Positions 1 to 64,000 of a DNA stretch of 64,000 nucleotides are shown piece by piece. A program made the position numbers and the translations under genes. Positions within the stretch are counted from its first letter, which is position 1, and each line of letters starts with the position of its first letter. Source of the stretch: Selaginella tamariscina (taxonomy: Eukaryota; Streptophyta; Lycopodiopsida; Selaginellales; Selaginellaceae); contig PUQB01000011.1 in the NCBI GenBank assembly GCA_003024785.1, forward strand, positions 186,001-250,000. Reading direction: 5' to 3'. Under the pieces are notes generated by a model, which ran no database searches, was not told the DNA's origin, and saw only the letters and a program-made list of their open reading frames with translations.

Positions 1-2816
1 AGACATTTTTGTTGGAGTCCGAACCATACGTCCTTCGAAAGGTGGAATTGTTGTAGATCCAGCTCCACGTGGTGGCGATGGTGTTTTGTCCTTCTGACCC
101 TCATCTACTCTTCCTGCCATCCCCTGTAAACCTTCCAGAACAAAGCCTGCATCCTGTAGTTCTCTGACCTCCTCACTTGTCATCTTCGTTTCCTTGAGCA
201 CAGGCCAAACCGTTGGTGGTGTTGGAAACGTGACCGAAGAATTTTGCCGTTTGGCCGTGTGAAACACCCTGAATTTTTGGGCAGAACCACATCATCTGTT
301 GTACATACTCCTCATTCCCCAAGGCATCAATGTACATTCGTTTTCCATAGAATCCTGGTGCTGGCACTCTGCTTGGATAACCGATTGGTTTTCCACACAG
401 AGCAGTTCCTTCTTGATTCATCCCCAAACACTTAACCTTACTGGATGCTCCGATTCGTCTGATGGCCCACTCTGTTTGAGCAATCTCTCTCTCCAAAACC
501 TCTTCGAACCTTAACCTCTTTCTCCTGTTGTTTTGGACCACCCGCTCTGTGTACTCTACATTATGTCTGTGTGAACGTCGAGCATCAGACTGTTCTGTTC
601 CTGTGACTGTTCTCCTAACAGTTTGCACTCGAACGTTAGTGGTACACGTGAACTCCGGGCTGGTCAAGTGTTCCTCGCCTTCCACCAGATTAATAATTGT
701 TGATGGAGATACACTTTTCCCCTCAGAGAGTTTGCGTTGCACTCGTTTCAACAGAGTTTCCTTCGAAGGCCCTGACCCTGTATACCTCCCTTCTATTGCC
801 GCTTTCACCTTCGCACTCTGCATAACTGCATCGGTGAGGTCTAACATTGTCGCCTCCAGTAGTGATACTCTTTTGGCCAATCTTGCTCTTCTTGCTCTAG
901 CGTGAATCACTTCAGCATTGTTTGTAGTTGGAACGCTCGCGAGTCCTTCTTCTGTCATGTCTCCCAGTTCCGCCATGGAGATGTGGTCCTCATGCCTGAT
1001 CCACCAAGACAGCCATGTCTTCAAAGCTCGAATGTTTGACGCTCGTCTTCCCAGAAAGACTCGAGAATTGCCAGTTGTTCTTTCTTAGATTGTTCATTCA
1101 GTGCTGCAGGCCAGGCACGAGCAAGCTTCATGTGTTCTTCGCGATGTTCTTCTGCGATCCATTTCTTTGTCACCTGACGCACAGATTGCATAAAGTGAAA
1201 CAGACAGCTTCTTTCCCTCCCTTTCATCTTTGCTCCGTTGTTGAATACTTGGCGCAAGGCTATCCATATCGCTCCAGCCTCATCCGACATGAAACCAGCA
1301 AAGTTGACATTCTCCAAACCCTGCTTCTTACAAACCTCTAGCATTGTGTTCAAGACTTCAGCACTGCACATTATCTTCGCGGCACATATCTTGCGTAAGC
1401 TATAGTCACCATGGATCTGACACTGCAAGAGAGCGTTAGATAACGAAGATTAGAAAGTGTTATGAAGAGTTTTACAACTTACAATGGGTCATAAAGGTGT
1501 ATTCCAATTGTCGCCCAGTCTGGTATGCGGTGCGTGTGGTCCAGAACAACCCATTGATCATGAAGGTCTCCTCCACTTTGACACCTTCTGATGTACTCAA
1601 CTCCTGAACCCGGTCCCTCAACTGTCATTTTGAAGATCAGAGGCTGCTCCTCAGCACTATGCAGTTCCATCCCTGGAACATGTATGACGTGAATGAAAGG
1701 TATTGGCAGCTTTGTCTTCAGCTCCAGAAGACCCTCGTAACCCTCTCTAAAGTGTGTCTCCTTCTGTCTTGATTGTGTAATCCAGTCCCGAGTCCTAAAG
1801 AAAAGGTCACGTCAGTGTGTAGAGATCTAAAAAAAATACCTTCGATGGTTTGTTAGAGGTTCAAGTTTTGAGAGTAAACCAGTGTACGAGACTTCTCCTT
1901 CTTCCTTGAAAAGTTCTTCAAAGATGAGCTCACGCGCGGCTTGAAACTCAATCACTCGTTGATTGGTTCGCGGACTGTTCTTTACCACGTTGTTGACACT
2001 AGATCTGGCTCGCTGAACGTTTGAAGATGACATTGAGGGGCTGACTGGATGCTGATGAACACCTCTGTGAATGAACAACCTTGTAAAAGAAATGTCGTCT
2101 GGCAGAATGTAGTACACATAAGCCGGACAAGTGTGCACCAGCAATGGTCCTCTCCACAATGCTTACATTTTATGCCTATTACTTTGCCTGTCTCAGTTGT
2201 CTTTGCCTTCTCCACAGCACCCTTGAAGTGACATTCATTTGCTTTCTCTCAAAAGCCAAGTAGGGGCAAGTAGGATTGATGCATTGGAGATGTCCGACAC
2301 ATGAACTTCGACTGACTCGCGCCGGAACATGCCAGTGTGTGTGCTCGGGTGTGTCCAATGGTAGCAGCCATCCTTGCGATTCATCCCCGAGTACTTCTCT
2401 GTGCTTTCTGTCTTAGGGGGAAGTTCGAAAATGACATTTCCATTGTATATCTGCGGTAGTTCAGAGACTCGTTTAACTTCAGACGAACCAATGAGATCCT
2501 TCCCTATCCTACATTTGTCTGCTCTTAGAAGACACACCAGCATGGATTCCTCACGCTCCTCTGTCCGCAACCTGAACAACGGGCCCTTTGCCGGGCACAA
2601 TGTGTAAAAGACAAACTGGTTTGATGCATTGCCTTCTGGTAACAACTCCACATCTTCTCCAGAACTCGCAGAAACTGACATCAATTGAACCACATGTATA
2701 CTGAACCAACAAGGAATGTTGAAAGCAATGTGAAGATCATGTTCAAACACAAAAGCATTTCCATCTTCATCGACTGGGAAATCTTTGTCAATGCCTTCAT
2801 AGGTAACTCTGGCCAT
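1..2816 (-). pseudogene. MULE-like transposase, frameshifted, running off the left edge
   Basis: Reads leftward from ATG at 2816 (MARVTYEGIDKDF). A Cys/His-rich part near 2280-2050 (CKHCGEDHC, then CPAYVYYILP and RLFIHRGVHQHPV) resembles the WRKY/GCM/FLYWCH-type fingers of MULE transposases. The core has WVVLDHTHRIPDWA (about 1530), GFMSDEAGAIW (about 1290) and CLFHFMQSV (about 1200), matching the MULE layout of a first Asp, a second Asp and a CxxH motif. The C-terminal part has TTNNAEVIHARARRARL and a second Cys cluster (CLGMNQEGTALCG). Two introns look real: about 1797-1840 and 1426-1479, both GT-AG on the minus strand. Reading-frame breaks near 2275, 2245, 2140, 1045 and 250 have no plausible introns, so I call it a pseudogene. 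An open frame (EEVRELQDAGFVLEGL) continues to position 1. The family call rests on motifs only. Confidence 0.65.
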
Positions 2817-2886
2817 GACAACGCAAGGAGAAAGCTCGGTGGTTTAGGAAAGCAAAGCAAAAGATTAAACACACTTTCTCTTACCA

Positions 2887-3290
2887 AAAAAAATTACAAT
2901 CGTTAACAATACACGTTTGTATATAATTAATTCTATGCTGCCCAGTTCACAGTGTTCTTAATGATGTCCTCTCTAGTATCACCGATTTAATTTAATTTCT
3001 ACCTTTTATGATTTGAAATATCTTCACATTTACCAATTATTCACATATTTTAAAATAAACCCTAAATATTAATGTCACATTTATTCCGTAGGGTTCACTG
3101 TTTTCATTGCGGCTAGGGTTTTTTGGTAGATAGGGTTTACTGTTTCCATTGCGGCTAGGGTTCTTTCAATCTCAGATCTGTTTCCACTGCGGTAGATCCA
3201 GAGGGTTTCTTTAATCTCAGATCTCAGAGTTACGGTTTCCACTGCGGCGCCATCCATTTCGACTCGATTCGTGCAGCGCCCAAGTATAAC
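2887..3290. promoter_or_regulatory. Divergent intergenic region between transposase and ParB-methylase gene
   Basis: This gap separates two divergent genes, so it probably holds both promoters. It is AT-rich up to about 3060. It then has three or four imperfect copies of a phrase like TTTCCATTGCGGCTAGGGTT (about 3095-3250), which merge into the first GCCGA-type unit. No certain TATA box was identified. Confidence 0.4.
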
Positions 3291-4402
3291 AATGGAGATT
3301 TCTGTGCCGATTTAGATTCTCGGCACCATCCTGCTCAGCCGGCGGCCACAAGGTATGTGTAATTTCTGTATTTTATGATTTGCTGCTCAATGTATTTCTT
3401 TTTCCAGAGATATAGGGTCTTCTTATTTGTGCCGACTGAGAGCAACGGCACCATCCTGGTTCAGTCGGCAAACACAAGGTATCGTCGATTTATTTATTTT
3501 TTTCCTTGCGGCTCAAGTATACGTGTCACAATGTTTTTTTTCAGAGTTAATGGGTCTTTCCATTTGTGCCGACTGAGAGTGACGGCACCATCCTGGTTCA
3601 GTCGGCAAAAACAAGGTATTTTCGATTTGTTTTTTTTTGCTTTCTGGCTCAAGTATTCGTATCACAAGGTTTTTTTTCAGAGTTAATGGGTCTTCCCATT
3701 TGTGCCGACTGAGAGTGACGGCACCATCCTAGTTCAGTCGGCAGCCACAAGGTATGTTCGATATATTTATTTTTTGCTTTCTGGATCATGTATTCGTATT
3801 ACATTGTTTTTTTTCAGAGTTAATGTGTCTTCTCATTTGTGCCGACTGAGAGTGACGGCACCATCCTTCTTCAGTCGGCAGCCACAAGGTATGTTCGATA
3901 TATTTATTTTTTGCTTTCTGGATCAGTATTCGTATACATTGTTTTTTTTCAGAGTTAATGTGTCTTCTCATTTGTGCCGACTGAGAGTGACGGCACCATC
4001 CTTCTTCAGTCGGCAGCCACAAGGTATTTTGAATTTGTTTATATTTTGCTCTGCGGCTCAAGTATCCGTATAACAATGTTTTTTTTCAGAGTTATAGTGT
4101 CTTCCCATTTGTGCCGACTGAGAGTGACGGCACCATCCTTCTTCAGTCGGCAGCCACAAGGTATTTTGAATTAGTTTTTTTTTTCTTTGCGTCTCAAGTA
4201 TTTCTTTTAAAACAGTTAATGGGTCTTCCCATTTGTGCCGTCTGAGAGGGACGGCACCATCCTATCTCAGTCGGCACCATTATCTCTTCTGTGCCGTCTG
4301 ACAGAGTCGGCATAAACTATCTCAGTCGGCAGGTTTTTTCTTCTACATCTCTCTGCCGACTGAGAGGGTCGGCAGCATCTAGCTTGAGTCGGCAGCCACA
4401 AG
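3291..4402 (+). repeat. Tandem array of exon-like hairpin units in the 5' leader
   Basis: Six units are exactly 71 nt: 3408-3478, 3545-3615, 3681-3751, 3818-3888, 3953-4023 and 4090-4160, with start spacing 135-137 nt. Each is preceded by a T-run plus CAG and followed by AAG|GTAT, so each looks like a small exon in a short intron. Each holds a 9-bp inverted repeat, GCCGACTGA ... TCAGTCGGC. A degenerate first unit ends at 3352 (AAG|GTATGT). A compound last unit (4216-4402) has several GCCG(A/T)CTGA/CTCAGTCGGC pairs and ends AAG|GTTAGT. Units at 3545, 3681, 3818 and 3953 contain an ATG with an 8-codon frame that stops at the TGA inside GCCGACTGA. The array lies just upstream of the start codon at 4480. 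It may be a 5' leader, transposase-binding subterminal repeats, or both. Confidence 0.8.
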
Positions 4403-4479
4403 GTTAGTCATCTTTGTTTGTTTTTTTATTTTGACTCCTCATCAATTGACTTGTGTGTTTACTTTCCAGAGTTCCCAAA

Positions 4480-7400
4480 ATGGTGAGAGCTTCAAAACGT
4501 CTACTAGAGACTGCGCCTGATGAAGAGCCACGGGAAGAGAAGAGGATATCGAAGCAGAAGCGAGGCAAGAGAGGAGAACCATCTAATGTACCAAAGGAGG
4601 ATCCTCCAGTGACTCAGTCTGGAGTAGTAGCAGTTGAGCAAGAACAGCCTCCACCAACAATCACAGATTTCCCGGAGAGCTCGTCGCAGTTGCCTCCTTC
4701 ATCCGCTGAGGTTGCAGTCCTGAACGAGCAAGTGCAGATGACAGAGGCAGCTGAAGCTAGCGAGGACGACTTGGAGGAGGCAGTCAGCAAAAAGAGAGGC
4801 CGCGGGAAAGCTGATTCAAAAGGCAAGAAGGCGAAGAGCGATAAGGAGCCGAAGGAGTTATACAGCATACCGGCGAGCCTGCATTTGGAGAGCTCAGCAA
4901 ACCTGCTCGACAAAATTACTATCAAGGGACTTGGTGATCCTCCTGATGTGCCCATCTGCAGAATACATTCCAACGAGGTGGTTCGACGAGTGAACCCAGG
5001 GGACTTGGACAGGCTGGTGTCATCGTTGAAGAAGGCTGGTTATCTACGCAACACGGCCATGTTCATTCTGTCCATCGGAGATCGACTCACTGCTGAGGAG
5101 CTATCGGAGCTGTCGAAGGACACGATTCAGTACGAGCAGCACCGGTCTTTCGAGCAAGCTCTTACTCAGCCGGAGTACAAACAGTGGGCTTCAAGGCTCT
5201 CAAACAGGAAGTTTAGCTGTTGGGACGGGAACCATAGGCTACAGGCTTTGCAGAAGCTGTACCGAGAGGATGCAGAGGACAACCAGCGATGGGCTATTCG
5301 CGTTCGATCGAGTTTCATCTCCACGGAGAACCTCGACATTCTTCAATTGGTTTCGATGTTCCAATCGATTAACATGTGAGTATTTTCTTTTCTTTTTGTT
5401 AAGAGTTTAGACTTACAGTTTCGTTGAACAGATCTTCAGCAACATCTGTGGAAACAACGCTACCACATATTCTCCTCGCTGTAAAGGCGGTCTGCACTAG
5501 TACAGAAGGAACTCAGAAAATCCTCGAGTCACTCACGGAGGTTGATCGTCTTGAGGTGCGGAAGTGGAAGGAGAGTTCATCAGGAAAGACGGCTTGGCAT
5601 CCTCTTCCGAACCTGATCTGCGCAAAGATACTTTTCAAGGTAACCTCCGATTTAATTTATAGGAAAGAAATTTTTAACTTGTTCTATGTGCAGAACGAGA
5701 TCGACGATGATCTCGACAGAGCAGTCACCAGTGCTAAGGGCAATCCACAGGTTGAGGTGAACCTGAAGCAGCTAGTATACAAGAAGCATGACAAGCGTAT
5801 GCACAAGTTCCTCTCCATCATAGACCCAGACTTGGGGGAGGAGTGGTTCCAGAAGGTGACAAACATCTCTCATAAGCAGTGTCGCTGGATGGGCATTGAG
5901 AAGCTGTATGCGATGTCAAGGGCGAAGATTCCAAACATGCTGCGACTCCGATACCTCAACAAGCTCACCCGTCTCGAATCCAAGGCAGAACAACAGACAC
6001 TTGGGCTACCGGGCATGCAGGACAAAGAGTGGATCAAGTGGTTCACCTTGGACTTATATTGGAAGGCTGTGCGCGAGGAAGCCATTCAGATCCTTAAGGG
6101 GTTGCGAGAGGATGGTGAAGAAGTTGGAACGGATGTCGACTTCATGAGCTGGTTTGACGAGATGAGAATTCGGAGCAAGTGCCTGGTCTTTCAGCCCTTC
6201 CATGACTGCATACGGTTCACTTATTCGATGGAGCCGAATGAGTTTCTGGAGCGTGAGGAATCTGCGCGTCGGATGATATGGAGGTAAGCTTTCAATCCAG
6301 CATTGCTACTGTCTGACTTTGTGTTGCAGGTTCATACTGGCGAAGCAAATGACACCGTCCCATACGATGAAGCTGTGGACAGATCATACAAGCGAGCCTC
6401 ACATGTGGTCGAAGAGCAGAGGAGCTCTAACACCGTTCGAACGGGAGCATGTTCCATTCTGGCTCGACTGTCCGTCGCAACAGCCACCAGCTTGGGAGAG
6501 CACACTATTCGACATGCACGCCAATGATCTACCAGCGATTCTTTGGGAGCCAGAAGAAGTAGAGGCTATCAAGAAGAGCAAGATGAAGAAGACGGTGCGG
6601 AAGACAACTACACCTGCAAAGGGATCGGGAGCGGGACCAAGCTCTTCTACAGCACCTCCGCCAGCATTCGACTTTACAATCAATGAGGTACAGCCACTTG
6701 TAGCTAGTTTGGACATCAAGGACGACCTGATGACCTTCATCCCGACCCTGGCTGCATCCCGTGGATCCTACGACCTAGCTGTGTGCGACATGGAGGAGAT
6801 GAGCAGGTCTTTCTTCGAGCCAGGTGCTTCCCAGACAGAGGTGTACACCAAGCTCCGAGAACAGGTTGACAGACTACATACGGTTGAGTCACAAACGTTG
6901 TTCCAGGAAGTGGTAGGTGAATACGGCTTCAACCTCATCATCCTCGACTTGCCCAATGAGCTTGTATATGGAGGTGCTAGCATCAACAAGGACATTGTGC
7001 AGCTAGATCCGGTGAAGTTTGAGGAGGCCTTGCAGTTCAGTGGAATGCACTTGGCAGCGAGTGGTTTCATGGTCGTCTTCGCGAGTTCTCCTTCTGTTTC
7101 GGCGGTGATTCAGGCGGCTGCAGTAATCAACTTGGAGGTTGCAGGGACTTACAGCGTCTACCGTGCACGAGGCTGGGGATACCGTGACAAAATTAAGGTA
7201 AGCTAGCTATTCAAGTTCAAGTTTAACTTGGTCTATGTGGCAGGATAACTTGTTAGTTCTCTTGGTGCTGCAAAGCTCTGAGAAGAAGTCGAAGAGGCCA
7301 AACCCTCTGGCGTTGACGAACACGATCCTCGTCGACACTGCCGACCGTTATCAGGAGGCTTGGTAAGGAAGTGCTTTGCTATGTTTATCCTAATGGAAGA

Positions 7401-7706
7401 TTGTGCAGGATTATGATTCAACCGAAGAGTGTTCGACTCATGCAGCTTTTGATCGAGCGTCTCAGTAGACCTGGCGACCTAGTCTGGGATATTGGTTCCG
7501 GAACCGGGTCATCATTGTTAGCTGCCGTCGAGCTCGGAAGGAATATTATAGGAACCGAGAAGAGTTTCGAACTCTCTAGGTTGGCAACAAACAAGCTTGC
7601 AGAGAACATTAGACCAGAAGAGTTACCTACTCAAACACCTCCACGTCCAAGCGTAACTGGTGGTTCGAGAACTGCAGCTTTACTTAAGATGAAGAAGAAA
7701 CTTTAG
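4480..7706 (+). CDS. ParB-like domain fused to class-beta DNA-methylase-like domain, 5-6 coding exons
   Basis: Joining 4480-5375, 5432-6283, 6330-7197, 7244-7362 and 7409-7706 gives one open frame with GT-AG junctions. A 54-nt in-frame segment (5640-5693, GTAACC...GTGCAG) is probably another intron, giving about 992 aa (1010 if kept). Residues 1-145 are charged and low-complexity with basic KKRGRGK stretches, probably a nuclear signal. Residues about 158-300 look like a ParB/Srx-type domain with CWDGNHRLQAL at 247-257. The middle part is unrecognised. The C-terminus has an amino-methylase order: motif IV-like ILDLPNELVYGG (D771) before motif I-like VWDIGSGTGSSLL (D921), as in class-beta methylases (PF01555-like). 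DLPN departs from the usual DPPY/F/W, so activity is uncertain. The start at 4480 follows a leader splice acceptor (TTTCCAG, 4463-4469). It diverges from the transposase at 1-2816, and unlike that gene it is intact. Confidence 0.8.
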
Positions 7707-7722
7707 CTAATGTATATTGAGT

Positions 7723-7728
7723 AATAAA
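7723..7728 (+). terminator. Polyadenylation signal AATAAA of the ParB-methylase gene
   Basis: A canonical AATAAA begins 17 nt after the TAG stop at 7704-7706. An A-rich tract follows. Confidence 0.5.
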
Positions 7729-7788
7729 TTAAGCTAATATAAAAAAAAATTAAAAAGAAATACAACAGTTTTAATAGAATTCTTTTTT

Positions 7789-7905
7789 GCCGACTGAGGC
7801 AATACTGCCGACCAGAAAGAATATTCCAAAATATTCTAGAATATTCTTGAATATTCGAGCCCAGGCCTCCTGGGCCCCAAGCCTCCAAAATGGCGACACT
7901 CCTTA
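7789..7905. mobile_element. Probable right end of the ParB-methylase/MULE element
   Basis: GCCGACTGAGGC at 7789-7800, then GCCGACC at 7807-7813, repeat the signature of the 3.3-4.4 kb hairpin array outside the gene. They are followed by the GAATATTC-rich stretch and a GC-rich near-palindrome (about 7859-7875). At 7906 sequence shared with 45.76 kb begins abruptly. The left end lies outside the window, so terminal inverted repeats and target duplication cannot be checked. Confidence 0.4.
7819..7856. promoter_or_regulatory. Phased heat-shock-element-like array
   Basis: Starting at 7819 at 5-nt spacing the modules read GAA, TTC, (AAA), TTC, GAA, TTC, GAA, TTC. Seven of eight slots fit the alternating nGAAn/nTTCn heat-shock factor consensus, and the last five (7834-7856) are perfect and contiguous. 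Function is not shown by the sequence; AT-rich DNA can give partial matches by chance. Confidence 0.45.
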
Positions 7906-8162
7906 CCATTTCGGGCATTCTTTATCTTGCGGGAGGCAAACTCGAAGCCCCATAATGTATTAATTCCTGGGCTAAGTCCTCCATTTATTCGAGTCTCAAA
8001 TTCACGATCGCTGGCAAGATTTCCTGCATAAAGAGTGGAGTAAGACAATCTAGGACTGCCATAAACAATAAATATGCAGAATTGAGAGAGAGAAAGCATA
8101 CCAATCTGATTTCAGGTGTGTGATGTGTGTATGTATGTGTATGCATCTCTCTCTCTCTCTCT

Positions 8163-8225
<63 letters not shown>

Positions 8226-8237
8226 TGCATGTGTGTA

Positions 8238-8296
<59 letters not shown>

Positions 8297-11099
8297 GCAT
8301 GCATGTATGTATGTAAACACACAGACACGCATATTAAGAATATGCAAACTTACTAGAGTCCTTAACTTCTTCGATGAGATCGTTAGCGAGATGTAGCCCT
8401 TGAAAATTAGCAAAGCCAGGAATAATTCGCTCTATGAGTCCCTCGAAGTTGCTTACACCCGTCTGACTATCTTCGAAACTCTGATAAAACCAAAATAAGT
8501 AGCTTCTTCCCCCCCTGTGTGTGTGTATAGTATAAGTACGTACTGAATGCAGCATGTGCTTACCATTTGTTGGCCAACCAATACCTCTATAACACCAGTA
8601 GCACCCTTCACAACGAAAAAAACGCAAGAAAAATTAGAATCTCTTTCTATCTAATGTTGTGTATGTGTGTGTATGTATTTTGGTGTGTGTTATGACATTT
8701 ATTTATGTATGTAGTATGTGCTTACCATTAATTGTTGGTTAAGCAGTACCTCCAAAGTCTTCACAAAAGCAAACAAAGTAAGAAAAGACAAAATTAGAGA
8801 TTATATACTTACTGGATATGTAGTATTACACGAAAATTTAATGTAAGTGTACTAAAGACCTTATTAAAAATATGTATAAACACTAGTGTATATAGTGTAT
8901 ATAAATGTACACCCACGAGTATATACATGTGTATGTTTATATATATCCAGATAGAGCTAGGTAAAATTGGTTTACATCATGGTATTATAAACACAATAAT
9001 CATATATAACATATGATTTATCATATGTATACAAGATATAAATACAGGTGTCATAACACATATACTCCCACACATATACCTTAGGGAAATTTCTTCGAAT
9101 AGCAATGGCAGGATACACTGAAGAATATCCCAGGTGAGCGATATCCTGGTCAAAATGATTCATATGGATATCGTTATAATCATAATACTCTCGATGCTTA
9201 TATACAGTATTTTTATACTACTATCTGTGTAATATATATCTAAAATAATATACATTGTATGCTGTCAAAACACACACACACACACACAATGTACACCTCA
9301 GGATGCTCAGCCGTGTTTTGAAGCTGATTGGCTTCGGTCAGTGTCAAGTTGCTTAATTTATCCTCAGAGATATCTCTGGCAACAGGAGATAGCCCATTCT
9401 CTTCCACATCTGCAAAGTCATTAGTACATAGGGATATCCTTACAATAATTAGGATATATTAGTTTATTTTACTATTACGTGTAATTTTAATTATAACTTA
9501 TGAACAAAGTTAATATGCTAACCTTCCACTGCCTCTATCTCCAAATCACCCTCCACTTCATCCTCTATCATAGAAACCACCTGAAATTAGAGAGTCAATT
9601 AGTGCTCTATATGTCTGAACATAATATAATTGGCTTTCTGAGTTTACTACAAACACACATCGCCCCCTCCACACACATACACACAAGCACATCATCAAAA
9701 AGATAAACCTGTTCCTACATTTCTATAATAATATCTTCAGGAATAATGAATTTAATAAACAAATGAAAGTCCAGCAATAGCAGTACTTACATTTTCTGCA
9801 GGCACCTCCTCAGATTCAACTCCATGTTCAACGCTTTTAACCACATCTTGTTCATTCTGTAGATAAAATGTATATTAAGCACGCTCGCGCACACACACAC
9901 TCAAAAACACTAATGCAAGCATATACATAATATAACATGTATATAAATGTATATTGTAAAGGTGTAAATATACCATATACAAAGATGTGTTAATGCGTAT
10001 ACATTTATGTGTACTTACATATACACCATATCAAAGTAAAATATATTATCTATAATACTATTATGCAAACAAAGTGTGTGTATGCATGCATATATGTGTT
10101 TTTACTTACCATAGTTGCACCATTGGGACGATTATCCACATCAACTGAAATGCTATGTTTAAACTACAAAACAAAAATAATCAGCAGATAAATAGATAGA
10201 TAGATAGATAGATAGAGATAGATAAATAGATAAATATTGATACAATGAGTACAGTTACGATCGTAAGTTAAATGATGATGCATAAACACATAACTATTTC
10301 TAAACTCTTACCTCTGGTTCGTAGTTTTCAACTGCTCCAGGTATACGTGTGAATCTGAAAAAGATATAGCATGGGTTTAGAGAGAAAGAGAAAAGGAGAG
10401 AGTAAGTACATAGAATATATTAGACACAAGCTGAAATCCAGGGAAAATTTAAAAAACCACGAGCTTAATCCTGATTGCCAACTGCAATAACACAAAGACA
10501 CTGCCTGCACAAGTTCACAATAAATGTCTTACAATTCATATTATATGTTATTTGTGTACATGATTATGACCTGGGTGCAGATTACAATAGATTTCCTTGT
10601 ATCAACAGTAAGTTTTAGACAAGCTTATATGTTAATTAGAGATACATAGAAAGGTAGATTCAATTGTCTGTACGATATTATCTACATGATATAAATAAAA
10701 CCTTTAAATTAAATATATATATATATAGGTTGGGTAACTTAGGTTGATGAAAGAAACAAATATTTATAAATATGCATATGGGTACCTTCTGTCCCAGCGT
10801 GTTTGACATAAAATCAAAAAGGAAAATGGTAGCACACATGAGCAAGTTGTTCTTGACGACGACCTTAGCAGCTTCATACAGGTGCAAGATGTTCTTGACG
10901 ACGACCTTAGCAACTTCGTACAGGTGCACATTTGCAGACAAGGGCCATAGAGAATCTTGGTCGTCCTGGTCAGTATTGGCTGCTTCTTCCTTGCTGAGTA
11001 CAAAAAATGGGCCAAGCACGAGAAATGAAGGCAAAAATGGGATTCAAAAACTTTCTTACCTTCTACATGCTTCTTCTTATGTCATCCCGCCTTCCCCAT
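7906..11099 (-). pseudogene. Truncated copy of the unknown 15-exon gene at 42662-46704
   Basis: Minus-strand copy of exons 1-12 of the gene at 42662, with the same splice borders. Its equivalent of the start ATG (11097-11099) is followed after four codons by TGA, and the copy stops at 7906, at the exon 12 donor, so exons 13-15 are missing. Exon 12 has an extra GGA codon (AATGGAGGACTTAGC) against the right copy. The middle of exon 2 is in a different frame from the right copy because of two indels. The product is unknown in either copy. Confidence 0.65.
8147..8305. repeat. (CT)n / (TA)n / ATGCATGCATG microsatellites
   Basis: Two alternating blocks of CT repeats and TA repeats with GCATGCATGT spacers, inside an intron of the truncated gene. 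The right-arm counterpart (45470-45525) has one shorter block, so repeat number has changed since duplication. Long ORFs here are repeat artefacts. Confidence 0.95.
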
Positions 11100-13238
11100 G
11101 TTTCCTTCGGAAATATACATTCAACAAATCATACTTAACTGTAATTAATATGATTACATATATATTTACATATTTATAATAAATCAACTGCCCGCAATTT
11201 CTTCAGTTCTCTACATATAAACTATTTAAATGATTAATATGCGGACAAGATAAATTATTAGATAAAAACAAAATGGAGAAAGGAAAGGAACCTGTATTCT
11301 CAATATGTAATTTAAGTGCCAATATGAAAGATCCAGTATAGACGCATGCAAAATAGCAACTTTCAAACATGCTTCACAAAGTATAATATGCCCAGAACAC
11401 AATATTATGAAATAATCAACGTACTATATTCTGTTTGTATGTGTGTGTGTGTGTGTATGGTGTGTGAGAGAGAAAGAGAGGGAGAGAGGGAGAGGGAGAA
11501 GGAGAAGAGAAAAAGAAAAAGAAAGATAAGAAAAAAGAGAGTAAACCTGAAATATGTCTGAGGGATTTCTTTGACTGGCGCATGGTGATTGTTGTGTTAT
11601 AGGCCCACGTGATAGATGCTAGTGTTACAAGTTTGAAAGGTTTTTTGGAATTTCAGAGTGGCGCTTACCCTAGGTTCACTGCAATATATATGGTTCAAGG
11701 AAAAATGTATCCACGTGCCCTTGCATTAATTAGACGCGGTATTTTCTCAACCGTTGATTACTTCAATCCAAGCTATTTATTTTTTAACTTTTACCTCATT
11801 ATACTGGCATGTGTTGCCAGATAGATTAGGATCAATTTTAATATATTTAATTGTATTTTTTATTAATTATAATCCATTTTTAGATATTGATTATTTTAGG
11901 TTCAATTAATATAACATATAATAATAAATTTTTGAATTACACGTTTTAAAAATAAGATTTAATGTATATTATTATTTTTTATATTATACAACTTCTGTGA
12001 TGTATACACTTTGTTTTTTGAGCTCTCCTTATTTGCGTATCTACTGTATACATGTGTGTGTATATAGTGTATGCATATAATATATATATAATTAAGTTTA
12101 ACATTTGTATAATTGTGAGTTATTTGTAAAATATTTGTAAACTAATTATTCAGCACATATATATATTTAATTAATATCATTCTCAAAGATTGTTAAGCAA
12201 AACTTAGTTTTAACAAATAAATTAATGATCGAAAATGAATATTTTTTTTGATTTAAAATACATATTGTAAGTGTGTGTTAGTTTATGATATTTAAATTGC
12301 TAGTTCATGATATTTAACATTAACGAGTGTGAATTCTAATAGCCCAACAATTTAATTTATATATAGATGGAAAACTTAATTTTGTAAAAGTTAAAATCTG
12401 ACAACAACGATAAAATATATCTTAACACTAAAGTTAATGTTAATTTTAAGTTTTAATCAAGAATTCATAATAATAAATTTAAAGTATTTTAGTAATATCT
12501 AATCAATATTGATGATTTAATAAAGCTTTAGAATGTTACATGGTTAAGTGTACATTTTAATTAGAGTGATTAAACTTCATTTTAGTTTTAAACTTTGTTT
12601 AAAGTTTTAAATGTAAAATAATTAAAATTAGTAAAGGGGAAAGATGAAATATAGAATAGTTAGTAATATTCTATGTTTAAAGTAAAAAGGTTATGTTTAT
12701 ATGGCTTCATTATAATATGTAAGTTATAACTAAAATGGAATGTTTATAACTTCATTTCTTAATAATTAGCATTAGTTATTTAATTAGTATTTTTTAATAT
12801 TAAATGAATATTTTTTAGAATAATATATGTTTAAAAGAAAGAATATTCTTTAGAATATATGTTTGAAGATAGAATATTCTATTTTTGTAATTAACCCTTT
12901 AATAAATTCATGGACCAAAATTAATAACATTTAAAAATAGAAGGTATTAAGTTATATAATATATTATATTTAAGATTGTATGAGCTTAATATAAAACTTA
13001 AGGAAGAGTATGAAGGTACATTATATAAATATTGATGTTGTTATTAAATATTAATATTTAAATATAATATTAATTAAAAATTTATAGTAATAATAATATA
13101 TATATAATATACAAAATCCTATATAGTCAATCTTTCATATCTTTTTATAAATTTATATAGTTAAGTAAACAATTTAGTATTATTATTAAAGAGTTTATTA
13201 TAATTATCAATATTAAATATACTATATTTTATAATGAA

Positions 13239-13919
13239 TGGATGTTATATTAATTGGAATTATAGGATGTTACTTCTCATATTAAGAATTTAATTAATGA
13301 GAAGTAACTTTAACACATAATTAAATAAGCAAACACATAATGTATCCATCGAAGACATATCCTTAAAATATATTGCATACCCAATCTAATTTACACCATA
13401 ATGCATCAATTATAAAATAATTATCTTAAACGAAATTAAATTTAAAACAAATTCATTTGAAAACTCCATGTTACTTCTCATTAGGATGTTACTTCTCATT
13501 AATTAAATTCTTAATATGAATACTTTATTAAATAATAAGAATGTCTAAAATACAATTTGTGTCTAAAAAGTGAAATTAAGTTATGCTCGACAATATGAAC
13601 TAGCATACTTTTGTGTACTTTAAATATATTATATGTGCATAATTTACCATTAAAACATTAAAAGATTATATTTGATAATTAATAATGAATTAAATATTAA
13701 GAATGTGCATATCCAACATGTATATTTCCTAAAAGATTATCTAAAAATAGTAATTATATGGGTTTTTAACATGGTAAAAACAAAAGAAAGCATTTTCAAC
13801 ACTATCATTAATGTTATGACAAGCTTATTATATATGTCATTTATATAACATATAACCATGTTATATATGTTATATAAGGTTAAATGTTATATAAACCTCG
13901 TTGATTTATGCATGATAAA
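13239..13919. repeat. AT-rich spacer with fold-back and copies of the 21.3-21.9 kb sequence
   Basis: No gene is visible. About 13560-13880 is the reverse complement of about 21340-21597 and 21698-21730, while about 13290-13470 matches 21775-21920 in direct orientation. Copies of GTTACTTCTCATTA on both strands (about 13270-13510) make a fold-back. This looks like the flank of the second ParB-family unit rearranged several times. Confidence 0.5.
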
Positions 13920-16900
13920 CTAAATTGGGCATGATACATGAAAATGGAAATATAAAATTAAATATTAATAATAGTTAAGTTTTAATTATTAATTAATTAT
14001 TAAATAAATATATATATAGTCTTAATTAATAATTAATTAATTAATTAATCCTTAATTAACTTTAATTATCAATATATATAATAAACATTACAACCTAAAA
14101 TTCATACATAGAATATTTATATAATAAAATAATTATTATATTCTAGCAAGATATTCATAAAGTAAAGAATATTTCTAAAATATCTTAGAAATATTCAGTG
14201 TAAAAATATTTTACAATAATTTAAAAATATTATCAAACATAATCGAACATAATTACAAATGAAATCATTTCCTTATTAACATGTCAATCTATTTGTAATT
14301 ACTTTCTCATTAACTATACAAAAGAATCTTCTCATTTTGTTTAAGTCATTATCACTTTGATCGATGAAATCATTCTGGTTAATATCTTTATGTTGTTGTC
14401 ACCACCTAACATTCTCACGAATGCAATTAAGAATTGCCATCCTTGTTTGTAGAGTGCACAATTGATTTGCTTTAATTTATAAAACTCAAAATTACAAGAA
14501 AGAAAAGTGCCATGATATACTTTATATGATAGATATTGCTCACAAAAATTTTCAAGATTTTTTTTTTTAAGACATGTGTCCAAGTAGTTCACTAACTCAT
14601 TCATGGTATTAATATCAAAATATGGGTCGAAAGTGATTGGATGGATACAAGTAATATTTTGGTTGAGCATAGCCTTTTGAAGAGAGTCATGTACCACTAA
14701 GATATGTGCATTCTTTATTATGCTTAACTAATTGATCTCGCAATAAAACCCAATTATTCTTTCATTCTTGAAGATTTATGATTTGCTTTCCTTTTTAACA
14801 TTGTAGTATTCAAGAGGTTTATAATAATATTTATTGCTAGTCAAAAATCCAATCTTTATGAATCACCTCTTTTGCAATACTTTAGTGCTTGTTGAACAAA
14901 TTCAACAGCAATGTCATGTTATGAAACTGCATGTATAACCAAATCCTCACAAGCGCACCCATCTCCTTCAACTTTTGAAAGAGATGGTCCAACCCTGGAC
15001 AAAAATGATATCATGTTAAACTTTACCATGACAATGAATAAAATTCTCTGTTTGATTTCTCTCTTCAGGTCCTCAGGCCTTTGTCGATGAAATAGAATGC
15101 CATTGACATTTAACAATACAATATGGCCATAGGTAATAAAGGGCAACGTTGCTTTTTAAATGCTTTGCAACTCACTTATTTGGTCCCTTTCACATTCATC
15201 TTTTGATGCTATATTGTTGTCATCTTTTTTATTATTTACTTGTATATCATCCTTACAATATTCAGATATTATAGGCACTGAAGAAAGTGGTTCAGGAACT
15301 GAAGGCAATATAAATGATTATAACTGAAAAAGTTAAAAATGGTGGTTCAAAAACCTCAGTAATAAACTTTTTTTGTAACTTGTCAAGACAAGTGGTCCCC
15401 ATAGTGATGATGTTTTGAATTGCATTGTTGTACATTTCCTGTATGATCTCCGTCATTCTAACATGTGGCACAAGTAATTTTTGCCATACCCCCTCTTACT
15501 TCATGCCCCTATTGAAAATCCTTATTCTCAACTATTTTATTATATATGTAAAATGATTGTTAGTTGGTCTTATAATAACTAAGGTATATTATTTACCTTG
15601 TTAATGTGTGACTTATGTTTGAACTAAAAGCTTCTTTAGTATGTAAGAATTTATTTTCTCTATAAAGATACACAAATTATATAAAAATGCCTTATGTTAC
15701 ACTCATTTACAACTATCCATCACTTTAGCAATTTATTAATAATTCTTCTTTGTTGTTACCTTCTGAGCTAGGTAAAGAAGGTTTTAACCACTTGAAAAAT
15801 TATTCCTTTTTCTTTGTTGATGTTTCCATGATTAGTGAAGTAATTGAATGTTATGTGCTCCTTGAAATAACTTCTAGTGTGATATCTAGTTCAAATCATC
15901 CTCAAATTTTGACATTGGTCAGATTCCTCCTTAAAATTATCGCATTTCCTAGGAGGGAATTTTCCCAAATACTCATGTATGAGTTTGTTGGGATAGTCAA
16001 TTGAGAACCTCTCTATCCACTTGTTTAAGTCTTTGATCATGGTTTTATCATTTTCAATGGTAAACACACATGTATTCCAAAGGTAACACTCCTTCAAGAC
16101 GGAATTGTTAGTGCAGTATTCAAAAAACCCATGCATCACTGTGAGGACTCTTGATTAAGTTGACGATGTTGTGTGCAACTTGACGAGTAATGTTTGGATA
16201 ACATACATTGCCGAATACGTCCTTTTCAGCTATTGATGTATCAGATGAAGATTTAGACTCATTGGAGCAAAGGCAGATGCCTGACCAATTGTTTGGAAGT
16301 TTGAAATTATTTGGCGCATTCCTAACAACCAGGTGAACAACTGTATCAATACACTTAGGATTGGCATTGTTCACATAAAAGCCAATCTAATGATGTTTGT
16401 TCTTCTCAGCGAAGACGAAGGCGAAGGTATCAGTAACATGAACAAAAATCAAGAAATAAATACCTGAAGACGTAGGTATCAAATAAGTGTGCAAAAATTA
16501 AATAATAAATACCTTTTTTATACATGCTTGCACGGCTAAGCTTCTCCACCAAATCTTCTAGCTCTTTATCTGAAGAAGGATTTTTTGATACCTGCCAATC
16601 CATCACGAACATTTGAAAAATTTACTGTAGGTAATGATGTTACCCCATAAAGTCTCCGACTCCGACAACAAATAGCTTCTTCTGATTTGTAATGTCCTCT
16701 TTTATCATGTTCAACTCGGTTCTCTATTAAAAAATTACCATAAGAGAAGGCGTAATCGCAATGTTCTCCTTTTTGGCATTGGCATGCAATAGATTCTTGC
16801 CCAGATTTTTCTGATTGGTTTAACCATTAAACAAACATATCATCATCTGTCACCTGCAAATATTTATTAACCTCCTCATATGCTAGAGCTGAGGTTCAAC

Positions 16901-17945
16901 CCAATTTATGGTAGTGTATTCCCAACCACTCTTTAAAGTGTCTCATCATCTTTAACTCTATTGTCTTAAATGAAAAGGAGAGGTGGGATTGTTGTTATTA
17001 ATCTATAGTTTGCCATCAGCTACCAAATCAACTAACACATCCATCTCCTCCACTGTTATTCCTTTCAGAAGCTTCAACCATGTGAGCTTGAACATCCTTC
17101 ATAGGTTGGTAGACTTAACCTTCGGTGTCTTATTGGGTTTCCTTGCAGATTTCTTCAAGGGCTCCCTTGCATTTGTTTGCTTCTTTTTCAATGTTTCTTT
17201 CACCATGATCCCCACTCATTTGTTGAAGACCTTGTACTCGTGGCAAGAAATCAACATCATCAAGAAGGATGTTCCTTCCTGCCCACCTAGGCAAAATCAA
17301 TTGCAACAATTTTCTTGGCTCTCTGCAAATGGAATAATTAAAAGATTATTATGCTGGCGGATTTTTCTTACCTGGTATTCATGCAGTAGCTCTTTGAGGC
17401 CACCCAAAAGTTACCCACATGGATCGTATGTGTTTGAACTTTTCCTATATTTTGTTGTTGTAGTGGTTAGTAGTGTCTCATTTTGCAAATAGCTTATGGT
17501 ATTGCTTGGTTGTGAGATTTGGCTTAACTAAAAAACTGATTTTATTGTCAACTTCACATGAGTATGCTAAAAAAGTTTTGTTACCATTGTTCCCTTATTG
17601 TATTCACCGAGGAGTCATTGGACTGCCATTATCATGTGTTGGCCATTAATAATGTAATACCTTATTAATTTTTTACCTTCTGCCAATTTGGATCTTCATG
17701 ATTTGGTTTGGTGTTATCACCCACACTATCTCAATACCTTTCTTTCTTTCATAATATAGGCACAAAACAATATTATGTGAGATGGTGTACAAATTGTCAT
17801 TCTTCATTTTCTCCATGAACTCAACGACATGTTCCTGGTTGAGTGGTTTATAATTGAAGTTGGGGTTAACGTTACAATACTTAACCCTACACTTGTAAAT
17901 CTTATCATCTAACATCATTTCTTTATGACATGGGATGTCACTGGT
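13920..17945 (-). pseudogene. ParB/methylase-like/HAD gene, copy 1, decayed
   Basis: Same family as 51280-56394. Recognisable minus-strand blocks: ParB start (about 17918-17815, ECRVKYC, LNQEHVVEFMEKM), methylase-like part (about 16700-15890; DVFGNVCYPNITRQVAHNI then AWVF), HAD start (about 15130-15080, LLNVNGILFHR) and HAD C-terminal part (14697-14341). The first catalytic Asp of the HAD motif (LLDVNG in copy 3) is Asn here. Many stops and frame changes separate the blocks. The 5' end is cut at 17945 by the LTR of a Ty3/gypsy element, so the N-terminal module (seen at 55300-55970) is lost. Confidence 0.7.
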
Positions 17946-18865
17946 TGTTATAGTTTTTACTATGACTCGACCCTTTACTTTAAGGTGTGACTGTTGTTAC
18001 CTACCAAGTTGTGTGATGAACCCTAGATGTAGAAGAAAGATGCCCGCATAGTGCACTTGGATATTTAATAGCGGTCCGATCGGTGTCGTTAGGTATTTGC
18101 AAGAAACTCTAGGCGAAGATAGCATTTCCATTTTAAAAACTCTCCCTCGGTTTGAAGTTAGGTTTTCTATAAAAAGTATAGCTTGTTAAAAAGGGTTAGG
18201 GACACCCCTCTAATACCTCTCTAGGGTTAGGTTTAGGGTTAGGGTTTAGGCATCTCATTTTGATTAAAGGTTGGCATTTCCGTGCCAGTCCACTTACTCA
18301 CTTAGGAAAACGGGGGGGGGCGCTCCGTCACATAAATAAGGTAGAGTATGTGTAGTGAGGCTTCTTGGGTTCAAAAGAGAGCTCGTTAACCTCCTACCAG
18401 TGCAAGCTAAGTTTGTGTTGTTAAGGCACAACCCTGCCCTAACTTCCACACGACATGGGTACGTCCCACATTTGAATTAGACTATTTTTATCATTGGCAG
18501 GATCTCGCCTTTGTGACCGGGTACATCATTTTCAAGGAGTTAGTCAAATTTCTTGGTTCAAACCTGCTAGCAAGCTAAAAGGCATTGCCTGAATTCATGT
18601 TCCACAGAACTAGTGGTTGAGGCCTTGCTTTAGCTGCCTCAACCACACCAAGCTAGGAACAACACTTATAGCTTAGCTAGTCCGTGTATCTTAATTCACA
18701 AGGTGAGCCACGTTCGTGGACTTAGTCAATTAGGGGTTTAAGTTCCTAGGGGATGGGTTCCTAATATGGGTTACTTTACCAAAATTTGTGGAGTTTCCAA
18801 AGAGGGGATTTCAGGGTTGGCATCTGGCAAGCCCGCTTTTGTGGCACTAGGTAAAAACTCTGACA

Positions 18866-18880
18866 ATTGGTATTGGAGCA
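18866..18880 (+). other. Primer-binding site of gypsy A
   Basis: TGGTATTGGAGC sits 2 nt after the LTR end, two substitutions from the initiator tRNA-Met complement TGGTATCAGAGC seen at 61920. Confidence 0.6.
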
Positions 18881-19709
18881 AGTTCTCTACGGTTAGTAGG
18901 ATTGCCTTAAGTCATAGGGTATTTCAATGTTTAAATAACACTAAATTCTTGATCTACTCTATCGCTTTCGGTTAACATGTGCACAGAGAGTTTGATTCTG
19001 TGAGTTATTAATCTTTGGAGAACACTTGCTTAGTGAGTCAGTGTGAGATTCTAAATATGTCTGAAAATCTTATGTTGGTTCAGTTGATGCATGTGAGTGT
19101 ACAACCTGTGCAGGGTGTTTCCAACTTCATATTAAGAATATTCTAAGCATATTCTTCAAGTGTTGAAACTAGGGTTTAATACGATGAGCAAGAGAAAGCA
19201 ATCTGAGCTTGAGGCAGAGAGGCTAAAAATGAGATGGATGAAGCTAATCTAGGTCAACTTCCTAGAGTTAGGCAACGGCCTGGTTAGCAAGAAATAATGA
19301 TGGATGCCCTAAATAAACTTCGAGGAGATATTTTAGGGTTGAACGATTGAATCGATAATGTTGTTGATTAGATTCCAACGGTTACCACATTACTAGATGT
19401 TCCATAACTAAACACATGAAAAAAAGAAGATGAAGCATGTTTCGAAGTTCCTCTGAATCGAATTCTTCAACAGATGAAGGAGGTACTGAACTTAATAAAT
19501 TCAAGCTAGTTAAGCCTTTAGAATTTTTGGGTTTAAAAGACTACAAAATTCTAAACGACTAGTTATATGATATGGAAGGTTATTTCGAGGCTGTTTCCGT
19601 GAAAAAGACAAAAAAGGTTGCATGTGCCAAATAGTTTCTTAAAAGAGAAGTTAAGACTTAGTGGCAGATAGTTGAAAGTAAACGTGAATATCAAAACAGC
19701 TGGAAACAC

Positions 19710-20374
19710 ATGAAAAAGGAGATTAAAAAATTGTATATGCCGGATGACCTTGGGTTGCGATTGCGTGTTGATTTGGCAGCTTGTAAACAAGGAGTTTGGG
19801 GAAACATGGTGGACCATGTTTATCGGTTTAAAAGTGTACGGCATTTGGTTCTGAACATGAGCAATGATGAAGCTCGAAGTTGCTTCATGGCCAGCTTAAA
19901 TGAGAAGACGCGAAAGGAAATCCTAAGGTACAAGTCAATAAGCTATTGGGAATGTCATGAGGTAGCTCAAAAGGTTGCTTATGGCATGTGGTTAAAAGAC
20001 TTATACAATAAGGGGGAGGAAGCAAAACCTAAATCGATGAGTTTTCCTTAAAAATTTGGGTTCAAAAGGTTTGATAAAAGACTAAATCAATCACTGTCAA
20101 TTCGAAATGCAAGTCGCTTTGTTAGTAGTTACAAGTTTTCAGATACATCAAAACCCATCGGATTTTGAAAACTGTTAGCATTACCACCACCTCAGTAGGC
20201 CAAGGGCTTAGCTCCAAAGTCTGCTCCCCCACAATCCACAAAGGAGTTTTAAAATGTTATAATTGTAACAAGCCTGGTCATTTCACTAGAGAATGTCCCT
20301 CACAACAATTGGGTCATTTCAAGGCGATGGTAGAAGAGGAAGTTGCTGAATCAGAAATGCTTGAATATCCATAA
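19710..20374 (+). pseudogene. Gag remnant with zinc knuckle (gypsy A)
   Basis: Open blocks 19710-20051 and 20165-20374. The first has a gag-like VDHVYRFKSVRHLVLNMSND; the second a CX2CX4HX4C knuckle (CYNCNKPGHFTREC). A stop at 20049 and a frame change separate them. Upstream 19430-19700 has further gag-like phrases (KPLEFLGLKDYK) with stops. Confidence 0.6.
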
Positions 20375-21597
20375 GATGAGTCAAAGGAGGTAATGTTGTG
20401 CCAGACACAACTTACCTTATTCGCTATTCAATATACAACTTCATATCGACTAGTCTAGCTCATCGATTGAATTTGGATGTAATAAAGATGTGTGAAATAA
20501 AAATTAATTTTAGCAAAGGTTCTCAAATTATTAATAATATAGCAAGGGCAATTCATGTCCAAATCAAAAATTGGAAGGCTAAGATAGACATAATTGTCTT
20601 GAATATGATGGGGTTTGACTTTGTATTGGGTATGGAATGGTTTCATAAATATGTAGTCGAAATGAGGAATTCCGAAGATAATCGAATCATGCTCAGATAA
20701 GGAGGACCTTAAAAAAACAACACTCAAGATGAAAACATTAATTGATATCCTATGTTTCTTACTTTAATTAGTTACGTAAGGTGGTTAAATATCAGGAATG
20801 TGTATTTCTTGTAATGATTTTGGATACTAGTGAAGTTAAGATAGGAGATGGTTAAGAATCTGTTCCCAAACCTATTCTGAAAGTTTTGAACATGTTTAAG
20901 GACATGTTGCTGGAAGACTTGCTACCCAAGTTACCTACACGTTGAGGTTTGGCCCATAGGATAAAGATTTTGCCAAGTTCGTTTCCACCGACAAGAGCTC
21001 CATATCGGTTGAATCCTCAAGAGTTAATAAAATTAAAGAGACAGTTGACAGAATTGATTGTTCGATGACACATTACCTAGTCGATCGCTGTATGTGCACC
21101 GATTTTGTTTGTAATAAAAAAGGATGATACATTACTATCGAGCATTAAACACGATAATTATAAAAAATAAGTATCTTCTTCCACGAATTGATGACTTATT
21201 TTATAAGCTATTAAAGGCAAAGTATTTTTCAAGAATAGACTTGCAATTTGGGTATCATCATATTTGGGTAGCATAGAATGACATTAAGAAGACCGCTTTT
21301 TCAAACACGTTATGAATAATTTGAGTTTCTAGTCTTGCCATTCGAGTTAAGGTTATATGTTATATAAATGACATACATTATTAATAGTGTTGAAAATGCT
21401 TTCTTTTGTTTTTACCATGTTAAAAACCCATATAATTACTATTTTTAGAGAATCTTTTATGAAATATACATGTTGGATATGCACATTCTTAATATTTAAT
21501 TCATTATTAATTATCAAATATAATCTTTTAATGGTAAATTATGCACATATATTATATTTAAAGTACACATAAAAGTATGCTAGTTCATATTGTCGAG

Positions 21598-21697
21598 TTA
21601 CAGGATTGTGGCGGAGGTCAATCCTGTAGCTTTCCGACTAGAGTTACCATCTATGGTGAAACTTCATCCTGTGTTTCACACCTCTTTGTTGGAGCCA
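21598..21697 (+). pseudogene. Detached gypsy integrase C-terminal fragment
   Basis: About 100 bp encode [17 protein letters not shown] then [14 protein letters not shown], the classic tail of Ty3/gypsy polyprotein after integrase. It is flanked on both sides by the AT-rich sequence that is continuous in the inverted copy near 13580. Confidence 0.7.
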
Positions 21698-22239
21698 TAA
21701 CTTAATTTCACTTTTTAGACACAAATTGTATTTTAGACATTCTTATTATTTAATAAAGTATTCATATTAAGAATTTAATTAACAAGAAGTAACTTAACAC
21801 ATAATTTAAATAAGCAAACACATAATGTATCCATCTAAGATTACCATAATGCATCAATTATAAAATAATTATCTTAAATGAAATTAAATGTTAAAACAAA
21901 TTCATTGAAAACTCCATGTTTCACATATCCAAATTTGATATAGTACACACATACACACACAAGATTACAATGTTTTAATGTTAAACTTATATTTTAAAAT
22001 TATGTAGCATACAAGATTTATAAATACTATTAAAATCGTGAAAAGAACTATAAAAAGCATCACAAGTATACAACATTTCTACAATGAAGATATGTTATTC
22101 TTATAATATATTTTCCTTAATGTACTTAATGTCAAGTTTAACTTAAAAAATTTACTTACAATTAAATTATCATTAATATATATTTTCTATAGAATGTATA
22201 CACGTATAATATATCTAAGACACACTAATGCATGTTGTA

Positions 22240-25200
22240 ACTAAAATGGGCATACTACATGAGAATGGGAATATAAAATAAATTGCTAATTAATACTTAA
22301 ATTTTAATTATTAATTAATTATTTTTTAAATATTTTAAATAAGACTTAAATATTAATTAATTAACAAATTAATCCTTCATTAACCTTACTTAGTAATGAA
22401 TATTTCTAAAATATCTTAGAATATTTATATTATTCTTTGTTATAAAAATAATTTACAATAATTAAAAAATACTATCAAACATAATTACAAATGAAATCAT
22501 TTTTTTATTAACCTGTTAATTTATTTATAAATACTTTCTTCTTAACCATACAAAGAAATCTCCTCATTTTGTATAACTCATCACTCTCCGAATTAATCGA
22601 ATCATTTTGGTCAATATCTTTATGTTGTTGCCACCATTTAACACTTTCACGAATGCAGTTAGGAGTTGTCATCCTTGTTAATACATAAGCTATGATAAGA
22701 ACATGAGTGCATAAAGGCTTTATCTAAAACATGACATTAGAATAACATGACCTTAAGAAACATGACCTTAAGAATAATATTGTAGAGCGTTCAATTGCTC
22801 TTCTTCAATTTATAAAATTTAAAATCACAAGAAAGAAAAGCTTCAAGATATGTTTGATATGGTGTATATTGTCACGACCCAATACAAGATGCAGAATTCT
22901 AGATACAAAATATGGGTTATAGGATATGCCTACAGGATATACCTACAGGAATATCCTGTAGGATATGTTACAGGATATGCCGAGAGGATAAGGGTCACTA
23001 TTCTTAGCTCATGACTAGATTAGACTCATGACCAGATTAGCTTGGAGTTGTGAGCATAAAAGCTCCGACCTAATTATTATACAATCAGTTACTATCAACA
23101 CCAGTCATTCTACTATCATTCTTGTTCTTGTCTTGCTCTTTGCCTCCTGCTCTTATCTTGTTCTTGGTTCTCATCTTGCTCCTGGTTCCTAGTTCCTGTC
23201 CTGCTCCAATTCTTGTCTTGTTCCCTGTTCTGCTCCTGACTCAAGACTTCTTGTCCTCAAAATTCTGCTCTCTTCCTTGACAGATATTACTCACAAAAGT
23301 TTTTAAGATTCTTCTTTCTGAGGCATGTATCCAAGTAGTTCACTAGCTCATTCATGGTATTGATATTAGAATATGGGTCGAAAGTGATTGGATGGATATT
23401 ATAAGCAATATTTTGGTTGAGCATAGCCTTTTGAGGAGAGTCATCTACCACGAAGATATGTGCGTTCTTTATTATCCTTACCTGATTGATCTTCCAATGA
23501 AGCATAATTAATCTTTCATTCTTGAAGAAGTATGGCTTGCTTTTCTTTCTTATATCATAAAATTCGAGAGGTTTATACATATTCGCTGGTCAAAAATTCA
23601 ATCTTTACGAATCACCTCTTCTGCAACACTACAATGTTTCTTAAGCAAATTCAGCAGCGGTGTCAAGTTGTGAATCTGCATGCATGACCAAATCCCCACA
23701 AGTGCACCCATCTCCTTAAGCTTTTGAAAAGACGTGTCCAACCCGGGCAAAAAATGATATCATGTCAAATTTACCATGACAAGGAATGAAATCTCTTGTT
23801 TGATTTCTTTTTTTCTATCCTCGGGCCTTTGTCAGAAGCAAAACACCATTGACATCCAACAACACAATATGACATGGGTAACAAGGGATAGCGTTGCCTC
23901 TCGAATGCTTTGCAACTCACTTGTTTGGTCCCTTTCACATTTATCTGTTGACGCTATATTGTTGCCTATCCCTTTATCATTTACTTGTACATCATCCTTA
24001 CAAGATTCAAATATTACAGGCGCTGAAGAAAGTGATTTAGGAACTTGAAGGCAATAGAAATGATGATGCAAAAACTAAAGTGGTCCCCATGGTAAGGATG
24101 TTTTGAGCTGCATTATTATCTATTTCTGCATGAACTCTGTCATTATGACATGTGGCCTCTCTTACCTCATGCCAATGCTGAAAATCCATGTTCTCAACTG
24201 TTTCATTACATCTGCAAAATGATAATTAGCTGGTTATAATTATCAAGGTATATTATTTACCTTGTTAATTGTGACCATGTTTGAACTAAAAGCTTCTTTA
24301 ATCCTTGAGAATTTATTTTCTGTACAAATATAAACGAAATATACAAAAATGCCTTATGTTACACTCATTTACAACTATTCATCACTCTAACAATTCATTA
24401 ACAATTCTTTGCTGTTACCTTCTGAGTGAGGCAAAGAAGGTTTTAGCCACTTGAAGATCGTTCAACATCTTCCGTATCTTTTGTTGATGTTTCCATGGTC
24501 AATGGAGTAAGTGAATGTGTTATGTTCTGTACTCCTCGAAGTCTAATATCTGGTTCAAGATTGTTCTCAAACTCCGACATTGACCAGATTCTTCATTAAA
24601 GCTATTGCACTTCTCGGGAGGGAACTTTCCCAAATGCTATTGTATGGGTTTGGGGGTAGTCAGTTGAGAACCTCTCTATCCACTTGTTCAAGTCCTCAAC
24701 CATGGTCTTATCCTTTTCAACGGCAATCACACATGTATCCCAAAGGTAACACTTCTTCAAGATGGATCTCCTAGTGTAGTAGTAAAAAACCCATGCATCA
24801 TTGTGAGGACCCTTGATCAAGTTAACAATGCTCTGTGTAGCCTGACTTGTAATGTTTGGATAACGTACATTGCCGAATACGTCCCTCTCAGCTATCGGTG
24901 TATTAGATGGAGGTTCAGGCCCATTGGAGTGCAAACAGATGCATGGCCAGTCATTTGGAAGTTTGAAATTGTTTAGCACATTCCTAATAACCAAGTGAAC
25001 AATCATATCAATGCACTTGGGATTAGCATCGTCATATAAAATCCTATCCAACGATGTTTATTCTTCTTGGCAAAGACAATGGCAAAAGTATCGGTGACAT
25101 GAGCAAGAATCAAGAAATAAATACCTGAAAACGTAGGTATCAGTTAAGAGTGCAAAAATTCAATAATAAATACCTTCTTTGTACATGCTTGCACGGCTAA

Positions 25201-27640
25201 GTTTCTCCACCAAATCCTTTAGTGCACTATTTGGCAAAGGATTTTTGACACTCGCCGATCCATCACAAACATTTAAAATGGTTTCCTGCAAGCAATGATG
25301 TTACCCCATAAAGTCTTCGAATCCGACAATAAACATCTGTAGGGCTTGTCGTGATTCGTAACATCCTTCTTTATAAGGTTCAACTCGGTTCTCCGCTGCT
25401 GAAGGACTGCCATAAGAGAAGGCGTTGGCGTGCAATAGATTCTTCTCATTGGTTCACCCATTGGACAAGCATATCATCATCTGTCACATGCAAATATTTG
25501 CTGACATCTTCTTATGCTGAAGCTAAGGTCCAACCTAGTTTGTGACAGTGTATTCCCAACCACTCCTTGAAGTGCCTGATGGTCTTCAGCTCCATTGCCT
25601 TGAGATGAAAAGGAGAGGTGGGACTGTTGTTGTTATCTATAGTTTGTTATCAACCACCAAATCAGCTAAGACATTCATCTTCTCTATCATTGTTCCATTT
25701 AAAGGCTTCAACCATGTGATGAGCTTAAAATCGTTGTTTACATCCTTTATAAATTAAACAGACTTAGCCTTTGCTGTCTTACTGGGTTTCTTTGCAGACT
25801 TCTCCGAGGGCTCCCTTTCACTTGTCTATTTCTTCTTCAGTGTTCCTTTTATAAACGATTCCATAATCCTCACCCATTTAGCAAAGACCTTATCCTTGAG
25901 GAAAGAAATCATTATCAAAAAAGATGTTTCCTTTCCGCCCACCTGGGCAAAATCAACTGCTGCTATTTCTTTAGTTCTCTGAAAATAAAAAAGAGATAGA
26001 TTAATATATTGGCGAGATAAATTCTGCCAAGACAATTTACTTACCTGGTATTTCGCATATTGTTATCTCCTTGCAATAGCTCTTTGTGGCTGCCCAAGAT
26101 TTTCCCACATGGATTGCGTGTGTTTGAACTTCTCCCATATTTTATTGTTGTAGTGGTTGGTGTCAACAACGTCCCATTCTGCCGATAGCTTATGGTACTG
26201 TTCGATTGTGAAATTTGACTTAGCTAAAAATGCCGATTTTTTTGTCAACTTCTCATGGGTATGCTCAGAAAGTTTTGTTGCCATTGTTCCTTTATTATGT
26301 TCATTGAGAAGTTGTTGGGCTGCCGTTATCGTGTGCTAACCGTTAATAATGTAATACCTGATTGATTTTTTATTCTTCGTCTGGAACTTTGTGATTTGTT
26401 CTAGTGTTGTCACCCACATTATCTTAGTGCCTTTCTTTCTTTTATAGTATGGGCATAAAACAGCATTATGTGGAACGGTGTAAGAATTGTCATCCTTCAT
26501 CTTCTCCATGAGCTCAGTTACATATTCCTAGTTGAGTGACTTATAATTGAAGTTTGAGTTAACGCTGCAATACTTAACCCTACACTTGTAAATCTTATCA
26601 TTCAACATCATTTCCTTGTGGCTTATTGCAGCATAAAATGCCACATGTGCAGCTGACAAAACGTAAAATGATTTCTTTTGCGATCAAAATCAACATGTGT
26701 GAGCCTTGACTGCAACTATTTTAATGTTCTCAACACACTCTTTCAGCTCTCGAAGATTCCTAAACAAATTATGTGATCTGTAAAGAACCTGGGACTGAGC
26801 CACCCTCTCAATCTCCCTAATGATGTTGTTGTGTTCTTCTTCAATAAGAAGAGGGACGATTGCTTCACTTGTGGATGTTCTATATTGTGAAGCAATACTG
26901 CTGAGAATACACCTACTCGATGAGTATGGAGATCTTCAAAGTAGACATTTAATTAGATCCCATCCATAAATGGGCTTTCATTTAGTTAAAAAAAACTCCA
27001 TGGTCGACATGGCCTCTTAGAAAGGTGACGGGATTAATCCCACCACCAGAAGTGGCCGGATTAATCCGACAATGAACACATGAACATCATTATCCACAAG
27101 TCAACAGAACCACCCGAGGTTCTTGTTGTATTTGGCAACCTCTGGATCCGAGAACGTGACATTGGATGGAACAAGGCATATATGTCAAACATCATTCTAT
27201 TTGGGTTTGCAGCTTGCCCTCGGGTGCTTGATTAATGAATCTAGTTTTCATTGTTTTGTTTGTCCATGCGATGTGACAGATGTTAGTTTGACAGCAACCA
27301 TGGTTGATTCAATGCGCTTCCCGTTTATTTTGAAATATGGCCAAGTTGATTCCAGAATCCCCTACCCATGTCATCTCCTCCTTTTGTCTTCAATGTCACC
27401 TCAATTCCACATTTAAATATAAAAATGATTAGTTCTTCAAGCACATATCCGAGTATAACAGATTTTATTTTAATTCTTACCCAAAATTTAACGATGACTC
27501 CATACTAATGACTAAATCTCCTTGTTTGATCAAACCGTCTTTCTGCACAATAATACACTATAAATACAATTCATATAAAATCGCACACACACTTGTATAA
27601 ACCCAAATATACAAAATTAATATACTGATAAATTCACATA
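22240..27640 (-). pseudogene. ParB/methylase-like/HAD gene, copy 2, decayed
   Basis: Second direct copy. Minus-strand blocks: N-terminal module (27415-26960), ParB start (about 26610-26500), SAEWDVVDTNHYNNKIWEKF (about 26200-26100), the linker around 26035-25540, methylase-like motif IV region (about 25340-25290, YRCLLSDSKTLWGN), motif I-like AWVFYYYTRRSILKECYLWD (about 24795-24740) followed by VIAVEKDKTMVEDLNKW, HAD start LLDVNGVLL (about 23860) and VVDDSPQKAMLNQNI (about 23440). A solo LTR at 22870-23282 splits the HAD end, and a 60-bp palindrome-bearing insertion sits at 27011-27070. Motif I is more eroded than in copy 3. Confidence 0.7.
22870..23282 (+). mobile_element. Solo LTR of the 36.4 kb gypsy family inserted in copy 2
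   Basis: TGTCACGACCCAATACAAGATGC ... TTCCTTGACA matches the LTR at 36423-36871, including the CCTACAGGATATTCC repeat block. Flanks are TATAT (22865-22869) and GATAT (23283-23287). The uninterrupted copy 3 reads GGTGGATAC here, so this looks like a 5-bp target duplication with one later substitution. Confidence 0.8.
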
Positions 27641-28640
27641 CACCCTTCTTTGTCTCAGAGAGAAGTGGACGGGATTAATTGTCCGAATCTCACATTTATG
27701 ATAGTGCAAAAGACAGATAACATTTAGTTTTAAAACCACCATAAATGTGAGCTTTGGACAGTTTCACATGGTTTACTAAAAATATTATGATAAGATGATA
27801 GAAATAAATAAAATGAAATAAGCAACTTATATATACTAATACACATATATATTCACATGTAAGGGGTTGTAAGATTAATCTCGCCACCCCTTCTATGCCT
27901 CCTGAAATGGTAGGCAGGATTTAGCCCATTAATTTAGGAGACAGAGAAGGGTGATGGGATTAATCCCGCCCATCATTTCAGGAGGCATGGAAGGGATGCA
28001 GGATTAATCTCACCACCCTTCTTAGTCTCATGAAATGGTGTGCGGTATTAATCTTACCACCCTTCTCCATCTCAGACAGAAGTGAGCAAGATTGATTTGG
28101 CTCACCAATTCAAGAGATGGAGAAGGATGGCGGGATTAACTGCCACATCTTCCATGCCTGGTGGGCGGGATTAATCCCGCCCACGACACTCTCATATGGA
28201 TAATGGCGGTAGGCCGGGATTAATCCTGCTCCACACTCATTGAGACTTTAAGGGTGGCGAGATTAATCCCACCACCCCTTCCATGCTTGGTGAACGGGAT
28301 TAATCCTCCCACCACCTTTACGCCTCCTTGAACAGTCGGTGGGATTAATCCTGCTCACTAGGCATGGAAGGGTCAACGGGATTAATCTCGCCACCTTTTA
28401 TGTCTTAATGAGTATGGGCGGGATTAATCCTGTCCATCACCATTGTGGAATTTATCCGCCACCAGGCATGAAAGGGCAACGAGATTAATCCTACCACTCT
28501 GTAGGTTGAGCATGGGTGGTGGATTTTATCTCGCTAGCTTTTACACAGGTCATGGGCGGCGGGATTAATCCCGCCACCCATGAGGCTAACCAAAGAGCGG
28601 CGAAATTAATCCAGCCACCATTTGGTTAATCCCGTGCACT
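27641..28640. repeat. GGATTAATCC palindrome array A
   Basis: About 17 variants of GGCGGGATTAATCCCGCC spaced about 35-90 bp. The best, at 28551-28582, is a near-perfect 32-bp palindrome centred on GGATTAATCC. Spacers carry phrases like CCACCCCTTCCATGCCTCC. It abuts the 5' side of ParB-family copy 2, and a shorter equivalent abuts copy 3 at 56395. Confidence 0.9.
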
Positions 28641-28930
28641 AGGGTGATGCACACACATATATATATATGTATATGTATATACAGAAATGTGCAAGATACA
28701 CACACACACATATATATGTGTGTGTGTGTGTGTAAATACAGATATATGTATATGTGTATGTATATACAGGAGTGCGTGTGTGTGCGAGAGATAGATAAAT
28801 AAATTTTATTATATAGGTACACACATATATAAATGTATATGTAAATACAGATAAATAAATAAATTATCTATCACACACATATATATATGTGTATATGTAT
28901 ACATAAGAGTGTGCGTGTGAGAGAGAGAGA
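28640..28930. repeat. CA/TA/TG microsatellite cluster
   Basis: Mixed (CA)n, (TATATG)n and GAGA runs; no coding content. Confidence 0.9.
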
Positions 28931-29084
28931 GATTTCATCTGTGTGAATGCAATTTCAAACCCTACTTCATCGCTGCGGCTTTTTGCACAACCATGTCTTG
29001 TGAGAGAGAGATCTTGCACTGCCACTCTCACATTTCCACCACCACGCCTTGAAACCCTAAGAATATACTTAAGCAATAAAATAT

Positions 29085-29445
29085 ATATTAACCTAAACAA
29101 ATATTCCTTCTAAGAATGATTCTAAACAAATATTCTTTTTAAGAATATACCTAAACCTTAAAAGGATAAATATATATTAACCCTAAATAAATATTCCTTC
29201 TAAGAATATATTTAAACCCTAAAAGGAAAAAATATATATTAACCCTAAATAAATATTCCTTCTAAGAATATATTTAAACCCTAAAAGGAATAAAATATAT
29301 ATTAACCCTAAATAAATATTCCTTCTAAGAATATATTTAAACCCTAAAAGGAATAAAATATATATTAACCCTAAATAAATATTCCTTCTAAGAATATATT
29401 TAAACCTTAAAAGGAATAAAATATATATTAACAATAAATATTCTT
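29085..29445. repeat. AT-rich minisatellite, about 61-bp unit
   Basis: Five to six copies of a unit with TTAACCCTAAATAAATATTC, CTTCTAAGAATATATTTAAA and CCCTAAAAGGAATAAAATA, spaced about 60-63 bp. Open minus-strand frames (LGLIYILFLLGFKYILRRN repeated) are by-products. Confidence 0.9.
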
Positions 29446-30227
29446 TCATTATATTGTCATAATTTTAAATTTGTGTGTGTGTGTGTGTATGGGTGTATCA
29501 TATACACCTTAAAAATATAAATCATGCCGGGGTTTAACATATGTGTTTATGAGAGTGTTAAATTTTCACGTGCAACAATACATATATACACATATAATAT
29601 ACACATAAACATACATACATAGTACATAATATTGTCACATTAGTACATATTATAAATCATGCATGGTGTGTATGTATGAGAGAAGAGAGAGAGTGTTAAA
29701 AAAATAATTTTGTACACATTACATATATTAGTACATATATACATACACACGTGTATACATGCAGACATACATACATATTACATGTGTAAATTCAATGTGT
29801 TATATACACACAAACTGAGTACATATGGATCATACATGCATAATATGATGTTTTCGATAAAGAAACAACATATCTCTCCAGTTTGGTTTAGGGTTTAAAC
29901 CCAATGCAAGTATTTTATTATTAAATTTATTATTTATATAAAAGTCTATTATTCATATAAAATACATAAGAAAACACACATAAAGAATTGTTGATAGTCA
30001 AGATAAACATAAAATCACAAATCATTTTATTGATTTGTCAATTAATTTTAAAAACTTTATTTTTAAAAATGCAAATTATAATTTGCTTATACTTTAAAAT
30101 TGTATGTATATATTTGAATTTTACCCAATTTTAACTTCAAATAACATAATGATATTAAAACACATTTGAAAGCAATCATAGCATATAATATATATATTAG
30201 TATAAAATCTTTATACTAATATAAACT
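29446..30227. other. AT-rich spacer without visible gene
   Basis: TG and TA microsatellite runs (about 29470-29490, 29580-29630, 29730-29790) in AT-rich DNA. I see no supported coding region. Confidence 0.6.
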
Positions 30228-30287
30228 AAATCCATGCACATTTATCTAATTATTTAATATAAATTTACTCTAAACACTAAACATATG

Positions 30288-31710
30288 TAAGTCCCAGTGT
30301 AAAGTATGTGTAACTATAAATGTTTGGTTTGGGATTTAAACTCTAAACCGTAAATACAAAGTTAGATGCTTTATTTATATCGTGATTCACTTATCGGCTT
30401 GTGTATGTGTGTGCATATGTGTCTCTGTAAGTGCTTCTAATGCGTGTGCACATGTATATGTTAATTTTTAATTGTATTTATATGTGTGCAAAAGAAACAT
30501 TGAATTAAAGTGAAATGATATTAATATACACACTATGAACATATTTTAAATATACATAATAATATATCATTTAATCTAATATATAATCATATATAGTTTT
30601 AATATATATTAATTTAATATTGATAATAAGGTTTAACATTTGAATATTCTTGAAATAATTAATTAAGAAAATCCCATTAATATATATAAATGTAGAATAA
30701 TTACTGAAATAATGAAGAATATATACTAATTTAATTATGATAATCATGTTTAATATTAAAATATTCTTGAAATAATAAGAAATAATAAAGAATATCCCAT
30801 TAATATAAAGAAATGTAAGTCCCAGTGTAGAGTGTGTAATTATAAATGTTTGGTTTGAGATTTGAACTCTAAATCGTAAATACAAAGCTAGATGCTTTAT
30901 TTATATCGTGATCCACTCATCGGCTTGTGTATGTGTGTACATATGTGTTTCTGTAAGTGCTTCTAATGCATGTGCACGTGTATGTGTAATTTTTTATTGT
31001 ATTTATATATGTGTGCAAAAGAAACATTGAATTAAATTGAAAATAATATTAATATACTCACTATGAACATATTTTAAATTATACATAATAATATATCATT
31101 TAATCTAATATATAGTCATATATAGTTTTAATAATATTATTAATTTAATATTGCTAATAAGGTTTAACATTGGGATATTCTTGAAATAATAAGAAATTAA
31201 TTGAGAAAATCCCATTAATATATAAATGTAGAATAATTACTAAAATAATTAAGAATATATACTAATTTAATTATGATAATCATGTTTAATATTGAAATAT
31301 TCTTGGAATAATAAGAAAATAATAAAGAATATCCCATAATATAAAAAATGTAGATTAATTACTCAAATAATTAAGAAAATAATATTTAATATACACACTA
31401 TGAACATATTTAAATTATACATAATAATATATCATTTTATCTAATATATAGTCATATATAATTTAATAATATGTATTAATTTAATATTGATAATAAGGTT
31501 TAACATTGGAATATTCTTAAAATAATAAGGAAATAATTGAGAAAATCGCATTAAGATAAACAAATGTAGAATAATTATTGAAATAATTATGAATATATAC
31601 TAATTTAATTATGATAATCAGGTTTAACATTAAAATATTCTTGGAATAATAAGAAAATATAAGAATATCCCATAAATATAAAGAAATATAAATTAATTAC
31701 TCGAATAATT
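30288..31710. repeat. Tandem repeat of about 529 bp, 2.7 copies
   Basis: Units start at 30288 and 30817 with GTAAGTCCCAGTGTA(A/G)AG; a third lacking that head covers about 31350-31700. Each holds paired sub-blocks with TAAGGTTTAACATT and TAATCATGTTTAATATT. No coding content. Confidence 0.8.
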
Positions 31711-32329
31711 AAGAAAATAATATTAATAAACACACTATGAATATATTTTAAATGTTAATAATAATTTATCAATTTATTTATTGTATAAGTATATATTTAT
31801 AATATATACTTGAATATTAAGAATGTAGAATAATTACTAAAATTTTATATATTAAACAGCTTAAATCACTTGCTAATGTTAAATACATTAAATGCAATTT
31901 TAAAAATAAATTCGAATTAGAGAGTATATATGTTAAACTGTCGGTTATTTGTATCAACTCATCTTAAATTTTATTTTATTTTCTTTTCAAAAATTTAAAA
32001 TTCTAACATAAAGTATTGTCAGTCTAACATGTAAATTTAAAAATGCATTTAATTTCCTACTCAAATTCAGATTTAGTTTTTTCTCCAACAAGAGTTTCTT
32101 TATTTCTCTCTTCAGATCTTCTTTTTTCTTGATAGCGATCACCTCAGGAACTACATTAAATTGGGTGTTATTATTTATAAGAAAGCATGGCGTCTTCAAT
32201 ATTGTTTACAAGTAATATTATAACAAATTTAGAAATACTATAACATTCTCTCTTAAAATTAGAATTTAGGGTTTAGGAATTCATTAGGGTTACATTATAA
32301 TCTGCTAGGGATTTATCTTAAAGAGTTGT

Positions 32330-32940
32330 CGATGGGGCAACGGAATTAATCCGGCCATTTCTTTTTCGCCTTTTAGAAGAGGTGGCGGGATTAATCCCGT
32401 CCACAACTCTTTTAAAACATGAAAGCCGTAGCGGGATTAATCGGGCCAATGCTTCTCCGTCATTTAGAAAGGGTGACGGGATTAATCTTGTCGACAACTC
32501 TATGAAATGATAACGAGTTAACAGAATTTATTGTAAAAAGTTGTTCTCGGGATTAATCCCGCCCACCATTCTAGGAGGCAAAGAAAGGGTGGCATGATTA
32601 ATCTCGCCACCACTTTCTTATGTTAGAAAATTTGTGGGTAGGATTTATCCCGCCGACCAATTTAAAAGGTGGAAGCATTGGCGGGATTAATCCTATCACC
32701 CCTTCGAAATCTCTTTGAAATCTTAGCTTTGGAGAGATTTGTGGGCATGATTAATCGACGAGGAAGAGGATTAATCCAACCGACTCTTCCTCGTCGGAGG
32801 AGTCGGTGGCGAGATTAATCTCGCCAACTCTTCCTTGTTAGAGGGAGTTAGTGGCAAGATTAATCCCGCCGACTCTTCCTCGTCCAAGGGAGTCGTGGGC
32901 GAGATTAATCCCTCCCCCAGTTGTATTAATCAAGCATGAT
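32330..32940. repeat. GGATTAATCC palindrome array B
   Basis: About 13 variants of GGCGGGATTAATCCCGCC, alternating in the last third (32750-32910) with a second hairpin motif, CGACTCTTCCTCGTCGGAGG and AGTCG. Lies 5' of the DUF7869-like gene. Confidence 0.9.
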
Positions 32941-33179
32941 AATTTATATTTATACATAATTATATATTATTACACATGCATATATATTAAGCACCCTCGA
33001 TTCAAATTTTTTTTGGAAATATTGCATAAACAAATATCATAAATAACACAATTATTAGTGCAAACTATCTCGTTATTCCGAAGAAGACATCCTTTATCTC
33101 TAGTATTAAACATATTGCCATGAACTATGGAAATTCGAGATGATAATGCATCATGTCACAATATTGCCCAAGGATCGAG

Positions 33180-33325
33180 AGAGGTGGCAGGATTAATCCC
33201 GCCGCAACTCTTTTTGATAAGGAAGAATCGACGGGATTAATCCCGCTGCCAACTTTCTCCGACGAGGAAGAGTAGGCAGGATTAATCCTGCCACAACTCT
33301 CCTCGACGAGGAAGAGGTGGCGGGT
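33180..33325. repeat. GGATTAATCC palindrome array C
   Basis: Three to four units (GGCAGGATTAATCCCGCC, CGACGGGATTAATCCCGCTG, GGCAGGATTAATCCTGCC) with GACGAGGAAGAG spacers, directly upstream of the DUF7869-like gene. It matches 58850-58985 in direct orientation although the surrounding arms are inverted. Confidence 0.85.
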
Positions 33326-33404
33326 TGATCAGTGAATACCATTTTGCAAGCATGTTGAGGTTCCTTGAATAGAATTTGAAGAGGGTTCTCTTGTATTATG
33401 GAAT

Positions 33405-35880
33405 GTGAATGAAGTCAAGGCTGACACAGAGAATGCAGAGTCACAAACAAATAGTCGTACGAGTTCACCAGATGATGGCTTGCCTGCTGTGATGGATGAG
33501 GTGATTCTTTTTCTTCATGAGATCGAGGTTGAGAGAGACATCAATCACAGTTATAAATCCAATAGAAGTCGTATCAAAGAGAAACTAGGGCTTACTTTGT
33601 GGGTGTAGTTGTGATAGAGGTTTCACTAATGGCACATTGCACCTGGATCCTTTGTGAGGTGGAAAACATCTGAATTAAAACGATAAAGATGGTTCAACAT
33701 ATAGTAAGAAAAGGCGATTTATGGGTTGCAGATTTGCCCCTGCAAGTTCTAGCAAGAGGGTCAAGATGGATCCTACATCTTCAATAAGCGTTGTAGCATT
33801 TCCACGTGTGTCTGCTGCAAAAAGAAGTGTTGTCAGATAGCAAACCGAATGAAATTACCCAATGTAGACATGCCTTTTGTATGCTCACCCAAAAGCAAAG
33901 GCATGAGTTTTGTATATGCTACACTAACTGGGTGTATTGATGAAATGGACTTAGACACAGGATATCAGAGTACATCCATGGTATTTAATAAGGTGGCCAT
34001 CTGCTTCAAAAGCTTGGTACACTATATACGGGATCCAAAGACCACGTTTTACCACTGGAGGGATGAGTGGCTAGATGGAGCACACACCTCAGTACATGGG
34101 GACACTCGCTTGATCAAAACCGCTCTCACATTATGACAACCATAGAGATACCTTAAGGCTTTTGTGGAAGCAAATGCAGACAGGATGGCTCACAACAACC
34201 ATAAATGCAGGGGTAAGGGAAAATCTTAAGGTTTTGCCTTCAATCTACACTCAATTGAAGCTGTGTGAACATGTGAACAAGTGCCTCAGTTTGATGGGGT
34301 TCCAAGCAATCTACACTGGTACCTTCAACAACATATGGAATACTCATCTTAAGGATGTGGAGATTGTAAAACACTTTAACTTTTCCAAGTGTGACATTAA
34401 AAACTACAAAGGCTTGTGCAAAAACCTTGGTGGAGATCATTGCCATTCAAAAGAATATGGAGGCCCACATGATTGCACAACAAACTTGCCGGTCTCAATA
34501 CTTGCACACCGCATGCTTTTTGTGTTACGCCCATTAGAATACATGTGCTTGATCCATGACAAAATAGATCATTCAAAGATCGACATTCTAAGGCTCGTTG
34601 CAACACCAAAGTGCCTTGGAAATGTCATGAACTTCCGATTTCATTATATATGTGCTAACACATGGACACGGTTGTGAGTCATATGGAGACTTTTCACTTC
34701 CACATTGGTCTAGACTCCAATTTCACTATTGGGTCGTTGGCCATGTGTTTCAGAAACCTTGAAGCCCACTCACAAACAAGTCATACGTGATCTCAAAGTG
34801 AAGAAACAACACCTTCAACTTTACATAATGCTCTCATGAACATGTTGCACTGAGGCTACTTGGGAATATGAGAAGCATCGTCAGTAGCCTGCACAAAAAA
34901 CAGATGGCCCTGTTGAGAGTTCTAGTTCAGTGGAGATCTAGCTCAAATAGTGTACATGTGTCCTAACATTAAATAAGCTTCTCATCATTTGCTTTTACAA
35001 ATGGATAATTGTGCAGGCGAGAACAAAAATAGTAAATCATTTTACTTAAGGGTTTCTCAAACTCATACTTATTTTTATTTTTAATATGTACTAGCATACT
35101 TGTCAATGCTTGTTGCCAAAGGTGTGTTTAAGACAATCACGCTCAGTTTCCTTATGGTTGGTCACACTCATGAAGATATTGATGCGTTCTTTAACAAGGT
35201 CTCCAACTTTACAAAAAGAACAAGTGCACTTACCTTACTGCATATGATGGATCTTTTTGAAAATTGCATCTTTAAAAAAAGTTGCTTTGCTTGTGACTAG
35301 GTGCCAACTTCAAAAAGTTTCTTAATGAGTATATAAAGAGGGAGCGATTCTTTAGTTGGTCACCTTGTGCCGCTATAATTTTTTTCCATAAGAGATGGTA
35401 TATCTATTATGCTGAGTGGTTACCAAAAGAGGGCTTAATGCTCTTCAAAAGTGGAGAGGATGGAAAGCCACTTCTCCCAAAAGGACAACCAGACCCTATT
35501 CCATTGAGTGCCCAGCTCAAGGAACAATCGTTATATTGATGGCATCAAAAAATATGTGGCATGGGTTCAAAAATCGATGCTAAAGAATTATGATACAATG
35601 GTTACTCAGAACTATATAAGCATGTGGTCGATATTGGGAAATTGTTCGAGAGTTAGAAGGCCTACTGTCACAAGTACAGAATTACAACACCCTTTTTGGC
35701 CTAAAACAAGTGGCAAGAGGAGATTGAAATGACATCAATGAGCACAGACGACATAAAAGCAATAGTGATGTGGAAGTGCAAACCCCACACTTTGTTGGAC
35801 AAAGGATCCAAAAACCTAAAGCATATTTGATTGCTATAATCTTCAAAAATAATGATGGTCTCATTACTCAGATGTGTTAT
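33405..35880 (+). pseudogene. DUF7869-type element protein, decayed
   Basis: Open blocks: 33405-33608 (NSRTSSPDDGLPAVMDEV), 33849-34136 (YATLTGCIDEMDLDTGYQST, WLDGAHTSVHGDTRL), 34162-34677 (CLIHDKIDHSKIDIL), 35100-35300 (SFLMVGHTHEDIDAFFNKVS) and 35508-35732 (IDGIKKYVAWVQKSMLKNYD). The pairing of HDKxDHsK with GHTHEDIDaFF is, from memory, the hallmark of DUF7869 proteins found in repetitive families of mosses, ferns and animals; a nuclease or transposase role is suspected, not proven. Stops and shifts between blocks make it non-functional. The inverted partner (56513-58330) lacks the end after GHTHEDID. Confidence 0.65.
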
Positions 35881-36148
35881 ATAATCAGCCTATTTAATGG
35901 GTCAAATTATTACACACTGAAGTAATCACAAAAAATAGTATGGTTAAGGTTGATCAAAAAAAGGCGACATGAGAAGAAGAACGAAAAATCTAATGGATGC
36001 CTAGAGAAAACATGGTCTCCCAATAAAAAATACCAATGTTTTATAAATGTTAAATCCATTCAATATGGGTGGATGTCAAAAGCATTGATAAAGTCACGAT
36101 TAATAAAATTAAAAGAATATATTTTCTGAAGCTTAAAGCAATTACAAA
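35881..36148. other. Spacer without visible gene
   Basis: Short stretch between the DUF7869-like pseudogene and the inner end of IR1. No supported coding content. Confidence 0.5.
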
Positions 36149-37027
36149 ATTATAAAATATAGTATATTTAATTTCATAATTAATAAACTCTTTAATAATA
36201 GTACCAAATTGTTTACTTAACTATATAAATTTATAAAAAGATATGAAAGATTGACTATATAGGATTTTGTATATTATATATATAATTATATTACTAGAAT
36301 TTTTATTAATGTTATATTTAAATATTAATATTTTAATAACAACATCAATATTTATATAATGTACCTCATGCTCTTCCTTAATTTTTATATTAAGCCCATA
36401 CAATCTTAAATATAATATATATTGTCATGACTCGATACAGGATGCAAGATACAAAATACGGGTTACAAGATATTCCTACAGGATATTCTTATAGGATATG
36501 CCTATAGGATATACCTATAGGATATGCCTGCAAGATATTCCTACAGGATATTCCTATAGGATATGCCTATAGGATATGCCTAGAGGATAAGGGTCATTAT
36601 TTTAGCTCATGACTAGATTAGACTCATGACCAAATTAGCTTGGAGTTGTGAGTATAAAAGCTCCGACCTAATTGTTGTACAATCAGTTACTATCAACACC
36701 AGTCTTTTTATGATTAATCTTGTCTTGTCTTGTTCTTGTCTTGTCTTACTTATTGCCTCCTGCTCTTGTTTTGTTCCTAGTTCCTGTCCTGCTCCTTGTC
36801 TTGCTTCTGAGTCAAGCTTCCTTATTCTTGGAATCCTGCTCACTTCCTTGTTCCTGGATCATGGCTTGACAGTTTGATAGTAACTGCTTTCATAGCTTTC
36901 CGATTTCTAGCTACTTTTTTTTCCTTGATTCTTCTCCTTCGTTTTCCTCTTTTTTTCTTTCATAAATCATGGCCGATTTTGAGCAATTTCAACGTGAGCA
37001 CCAAATATTGCTTCATGAGCTGGCCAA

Positions 37028-37860
37028 GTGGTCATAAATTTGCAAGGTTCCACCAACGCGGTGCATGCAGCTGCTGAAGCATCCTCCAAGGCTGCTGCAC
37101 AGGCTCTCTCTCAAGTATCCGTGGTTTTCTCTCCATCGAACACTTCTTCAAAGTTAAAGATCAGCATGCTGGAAAAGTTCAATGGCAATCGTGTTGATTT
37201 CCAAGGGTTCCTAAATCAGATCAGGCTTTTGATCCGCATGCAACCACGCCGCTACTCGACTTATGCATAAAAGGTTGGCCTTTTATCCCTACTAGTTGGA
37301 TCTCCACGGGCTTGGGTTGCCCCTTTGCTAAAGCGTGACGACCCATTGATGGAAGACTTTGAAGGTTTCGTGGATGCCTTTAAAGTTTGCTTTGGAGATT
37401 TTGTAAGTATCGTTCCGCATGCACGAAGTTACAAAAGCTCACACAAGGATCTCGACCAGCTTCTGTCTATGCATCCGAATTTCAGCAACTTTGCACGAAC
37501 ATTCCATGGGACGAGACTGCATTAATTGAACACTTTCATTTTGGGTTGAGAGATGATGTGAAGGACCTTTTCCTTACGTTACCGGATAACCAAACATTAG
37601 CGGAGATCATGCAACAGGCCGTTCGCTACGACAACTACTTGTTCGAGCGTCGTCAGGAAAAATCCCGTCAGCAGTTCTTGCAAACCAATCTTGCAGTTGT
37701 GGTACATACTCATGCGACACCTTCTAGAGTAGTTCCTATGGAGGTTGAGAAATACAAGCGTGGCTAACTTTCTGCTGCTGAGAAGCAACGTCGCCACAGT
37801 GAAAATCTATGTTTGTATTGTGGTGAAGCGTGACACAAGGCGGCGGAATGTCCAATTAAA
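37028..37860 (+). pseudogene. Gag of gypsy B
   Basis: Capsid-like frames in three pieces (37028-37270, 37325-37525, 37387-37767) plus the zinc knuckle to about 37860. Breaks: stop near 37267, frame change near 37400, and a stop inside the knuckle (GEA*HK). The start ATG at 36969 (MADFEQFQREHQILLHELAK) is followed by a stop at about 37035. Confidence 0.7.
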
Positions 37861-38120
37861 GCCAGGAAGTTCAAGACACGTGAAGTCGAAGTTGAAGTTC
37901 AGTCGGAAAACTTCAATGTTCACTTCGTTTAGGAGCCACGAAGTTGGATGTAGGTGTAGGCACCATTGGTGCTGCTCATACCATTCATCACTTAAGTTTC
38001 CTGTACACATTCATCTCAATGATCGAGAGCTTAAGGAGTTTGCCTTGTTAGACACTGGTACAAATGCATGCTTCATGGATGACACTTTTTGCAACTCAAC
38101 ATGGCATCCCGGTGGTGAAG

Positions 38121-38813
38121 TTGAAGCGTGCAGTTCCTGTAGAGGTGGCTGATGGTCGTCTGATTGCTTCTAGCGCAGTTACCCATGCTACCAAACCTCT
38201 CTTTTGCAGTTATGGCGCATTCAACTATTCGATTTCCTTCAACTTGATCAAGACTCGGTCAACTCCCATCATTTTGAGCATGCCATGGTTCGTTGTGCAA
38301 ATCCTCAAATCGATTGGAGGTTTAGGACGCTCACATTTTCCTCTTTGGCAGTTAAAGCGTGCAGTTCCTATAGAGGTGCCGATGGTCGTCTGATTGCTTC
38401 TGGCGCAGTTACCCATGCTACCAAACCTCTCTCTTACAGTCATGGCGCATTCAACTATTTGATTTCCTTCAATTTGATCAAGACTCAGTCGACTCCTATC
38501 ATTTTGGGCATGCCATGGTTCATTGTTGCAAATCCTCAGATCGACTGGAGATCTAGGACGTTCACGTTTTCCTCTCCAGCAGTTGAAGTGTGCAGTTCTT
38601 GTAGAGTGGCCGATGGTCGTCTGATTGCTTCTGACGCAGTTACCCATGCTACTAAACCTCTCTCTTGTAGTCATGGCGCATTCAACTGTTCGATTTTCTT
38701 TAACTTGATCAAGACTCGGTCGACTCCCATCATTTGGGCATGCCATGGTTCGTTGTTGCAAATCCTCAGATCGACTGGAGGTCTAGGATGCTCACGTTTT
38801 CCTCTCCGGCAAC
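38121..38813 (+). repeat. 231-bp in-frame triplication in gypsy B protease/linker
   Basis: Units start at 38121, 38352 and 38583 with TTGAAGCGTGCAGTTCCTGT-like sequence. 231 bp is 77 codons. Each encodes ADGRLIAS, AVTHATKPL, GAFNYSISFNLIKTRSTPII and MPWFV, the last resembling the second half of a retropepsin-like fold. Units differ by scattered substitutions. Confidence 0.85.
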
Positions 38814-39779
38814 CAGGAACAATCCTGTACCTTCTTGTGTGCAGGATACATCCTTAGTGTTTGAGGCAGTACAAGCTACGGGATTGACTGTGCCTGTTCC
38901 TGTATCAGTGTTAAAGATTCCTCCTCGACAGGATTCACCTCATGTCAGTTCCTCAGCACATCCGCATGCTCTCTCCACTCCTGTAAGTTCGCGGATTCTT
39001 GTGCAGGGTTCTTCCAATCTTGTATCAGTGTCGAAGGTTCCTCCTCAACAGGATCCACCTCCTATTGGTTCGTTAGCACACTCACATGCTCTCCTCACTC
39101 TGTGCATCCACGGACTTCTGTATAAGATTCTTCCAATCCTGTACACTTGTCAACATCCACACATGTTTCTCCTAATCTTGCCTCTTTTCATTACTCTGCT
39201 TCTGTTCCACTCCCCAAGATCCTTCTTCTTTTTTAATCACAACTCCCTCCTTCTCCTCTCCGAGTTCTTACTACTACCATGCATGAACTTGCCATTGATT
39301 CTACTCCTTTTCATCTTTTTGCCTTTTAAGTAACTCCTACGTCCTTTTTTACCTTTCCTGTATTTGACTCCCCTGTTTTTCAATCTCCTTCTTATGTTCC
39401 TTCTTCTCCTCCTTCTTCCCTGCCATCCAAGTATTACTCCTTTCAGAACGTTTTTGACAAGCACAAGGCTGCAGTTCTTCCTGTTCACAGGTCCTACGAC
39501 TATCCTATCGATCTTGTGGAAGGAAAGACTCCACCATTCAGACCGATTTATGCACTGTCATCTACAGAATTTTCTTTGTAGTACATCGAAGAAAACTTGG
39601 CATCCAGCTTCATTCATCACTCAAAGTCCCCTGCAGGAGCACCTATCTTCTTTGTCAAGAAGAAAGATGGAAGTTTACGTTTGGTTGTGGATTACAGAGG
39701 TTTGAATCAAGTCACCATTCAAAACCAGTACTTGTTGCCATTGATCTCGGAACTTCTCGATTGACTGCAAGGAGCAAAG

Positions 39780-40701
39780 ATGTTCACGAAGATCGACTTA
39801 CGAGAGGCTTACAATCTTGTACGGATTCGTCCAGGCGATGAGTGGAAGATTGCCTTTCGTATAAGGTATAGACACTTCGAGTACACAGTGATGCCTTTCG
39901 GACTTACCAATGCCCCAGCCGTGTTTCAACACATGGTGAACGACATCTTTCATGACTTCTTGGACTAGTTTGTGGTAATCTATTTCGATGACATTTTGAT
40001 TTTCTCCAAGGACTAGGCGGCTCATGACAAGCATGTACGACTAGTCTTACAAAGGCTTCGCGAGCATGGCCTGTATGCGAAGTTGGAGAAGTGTTTCTTT
40101 GACAGGGATATTGTGAGTTCTTGGGCTACATCGTCTCTCCTGTTGGCATTTCCATGGACATGCACAAGGTGAAGACTATCGCGGAGTGGGAGAGGTCCAA
40201 GTCTGTACGAGATGTACAATGTTTCCTTAGCTTTGCAAACTTCTACAAGCGTTTATACAGGACTTCTCCAAGCGTGTACTTCCACTCACAGAACTCACCA
40301 AGCGCACAGGAGTGTTCTCTTGGTCTGACAAGGCGGAACATGCATTCACAACACTCAATGACGCCTTCATGACAGCTTCGATTTTAGTACATCCTGATCA
40401 TTCTCGTCCCTTCTTCATTGAAGCAGATGCCTCGGATTTTACAGTAGGATCTATTCTATCACAAGTTGGAGAAGACAAGTTGCTTCATCCTATAGCTTTT
40501 CACTTTTGTAAGTTCCTTTTGGCGAAGATCAATTACGAGATTCATGACACGAAACTCAAGACCATTGTGGATTCGTTCGAGGAGTGGCGGCATTTCCTGG
40601 AAGGTGCTGCGCATCCTATACAAGTTCTTACGGATCACAAGAATTTAGAGTATTTTCAAATGGCTCGAGTTCTCAGTCGGCGACAGGCTAGGTGGTTTTG
40701 A
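39780..40701 (+). pseudogene. Reverse transcriptase/RNase H remnant of gypsy B
   Basis: RT motifs [24 protein letters not shown] and YFDDILIF are in one frame with stops after FLD (39967) and FSKD. A frame change near 40110 leads to GYIVSPVGISMDMHKVKTI and then RNase H. The catalytic box is YFDD rather than the usual Y(L/V)DD. Confidence 0.8.
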
Positions 40702-40707
40702 TTTCAT

Positions 40708-42661
40708 CATCATTTACAAACTCTTCCTTAATTTTTATATTAAGCTCATACAATCTTAAATATAATATTATATAACTTAATACCTTTTATTTTTATAATG
40801 TTATTAATTTTTGGTCCATGAATGCTATAATTTATTAAAGGGTTAATTACAAAAATAGAATATTCTATCTTCAAATATATATTCTAAAGAATATTCTTTC
40901 TTTAAACATATTATTCTAAAAAATATTCATTTAATATTAGAAAATGCTAATTAAATAATTAAATTGCTAATTATTAAGAAATAAAGCTATAGACATTCCC
41001 ATTTTAGTTACAACTTACATATTATAATGAAGCCATATAAACATAACCCTTTTACTTTAAACATAGAATATTACTAATCTATTCTATATTTCATCTTTCC
41101 CCTTTACTAATTTTAATTGTTTTACATTTAAAATTTTAAACAAAGTTTAAAACTAAAATGAAGTTTAATCACTCTAATTAAAATGTACACTTAACCATGT
41201 AACATTCTAAAGCTTTATTAAATCATCAATATTGATTAGATATTACTAAAATACTTATATTTATTATTATGAATTCTTAATTAAAACTTAAAATTAACAT
41301 TAACTTTAGTGTTAAGGTATATTCTATCTTGTTGTCAGATTTTAACTTTTACAAAATTAAGTTTTCTATCTATATAAAATTAAATTGTTGGGCTATTAGA
41401 ATTCACACTCGTTAATGTTAAATATCATGAACTAGCAATTTAAATATCATAACTACACACACTTACAATATGTATTTTAAATCAAAAAAATGTTCATTTT
41501 CGATCATTAATTTATTTGTTAAAACTAAGTTTTGCTTAACAATCTTTGAGAATGATATTAATTAAATATATATATGTGCTGAATAATTAATTTAAATGAT
41601 TTACAAATAACTTACAATTATACAAATGTTAAACTTAATTATATGTATATTATATATGCATACACTATATACACACACATGTATACAGTAGATACGCAAA
41701 TAAGGAGAGCTCAGAAAACAAAGTGTATACATCACAGAAGTTGTATAATATAAAAAAATATAATATACATTAAATCTTATTCTTGAAACGTGTAATTCAA
41801 AAATTTATTATTATATGTTATATTAATTGAATCTAAAATAATCAATATCTAAAAATGGATTATAATTAATAAAAAATACAATTAAATATATTAAAATTGA
41901 TCCTAATCTATCTGGCAACACATGCCAAGAAGACACGTGTATAATGAGGTAAAAGTTAAAAAATGAATAGCTTGGATTGAAGTAATCAACGGTTGAGAAA
42001 ATACCGCGTCTAATTAATGCAAGGGCACGTGGATACATTTTTCCTTGAACCATATATATTGCAGTCAACCTAGGGTAAGAGCCACTCTGAAATCTCTTGC
42101 CGAACGGAGATGTTTGTAGGATAAACCCACTCTGGAGTCCATCTGGAAACGGTGAGGTAGCTTGCGGCAGTCAAAGAAATCCCTCAGACATATTTCAGGT
42201 TTACTCTCTTTTCTTTTCTTTTTTCTTTTTCTCTTCTCCTTCTCCCTCTCTCCACTCTCCCTCTCTCCCTCTCTCCCTCTCTTTCTCTCTCACATACCAT
42301 ACCACACACACACACACACATACAAACAGAATATAGTACGTTGATTATCTCATAATATTGTGTTCTGGGCATATTATACTTTGTGAAGCATGTTTGAAAT
42401 TTGCTATTTTGCATGCGTCTATACTGGATCTTTCATATTGGCACTTAAATTACATATTGAGAATGCAGGTTCCTTTCCTTTCTCCATTTTGTTTTTATCT
42501 AATAATTTATCTTGTCTGCATATTAATCATTTAAATAGTTTATATGTAGAGAACTGAAGAAATTGCGGGCAGTTGATTTATTTATAAATATGTAAATATA
42601 TATGTAATCATATTAATTACAGTTAAGTATGATTTGTTGAATGTGTATTTCCGAAGGAAAC
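40708..42661. other. AT-rich flank and leader of the unknown gene
   Basis: 40708-42070 is AT-rich without genes. About 42070-42198 may be a leader exon, ending CATATTTCAG|GTTTAC. CT-rich and CA-rich runs (42200-42330) follow in the presumed leader intron. Confidence 0.4.
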
Positions 42662-43048
42662 ATGGAGAAGGCGGGACGACATAAGAAGAAGCATGTAGAA
42701 GGTAAGAAAGTTCCTTGAATCCCATTTTTGCCTTCATTTCTCATGCTTGGCCCCATTTTTGTACTCAGCAAGGAAGAAGCAGCCAATACTGACCCAGGAC
42801 GACCAAGATTCTCTATGGCCCTTGTCAAATGTGCACCTGTATGAAGTTGCTAAGGTCGTCGTCAAGAACATCTTGCACCTGTATGAAACTGCTAAGGTCG
42901 TCGTCAAGAACAACTGCTCATGTGTGCTACCATTTTCCTATTCGATTTTATGTCAAACATGCTGGGACAGAAGGTACCCATATGCATATTTATAAATATT
43001 TGTGTCTTGCATCAATCTAAGTTACCCAACCTATATATATATATATAT

Positions 43049-43088
<40 letters not shown>

Positions 43089-45467
43089 TAATTTAAAGCT
43101 TTTATTTATATCATGTAGATAATATTGTACAGACAATTGAATCTACCTTTATATGTATCTCTAATTAACATATAAGCTTGTCTAAAACTTACTCTTGATA
43201 CAAGGAAATCTATTGTAATCTGCACCCAGGTCATAAACATGTACACAAATAACATATAATATGAATTGTAAGACATTTATTGTGAACTTGTGCAGGCAGT
43301 GTCTTTGTATGATTGCAGTTGGCAATCAGGATTAAGCTCGTGGTTTTTTAAATTTCCCTTGGGTTTCAGCTTGTGTCTAATGTATTCTATGTACTTACTC
43401 TCTCTTTTCTCTTTCTCTCTAAACTCATGCTATATCTTTTTCAGATTCACACGTATACCTGGAGCAGTTGAAAACTACGAACCAGAGGTAAGAGCTTAGA
43501 AATAGTTATGTGTTTATGCATCATCATTTAACTTATAATCGTAACTGTACTCATTGTATCAATATTTATCTATTTATCTATCTCTATCTATCTATCTATC
43601 TATCTATTTATCTGCTGATTATTTTTGTTTTGTAGTTTAAACATAGCATTTCAGTTGATGTGGATAATCGTCCCAATGGTGCAACTATGGTAAGTAAAAA
43701 CACATATATGCATGCATACACACACTTTGTTTGCATAATAATATAGATAATATATTTTCACTTTGATATGGTGTATATGTAAGTACACATAAATGTATAT
43801 GCATTAACACATCTTTGTATATGGTATATTTACACCTTTACAATATACATGTTATATTATGTATATGCTTGCATTAGTGTTTTTGAGTGTGTGTGTGCGC
43901 GAGCGTGCTTAATATACATTTTATCTACAGAATGAACAAGATGTGGTTAAAAGCGTTGAACATGGAGTTGAATCTGAGGAGGTGCCTGCAGAAAATGTAA
44001 GTACTGCTATTGCTTTCATTTGTCATTATTCCTGAAGATATTATTATAGAAATGTAGGAACATGTTTATCTTTTTGATGATGTGCTTGTGTGTGTGTGTG
44101 GAGGGGGCGATGTGTGTTTGTAGTAAACTCAGAAAGCCAATTATATTATGTTCAGACATATAGAGCACTAATTGACTCTCTAATTTCAGGTGGTTTCTAT
44201 GATAGAGGATGAAGTGGAGCGTGATTTGGAGATAGAGGCAGTGGAAGGTTAGCATATTAACTTTGTTCATAAGTTATAATTAAAAATTACACGTAATAGT
44301 AAAATAAACTAATATATCCTAATTATTGTAAGGATATCCCTATGTACTAATGACTTTGCAGATGTGGAAGAGAATGGGCTATCTCCTGTTGCCAGAGATA
44401 TCTCTGAGGATAAATTAAGCAACTTGACACCGACCGAAGCCAATCAGCTTCAAAACACGGCTGAGCATCCTGAGGTGTACATGTGTGTGTGTGTGTGTGT
44501 TTTGACAGCATACAATGTATATTATTTTAGATATATATTACACAGATAGTAGTATAAAAATACTGTATATAAGCATCGAGAGTATTATGATTATAACGAT
44601 ATCCATATGAATCATTTTGACCAGGATATCGCTCACCTGGGATATTCTTCAGTGTATCCTGCCATTGCTATTCGAAGAAATTTCCCTAAGGTATATGTGT
44701 GGGAGTATATGTGTTATGACACCTGTATTTATTATATCTTGTATATATGATAAATCATATGTTATATGATTATTGTGTTTATAATACCATGATGTAAACC
44801 AATTTTACCTAGCTCTATCTGGATATATATAAACATACACATGTATATACTCGTGGGTGTACATTTATATACACTATATACACTAGTGTTTATACATATT
44901 TTTAATAAAGTCTTTAGTACACTTACATTAAATTTTCGTGTAATACTACATATCCAGTATGTATATAATCTCTAATTTTGTCTTTTCTTACTTTGTTTGC
45001 TTTTGTGAAGACTTTGGAGGTACTGCTTAACCAACAATTAATGGTAAGCACATACTACATACATAAATAAATGTCATAACACACACCAAAATACATACAC
45101 ACACATACACAACATTAGATACAAAGAGATTCTAATTTGTCTTGCGTTTTTTTCGTTGTGAAGGGTGCTACTGGTGTTATAGAGGTATTGGTTGGCCAAC
45201 AAATGGTAAGCACATGCTGCATTCAGTACGTACTTATACTATAACACACACAGGGGGGGAAGAAGCTACTTATTTTGGTTTTATCAGAGTTTCGAAGATA
45301 GTCAGACGGGTGTAAGCAACTTCGAGGGACTCATAGAGCGAATTATTCCTGGCTTTGCTAATTTTCAAGGGCTACATCTCGCTAACGATCTCATCGAAGA
45401 AGTTAAGGACTCTAGTAAGTTTGCATATTCTTAATATGCGTGTCTGTGTGTTTACATACATACATGC

Positions 45468-45526
<59 letters not shown>

Positions 45527-46704
45527 TACACATACATACACACATCACACACCTGAAATCAGATTGGTATGCTTTCTCTCTCTCAATTCTGCATATTTAT
45601 TGTTTATGGCAGTCCTAGATTGTCTTACTCCACTCTTTATGCAGGAAATCTTGCCAGCGATCGTGAATTTGAGACTCGAATAAATGGACTTAGCCCAGGA
45701 ATTAATACATTATGGGGCTTCGAGTTTGCCTCCCGCAAGATAAAGAATGCCCGAAATGGTAACACAAATACGTGTGTGTGTGTGTGTGCGCCTTGTTATA
45801 CCAGATATGTGAAACATGAATTATTTGCTATAATATATATATATACATACATACACACACACACACGCATGCATTTGTTGGCATACATGTATGGTCTGTA
45901 TGTACACATGCATACCGATAGGACAAAGACTATATATGTGTGTATTTGTGTATGTATAGTCAGTTAATTTGTATATTGTATGAATTTGTATCCCTGTATA
46001 TGCAGATATTAATCACTGTATTTTCTTACAGAAGAAGTGCATGAAGGGTCGATTGAGAAACTCTTACAAGTTGCTGCAATGTTTGAACCTCTGTTTATAC
46101 TCTGTCGTAGTAAGGAAGCAAAGATCGTGCTGGAGAATCGAATGGTTATTGCCAGAACCATGGTTGGCCCCAATAGGTTAATAAGGTAATTATTTGCTTG
46201 GACAGATCTATGTGTATGTATATTGTGTGTGTGTGGGGAGAGAGAGGGTTAGTTCACACTTTGCTTATTGCAGATTAGCAAGGCTAGTGCTGCAAAAGCT
46301 TTGTCCACTAACTCACGAAAACAAGAAATTCAGAGATTGGAAGAAAATGTGGGCGCTGAACAAGACGCCAGAGTTTCCTTATCGTCCACTGAACAAAGAT
46401 ATCATGTTAAGGAAGATATTAAACCACCGTGAGTATATTTTAACCCCTCCATTAGTTAATCTTGACCGTAAATGTTTTTACAGCTGCTGTGAATACCCAA
46501 GCGCCTATCTATTTCAATTCTATTTACGATAGTTATGCGGTCGGGGTAAGTCTGGATTTGTATCCACGAGTGGTCTGCAAAGACAGCAGTGATTACCAGA
46601 GTTTGACAGATGAGCACAAGATGTATTACATATGCCACACCATTCTCCAGTATCCATATCCCGTTTCCCTAACGGTAGGTGGTAATTCACGTTCTGCTGT
46701 TTAA
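42662..46704 (+). CDS. Unknown 15-exon gene, about 496 aa
   Basis: Joined exons: 42662-42701, 42769-42973, 43445-43487, 43636-43689, 43931-43996, 44190-44247, 44362-44474, 44625-44690, 45011-45043, 45164-45205, 45288-45414, 45645-45758, 46032-46185, 46274-46428, 46484-46704. All have GT-AG borders and together make one open frame of 1491 nt. I do not recognise the product. Visible features: an acidic Glu-rich centre (SVEHGVESEEVPAEN, MIEDEVERDLEIEAVE), short repeated helices from two small exons (TLEVLLNQQLM, GATGVIEVLVGQQM), an exon 2 duplication (HLYEVAKVVVKN / HLYETAKVVVKN), and a basic-hydrophobic C-terminal half (VLENRMVIARTMVGPNRLIR, FRDWKKMWALNKTPEFPYRP). The start is the first ATG compatible with all exons. 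The last exon could instead splice at 46545 or 46675. It could be a host gene caught in the repeat or element cargo. Confidence 0.6.
45470..45525. repeat. (TA)n(GA)n microsatellite in an intron
   Basis: Short TA then GA run in the intron after exon 11; counterpart of the longer block at 8147-8305. Confidence 0.95.
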
Positions 46705-47580
46705 TGAAAGAAGCACGTTACCTGTACGTGTCTGTTTCCATCTCTGCGCGCGTGTGTGTGTTTTTAGGGTCCTTATAGCCTAAGCTTGAAGACTTGTTTA
46801 AGCTCCCAAGTTCTGTTCTTCTGTCGTACGTCTTCAACATTAGTCAATGTATTAATCCGCAGACGTACATTATACACACCCAATAGATAGAAACGTATAC
46901 ACACAACACATGTATAGTGTTGCATGCTTGTGTAGCAGTCTGAGTTTATATGCAAGTGAATGTAAATAAATTTATTATATATCCATGTGTGCATATACAG
47001 TTGAGTATTTTACATAAAATGTATAAAATAAAGATGTAAACATGCATACATATAAAAGATTTTTATTAAGCAGATATTATCTAGGTTTATTTTATGGAAG
47101 ATTAGTACTCTTTTATTAATTTTGAACCCAATTATACAAATGTTAAATTTAATTATATGTTATTACATGTATACGTACACAACAACCGATCTGTACATAT
47201 TAGTTGATACTTAAAGCTTAAGAAACTAAGTGTTTTATATTATGTAATATAAAAAGATAAAAGCCGTGAGGAAGAAATTTATTCAGTATACATTAAATTT
47301 TATTTTTAAAACGTATAATTTAAATTTTTTTAGGTGAAATTTAATTGTTATATATTATATTAATTAATTAATTTTAATATGTTTTATTGCATTAATGGCT
47401 ATGTTTCCATTAATTAAATATCTTAGAGTACTTCAAAATATAAAAATATTGTAGTCCATTTTATAATGTCCGTTTGAACTTAACAAAATCAAGGTTTTGA
47501 AATTGGGAATATCAAGGATTGAAATGTATAAAAAACAACTTTAAATATTTATCTCCTTTTGTTTCTGTGAAAGCATAATC
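46705..47580. other. AT-rich spacer without visible gene
   Basis: Downstream of the unknown gene: TG/CA runs, AT-rich blocks (47100-47400). No supported coding region or clear repeat partner. Confidence 0.5.
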
Positions 47581-47586
47581 AATATT

Positions 47587-47694
47587 GCAGCTTTGTTATT
47601 GGTTGATGGTGGTTTGACCACCTTCAAACGGCCAGTCGACGCGAAGGAGCGATGGGACAAAGTGACCAAGTGGGAAAGGTACAACATGTACTAA
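47587..47694 (+). other. Short coding-like fragment, unknown
   Basis: After ATTGCAG a 34-codon frame reads LLLVDGGLTTFKRPVDAKER and then WDKVTKWERYNMY before TAA. Codon-like texture differs from the AT-rich surroundings. It may be an orphan exon or a retroelement fragment. Confidence 0.3.
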
Positions 47695-49735
47695 TGATGA
47701 TAATAATTGTCAGGCATGCTTAACAATAGATCCATCCGGATCAACTACCAAGGTACTTAGAACAACACATGTGAGGGAGGCACATAAATGGTACATCCAA
47801 GACTCTATTATAGGGTGGCAGACCAGTAGGAGAGTAGTTGATCCGGATGATCACAAAAACAAGGTGACCACATGCATGTAGAACCAGGGGAAAAGGGAGG
47901 CACCTCAAGCAGGAACAAGTAGTAAAACCCTTAGTGTTGAGGCAATGGGTGAGGAAGCGCGCTGAAAGGCCAACTACTCTAGGACCGACAGAGCCCAACC
48001 AGAGCCAAGGATCAAGGGGAACCACGAGATGTAAGAACACCCCACCATCAACATAGGAGAGGCCAAGGCATTGACAGGACAAGGGGCGCCACTCACTCTG
48101 GCCATGCTAGGCGGGGCTTGGCCACAGGGATCAGCCAAGCCCTGGCCAAGGGGCACTACTATAGTACCATCCATTCCGATTTGAATCGGCGGGCCGCACA
48201 ATCAACAACATAATTATAGATGGAGGGTCAGCAATGAACATCATGTTAGTGGAACTCCATCATGAGCTGAGTATGCCAACCTTGGAACCTACTCCCTTCC
48301 ACGTACGCATGGCAAACCAAGCAGAGGTAACACCCAAAGACATCCTAAGGGTAGTGGGAATCGAGATCCAAATAGTCAAATTTTAGATAAATGTCATGTC
48401 TCGACATGCACACCAAAGAGGGATTCAACCTGCTTCTTGGTCGCCCTGGCTCATGTGCACAAAGGTACAACATGACTGGGAGCACCAACAAATAAATTTC
48501 CACACCAGGAGGGGACTAGTATCCATCTCAGTAAAGCAAGTCTCCCCCCCCCATAGAGGTTCCGAGGGCTAAAACACTATGGGCCAAAAAGGCATAGAGG
48601 ATTGGACGATGGCGAAGTGGCAGCCTTCTATGCCCACCCACAAGGCTCCCCATGTAAGGTAGGAGGGCCCCCACTAGAACAGGCACCACACAGGCATACC
48701 AAGGGTCAAAGGGGGAAGACCTGAAGCCCAAAGAAGCACAAACATAGCGTGAGAGCTCAAGGACTGGATCACCGACCATGGAGGGAAGGAGATAACTAGA
48801 AAGGCCCTACAAATAGGACCAGGGTGGGCTCTACCAGACATCATCAAGGTGGCAAGGAGCGGCAATGGCGGACAAGCATTGCGACAGATAGCCAATAGTA
48901 ACCATGTTGAGCCTAACATCCACTCAAACAGAGCCCAAACCAAGGCACCTTGAGGCAAAGTAGCCACTATGATATGGAACCCCCATGGAAGCACAGTAGG
49001 AAGGGCAGCGTGGCTGAGAGAAAGACCTCCAAACACAAGTGTGGCCAGCTCACATGGTCACATGGTCTACAAAGGTGGACTGCACGCATGAGGCACATAC
49101 TACAAAGGTAATGATGGTTGAGCAGTGTCATCTTTGTGAATCAAGGTGCATTGTCACCTCATAGGACATCATGAGGACTGCCACATTGGTTGTGCCTTGA
49201 GAAAGAGATTATAGTGGAACGCCTCAACCACCATGACGACGAAATGGACGGAGCAGAGCATGCTAGTGGTCTCCAAAAGATTTGTGTATCCTACGAAGGC
49301 CAAGGAAGGACAATGGAACTCGTAGCACCCAGGTATTCTAGGTTCAAGGAATTGATTGGCCGACCCAATGTTAAGCCACCACGTCCCATTTTTCTCCTCG
49401 TGCCCGCTCTTGGCCCAACAATATCTTCTCCAGAAGGCGACAACACAACGCTTGCGGGAACTCTTAGTCACTTATACATGGATCCTCGTGGCATTTATAT
49501 ATATATATATATGTATGTATGTATGTATCTAAACTCCTTTTGTCCGTGCCCCGCTCTTGGCCCAACAATATCTCCAGAAGGCGACAGCACAGCGCTTGTG
49601 GAAACTCCTAGTCACTTATACATGGATCCTCGTGGTGTCTGGGTGAGGCCATTCCCGCACCTTCCAGCATCTCCTAAGATAAAGGTTGACTCACCAGTGC
49701 AGACCCCCCAAGATTAGGTGTTGGCACAGTGTCTT
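47695..49735 (+). mobile_element. Ty3/gypsy remnant C, protease region only
   Basis: GC content rises sharply. 48205-48390 encodes NIIIDGGSAMNIMLVELHHE then TPFHVRMANQAEVTPKDIL, a typical gypsy retropepsin of the Tat/Athila type (DGGSA in place of DTGA/DSGA), and KEGFNLLLGRPGS in another frame near 48420. Numerous stops. No RT recognised. 49395-49640 holds a direct duplication of about 100 bp (GGCCCAACAATATC ... ATGGATCCTCGTGG) split by a TATG microsatellite. The minus-strand ORFs here are shadows. Confidence 0.55.
49495..49530. repeat. (TA)n(TATG)n microsatellite
   Basis: Simple repeat between the two copies of the 100-bp duplication. Confidence 0.95.
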
Positions 49736-51279
49736 GGCGACCCGAGGTTTATAAGTTACCCACATCTAGCTTGCAGAGTCCCCAACAACCAATAACAATA
49801 AATTATTTATTAAAATGCTCATTGTAGAATGATAGTTACCAAGTTAAGTTTACATGTGTTTAATCATGTATATACACAATTATAACATACTCAATTTTTT
49901 ATTTCTATTTACAAACAATAGATTACAAAATATGAATTTAATATATTTATATATACCTAATTTATAACTTTGTATCTTGAGTTAAATATCCCTATAAAAG
50001 TAAAGATATGATAATATATTTGTGGCAAAAGTCATTCTTAAACTTTAGGATCCATTTAAAGATTGTTATGGTAACTTTTTTTGATTCCAATGTTCTAAAG
50101 TAAAAAAATAAATTTATATCTTTATTTAAATTTTTGTTCTTTATTTGACATTTGATTTCAATTGAAATGTGTTTCATCTTGTTGCTTGTTGAACAAAGAG
50201 ACATTACACTTTCACCAATAGTGTAAGAGAGTTAAACTTCTTCGTTTCTCTTTGCAAAATTATAAATGTTCTGACCACATATTTAGTAGCATAAAATGGA
50301 CCAGACACATTAATTTGAGCTTCAAAAGGTCATACATAGAGGAACTATGACAAAATCGTAGCAAGTAATTAAAAAAATTAATTAAAAATTACCTACAAAA
50401 TACTTAGATCTTTGGCTACTAACTTATGTTGTGTTGTAATTCCCCTAGCTCATACTCAACTTCTAATTTCTTTAACAAAGCCTTGTGGAGTGGTAGCATA
50501 AACCAATAAGCTTAGTCTCTCTATTTGTAAGACTTGGTTCGAACTTATACCATCATTCCAAACTTCAGCTATGAGAACCCGATGGATTCTTCTATTGACT
50601 TTCCCAATTGCGTCATTGCCAAACTTGGCCATTTTGAAGTTTGGAAACTCATTCTTCATGGTAAAGAGGAGAATATACAAAACAATCGATAAAAACCATA
50701 ACGATTAGAAAACCACCACTACAAAAGAATAGACATAAAAACCATAAAACAACACGACTACAAAAAAACCCCACTAAAACCATGATAGAAACCTTATGCA
50801 AAACCACTTGAAGTGCTATCAATGTATAAGTTGCAAGTATTGGATAATTGCTTTTGTTTAAACGTGAATTGTTTTTAAAATATAATTGAAAATTTAAAGA
50901 TAATGAGCATCCCTACAAAACTTATACACTAATAAGTACTATATTTAATTAAAGATCGCTCTCAATCAATGACATGAATGAGAACTTTTCGATACAACCT
51001 CACCCTTGCATATAACAATGGTGTTACCAATAGATTATTTCTTTCTTAGCTTTCTTCTTCTTGCTCACTACAAGCTTGCTAGTAAATGGTCGTTTATGTG
51101 GTGACTCTATCTTCAAGTTTGTTTTATTATGATGCTAGGGAGTTACTTTAGATGGCACTATGGATCTATGGATGTCATTCCCTTTGGAGTAGGAAAGCCT
51201 TATGAGTCCTTCTCCAAAACCAGTCTTCAAGATGTCTTGCCTCACTCACATTACAACCAAGAATGCATGTTGTAACTAA
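49736..51279. other. AT-rich spacer, possible copia traces
   Basis: No intact gene. On the minus strand SLCSTSNKMKHISIEIKCQI (about 50200-50140) faintly recalls the RNase H end of Ty1/copia, and 50456-50680 is open without a recognisable domain. Both are weak. Confidence 0.25.
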
Positions 51280-54200
51280 AGTGGGCATGATACGTGAAAA
51301 TGGGAATATAAAATAAATTACTAATTAATACTTAAGTTTTAATTATTAATTAATTATTTAATTAATATGTAATTAAGCCTTAAATATTAATTAATTAATA
51401 AATTAATCCTTCAATAACCTTACTTAGTAAGGAATATTCCTAAAATATCTTAGAATATTCATATTATTCTAAAAATAGTTTACAATAATTAAAAAATACT
51501 ATCAAACATAATTACAAATGAAATCATTTTCTTATCAACATGTTAATTTTTTATAAATACTTTTTCCTATCATACAGAGAAATTCTCATTTTGTCTAAAT
51601 CATCACTCTCCGGATTAATAAATCATTTTGGTCAATATCTTGATGTTGTTGCCACCACCTAACACTCTCACGAATGCAATTGGGAGTTGCCATCCTTGTT
51701 AATACATAAGATGTGATAAGACAAGGTCTGCATAAAGGCTCATCTAAAAATGACGTTCCTTAAGAATAATATTATAAAGGCCCGGTTGCTATCCTTCATT
51801 TTATAAAATTCAAAATCACGAGAAAGAAAAGCTTCAGGAAATGTTTGATACGGTGGATACTGCTCACAAAAGTTTTCGAGATTCTTCTTTCTGAGGCACG
51901 TATCCAAGTAGTTCACTAGCTCATCCATGATATCGGTATCAGAATATGGTCGAAAGTGATTGGATGAATACAAGCAATGTTTTGGTTGAGCATAGCCTTC
52001 TGAGGAGAGTCGTCTACCACTAACATATGTGTGTTCTTCATTATCCTTAAGCGACTGATCTCCCCATGAGTCCCAAATCTTTCATTCTTGAAGAAGTATG
52101 GCTTGCTTTCTTTTTATATTGTGAAATTCGAGAGGTTTATAACATATCGCTGGTCAAAAATCCAATCTTTACGAATCACCTCTTCTGCAACACTACAATG
52201 TTTCTTAAGCAAATTCAACAGCGGTGTTAAGTTGTGAATCTGCATGCATGACCAAATCCCCACAAGCGCACCCATCTCCTTAAGCTTTTGAAAGAGACGA
52301 TCCAACCCTGGACGAAAAATAATATCATATCGAAATTTACCATGACAAGGAATGAAATCTCCTTGTTTGATTTCTTTTTTCCTATCCTCGGGCCTTTGTC
52401 GATGAAGCAGAACACCATTGACATCCAACAACACAATATGGCCATGAGTAACATGGGATAGCGTTGCCTCTTGAATACTTTGCAAATCACTTGTTTGCTC
52501 CCTTTCACATTTTTGTTGACACTATCTCGTTGCCTATCCCTTTATCATTTAATTGTACATCATCCTTACAAGATTCAGATATTGCATGCTGAAGAAATTG
52601 ATTTCGGAACTGAAGCCAATAAAATGTGATAAAAAACTGAAGTGGTCCCCATGGTAACGATGTTTTGAGCTGCATTATTATCCATTTCCTGCATGAACTC
52701 TGTCATTCTGACATGTGGCACAAGAAATTCGCCAAACCCCTCTCTTACCTCATGGCAATGCTGAAAATCCATGTTCTCAACTGTTTCATTACATCTGCAA
52801 AATGATAGTTAGCTGACCTTAAATTATCAAGGTATATTATTTACCTTGTTAATGTGTGACCCATGTTTGAACTAAAAGCTTCATTAATCCTTGAGAATTT
52901 ATTTTCTGTACAAATATAAACGAAATATACAAAAATGCCTTATGTTACACTCATTTACAACTATTCGTCACTCTAAGAACTCATTAACAATTCTTCTTCG
53001 CTATTACCTTCTGAGTGAGGCGAAGAAGGTCTAGCCGCTTGTGAGATGGTTCATGATCTTCCGTATCTTCTGTTGATGTTTCCATGGGTAATGGAGTGTG
53101 AATGTTCTGTACTCCTCGAGATAACTTCCGGTCTAATATCTGATTGAAGTTCGTCCTCAGACTCCGACATTGAACCAGATTCGTCTTCAGAGCTATCGCA
53201 CTTATCGGGAGGGAACTTTCTCAAATACTCCTTATGGGTTTGTTGGGGTAGTCAGTTGAGAACCTCTCTATCCACTTGTTCAGGTCCTCAACCATGGTCT
53301 TATCCTTTTCAACGGCAAACACACATGTATCGAAGGTAACACTCCTTCAAGACGGACCCCCTAGTGCAGTAGTCAAAAACCCACGCATCACTGTGAGGAC
53401 CCCTGATCAAGTTGACGATGCTCCGTGCCGCTTGACTTGTAATGTTTGGATAACGTACATTGCCGAATACGTCCTCTCAGCTATCGGTGTATCGGATGGA
53501 GGTTCAGGGCCGTTGGAGTGCAAACAGATGCCTGGCCAGTCATTTGGAAGTTTGAAATTGTTTGGCGCATTCCTAACAACCAAGTGAACAACCATACAAT
53601 GCACTTCGGATCAGCATCATTCATATAAAATCCTGTCCAACGATGTTTATTCTTCTTGGCAAAGGCGAAGGCAAAAGTATCGGTGACATGAGCAAGAATC
53701 AAGAAATAAATACCTGAAAACGTAGGTATCAGTGAAGAGTGCAAGCATGAATTCAATAATAAATACCTTCTTGTACATGCTTGCACGGCTAAGTTTCTCC
53801 ACCAAATCCTCTAGTGTCCTGTCTGTCGAAGGATTTTTTGACACCCGCCGATCCATCACGAACAATTGAAACGGTTTCCTACAAGCAGTGATGTTACCCC
53901 ATAAAGTCTCCGAATCCAACAACAAACATCTGTAGGGCTTGTCGTGATTCGTAGCATCCTCCTTTATAAGGTTCAACTCGGTTCTCCGCTGCTGAAGGAC
54001 TGCCATAAGAGAAGGCGTCATCGCAATGTTCTCCTTTTTGGCGTTGGCGTGCAATAGATTCTTGCCCAGATCTTCCGATTGATTCACCCATTCGACAAGC
54101 ATATCATCGTTTGTCACATGCAAATATTTGCTGACCTCTTCGTATGTTGAAGCCAGGTCCAACCCAGTTTGTGGCAGTGTATTCCCAACCACTCCTTGAA

Positions 54201-56394
54201 GTGCCTGACCGTCTTCAACTCCATTGCCTTGAGATGAAAAGGAGAGGTGGGGCTGCTGTTGTTAATCTGTAGTTTGCCATCAATCACCAAATCAGCCAAG
54301 ACTTCCATCTCCTCCATCGTTGTTCCATTTAAAGGCTTCAACCATGTGAGCTTGAAATCGTTGTCTACATCCTTTGTAGATTGAACAGACTTAGCCTTCG
54401 GCGTCTTACTGGGTTTCTTTGCAGACTCTGAGGGCTCCCCTTCACTTGTCTGCTTCTTCTTCAGTGTTCCTTTTGCAAAGGATTCCATAATCCCCAACCA
54501 TTTGGCAAAGATCCTATCCTCGGGACAAGAAATCAACATCATCAAAAAGGATGTTTCCTTCCCGCCCACCTGGGCAAAATCAACTGCTACAATTTCTTCA
54601 ACTCTCTGAGAAAAAAGACAGATTAATATACCGGCGAGATAAATCCCGCCCAAACAATTTGCTTACCCGGTATCCGCAGATTGTGTATTCCCTGCAGTAG
54701 CTCTTTGTGGTCGCTGAAGAGATTCCCACACGGCTCGCGTGTGTTTGAACTTCTCCCATATTTTGCTGTTGTAGTGGTTGGTGTCTGCAGCGTCCCATTC
54801 CGCCGATAACTTATGGTACTGCTCGATTGTGAGATTCGGCTTCGCTAAAAACGCCGATCTTTTTTCAGCTTCTCACGGGTATGCTCGGAAAGTTTTGTTG
54901 CCATCGTTCCTTTGTTGTGTTCATCGAGAAGTCGTTGGGCTGCCGTTATTGTGTGCTGGCCACTAATGATGTAGTACTTGATTGATTTTCTATTCTCCGT
55001 CTGAATCTTCTCATTTGTTGGTGTTGTGATCCACACTTTGTCAGCGCCTTTGTTTCTCTCGTAGTATGGCACAAAACAGCATTATGTGGAACGGTAAGAA
55101 TTGTCGTCCTTCATCTTCTCCATGAGCTCAGCTACACGTTCCTGGTTGAGTGGCCTGTAATTGAAGTTTGGGTTGACGCTGCAATACTTAACCCTACACT
55201 CGTAAATCCTATCATCCAACATCATTTCCTTGTGGCTTATTGCAGCATGGATGCCACAGGTGCAGCTGACAAAACGACTGATGATTTTCTTTACGATCCG
55301 AATCAACATGTGTGATCCCCGATTGATGCTGTTCTAATGTTCTCGGCACACTCTTCCAGCTCCCGAAATTTAAGCAAATTGAACGTGATCTGTAAAGAAC
55401 CTGAGACCGAGCCACCCTCTCAATCTCCTTATGATGTCGCTGTGTTCTTCTTCAATGTGAAGAGGGACGATTGCTCCACTTGTGGATTTTCTGTATTGTG
55501 AAGCAATATCTCTGAGAATACACCTACTCGATGAGTCTGAAGATCTTCGAAGTAGACATCCAATTGGATCCCCTCCATAGATGGGCTTTCGTTGAGTTGA
55601 AGAAGAACTCCACGGTCAACATCATTAGTGAACACGTGAACGTCATTATCCACAAGTCGACAAACCACCCGAAATTAATGTTGTAACTGGCGACCTCTGG
55701 ATCCGAGAACGTGACATTGGATGGAACAAGGCATATGTGTCGAGCATCGTTCAATCTGGGTTCGCAGCATGCTTTCGGATGCTTGACTAGCACACCCACT
55801 TTCCATTGTTTTGCTTGTCCATGCGATGTGACAGAGGTTAGTTTGACAGCAACCATGGTTGTTCCAATGCGCTTCCCGTTTAGTTTGAAATATGGCCAAG
55901 TTGATTCCAGAATCCCCCTGCCCATCTCTTCTCCTGCTCTCTCTTTAATGTCACCTCAATTCCACATCTGAATACAAAAATGATTAGTTCTTCAAGCACA
56001 TATCCGAATAAAATTTTATTTTAATTCTTACCCAGAATTTGACGACGACTCCATACTGAATCTCCTTGTTTGATCAAATCGTCCTTCTGCAAAATAATAC
56101 ACTATGAATACAAATCATATAAAAACGCACACACACTTGTATAAACCCGAATATACAAAAATAATACACAGATAACACATAGAGAGAAGTGGACGAATTA
56201 ACTGTCCAAAGCTCACATTTGTGCTAGTGCAAAAGAAAGATAACATTTCGTTTTAGAACCACCACAAATGTGAGCTCTGGACAGTTTTACATAGTTCCTA
56301 GCTTTTACTCGAAATATTATGATAAGATGATAAAAGTAAATAAAATGAGATATGCAACTTATATATACTAATACACATATATATTCACATGGAA
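51280..56394 (-). pseudogene. ParB/methylase-like/HAD gene, copy 3 (best preserved)
   Basis: Minus strand, N to C: module 1 (55968-55430; NGKRIGTTMVAVKLTSVTSH, LVDNDVHVFTNDVDRGVLLQ); ParB start (about 55235-55100; ECRVKYCSVNPNFNYRPLNQ, ERVAELMEKM); ParB box YYIISGQHTITAAQRLLDEH (about 54990-54930); a lysine-rich linker (54660-54190); motif IV-like CLLLDSETLWGN (about 53935-53900); motif I-like AWVFDYCTRGSVLKE (about 53385-53340); then an FCP1/NIF-like HAD domain with IVLLDVNGVLLHRQRPED (about 52440-52380), RPGLDRLFQKLKEMGALVGI, and a C-terminal block with YLDTCLRKKNLENF (51973-51740). Order and spacing parallel the intact protein at 4480-7706, plus the HAD domain. Several single-base frame changes (about 55670, 55420, 55090, 53340, 52050) and degenerate DSET/CTRGS motifs argue for loss of function. 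Confidence 0.75.
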
Positions 56395-56512
56395 GGTGCG
56401 GCGGGATTAATCTCGCCACCCCTTCAATGCCTCTGAAAGAGTGGGCAGGATTAATCTCGTCACCCCTTCAATGCCTCCTGAAAGAGTGGGTGGGATTAAT
56501 CTCGCTCCTTTT
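56395..56512. repeat. GGATTAATCC palindrome array D
   Basis: Three units (GGCGGGATTAATCTCGCC, GGCAGGATTAATCTCGTC, GGTGGGATTAATCTCGCTCC) between ParB-family copy 3 and the DUF7869-like pseudogene. It corresponds to the start of array A. Confidence 0.85.
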
Positions 56513-58330
56513 TATAAAGTTGGAGACCTTGCTGAAGAACGCATCAATATCTTCATGAGTGTGACTAACCATAAGGAAACTGAGGGTGATTGTCTCAAAA
56601 CACACCTTTGGCAACAAGCATTGACAAGTATGCTAGTACATATCTAGAAAATAAAAATAAGTATGAGCTTGAGAAACCCTTAACTAAAATGATTTACTTA
56701 TTTTTATTCTCGCATGCACAATTATCCATCTATAAAAGCAAATGACGAGGAAGCTTATTTGATGTTTAGGACACATGTACACAAGCAGATCTCTCCATTG
56801 AACTAGAACTCTCAACAGGGCCATCTGTTTTTTGTGCAGGCTACTGACAATGCCTCTCATATTCCCAAGTAGCCTCATGTGTAGACATGTTCATGAGAGC
56901 ATTATGTAAAGGTTGAAGGTGTTGTTTTTTTACTTTGAGATCACTCATATGACTTGTTTGTGAGTGGGCTTTCAAGGTTTCTGAAAACATGGCCAACGAC
57001 CCAATAGTGAAATTGGAGTCATTAGACCAATGTGGAAGTGAAAAGTGTCCATATGATTCACAACCGTGTCTATGTGTTAGCACACATGTCAATAAAATCG
57101 GAAGTTTCATGACATTTCCAAGGCACTTTGGTGTTGTAACGAGCTTTAGAATGCTGGTCTTTGAATGATCCATTTTGTCATGGATCAAGCACATGTATTC
57201 TAATGGGCGTGACACAGAAAGCATGCGGTGTGTATAGTACTGAGATTGGGCAAGTTTGTTGTGCAATCATGTGGGCCTCCATCTTCTTTTGAATGGCAGT
57301 GATCTCCACCAAGGTTTTCGCACAAGCCTTTGCAGTTTTCAATGTCACACTTGGAAAAGCTAGAGTGTTTTACAATCTCCACATCTTTAAGATGAGTATT
57401 TCATATGTTGTTGAAGGTACCAGTGTAGATTGCTTGGAACCCTATCAAATTGAGGCACTTGTTCACATGTTTACACAGCTTCAATTGAGTGTAGATTGAA
57501 GGCAAAACCTTAAGATTTTCCCTTACCCATGCATTTGTGGTTGTTGTGAGTCATCATGTCTGCATTTGCTTCCACAAAAGCCTTAAGTATCTCTATGGCT
57601 GCCATAATGTGAGAGCGGGTTTTGACCAAGCGAGTGTTCCCATGTACTAAGGTGCGCGCTCCTTCTAGCCACTCATCCTTCCGGCGGTAAAACGTGGTCT
57701 TTGGGATCCCGTATATAGTGTACCATGCTTTGAAGCAAATGGCCACCTTATTAAATACCATGGATGTACTTTGATAGCCTGTGTCTAAGTCCATTCCATC
57801 AATACACCCAGTTAGTGTAGCATATACAAACTCATGCCTTTGCTTTTGGGTGAACATACAAAAGGAATGTCTACATTGGGTAATTTCATTCCGGTTTGTT
57901 ATTTGACAACACTTCTTTTGCAGCAGACACACGTGGAAATGCTAACAACGCTTGTTGAAGATGTAGGATCCATCTTGACCCTCTTACTGGAACTTGCAGG
58001 GGCAGATCCATCTCACCGTTTTAATTCAGATGTTCGCCACCTCACAAAGGATCCAGGGTGCAATGTGCCATTAGGTAAAACCTCTGTCATAACTACACCC
58101 ATAAAGTAGGCCCCTAGTTTCTCTTCTGATACGACTTCCATTGGATTTATAACTGTGATGATGTCTCTCTCAACCTTGATCTCATGAAGAAAAAAAAATC
58201 ACCTCATCCATCACAGTAGACAAGCCATCATCTGGTGAACTCGTACTACTATTTGTTTGTGACTCTGCATTCTTTGTGTCAGCGTTAATCATTCACATTC
58301 CATAATACAAGAGAACCCTCTTCAAATTCC
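56513..58330 (-). pseudogene. DUF7869-type element protein, inverted copy, 3' truncated
   Basis: Minus-strand partner of 33405-35218: ESQTNSSTSSPDDGLSTVMD (about 58260), YATLTGCIDGMDLDTGYQST (about 57830-57770), WLEGARTLVHGNTRLVKT, CLIHDKMDHSKTSIL (about 57190-57145), then the 3' part to about 56513, where it breaks off against array D just after the GHTHEDID region. The HDKMDHSKT box is better kept than in the plus copy. Frame changes near 57500 and 57240. Confidence 0.6.
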
Positions 58331-58639
58331 ACTCAAGGAACCTCAACATGCTTGCAAATGGTATCACTGATATGTACACACAAGATCCTTAAGCAATATT
58401 GTGACATGATGCATTATCATCTCGAATTTTCATAGTTCAGGGCAATATGTTTAATACTAGAGATAAAGTATGTCTTCTTCAGAACAACGAGATAGTTTGC
58501 ACTAATAATTGTGTTATTTATGATATTTGTTTATGCAATATTTCCAAAAAAATCTGAATCGAGGGTGCTTAATATATATGCGTGTGTAATAATATATAAT
58601 TATGTATAAGTATAGATTATCATGTTTGATTAATACAAT

Positions 58640-59300
58640 TGGGGAGGGATTAATCTCGCCATCCCTTCCCTGCCTAATAGAATGGTGGGCGGGATTAATC
58701 CCGCCTACGACTCCCTTGAACAAGGAAGAGTCGGCAGGATTAATCCTGCCGCCAACTCTCTCCGACGAGGAAGAGTTGGCAGGATTAATCCTGCCATCGA
58801 CTCCCTCCGATGAGGAAGAGTCGGCTAGATTAATCCTCCTGCTTAAAGTCGGCAGGATTAATCCCACCGCCACTCTTTTTGATGAGAAAGAATCGATGAG
58901 ATTAATCCTGTTGCCGACTTTCTCCAACGAGGAAGAGTAGGCAGGATTAATCCTGCCACAACTCTCCCCAACGAGGAAGAGGTGGCAGGATTAATCCCGC
59001 CCACAACTCTCTCCAAAGCTAAGATTTCAAATAGATCTCGAAAGGGTGGCGAGATTAATCCCGCCAATGCTTCCATGCCTTCTAAATTGGTCGGCGGGAT
59101 AAATCCTGCCCACAAATTTCTAAAATAAGAAAGTGGTGGCGAGATGAATCATGCCACTCTTTCTTTGCCTCCTAGAATAGTGGGCGGGATTAATCCCAAG
59201 GACAACTTTTTACAATAAATTCTGTTAACTCGTTATCATTTCATAAAGTTGTCGGTAAGATTAATCCCGTCGCCCTTTCTAAAAGACGGAGAACCATTAG
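58640..59300. repeat. GGATTAATCC palindrome array E
   Basis: About 13 units, e.g. GGCGGGATTAATCCCGCC at 58687-58704, with GAGGAAGAGTCGGCAGG and CAACTCTCTCCGACGAGG spacers that are themselves partly self-complementary. Partner of array B. Confidence 0.9.
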
Positions 59301-60170
59301 CCGGATATCATAATGAAATTAGTATATATTCATAATTATTTCAATAATTATTCTACATTTGTTTATATTAATGGGATTTTCTTAATTATTTCCTTATTAT
59401 TTTAAGAATATTCCGATGTTAAACCTTATTATCAATATTAAATTAATACATATTATTAAAACTATATATGACTATATATTAGATAAAATAATATATTATT
59501 ATGTATAATTTAAAATATGTTCATAGTGTGTTTATTAAATATTATTTTCTTAACTATTTGAGTAATTAATCTACATTTCTTTATATTAATGGGATATTCT
59601 TTATTATTTTCTTATTATTTCAAGAATATTTCAATATTAAACATGATTATCATAATTAAATTAGTATATATTCTTAATTATTTCAATAATTATTCTACAT
59701 TTGTATATATTAATGGAATTTTCTCAATTAATTGATTATTTCAAGAATATTCAAATGTTAAACCTTATTATCAATATTAAATTAATATATATTATTAAAA
59801 CTATATATGATTATATATTAGATTAAATGATATATTATTATGTATATTTAAAATATGTTCATAGTGTGTATAGTAATATCATTTCAATTAATTCAATGTT
59901 TCTTTTGCACACATATATAAACACAATAAAAAATTAACATATACATGTGCACACGCATTAGAAGCACTTACAGAGACACATATGCACACACACACACAAG
60001 CCGATGAGTGGATCACAATATAAATAAAGCATTTAGCTTTGTATTTACGGTTTAGAGTTTAAATCCCAAACCAAACATTTATAGTTACACACACTCTACA
60101 CTGGGACTTATATATGTTTAGTGTTTAGAGTAAATTTATATTAAATAATTAGAAAAATGTGCATGGATTT
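59301..60170. repeat. Right-arm AT-rich part of IR2
   Basis: Reverse complement of one and a half units of the 529-bp tandem repeat at 30288-31710, ending with the partner of 30228. No genes. Confidence 0.75.
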
Positions 60171-61633
60171 TGTCATAGTTTTTACTATGACTCCCCTTTA
60201 CTTTGGACGTTGACTATTGTTACCTACTGTACTATGTTGATAAGCTCTAAATGTAGTAGGAAATAGGCCCGCTTAGTGCACTTGGGTATCTTGTGATGGT
60301 CCGGCCGGGTGTCATTAGGTATTTGCAGGAAACTTTAGGTAAAGCTAGAACTTACCTTCTAAAAAACTCTTACCTTGGTTTTCCGTGTCCTAGTTGGGTT
60401 AATGGTTAGTTTTGGTGAGTTCGGCATGTCGGATATGTTTAGAAATACCCCTAGGTTTGACAGGTTAGGGTTTAGGGGTTGATGAATAACTCACCAAGTA
60501 TGTTCCCTCTGGGAATGAGATGTTAGTGCTAGCCCACTTTTGTAAACAGGAAAAGAGGGGGGGCCTCTGTCACACAAATAAAGTAGTATGTAGTAAGAGA
60601 GCTCCTGGGTTCATGACTGAGTTCGTTGCTCTTATGTCGGTGCAAGCTTTAGCTTGTGTCGTTAAGGCACAACCCTCTGTTGTGCCGCCCTAACTTCTAG
60701 ATGCCAAGGGTACGTCCCACCTTCGGGGTAGCTTACCCTTAACATTGGTGAATCCATGCCTGGGAGGTATTGTCGGAATGCATGTTCCAAAAGGTAGAGG
60801 TTGAGGCTTGTCTCCAGCCTCCTCCTCCACGTCAAGCTAGGTATAGCACTCACGGCCAAGCAAGGCACATCCGTGTCCTTGTCCAACTGTGGGCGTGGGA
60901 TCTTATTTGACAAGTTCACATTACCAGTTCCTGAGGGTTCACTAAGGGGTTTTAGAGTTGGCATTTAGGAGCCACGTTTGTGGCATTTGGTGCAACTCTT
61001 GAATCTAAGGGCTAGATAGCCCACATCGAGGAAGGCAGTGTCACATAGAGATGTGACACTGGGCTAAACGTCACATGGTACAACGCCTGAGGCACGCCCT
61101 TTGGGGTTATGTCATGGGCTTGTCGCCAAGGGGTTGGATACTTTAACAAATAGACATGCTTGTGCTTGCACTAGGGTGCTAAGCCTTGGGCATCTGCTCA
61201 AGGGAGGTTAGGTCTCATAACTAAGTGTGCTTTGGCACACTTGGCTAGGGGAGTGTTCTACTTGGAATTTAAGGGTTGAACAACCTAAATATGTTAGCAG
61301 GAGCCCTTTCGTGAGGCACTCGCAAGGTCATGTGCTTAGGGTTATCCCAAACCTAGCCTTAGGGAGTTTGTTTAGCAGAACACTCGTGTCCGCCTACGGC
61401 GCACACTCGTGTCCTCATTAAGTACTAGGGTATAACTTGGCCACTCAAACCCTTAGGGGTTAGTCGTGGTTCAGGGTACCCCTTGTCGTCCTAAAGGGGT
61501 TGTACTCCCGGATGAGGGTGATTCCTCAAGGGGTAAGTGACGATGCCTTAGCTCTGTCCATGGGTATGTGTGGAACACATGTCTCCTTGATGCGGGTTAG
61601 GGCATGAGCCTGTCTAGGTCTTCTAGGGCAAGA

Positions 61634-61775
61634 CCCTAAGTCAACTAGGGTTATCCCTCAAGGGTTTTGGGGTAGACACTCTAGGGAGACTTAGGCTAAA
61701 CCCTAAGTCAACTAGGGTTATCCCTCAAGGGTTCTGGGGGCAGACATTCTAGGGAGACTTAGGCTAAACCCTAAG
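61634..61775. repeat. 67-68 bp tandem repeat inside the LTR
   Basis: Two full units beginning CCCTAAGTCAACTAGGGTTA at 61634 and 61701, with the start of a third at 61769; part of the LTR enlargement. Confidence 0.85.
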
Positions 61776-61918
61776 TCTTCTGTCCACTTGGGCATTAGAG
61801 TCTAACCCTAGGGGTCGTTGGGGTTGTTCTGGGAAACTTAGCGTTACTCACATAGGGTGATGACGCCGAATGGCCACCTAGCAGCCATGCTTTGGCCCTT
61901 TGTGTTAAAACTTTGAAA

Positions 61919-61932
61919 TTGGTATCAGAGCC
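61919..61932 (+). other. Primer-binding site of gypsy A2
   Basis: TGGTATCAGAGCC matches the complement of the plant initiator tRNA-Met 3' end, directly after the LTR. Confidence 0.85.
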
Positions 61933-64000
61933 TATTCTCTACGGTTAGTAGGACTACCTAAAATTGTAAGGTGTTTCAGGGTTTAGTTAGTTCTAAGTTC
62001 TTGAAGTACTTTATCACTTTTGGCTAACGTCTGAATTCTGCGTGGGGAGTTGGTCCTGAGATTTATAACTCTTCATAGTACACTTACTTCATAAGTGGGT
62101 GTGGGTTATGGACACCAATGTTGAAAGTAGCACTTGGAAGGCAACTTCCAAGTTGTATGCCAGGTTACTTTACCTTATGGATGTTCATGTTACCTTACCA
62201 TATACTCCACAAGATGTGGCGTGTTAGTTTGTTCTGGCTTACAAACTAAGTCTTGTGAGGTGTGTCTTGTGATATCTTAAATCTACACATTATTGAAAAT
62301 TTTTTTTCTTTTTTTCTTTAAGGTGTATGAAGTTGGGATAACACATGATTGAGAACGTGACAACGTCCCTTGATTTTGACCTATGTCAAGATTCAATATC
62401 AGGTTCAGCAATAGTGTTAAACAGGGAAAGACTTATGTTTAGAAGTGCATCTTTGACTTCAGGAGAAGGGGCATATTCAAACATAAGAATGAACACTACA
62501 TTTTGACATAAAGTATAAAATAAGCTCTTATTATAGTGCATGTTTCTGAGAGTGTAACTTTAGAAGCAGACTATGGTGATGAACTTATAATACAACGGAA
62601 TGTCAAATATTAACATATGATGAGTATGTTAAGCAGCTGGTTCGAAGATCCAATGTAATCAAAGTATTGTCCAATGGACGTAATACTTTAATGACGCTAG
62701 CTGCAAGTAACATTAGGTAAAATAGTTTACTAAGTTCAAGTCGTCTGATTTGAACAAAGTACAACTTGAAACCTTAGTTAGTTGTAGGCGCACACTTTGT
62801 ATTCAAGTTAGCTAACTCAACTAACTTGATTATGAAGTTATCTCATGTGGGATCATAAAAATGAGATAGAATAATAGATGTTGGCAGTAGACGGATTTAA
62901 TGTTGCATCCCTATCAATGCAATTTTTTGGATGGATGGCGTGATCTATCATAAAAAGAAATGTTAGAAACATACATTTACATTTTCAATTTACTGAGTAA
63001 TGAAGGACTTGCATAGTAAAGGCGTTCGGCGCACACTTGCACATTTTCATTATTAACTCTTTAATATTGAAATTTGTAACATTGTTTGCAATGTGGGGAT
63101 AAGCTCTTGAACAAGGATGATTCCTTGGTTAAGAAGAGCAAGATTTGGGATTCTTCACTTTGTTTATCGATTAAGGAAACTTGCTAAGTGTGATAACTTA
63201 TGTTGAGAATTATCAATGAGCCAATAATAGTCGAATTTCCATTAGAGGTTTAAGTGCATGTACCTCTTCAGAGAGTCGGTGTTCGATGAGAATTAGAAGT
63301 TGATATTGATTTTCAATATCAATTTCATTTTAAAGTCGAATACGATTATTCAAAAGACGGTTCTTGACTCTATATCATGGTCGCAAATGTAGGCACTTAA
63401 ATAAAGTATCTATCTTCAATCTTTCAAAATATTGAAAAATAGAACTATTCTTGACTCAATGTTTGATTGTATTCCTTGGGTTAGTTGTTAGTTTTATCTC
63501 AAGGTTTGATGGTGTTCCTTAAGTTGGTTCAATATTCTTGTAAGTATGATATTGTGTAGCGGGTTTAGCTCAAAAAGATGGTGTCCCTTCTTGATGATTA
63601 TAGTTTAAGGTTCGTCCCAATATCCGGTTCAAGAATATAGAGGTTTCCTATTGAGATATTTATATTTTAAACTTTGGCAGAATTTGTGACAATCTTTTCA
63701 AGATTGATTATAAATGACTTGTCGAGTAAAGTATGGTATCTCTTCAATATTGAGTTTGGAGCGCTCAATATCAAACTTGGTTATGATCACATGAGGTGGC
63801 CGTAATCATACAATATAAAGACTCAAGTGGATTTGAGTTTACACTTTGGTAAGGCACTACCTTAGTGTTATAACTTGAAACGTGTTTTAAGTTAGTTGAG
63901 AAATGAGGCATTTCATAATACATTGCTTGAGGGGCAATGTGATACTTTCTGGATTGCTAGGTGTCTAGAGTGAATAATGTATCTTAGTTCGATATACTGA

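What the first reader, a model, noticed from the sequence alone, without database searches (positions are those of the whole stretch)
4480..7706. Intact ParB-DNA methylase fusion gene carried by a eukaryotic DNA transposon
An open 5-6 exon gene joins a ParB/Srx-like domain (CWDGNHRLQAL) to a class-beta methylase-like domain (DLPN box before DIGSGTGS). ParB-methylase fusions are known to me from phages and plasmids; finding one spliced, nuclear-looking and divergent from a MULE-like transposase is unexpected. A plausible role is marking or recognising the element's own DNA, for silencing escape or transposition control. The DLPN box leaves catalysis open.
Basis: partly seen in the sequence, partly recalled or inferred. 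Interest (0 to 1): 0.88.

Follow-up and report, generated by a model that had tools for sequence, protein, structure and literature searches.

The report
ParB-methylase gene in plant-type transposon
A jumping gene in what looks like a plant nuclear genome carries an unbroken gene that fuses a bacterial-type DNA-clamp (ParB) domain to a bacterial-type DNA methylase; such genes have been described in algal jumping genes, so this is a new variant of a known but barely studied kind.

Summary
Window 4480-7706 (+) encodes a 992-residue protein in six exons with five GT-AG introns. Its C-terminal part carries PF01555 (N6_N4_Mtase, E 1.1e-8). A ParB/Srx-like region is supported by a two-block profile test (0 of 1000 shuffles; above 198 control frames) but not by Pfam. 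The only relative found among 7849 scored candidates is Selaginella moellendorffii SELMODRAFT_402005, with the same order of parts. Divergently, a MULE-like transposase gene runs off the window and is broken in at least two places. Between them lie six 71-nt exon-like units with GT/AG flanks, each with the inverted repeat GCCGACTGA-21 nt-TCAGTCGGC; the motif recurs at 7789. The pairing is not unprecedented: PMC12477816 reports a ParB-methyltransferase gene antisense to the transposase of an Ectocarpus Sola1 element and cites algal cases. New here: MULE-like carrier, land-plant relative, hairpin-iteron array, and a non-consensus catalytic box (DLPN; 12 of 12 phage fusions have [DS]PPY). Most likely: a self-recognising accessory protein that binds the iterons and shields the element from silencing, as VANC does. 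Binding, methylation and recurrence beside MULEs are untested.

The parts
4480..5375 (+). exon 1 of the ParB-methylase gene: charged N-terminus and the ParB/Srx-like region
   Evidence: GT-AG model; P0009 matches 4855-5025 at 61%
4996..5061 (+). ParB-like helix block, residues 173-194 (PGDLDRLVSSLKKAGYLRNTAM)
   Evidence: two-block profile test
5212..5286 (+). ParB box II-like block, residues 245-269 (FSCWDGNHRLQAL...)
   Evidence: two-block profile test
5432..5639 (+). exon 2
5694..6283 (+). exon 3, middle region without Pfam match, conserved in Selaginella
   Evidence: P0009 43% at 5715-6170
6330..7197 (+). exon 4, linker and presumed catalytic half of the methylase domain
6928..6969 (+). 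best place for methylase motif IV, residues 765-778 FNLIILDLPNELVY; non-consensus
   Evidence: its score alone is not above shuffles: 114 of 500 reach it
7244..7362 (+). exon 5
7409..7706 (+). exon 6 with the AdoMet-binding half and stop codon
7413..7595 (+). methylase motifs X and I, residues 896-956 (...DIGSGTGSSLLAAVELGRNIIGTEK...)
   Evidence: PF01555 E 1.1e-8; block test 0 of 500 shuffles
3408..4160 (+). six tandem exon-like units of 71 nt, each with a GCCGACTGA/TCAGTCGGC inverted repeat, separated by intron-like spacers that begin GT and end AG
   Evidence: motif 22 matches in the window against 0.86 expected
4216..4402 (+). longer last exon-like unit of the array with further inverted repeats
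7789..7798 (+). copy of the array motif GCCGACTGAG just downstream of the gene
7707..7902 (.). 3' flank of the gene and probable right end of the element; 7903 onward matches another repeat whose second copy (45762) lacks the element
1..2843 (-). divergent MULE-like transposase gene, running off the window; frame breaks near 1036 and near 250, and two further frame changes at 2307-2147 that could be breaks or introns

Best explanation
The gene is an accessory gene of a MULE-like DNA transposon in a plant-type nuclear genome. Shown: it is an intact spliced gene whose product joins a divergent ParB/Srx-like region to the AdoMet-binding half of a permuted (class beta) amino-methylase, and it lies divergent from the transposase across an array of hairpin iterons whose motif is, in this window, almost confined to the element (19 of 22 matches). 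Inferred: the ParB-like region (with the middle domain) binds the GCCGACTGA inverted repeats between the two genes, as plasmid ParB proteins bind clustered sites, and so loads the protein onto its own element. There it either methylates the element or, if the DLPN box is dead, acts as a SAM-binding chromatin protein, keeping the element's promoters out of host silencing. That is what VANC does for VANDAL elements with an unrelated protein.
For: Intact 992-codon spliced frame with coding-type GC3; PF01555. ParB block pair 11.2 bits against shuffle mean -15.3, sd 4.6, max 3.3, 0 of 1000; of 214 frames and proteins held, 15 fusions score 78-119 (12 of them built the profile), the window's exon 1 scores 11.2 and the other 198 at most -5.1. 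Same order of parts in Selaginella P0009. Array motif 22 matches against 0.86 expected; 17 lie in 3334-4364 and one at 7789. The six units and the longer last block keep GT and AG flanks; one unit folds at -24.9 kcal/mol, z -2.8. Published precedents: Sola1-1_Ec32; VANC targets often form tandem repeats, in introns of VANC and VANB and upstream of VANA (PMC5735166, section read).
Against: No Pfam or HMM recognition of ParB; no usable structure model. Motif IV is DLPN and its block score is not above shuffles. The partner transposase is broken in at least two places, so this copy may no longer be a self-sufficient element. Neither transcription, DNA binding nor methylation is shown, and only one copy was seen.
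Confidence: 0.45

Rival explanations
1. The protein is a transposition cofactor, like MURB of maize MuDR: it organises the element's repeats for the transposase and has no role in silencing. The methylase half is a degenerate SAM-binding scaffold.
For: Non-consensus DLPN box; the array motif also sits near the probable right end (7789); mudrB is described as apparently required for integration (PMC6446971, passage).
Against: The AdoMet-binding motif is well kept here and recognisable in Selaginella, which a pure scaffold would not need.
Confidence: 0.2
2. The gene has been domesticated: it is now kept by the host while the transposon around it decays.
For: Two frame breaks in the transposase that no GT-AG intron explains, and two more possible ones, against none in 2.98 kb of this gene. 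A relative is an annotated gene in Selaginella.
Against: Few events: if two breaks fell at random over about 2.5 and 3.0 kb, both would land in the transposase about one time in five (my arithmetic). Pseudogenised transposases beside accessory genes are reported for Ectocarpus giant transposons, read there as mobilisation in trans (PMC12477816). No dN/dS could be computed.
Confidence: 0.15
3. A passenger: a captured gene carried without benefit, as in Pack-MULEs.
For: MULEs frequently take up foreign DNA (PMC6446971, passages).
Against: The fusion is shared with Selaginella at 29-40% identity, and the same pairing is published for other transposons in algae; recurrent capture without function is unlikely.
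Confidence: 0.1
4. Bacterial or phage contamination or a chance frame.
For: ParB-methylase fusions occur in phages: 29 of 50,697 records hold a place covering at least 80% of M.PhiCh1-I; PMC12704722 finds N6_N4 fusions more often in phages than in bacteria (passages).
Against: Five GT-AG introns with exact frame continuity; no relative of the fusion in phages, of its ParB and middle part in plasmids, or by short conserved patterns in 84,980 prokaryote genomes and in IMG/VR; a land-plant relative.
Confidence: 0.01

Closest known systems
ParB-methyltransferase accessory gene of Sola1-1_Ec32, Ectocarpus (PMC12477816)
   Same: 1104-aa protein joining a ParB-like domain to an N4C/N6A methyltransferase; opposite strand to the transposase; accessory gene of a DNA transposon
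   Different: Carrier is Sola1 (21.5 kb), here a MULE-like transposase; brown alga against a relative of a lycophyte protein; sequence similarity could not be tested because that sequence is not held here
M.PhiCh1-I and other phage ParB-N6_N4 fusions
   Same: ParB part N-terminal, permuted amino-methylase C-terminal (Pfam checked on M.PhiCh1-I only)
   Different: 395-480 aa in the 12 translated (one cut by its record's end), no introns, [DS]PPY in 12 of 12; here 992 aa with a long middle region and DLPN
VANC of Arabidopsis VANDAL21 (PMC5735166)
   Same: Accessory gene of a MULE; tandem repeats in introns and upstream of the element's genes
   Different: Unrelated protein (DUF1985/DUF287); causes loss of DNA methylation; no ParB or methylase domain named
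Bdelloid rotifer N4CMT (PMC8885841)
   Same: Permuted N6_N4 (PF01555) methylase of bacterial origin with introns in a eukaryote
   Different: Host gene fused to a chromodomain, SPPY box; that paper states it has no eukaryotic homologs
DNMT-bearing retrotransposons (PMC5890265, abstract seen)
   Same: Transposon encoding its own DNA methyltransferase
   Different: C5-cytosine DNMTs in retrotransposons of dinoflagellates and charophytes

Membership tests
Transposon ParB-methyltransferase accessory proteins (Sola1-1_Ec32 type) | ParB-like domain | tested here: met
   Two-block test 0 of 1000 shuffles and best of 199 non-fusion frames; but Pfam PF02195 and a phage-profile hmmsearch fail, so this is a weak 'met'
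Transposon ParB-methyltransferase accessory proteins (Sola1-1_Ec32 type) | N4C/N6A methyltransferase domain in the same protein | tested here: met
   PF01555 E 1.1e-8, spliced model
Transposon ParB-methyltransferase accessory proteins (Sola1-1_Ec32 type) | Opposite strand to a transposase within one transposon | tested here: inconclusive
   Divergent from a transposase-like gene with shared motif at 7789; left end and terminal repeats lie outside the window
Transposon ParB-methyltransferase accessory proteins (Sola1-1_Ec32 type) | Sequence relatedness to the algal proteins | not testable with these tools
   Algal sequences not held under their names; two searches gave no hit beyond Selaginella
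Active class-beta amino-methyltransferases | AdoMet-binding motif X-I | tested here: met
   0 of 500 shuffles
Active class-beta amino-methyltransferases | Catalytic (D/N/S)PP(Y/F/W) | tested here: not met
   DLPN at the best place; 12 of 12 phage fusions have [DS]PPY
MULE transposons | MULE DDE transposase domain | tested here: inconclusive
MULE transposons | Zinc-finger motif (SWIM, FLYWCH, WRKY/GCM type) | tested here: inconclusive
MULE transposons | 8-11-bp target duplication and terminal inverted repeats | not testable with these tools
   Left end outside the window; the genome search did not complete
VANC anti-silencing proteins | DUF1985/DUF287 protein | tested here: not met
   Only PF01555 found in the Pfam scan
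VANC anti-silencing proteins | Tandem-repeat targets in non-coding parts of the element | tested here: inconclusive
   Tandem iterons present between the genes; binding untested

The most novel reading that the evidence does not exclude
A MULE has turned a bacterial ParB partition-type clamp into a self-targeting chromatin factor: the leader of its own gene is an array of exon-borne parS-like hairpin iterons, read by a ParB-(pseudo)methylase that lost the catalytic box but kept SAM binding. This would be a VANC-like anti-silencing system evolved from unrelated, phage-type parts, and transposons of several lineages (Sola1, MULE-like and those of other algae) would have recruited the same module.
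Probability: 0.18. Interest if true: 0.85.

Novelty: new variant of a known kind. Interest (0 to 1): 0.55.

Why it matters
If ParB-methylase genes recur beside unrelated transposases (Sola1 in a brown alga, MULE-like here), transposons have repeatedly recruited a bacterial DNA-clamp and methylase module. That would make self-recognition and self-marking by eukaryotic transposons testable: the iteron array gives a defined candidate target. It would also put a permuted N6_N4-type methylase domain in the land-plant lineage; PMC8885841 states that the rotifer one has no eukaryotic homologs (passage).

Tried and rejected
Full-length protein search with residues 135-960: no hit at E 0.01 among 7996 scored candidates. 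Scans of viral contigs with the protein, P0003 and alignment A3, and of genome contigs with A3 (two short patterns only): no relative; P0009 brought one short generic methylase match. tblastn in phages: only stretches of the methylase part matched in the 20 of 285 records listed; plasmids, queried with the ParB and middle part only: none. Rfam at gathering thresholds: no match in the window.

Structure: exon 1 region folded alone, pLDDT 33.5, useless. Transposase relatives A2, 8 sequences, pLDDT 44.3. Foldseek gave no match at E 0.001; after three ISCth4 chains the list is mostly tyrosine phosphatases, and in the second look most rows are ubiquitin-like folds over residues 1-90. None of this is used as proof. 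Profile of A2 against PDB sequences: none. One of four regular expressions (second-D block) was too strict and matched no row; I drew nothing from it.

Frame changes in the transposase: I first counted at least four breaks. One search shows GT-AG pairs that could make introns of those at 2307 and 2227-2147, and none at 1036 and 250, so only two are certain; I lowered the domestication rival from 0.2 to 0.15 for that reason.

Considered and dropped: N-terminal extension of the protein through the leader: stops in frame. Origin from a named phage group: no evidence. Identification of the species: not attempted beyond the Selaginella hit. PMC12695648 (terms Selaginella, ParB, PF01555: none) and PMC6431247 (passages) gave nothing used.

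The first exon coordinates tried were off by one or two bases and gave stops; one search corrected them from the splice sites.

Full report
Gene. The reading at 4480-7706 is real. Six exons joined by five GT-AG introns of 56, 54, 46, 46 and 46 nt give 992 residues and a stop. The chance of that run of open codons is about 2e-22 at this composition, third-position GC is 0.582 against 0.359 in introns, and the shifted frames hold 43 and 47 stops.

Methylase half. Pfam N6_N4_Mtase matches residues 898-953 (E 1.1e-8, cut-off passed); the PHROG DNA methyltransferase phrog_67 matches at 1.8e-10; the best solved structure by sequence is MboIIA at E 0.002, or 5.5e-4 with the C-terminal part alone, followed by other amino-methylases and ribosomal protein L11 methyltransferases. 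Motif order is that of the permuted type, the catalytic half before the AdoMet-binding half. The X-I block is far above shuffles (0 of 500 reach it); the best place for motif IV is FNLIILDLPNELVY, but that block alone is not (114 of 500 reach it), nor is the stretch between (107 of 500). The 12 phage ParB-methylase fusions that I translated all have [DS]PPY. A phage methylase without ParB, gp48 of phiRM10, reads DVPYN at the comparable place (by eye), so the second position can vary, but an N in place of the aromatic residue is unusual. I hold catalysis to be open, leaning to lost or altered.

ParB half. Neither Pfam ParB_N nor an HMM of the phage fusions finds it; for comparison M.PhiCh1-I itself scores only E 5e-5 against ParB_N, below its cut-off. 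A profile of two ungapped blocks from those 12 fusions, allowed up to 90 residues apart, scores 11.2 bits, with the best hit of each block in the right order (residues 173-194 and 245-269). Of 1000 shuffles of the protein none reaches it (mean -15.3, sd 4.6, maximum 3.3); singly, 7 and 14 of 1000 shuffles reach the two blocks' scores. Of 214 frames and proteins held, 15 are phage or halovirus fusions (78-119 bits; 12 of them built the profile), the window's exon 1 is next (11.2) and the other 198, many of them non-coding frames, are at or below -5.1. P0009, whose model lacks this stretch, scores -13.9. The 90-residue limit was set after I had seen the spacing. Reading: a divergent ParB/Srx-like region with an insertion of about 50 residues.

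Relatives. Of 7849 scored candidates out of 5.77 billion clustered proteins, one passes E 1: P0009, SELMODRAFT_402005 of Selaginella moellendorffii (666 aa, E 3.6e-46, 29% identity over 91% of the 442-residue query). It carries the N-terminal region, the middle and a C-terminal methylase stretch (E 8e-4, below cut-off). The annotated model lacks the stretches that would hold ParB box II and motif IV, which I take to be skipped exons. So the fusion is shared with a lycophyte. I do not know the window's species; short introns would suit Selaginella (recalled). No relative of the fusion was found in phages, of its first half in plasmids, or by short patterns in prokaryote genomes and IMG/VR.

Array. 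Between the genes lie six units of 126-137 bp. Each reads as a 71-nt exon-like block, AG...CACAAG, followed by a spacer that begins GT and ends AG; all six keep both, and so does a longer seventh block, 4216-4402. Each 71-nt block holds GCCGACTGA, 21 nt, TCAGTCGGC. GCCGACTGAG with up to one mismatch occurs 22 times in the window against 0.86 expected: 17 in 3334-4364, one at 7789 just past the gene, one at 6233 within it, three elsewhere. One unit folds at -24.9 kcal/mol as RNA, z -2.8, 0 of 200 shuffles as low. Whether this is a spliced 5' leader, a DNA iteron array, or both is not decided here; no transcript data exist in the tools.

Element end. From 7903 the sequence matches, inverted, a repeat at 45762-40717 (93-94%). 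Left of that point the two copies differ. The copy at 45762 looks like an uninterrupted site, so the element's right end is probably 7902; it is also possible that 7903 is simply the edge of that repeat. The left end is outside the window, so terminal repeats and target duplication are untested.

Prior art. PMC12477816 (passages) reports the same pairing in Ectocarpus Sola1-1_Ec32 and cites Iyer 2011 and Petroll 2025 for green and red algae; neither of those two is held here. It also notes that transposase genes are frequently pseudogenised among its giant elements. PMC12704722 (abstract and passages) surveys the ParB-CTPase fold: N6_N4 fusions are more frequent in phages, and the commonest eukaryotic member is sulfiredoxin. 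PMC8885841 (passages) states that the rotifer N6_N4 methylase has no eukaryotic homologs. PMC5735166 (abstract and one section) and PMC10398659 (abstract) describe VANC, whose targets often form tandem repeats in introns and upstream regions of VANDAL genes, the nearest functional parallel. For a MULE with a ParB or PF01555 gene, eight searches of an open-licence library listed no paper that shows one by title or start of abstract; I saw listings only, 20 of 23 papers and 12 of 358.

Verdict. A new variant of a published but, as far as I saw, functionally untested kind. The strongest new points are the MULE-like carrier, the land-plant relative, the hairpin-iteron array and the non-consensus catalytic box.

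Noticed in passing
8232-13012 and 45532-40717: A 4.9-kb stretch repeated in inverted orientation at 94% identity; the transposon discussed appears to be inserted at its edge in one copy.
   Followed up: partly
14462-17927, 23278-27010, 51786-55622: Three diverged copies (77-86% identity) of a region that encodes an NLI-interacting-factor-like phosphatase (PF03031 E 4.3e-8 in 52117-52521, minus strand, the one copy scanned).
   Followed up: no
38119-38811: Three tandem 230-bp units in a reading frame upstream of a Ty3/gypsy-type RNase H frame at 40231-40698 (PF17919 E 5.5e-26).
   Followed up: no
32769-32912, 33186-33316, 56400-56505, 58631-59016: Arrays of 44-45-bp units with a GATTAATC core, a different family from the array near the ParB gene.
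   Followed up: no
30225-31804 and 59306-60173: AT-rich tandem blocks of about 120 and 336 bp shared in inverted orientation at up to 95% identity.
   Followed up: no
5640-5693: Intron 2 (54 nt) is in frame and free of stops, so its retention would keep the protein open.
   Followed up: no
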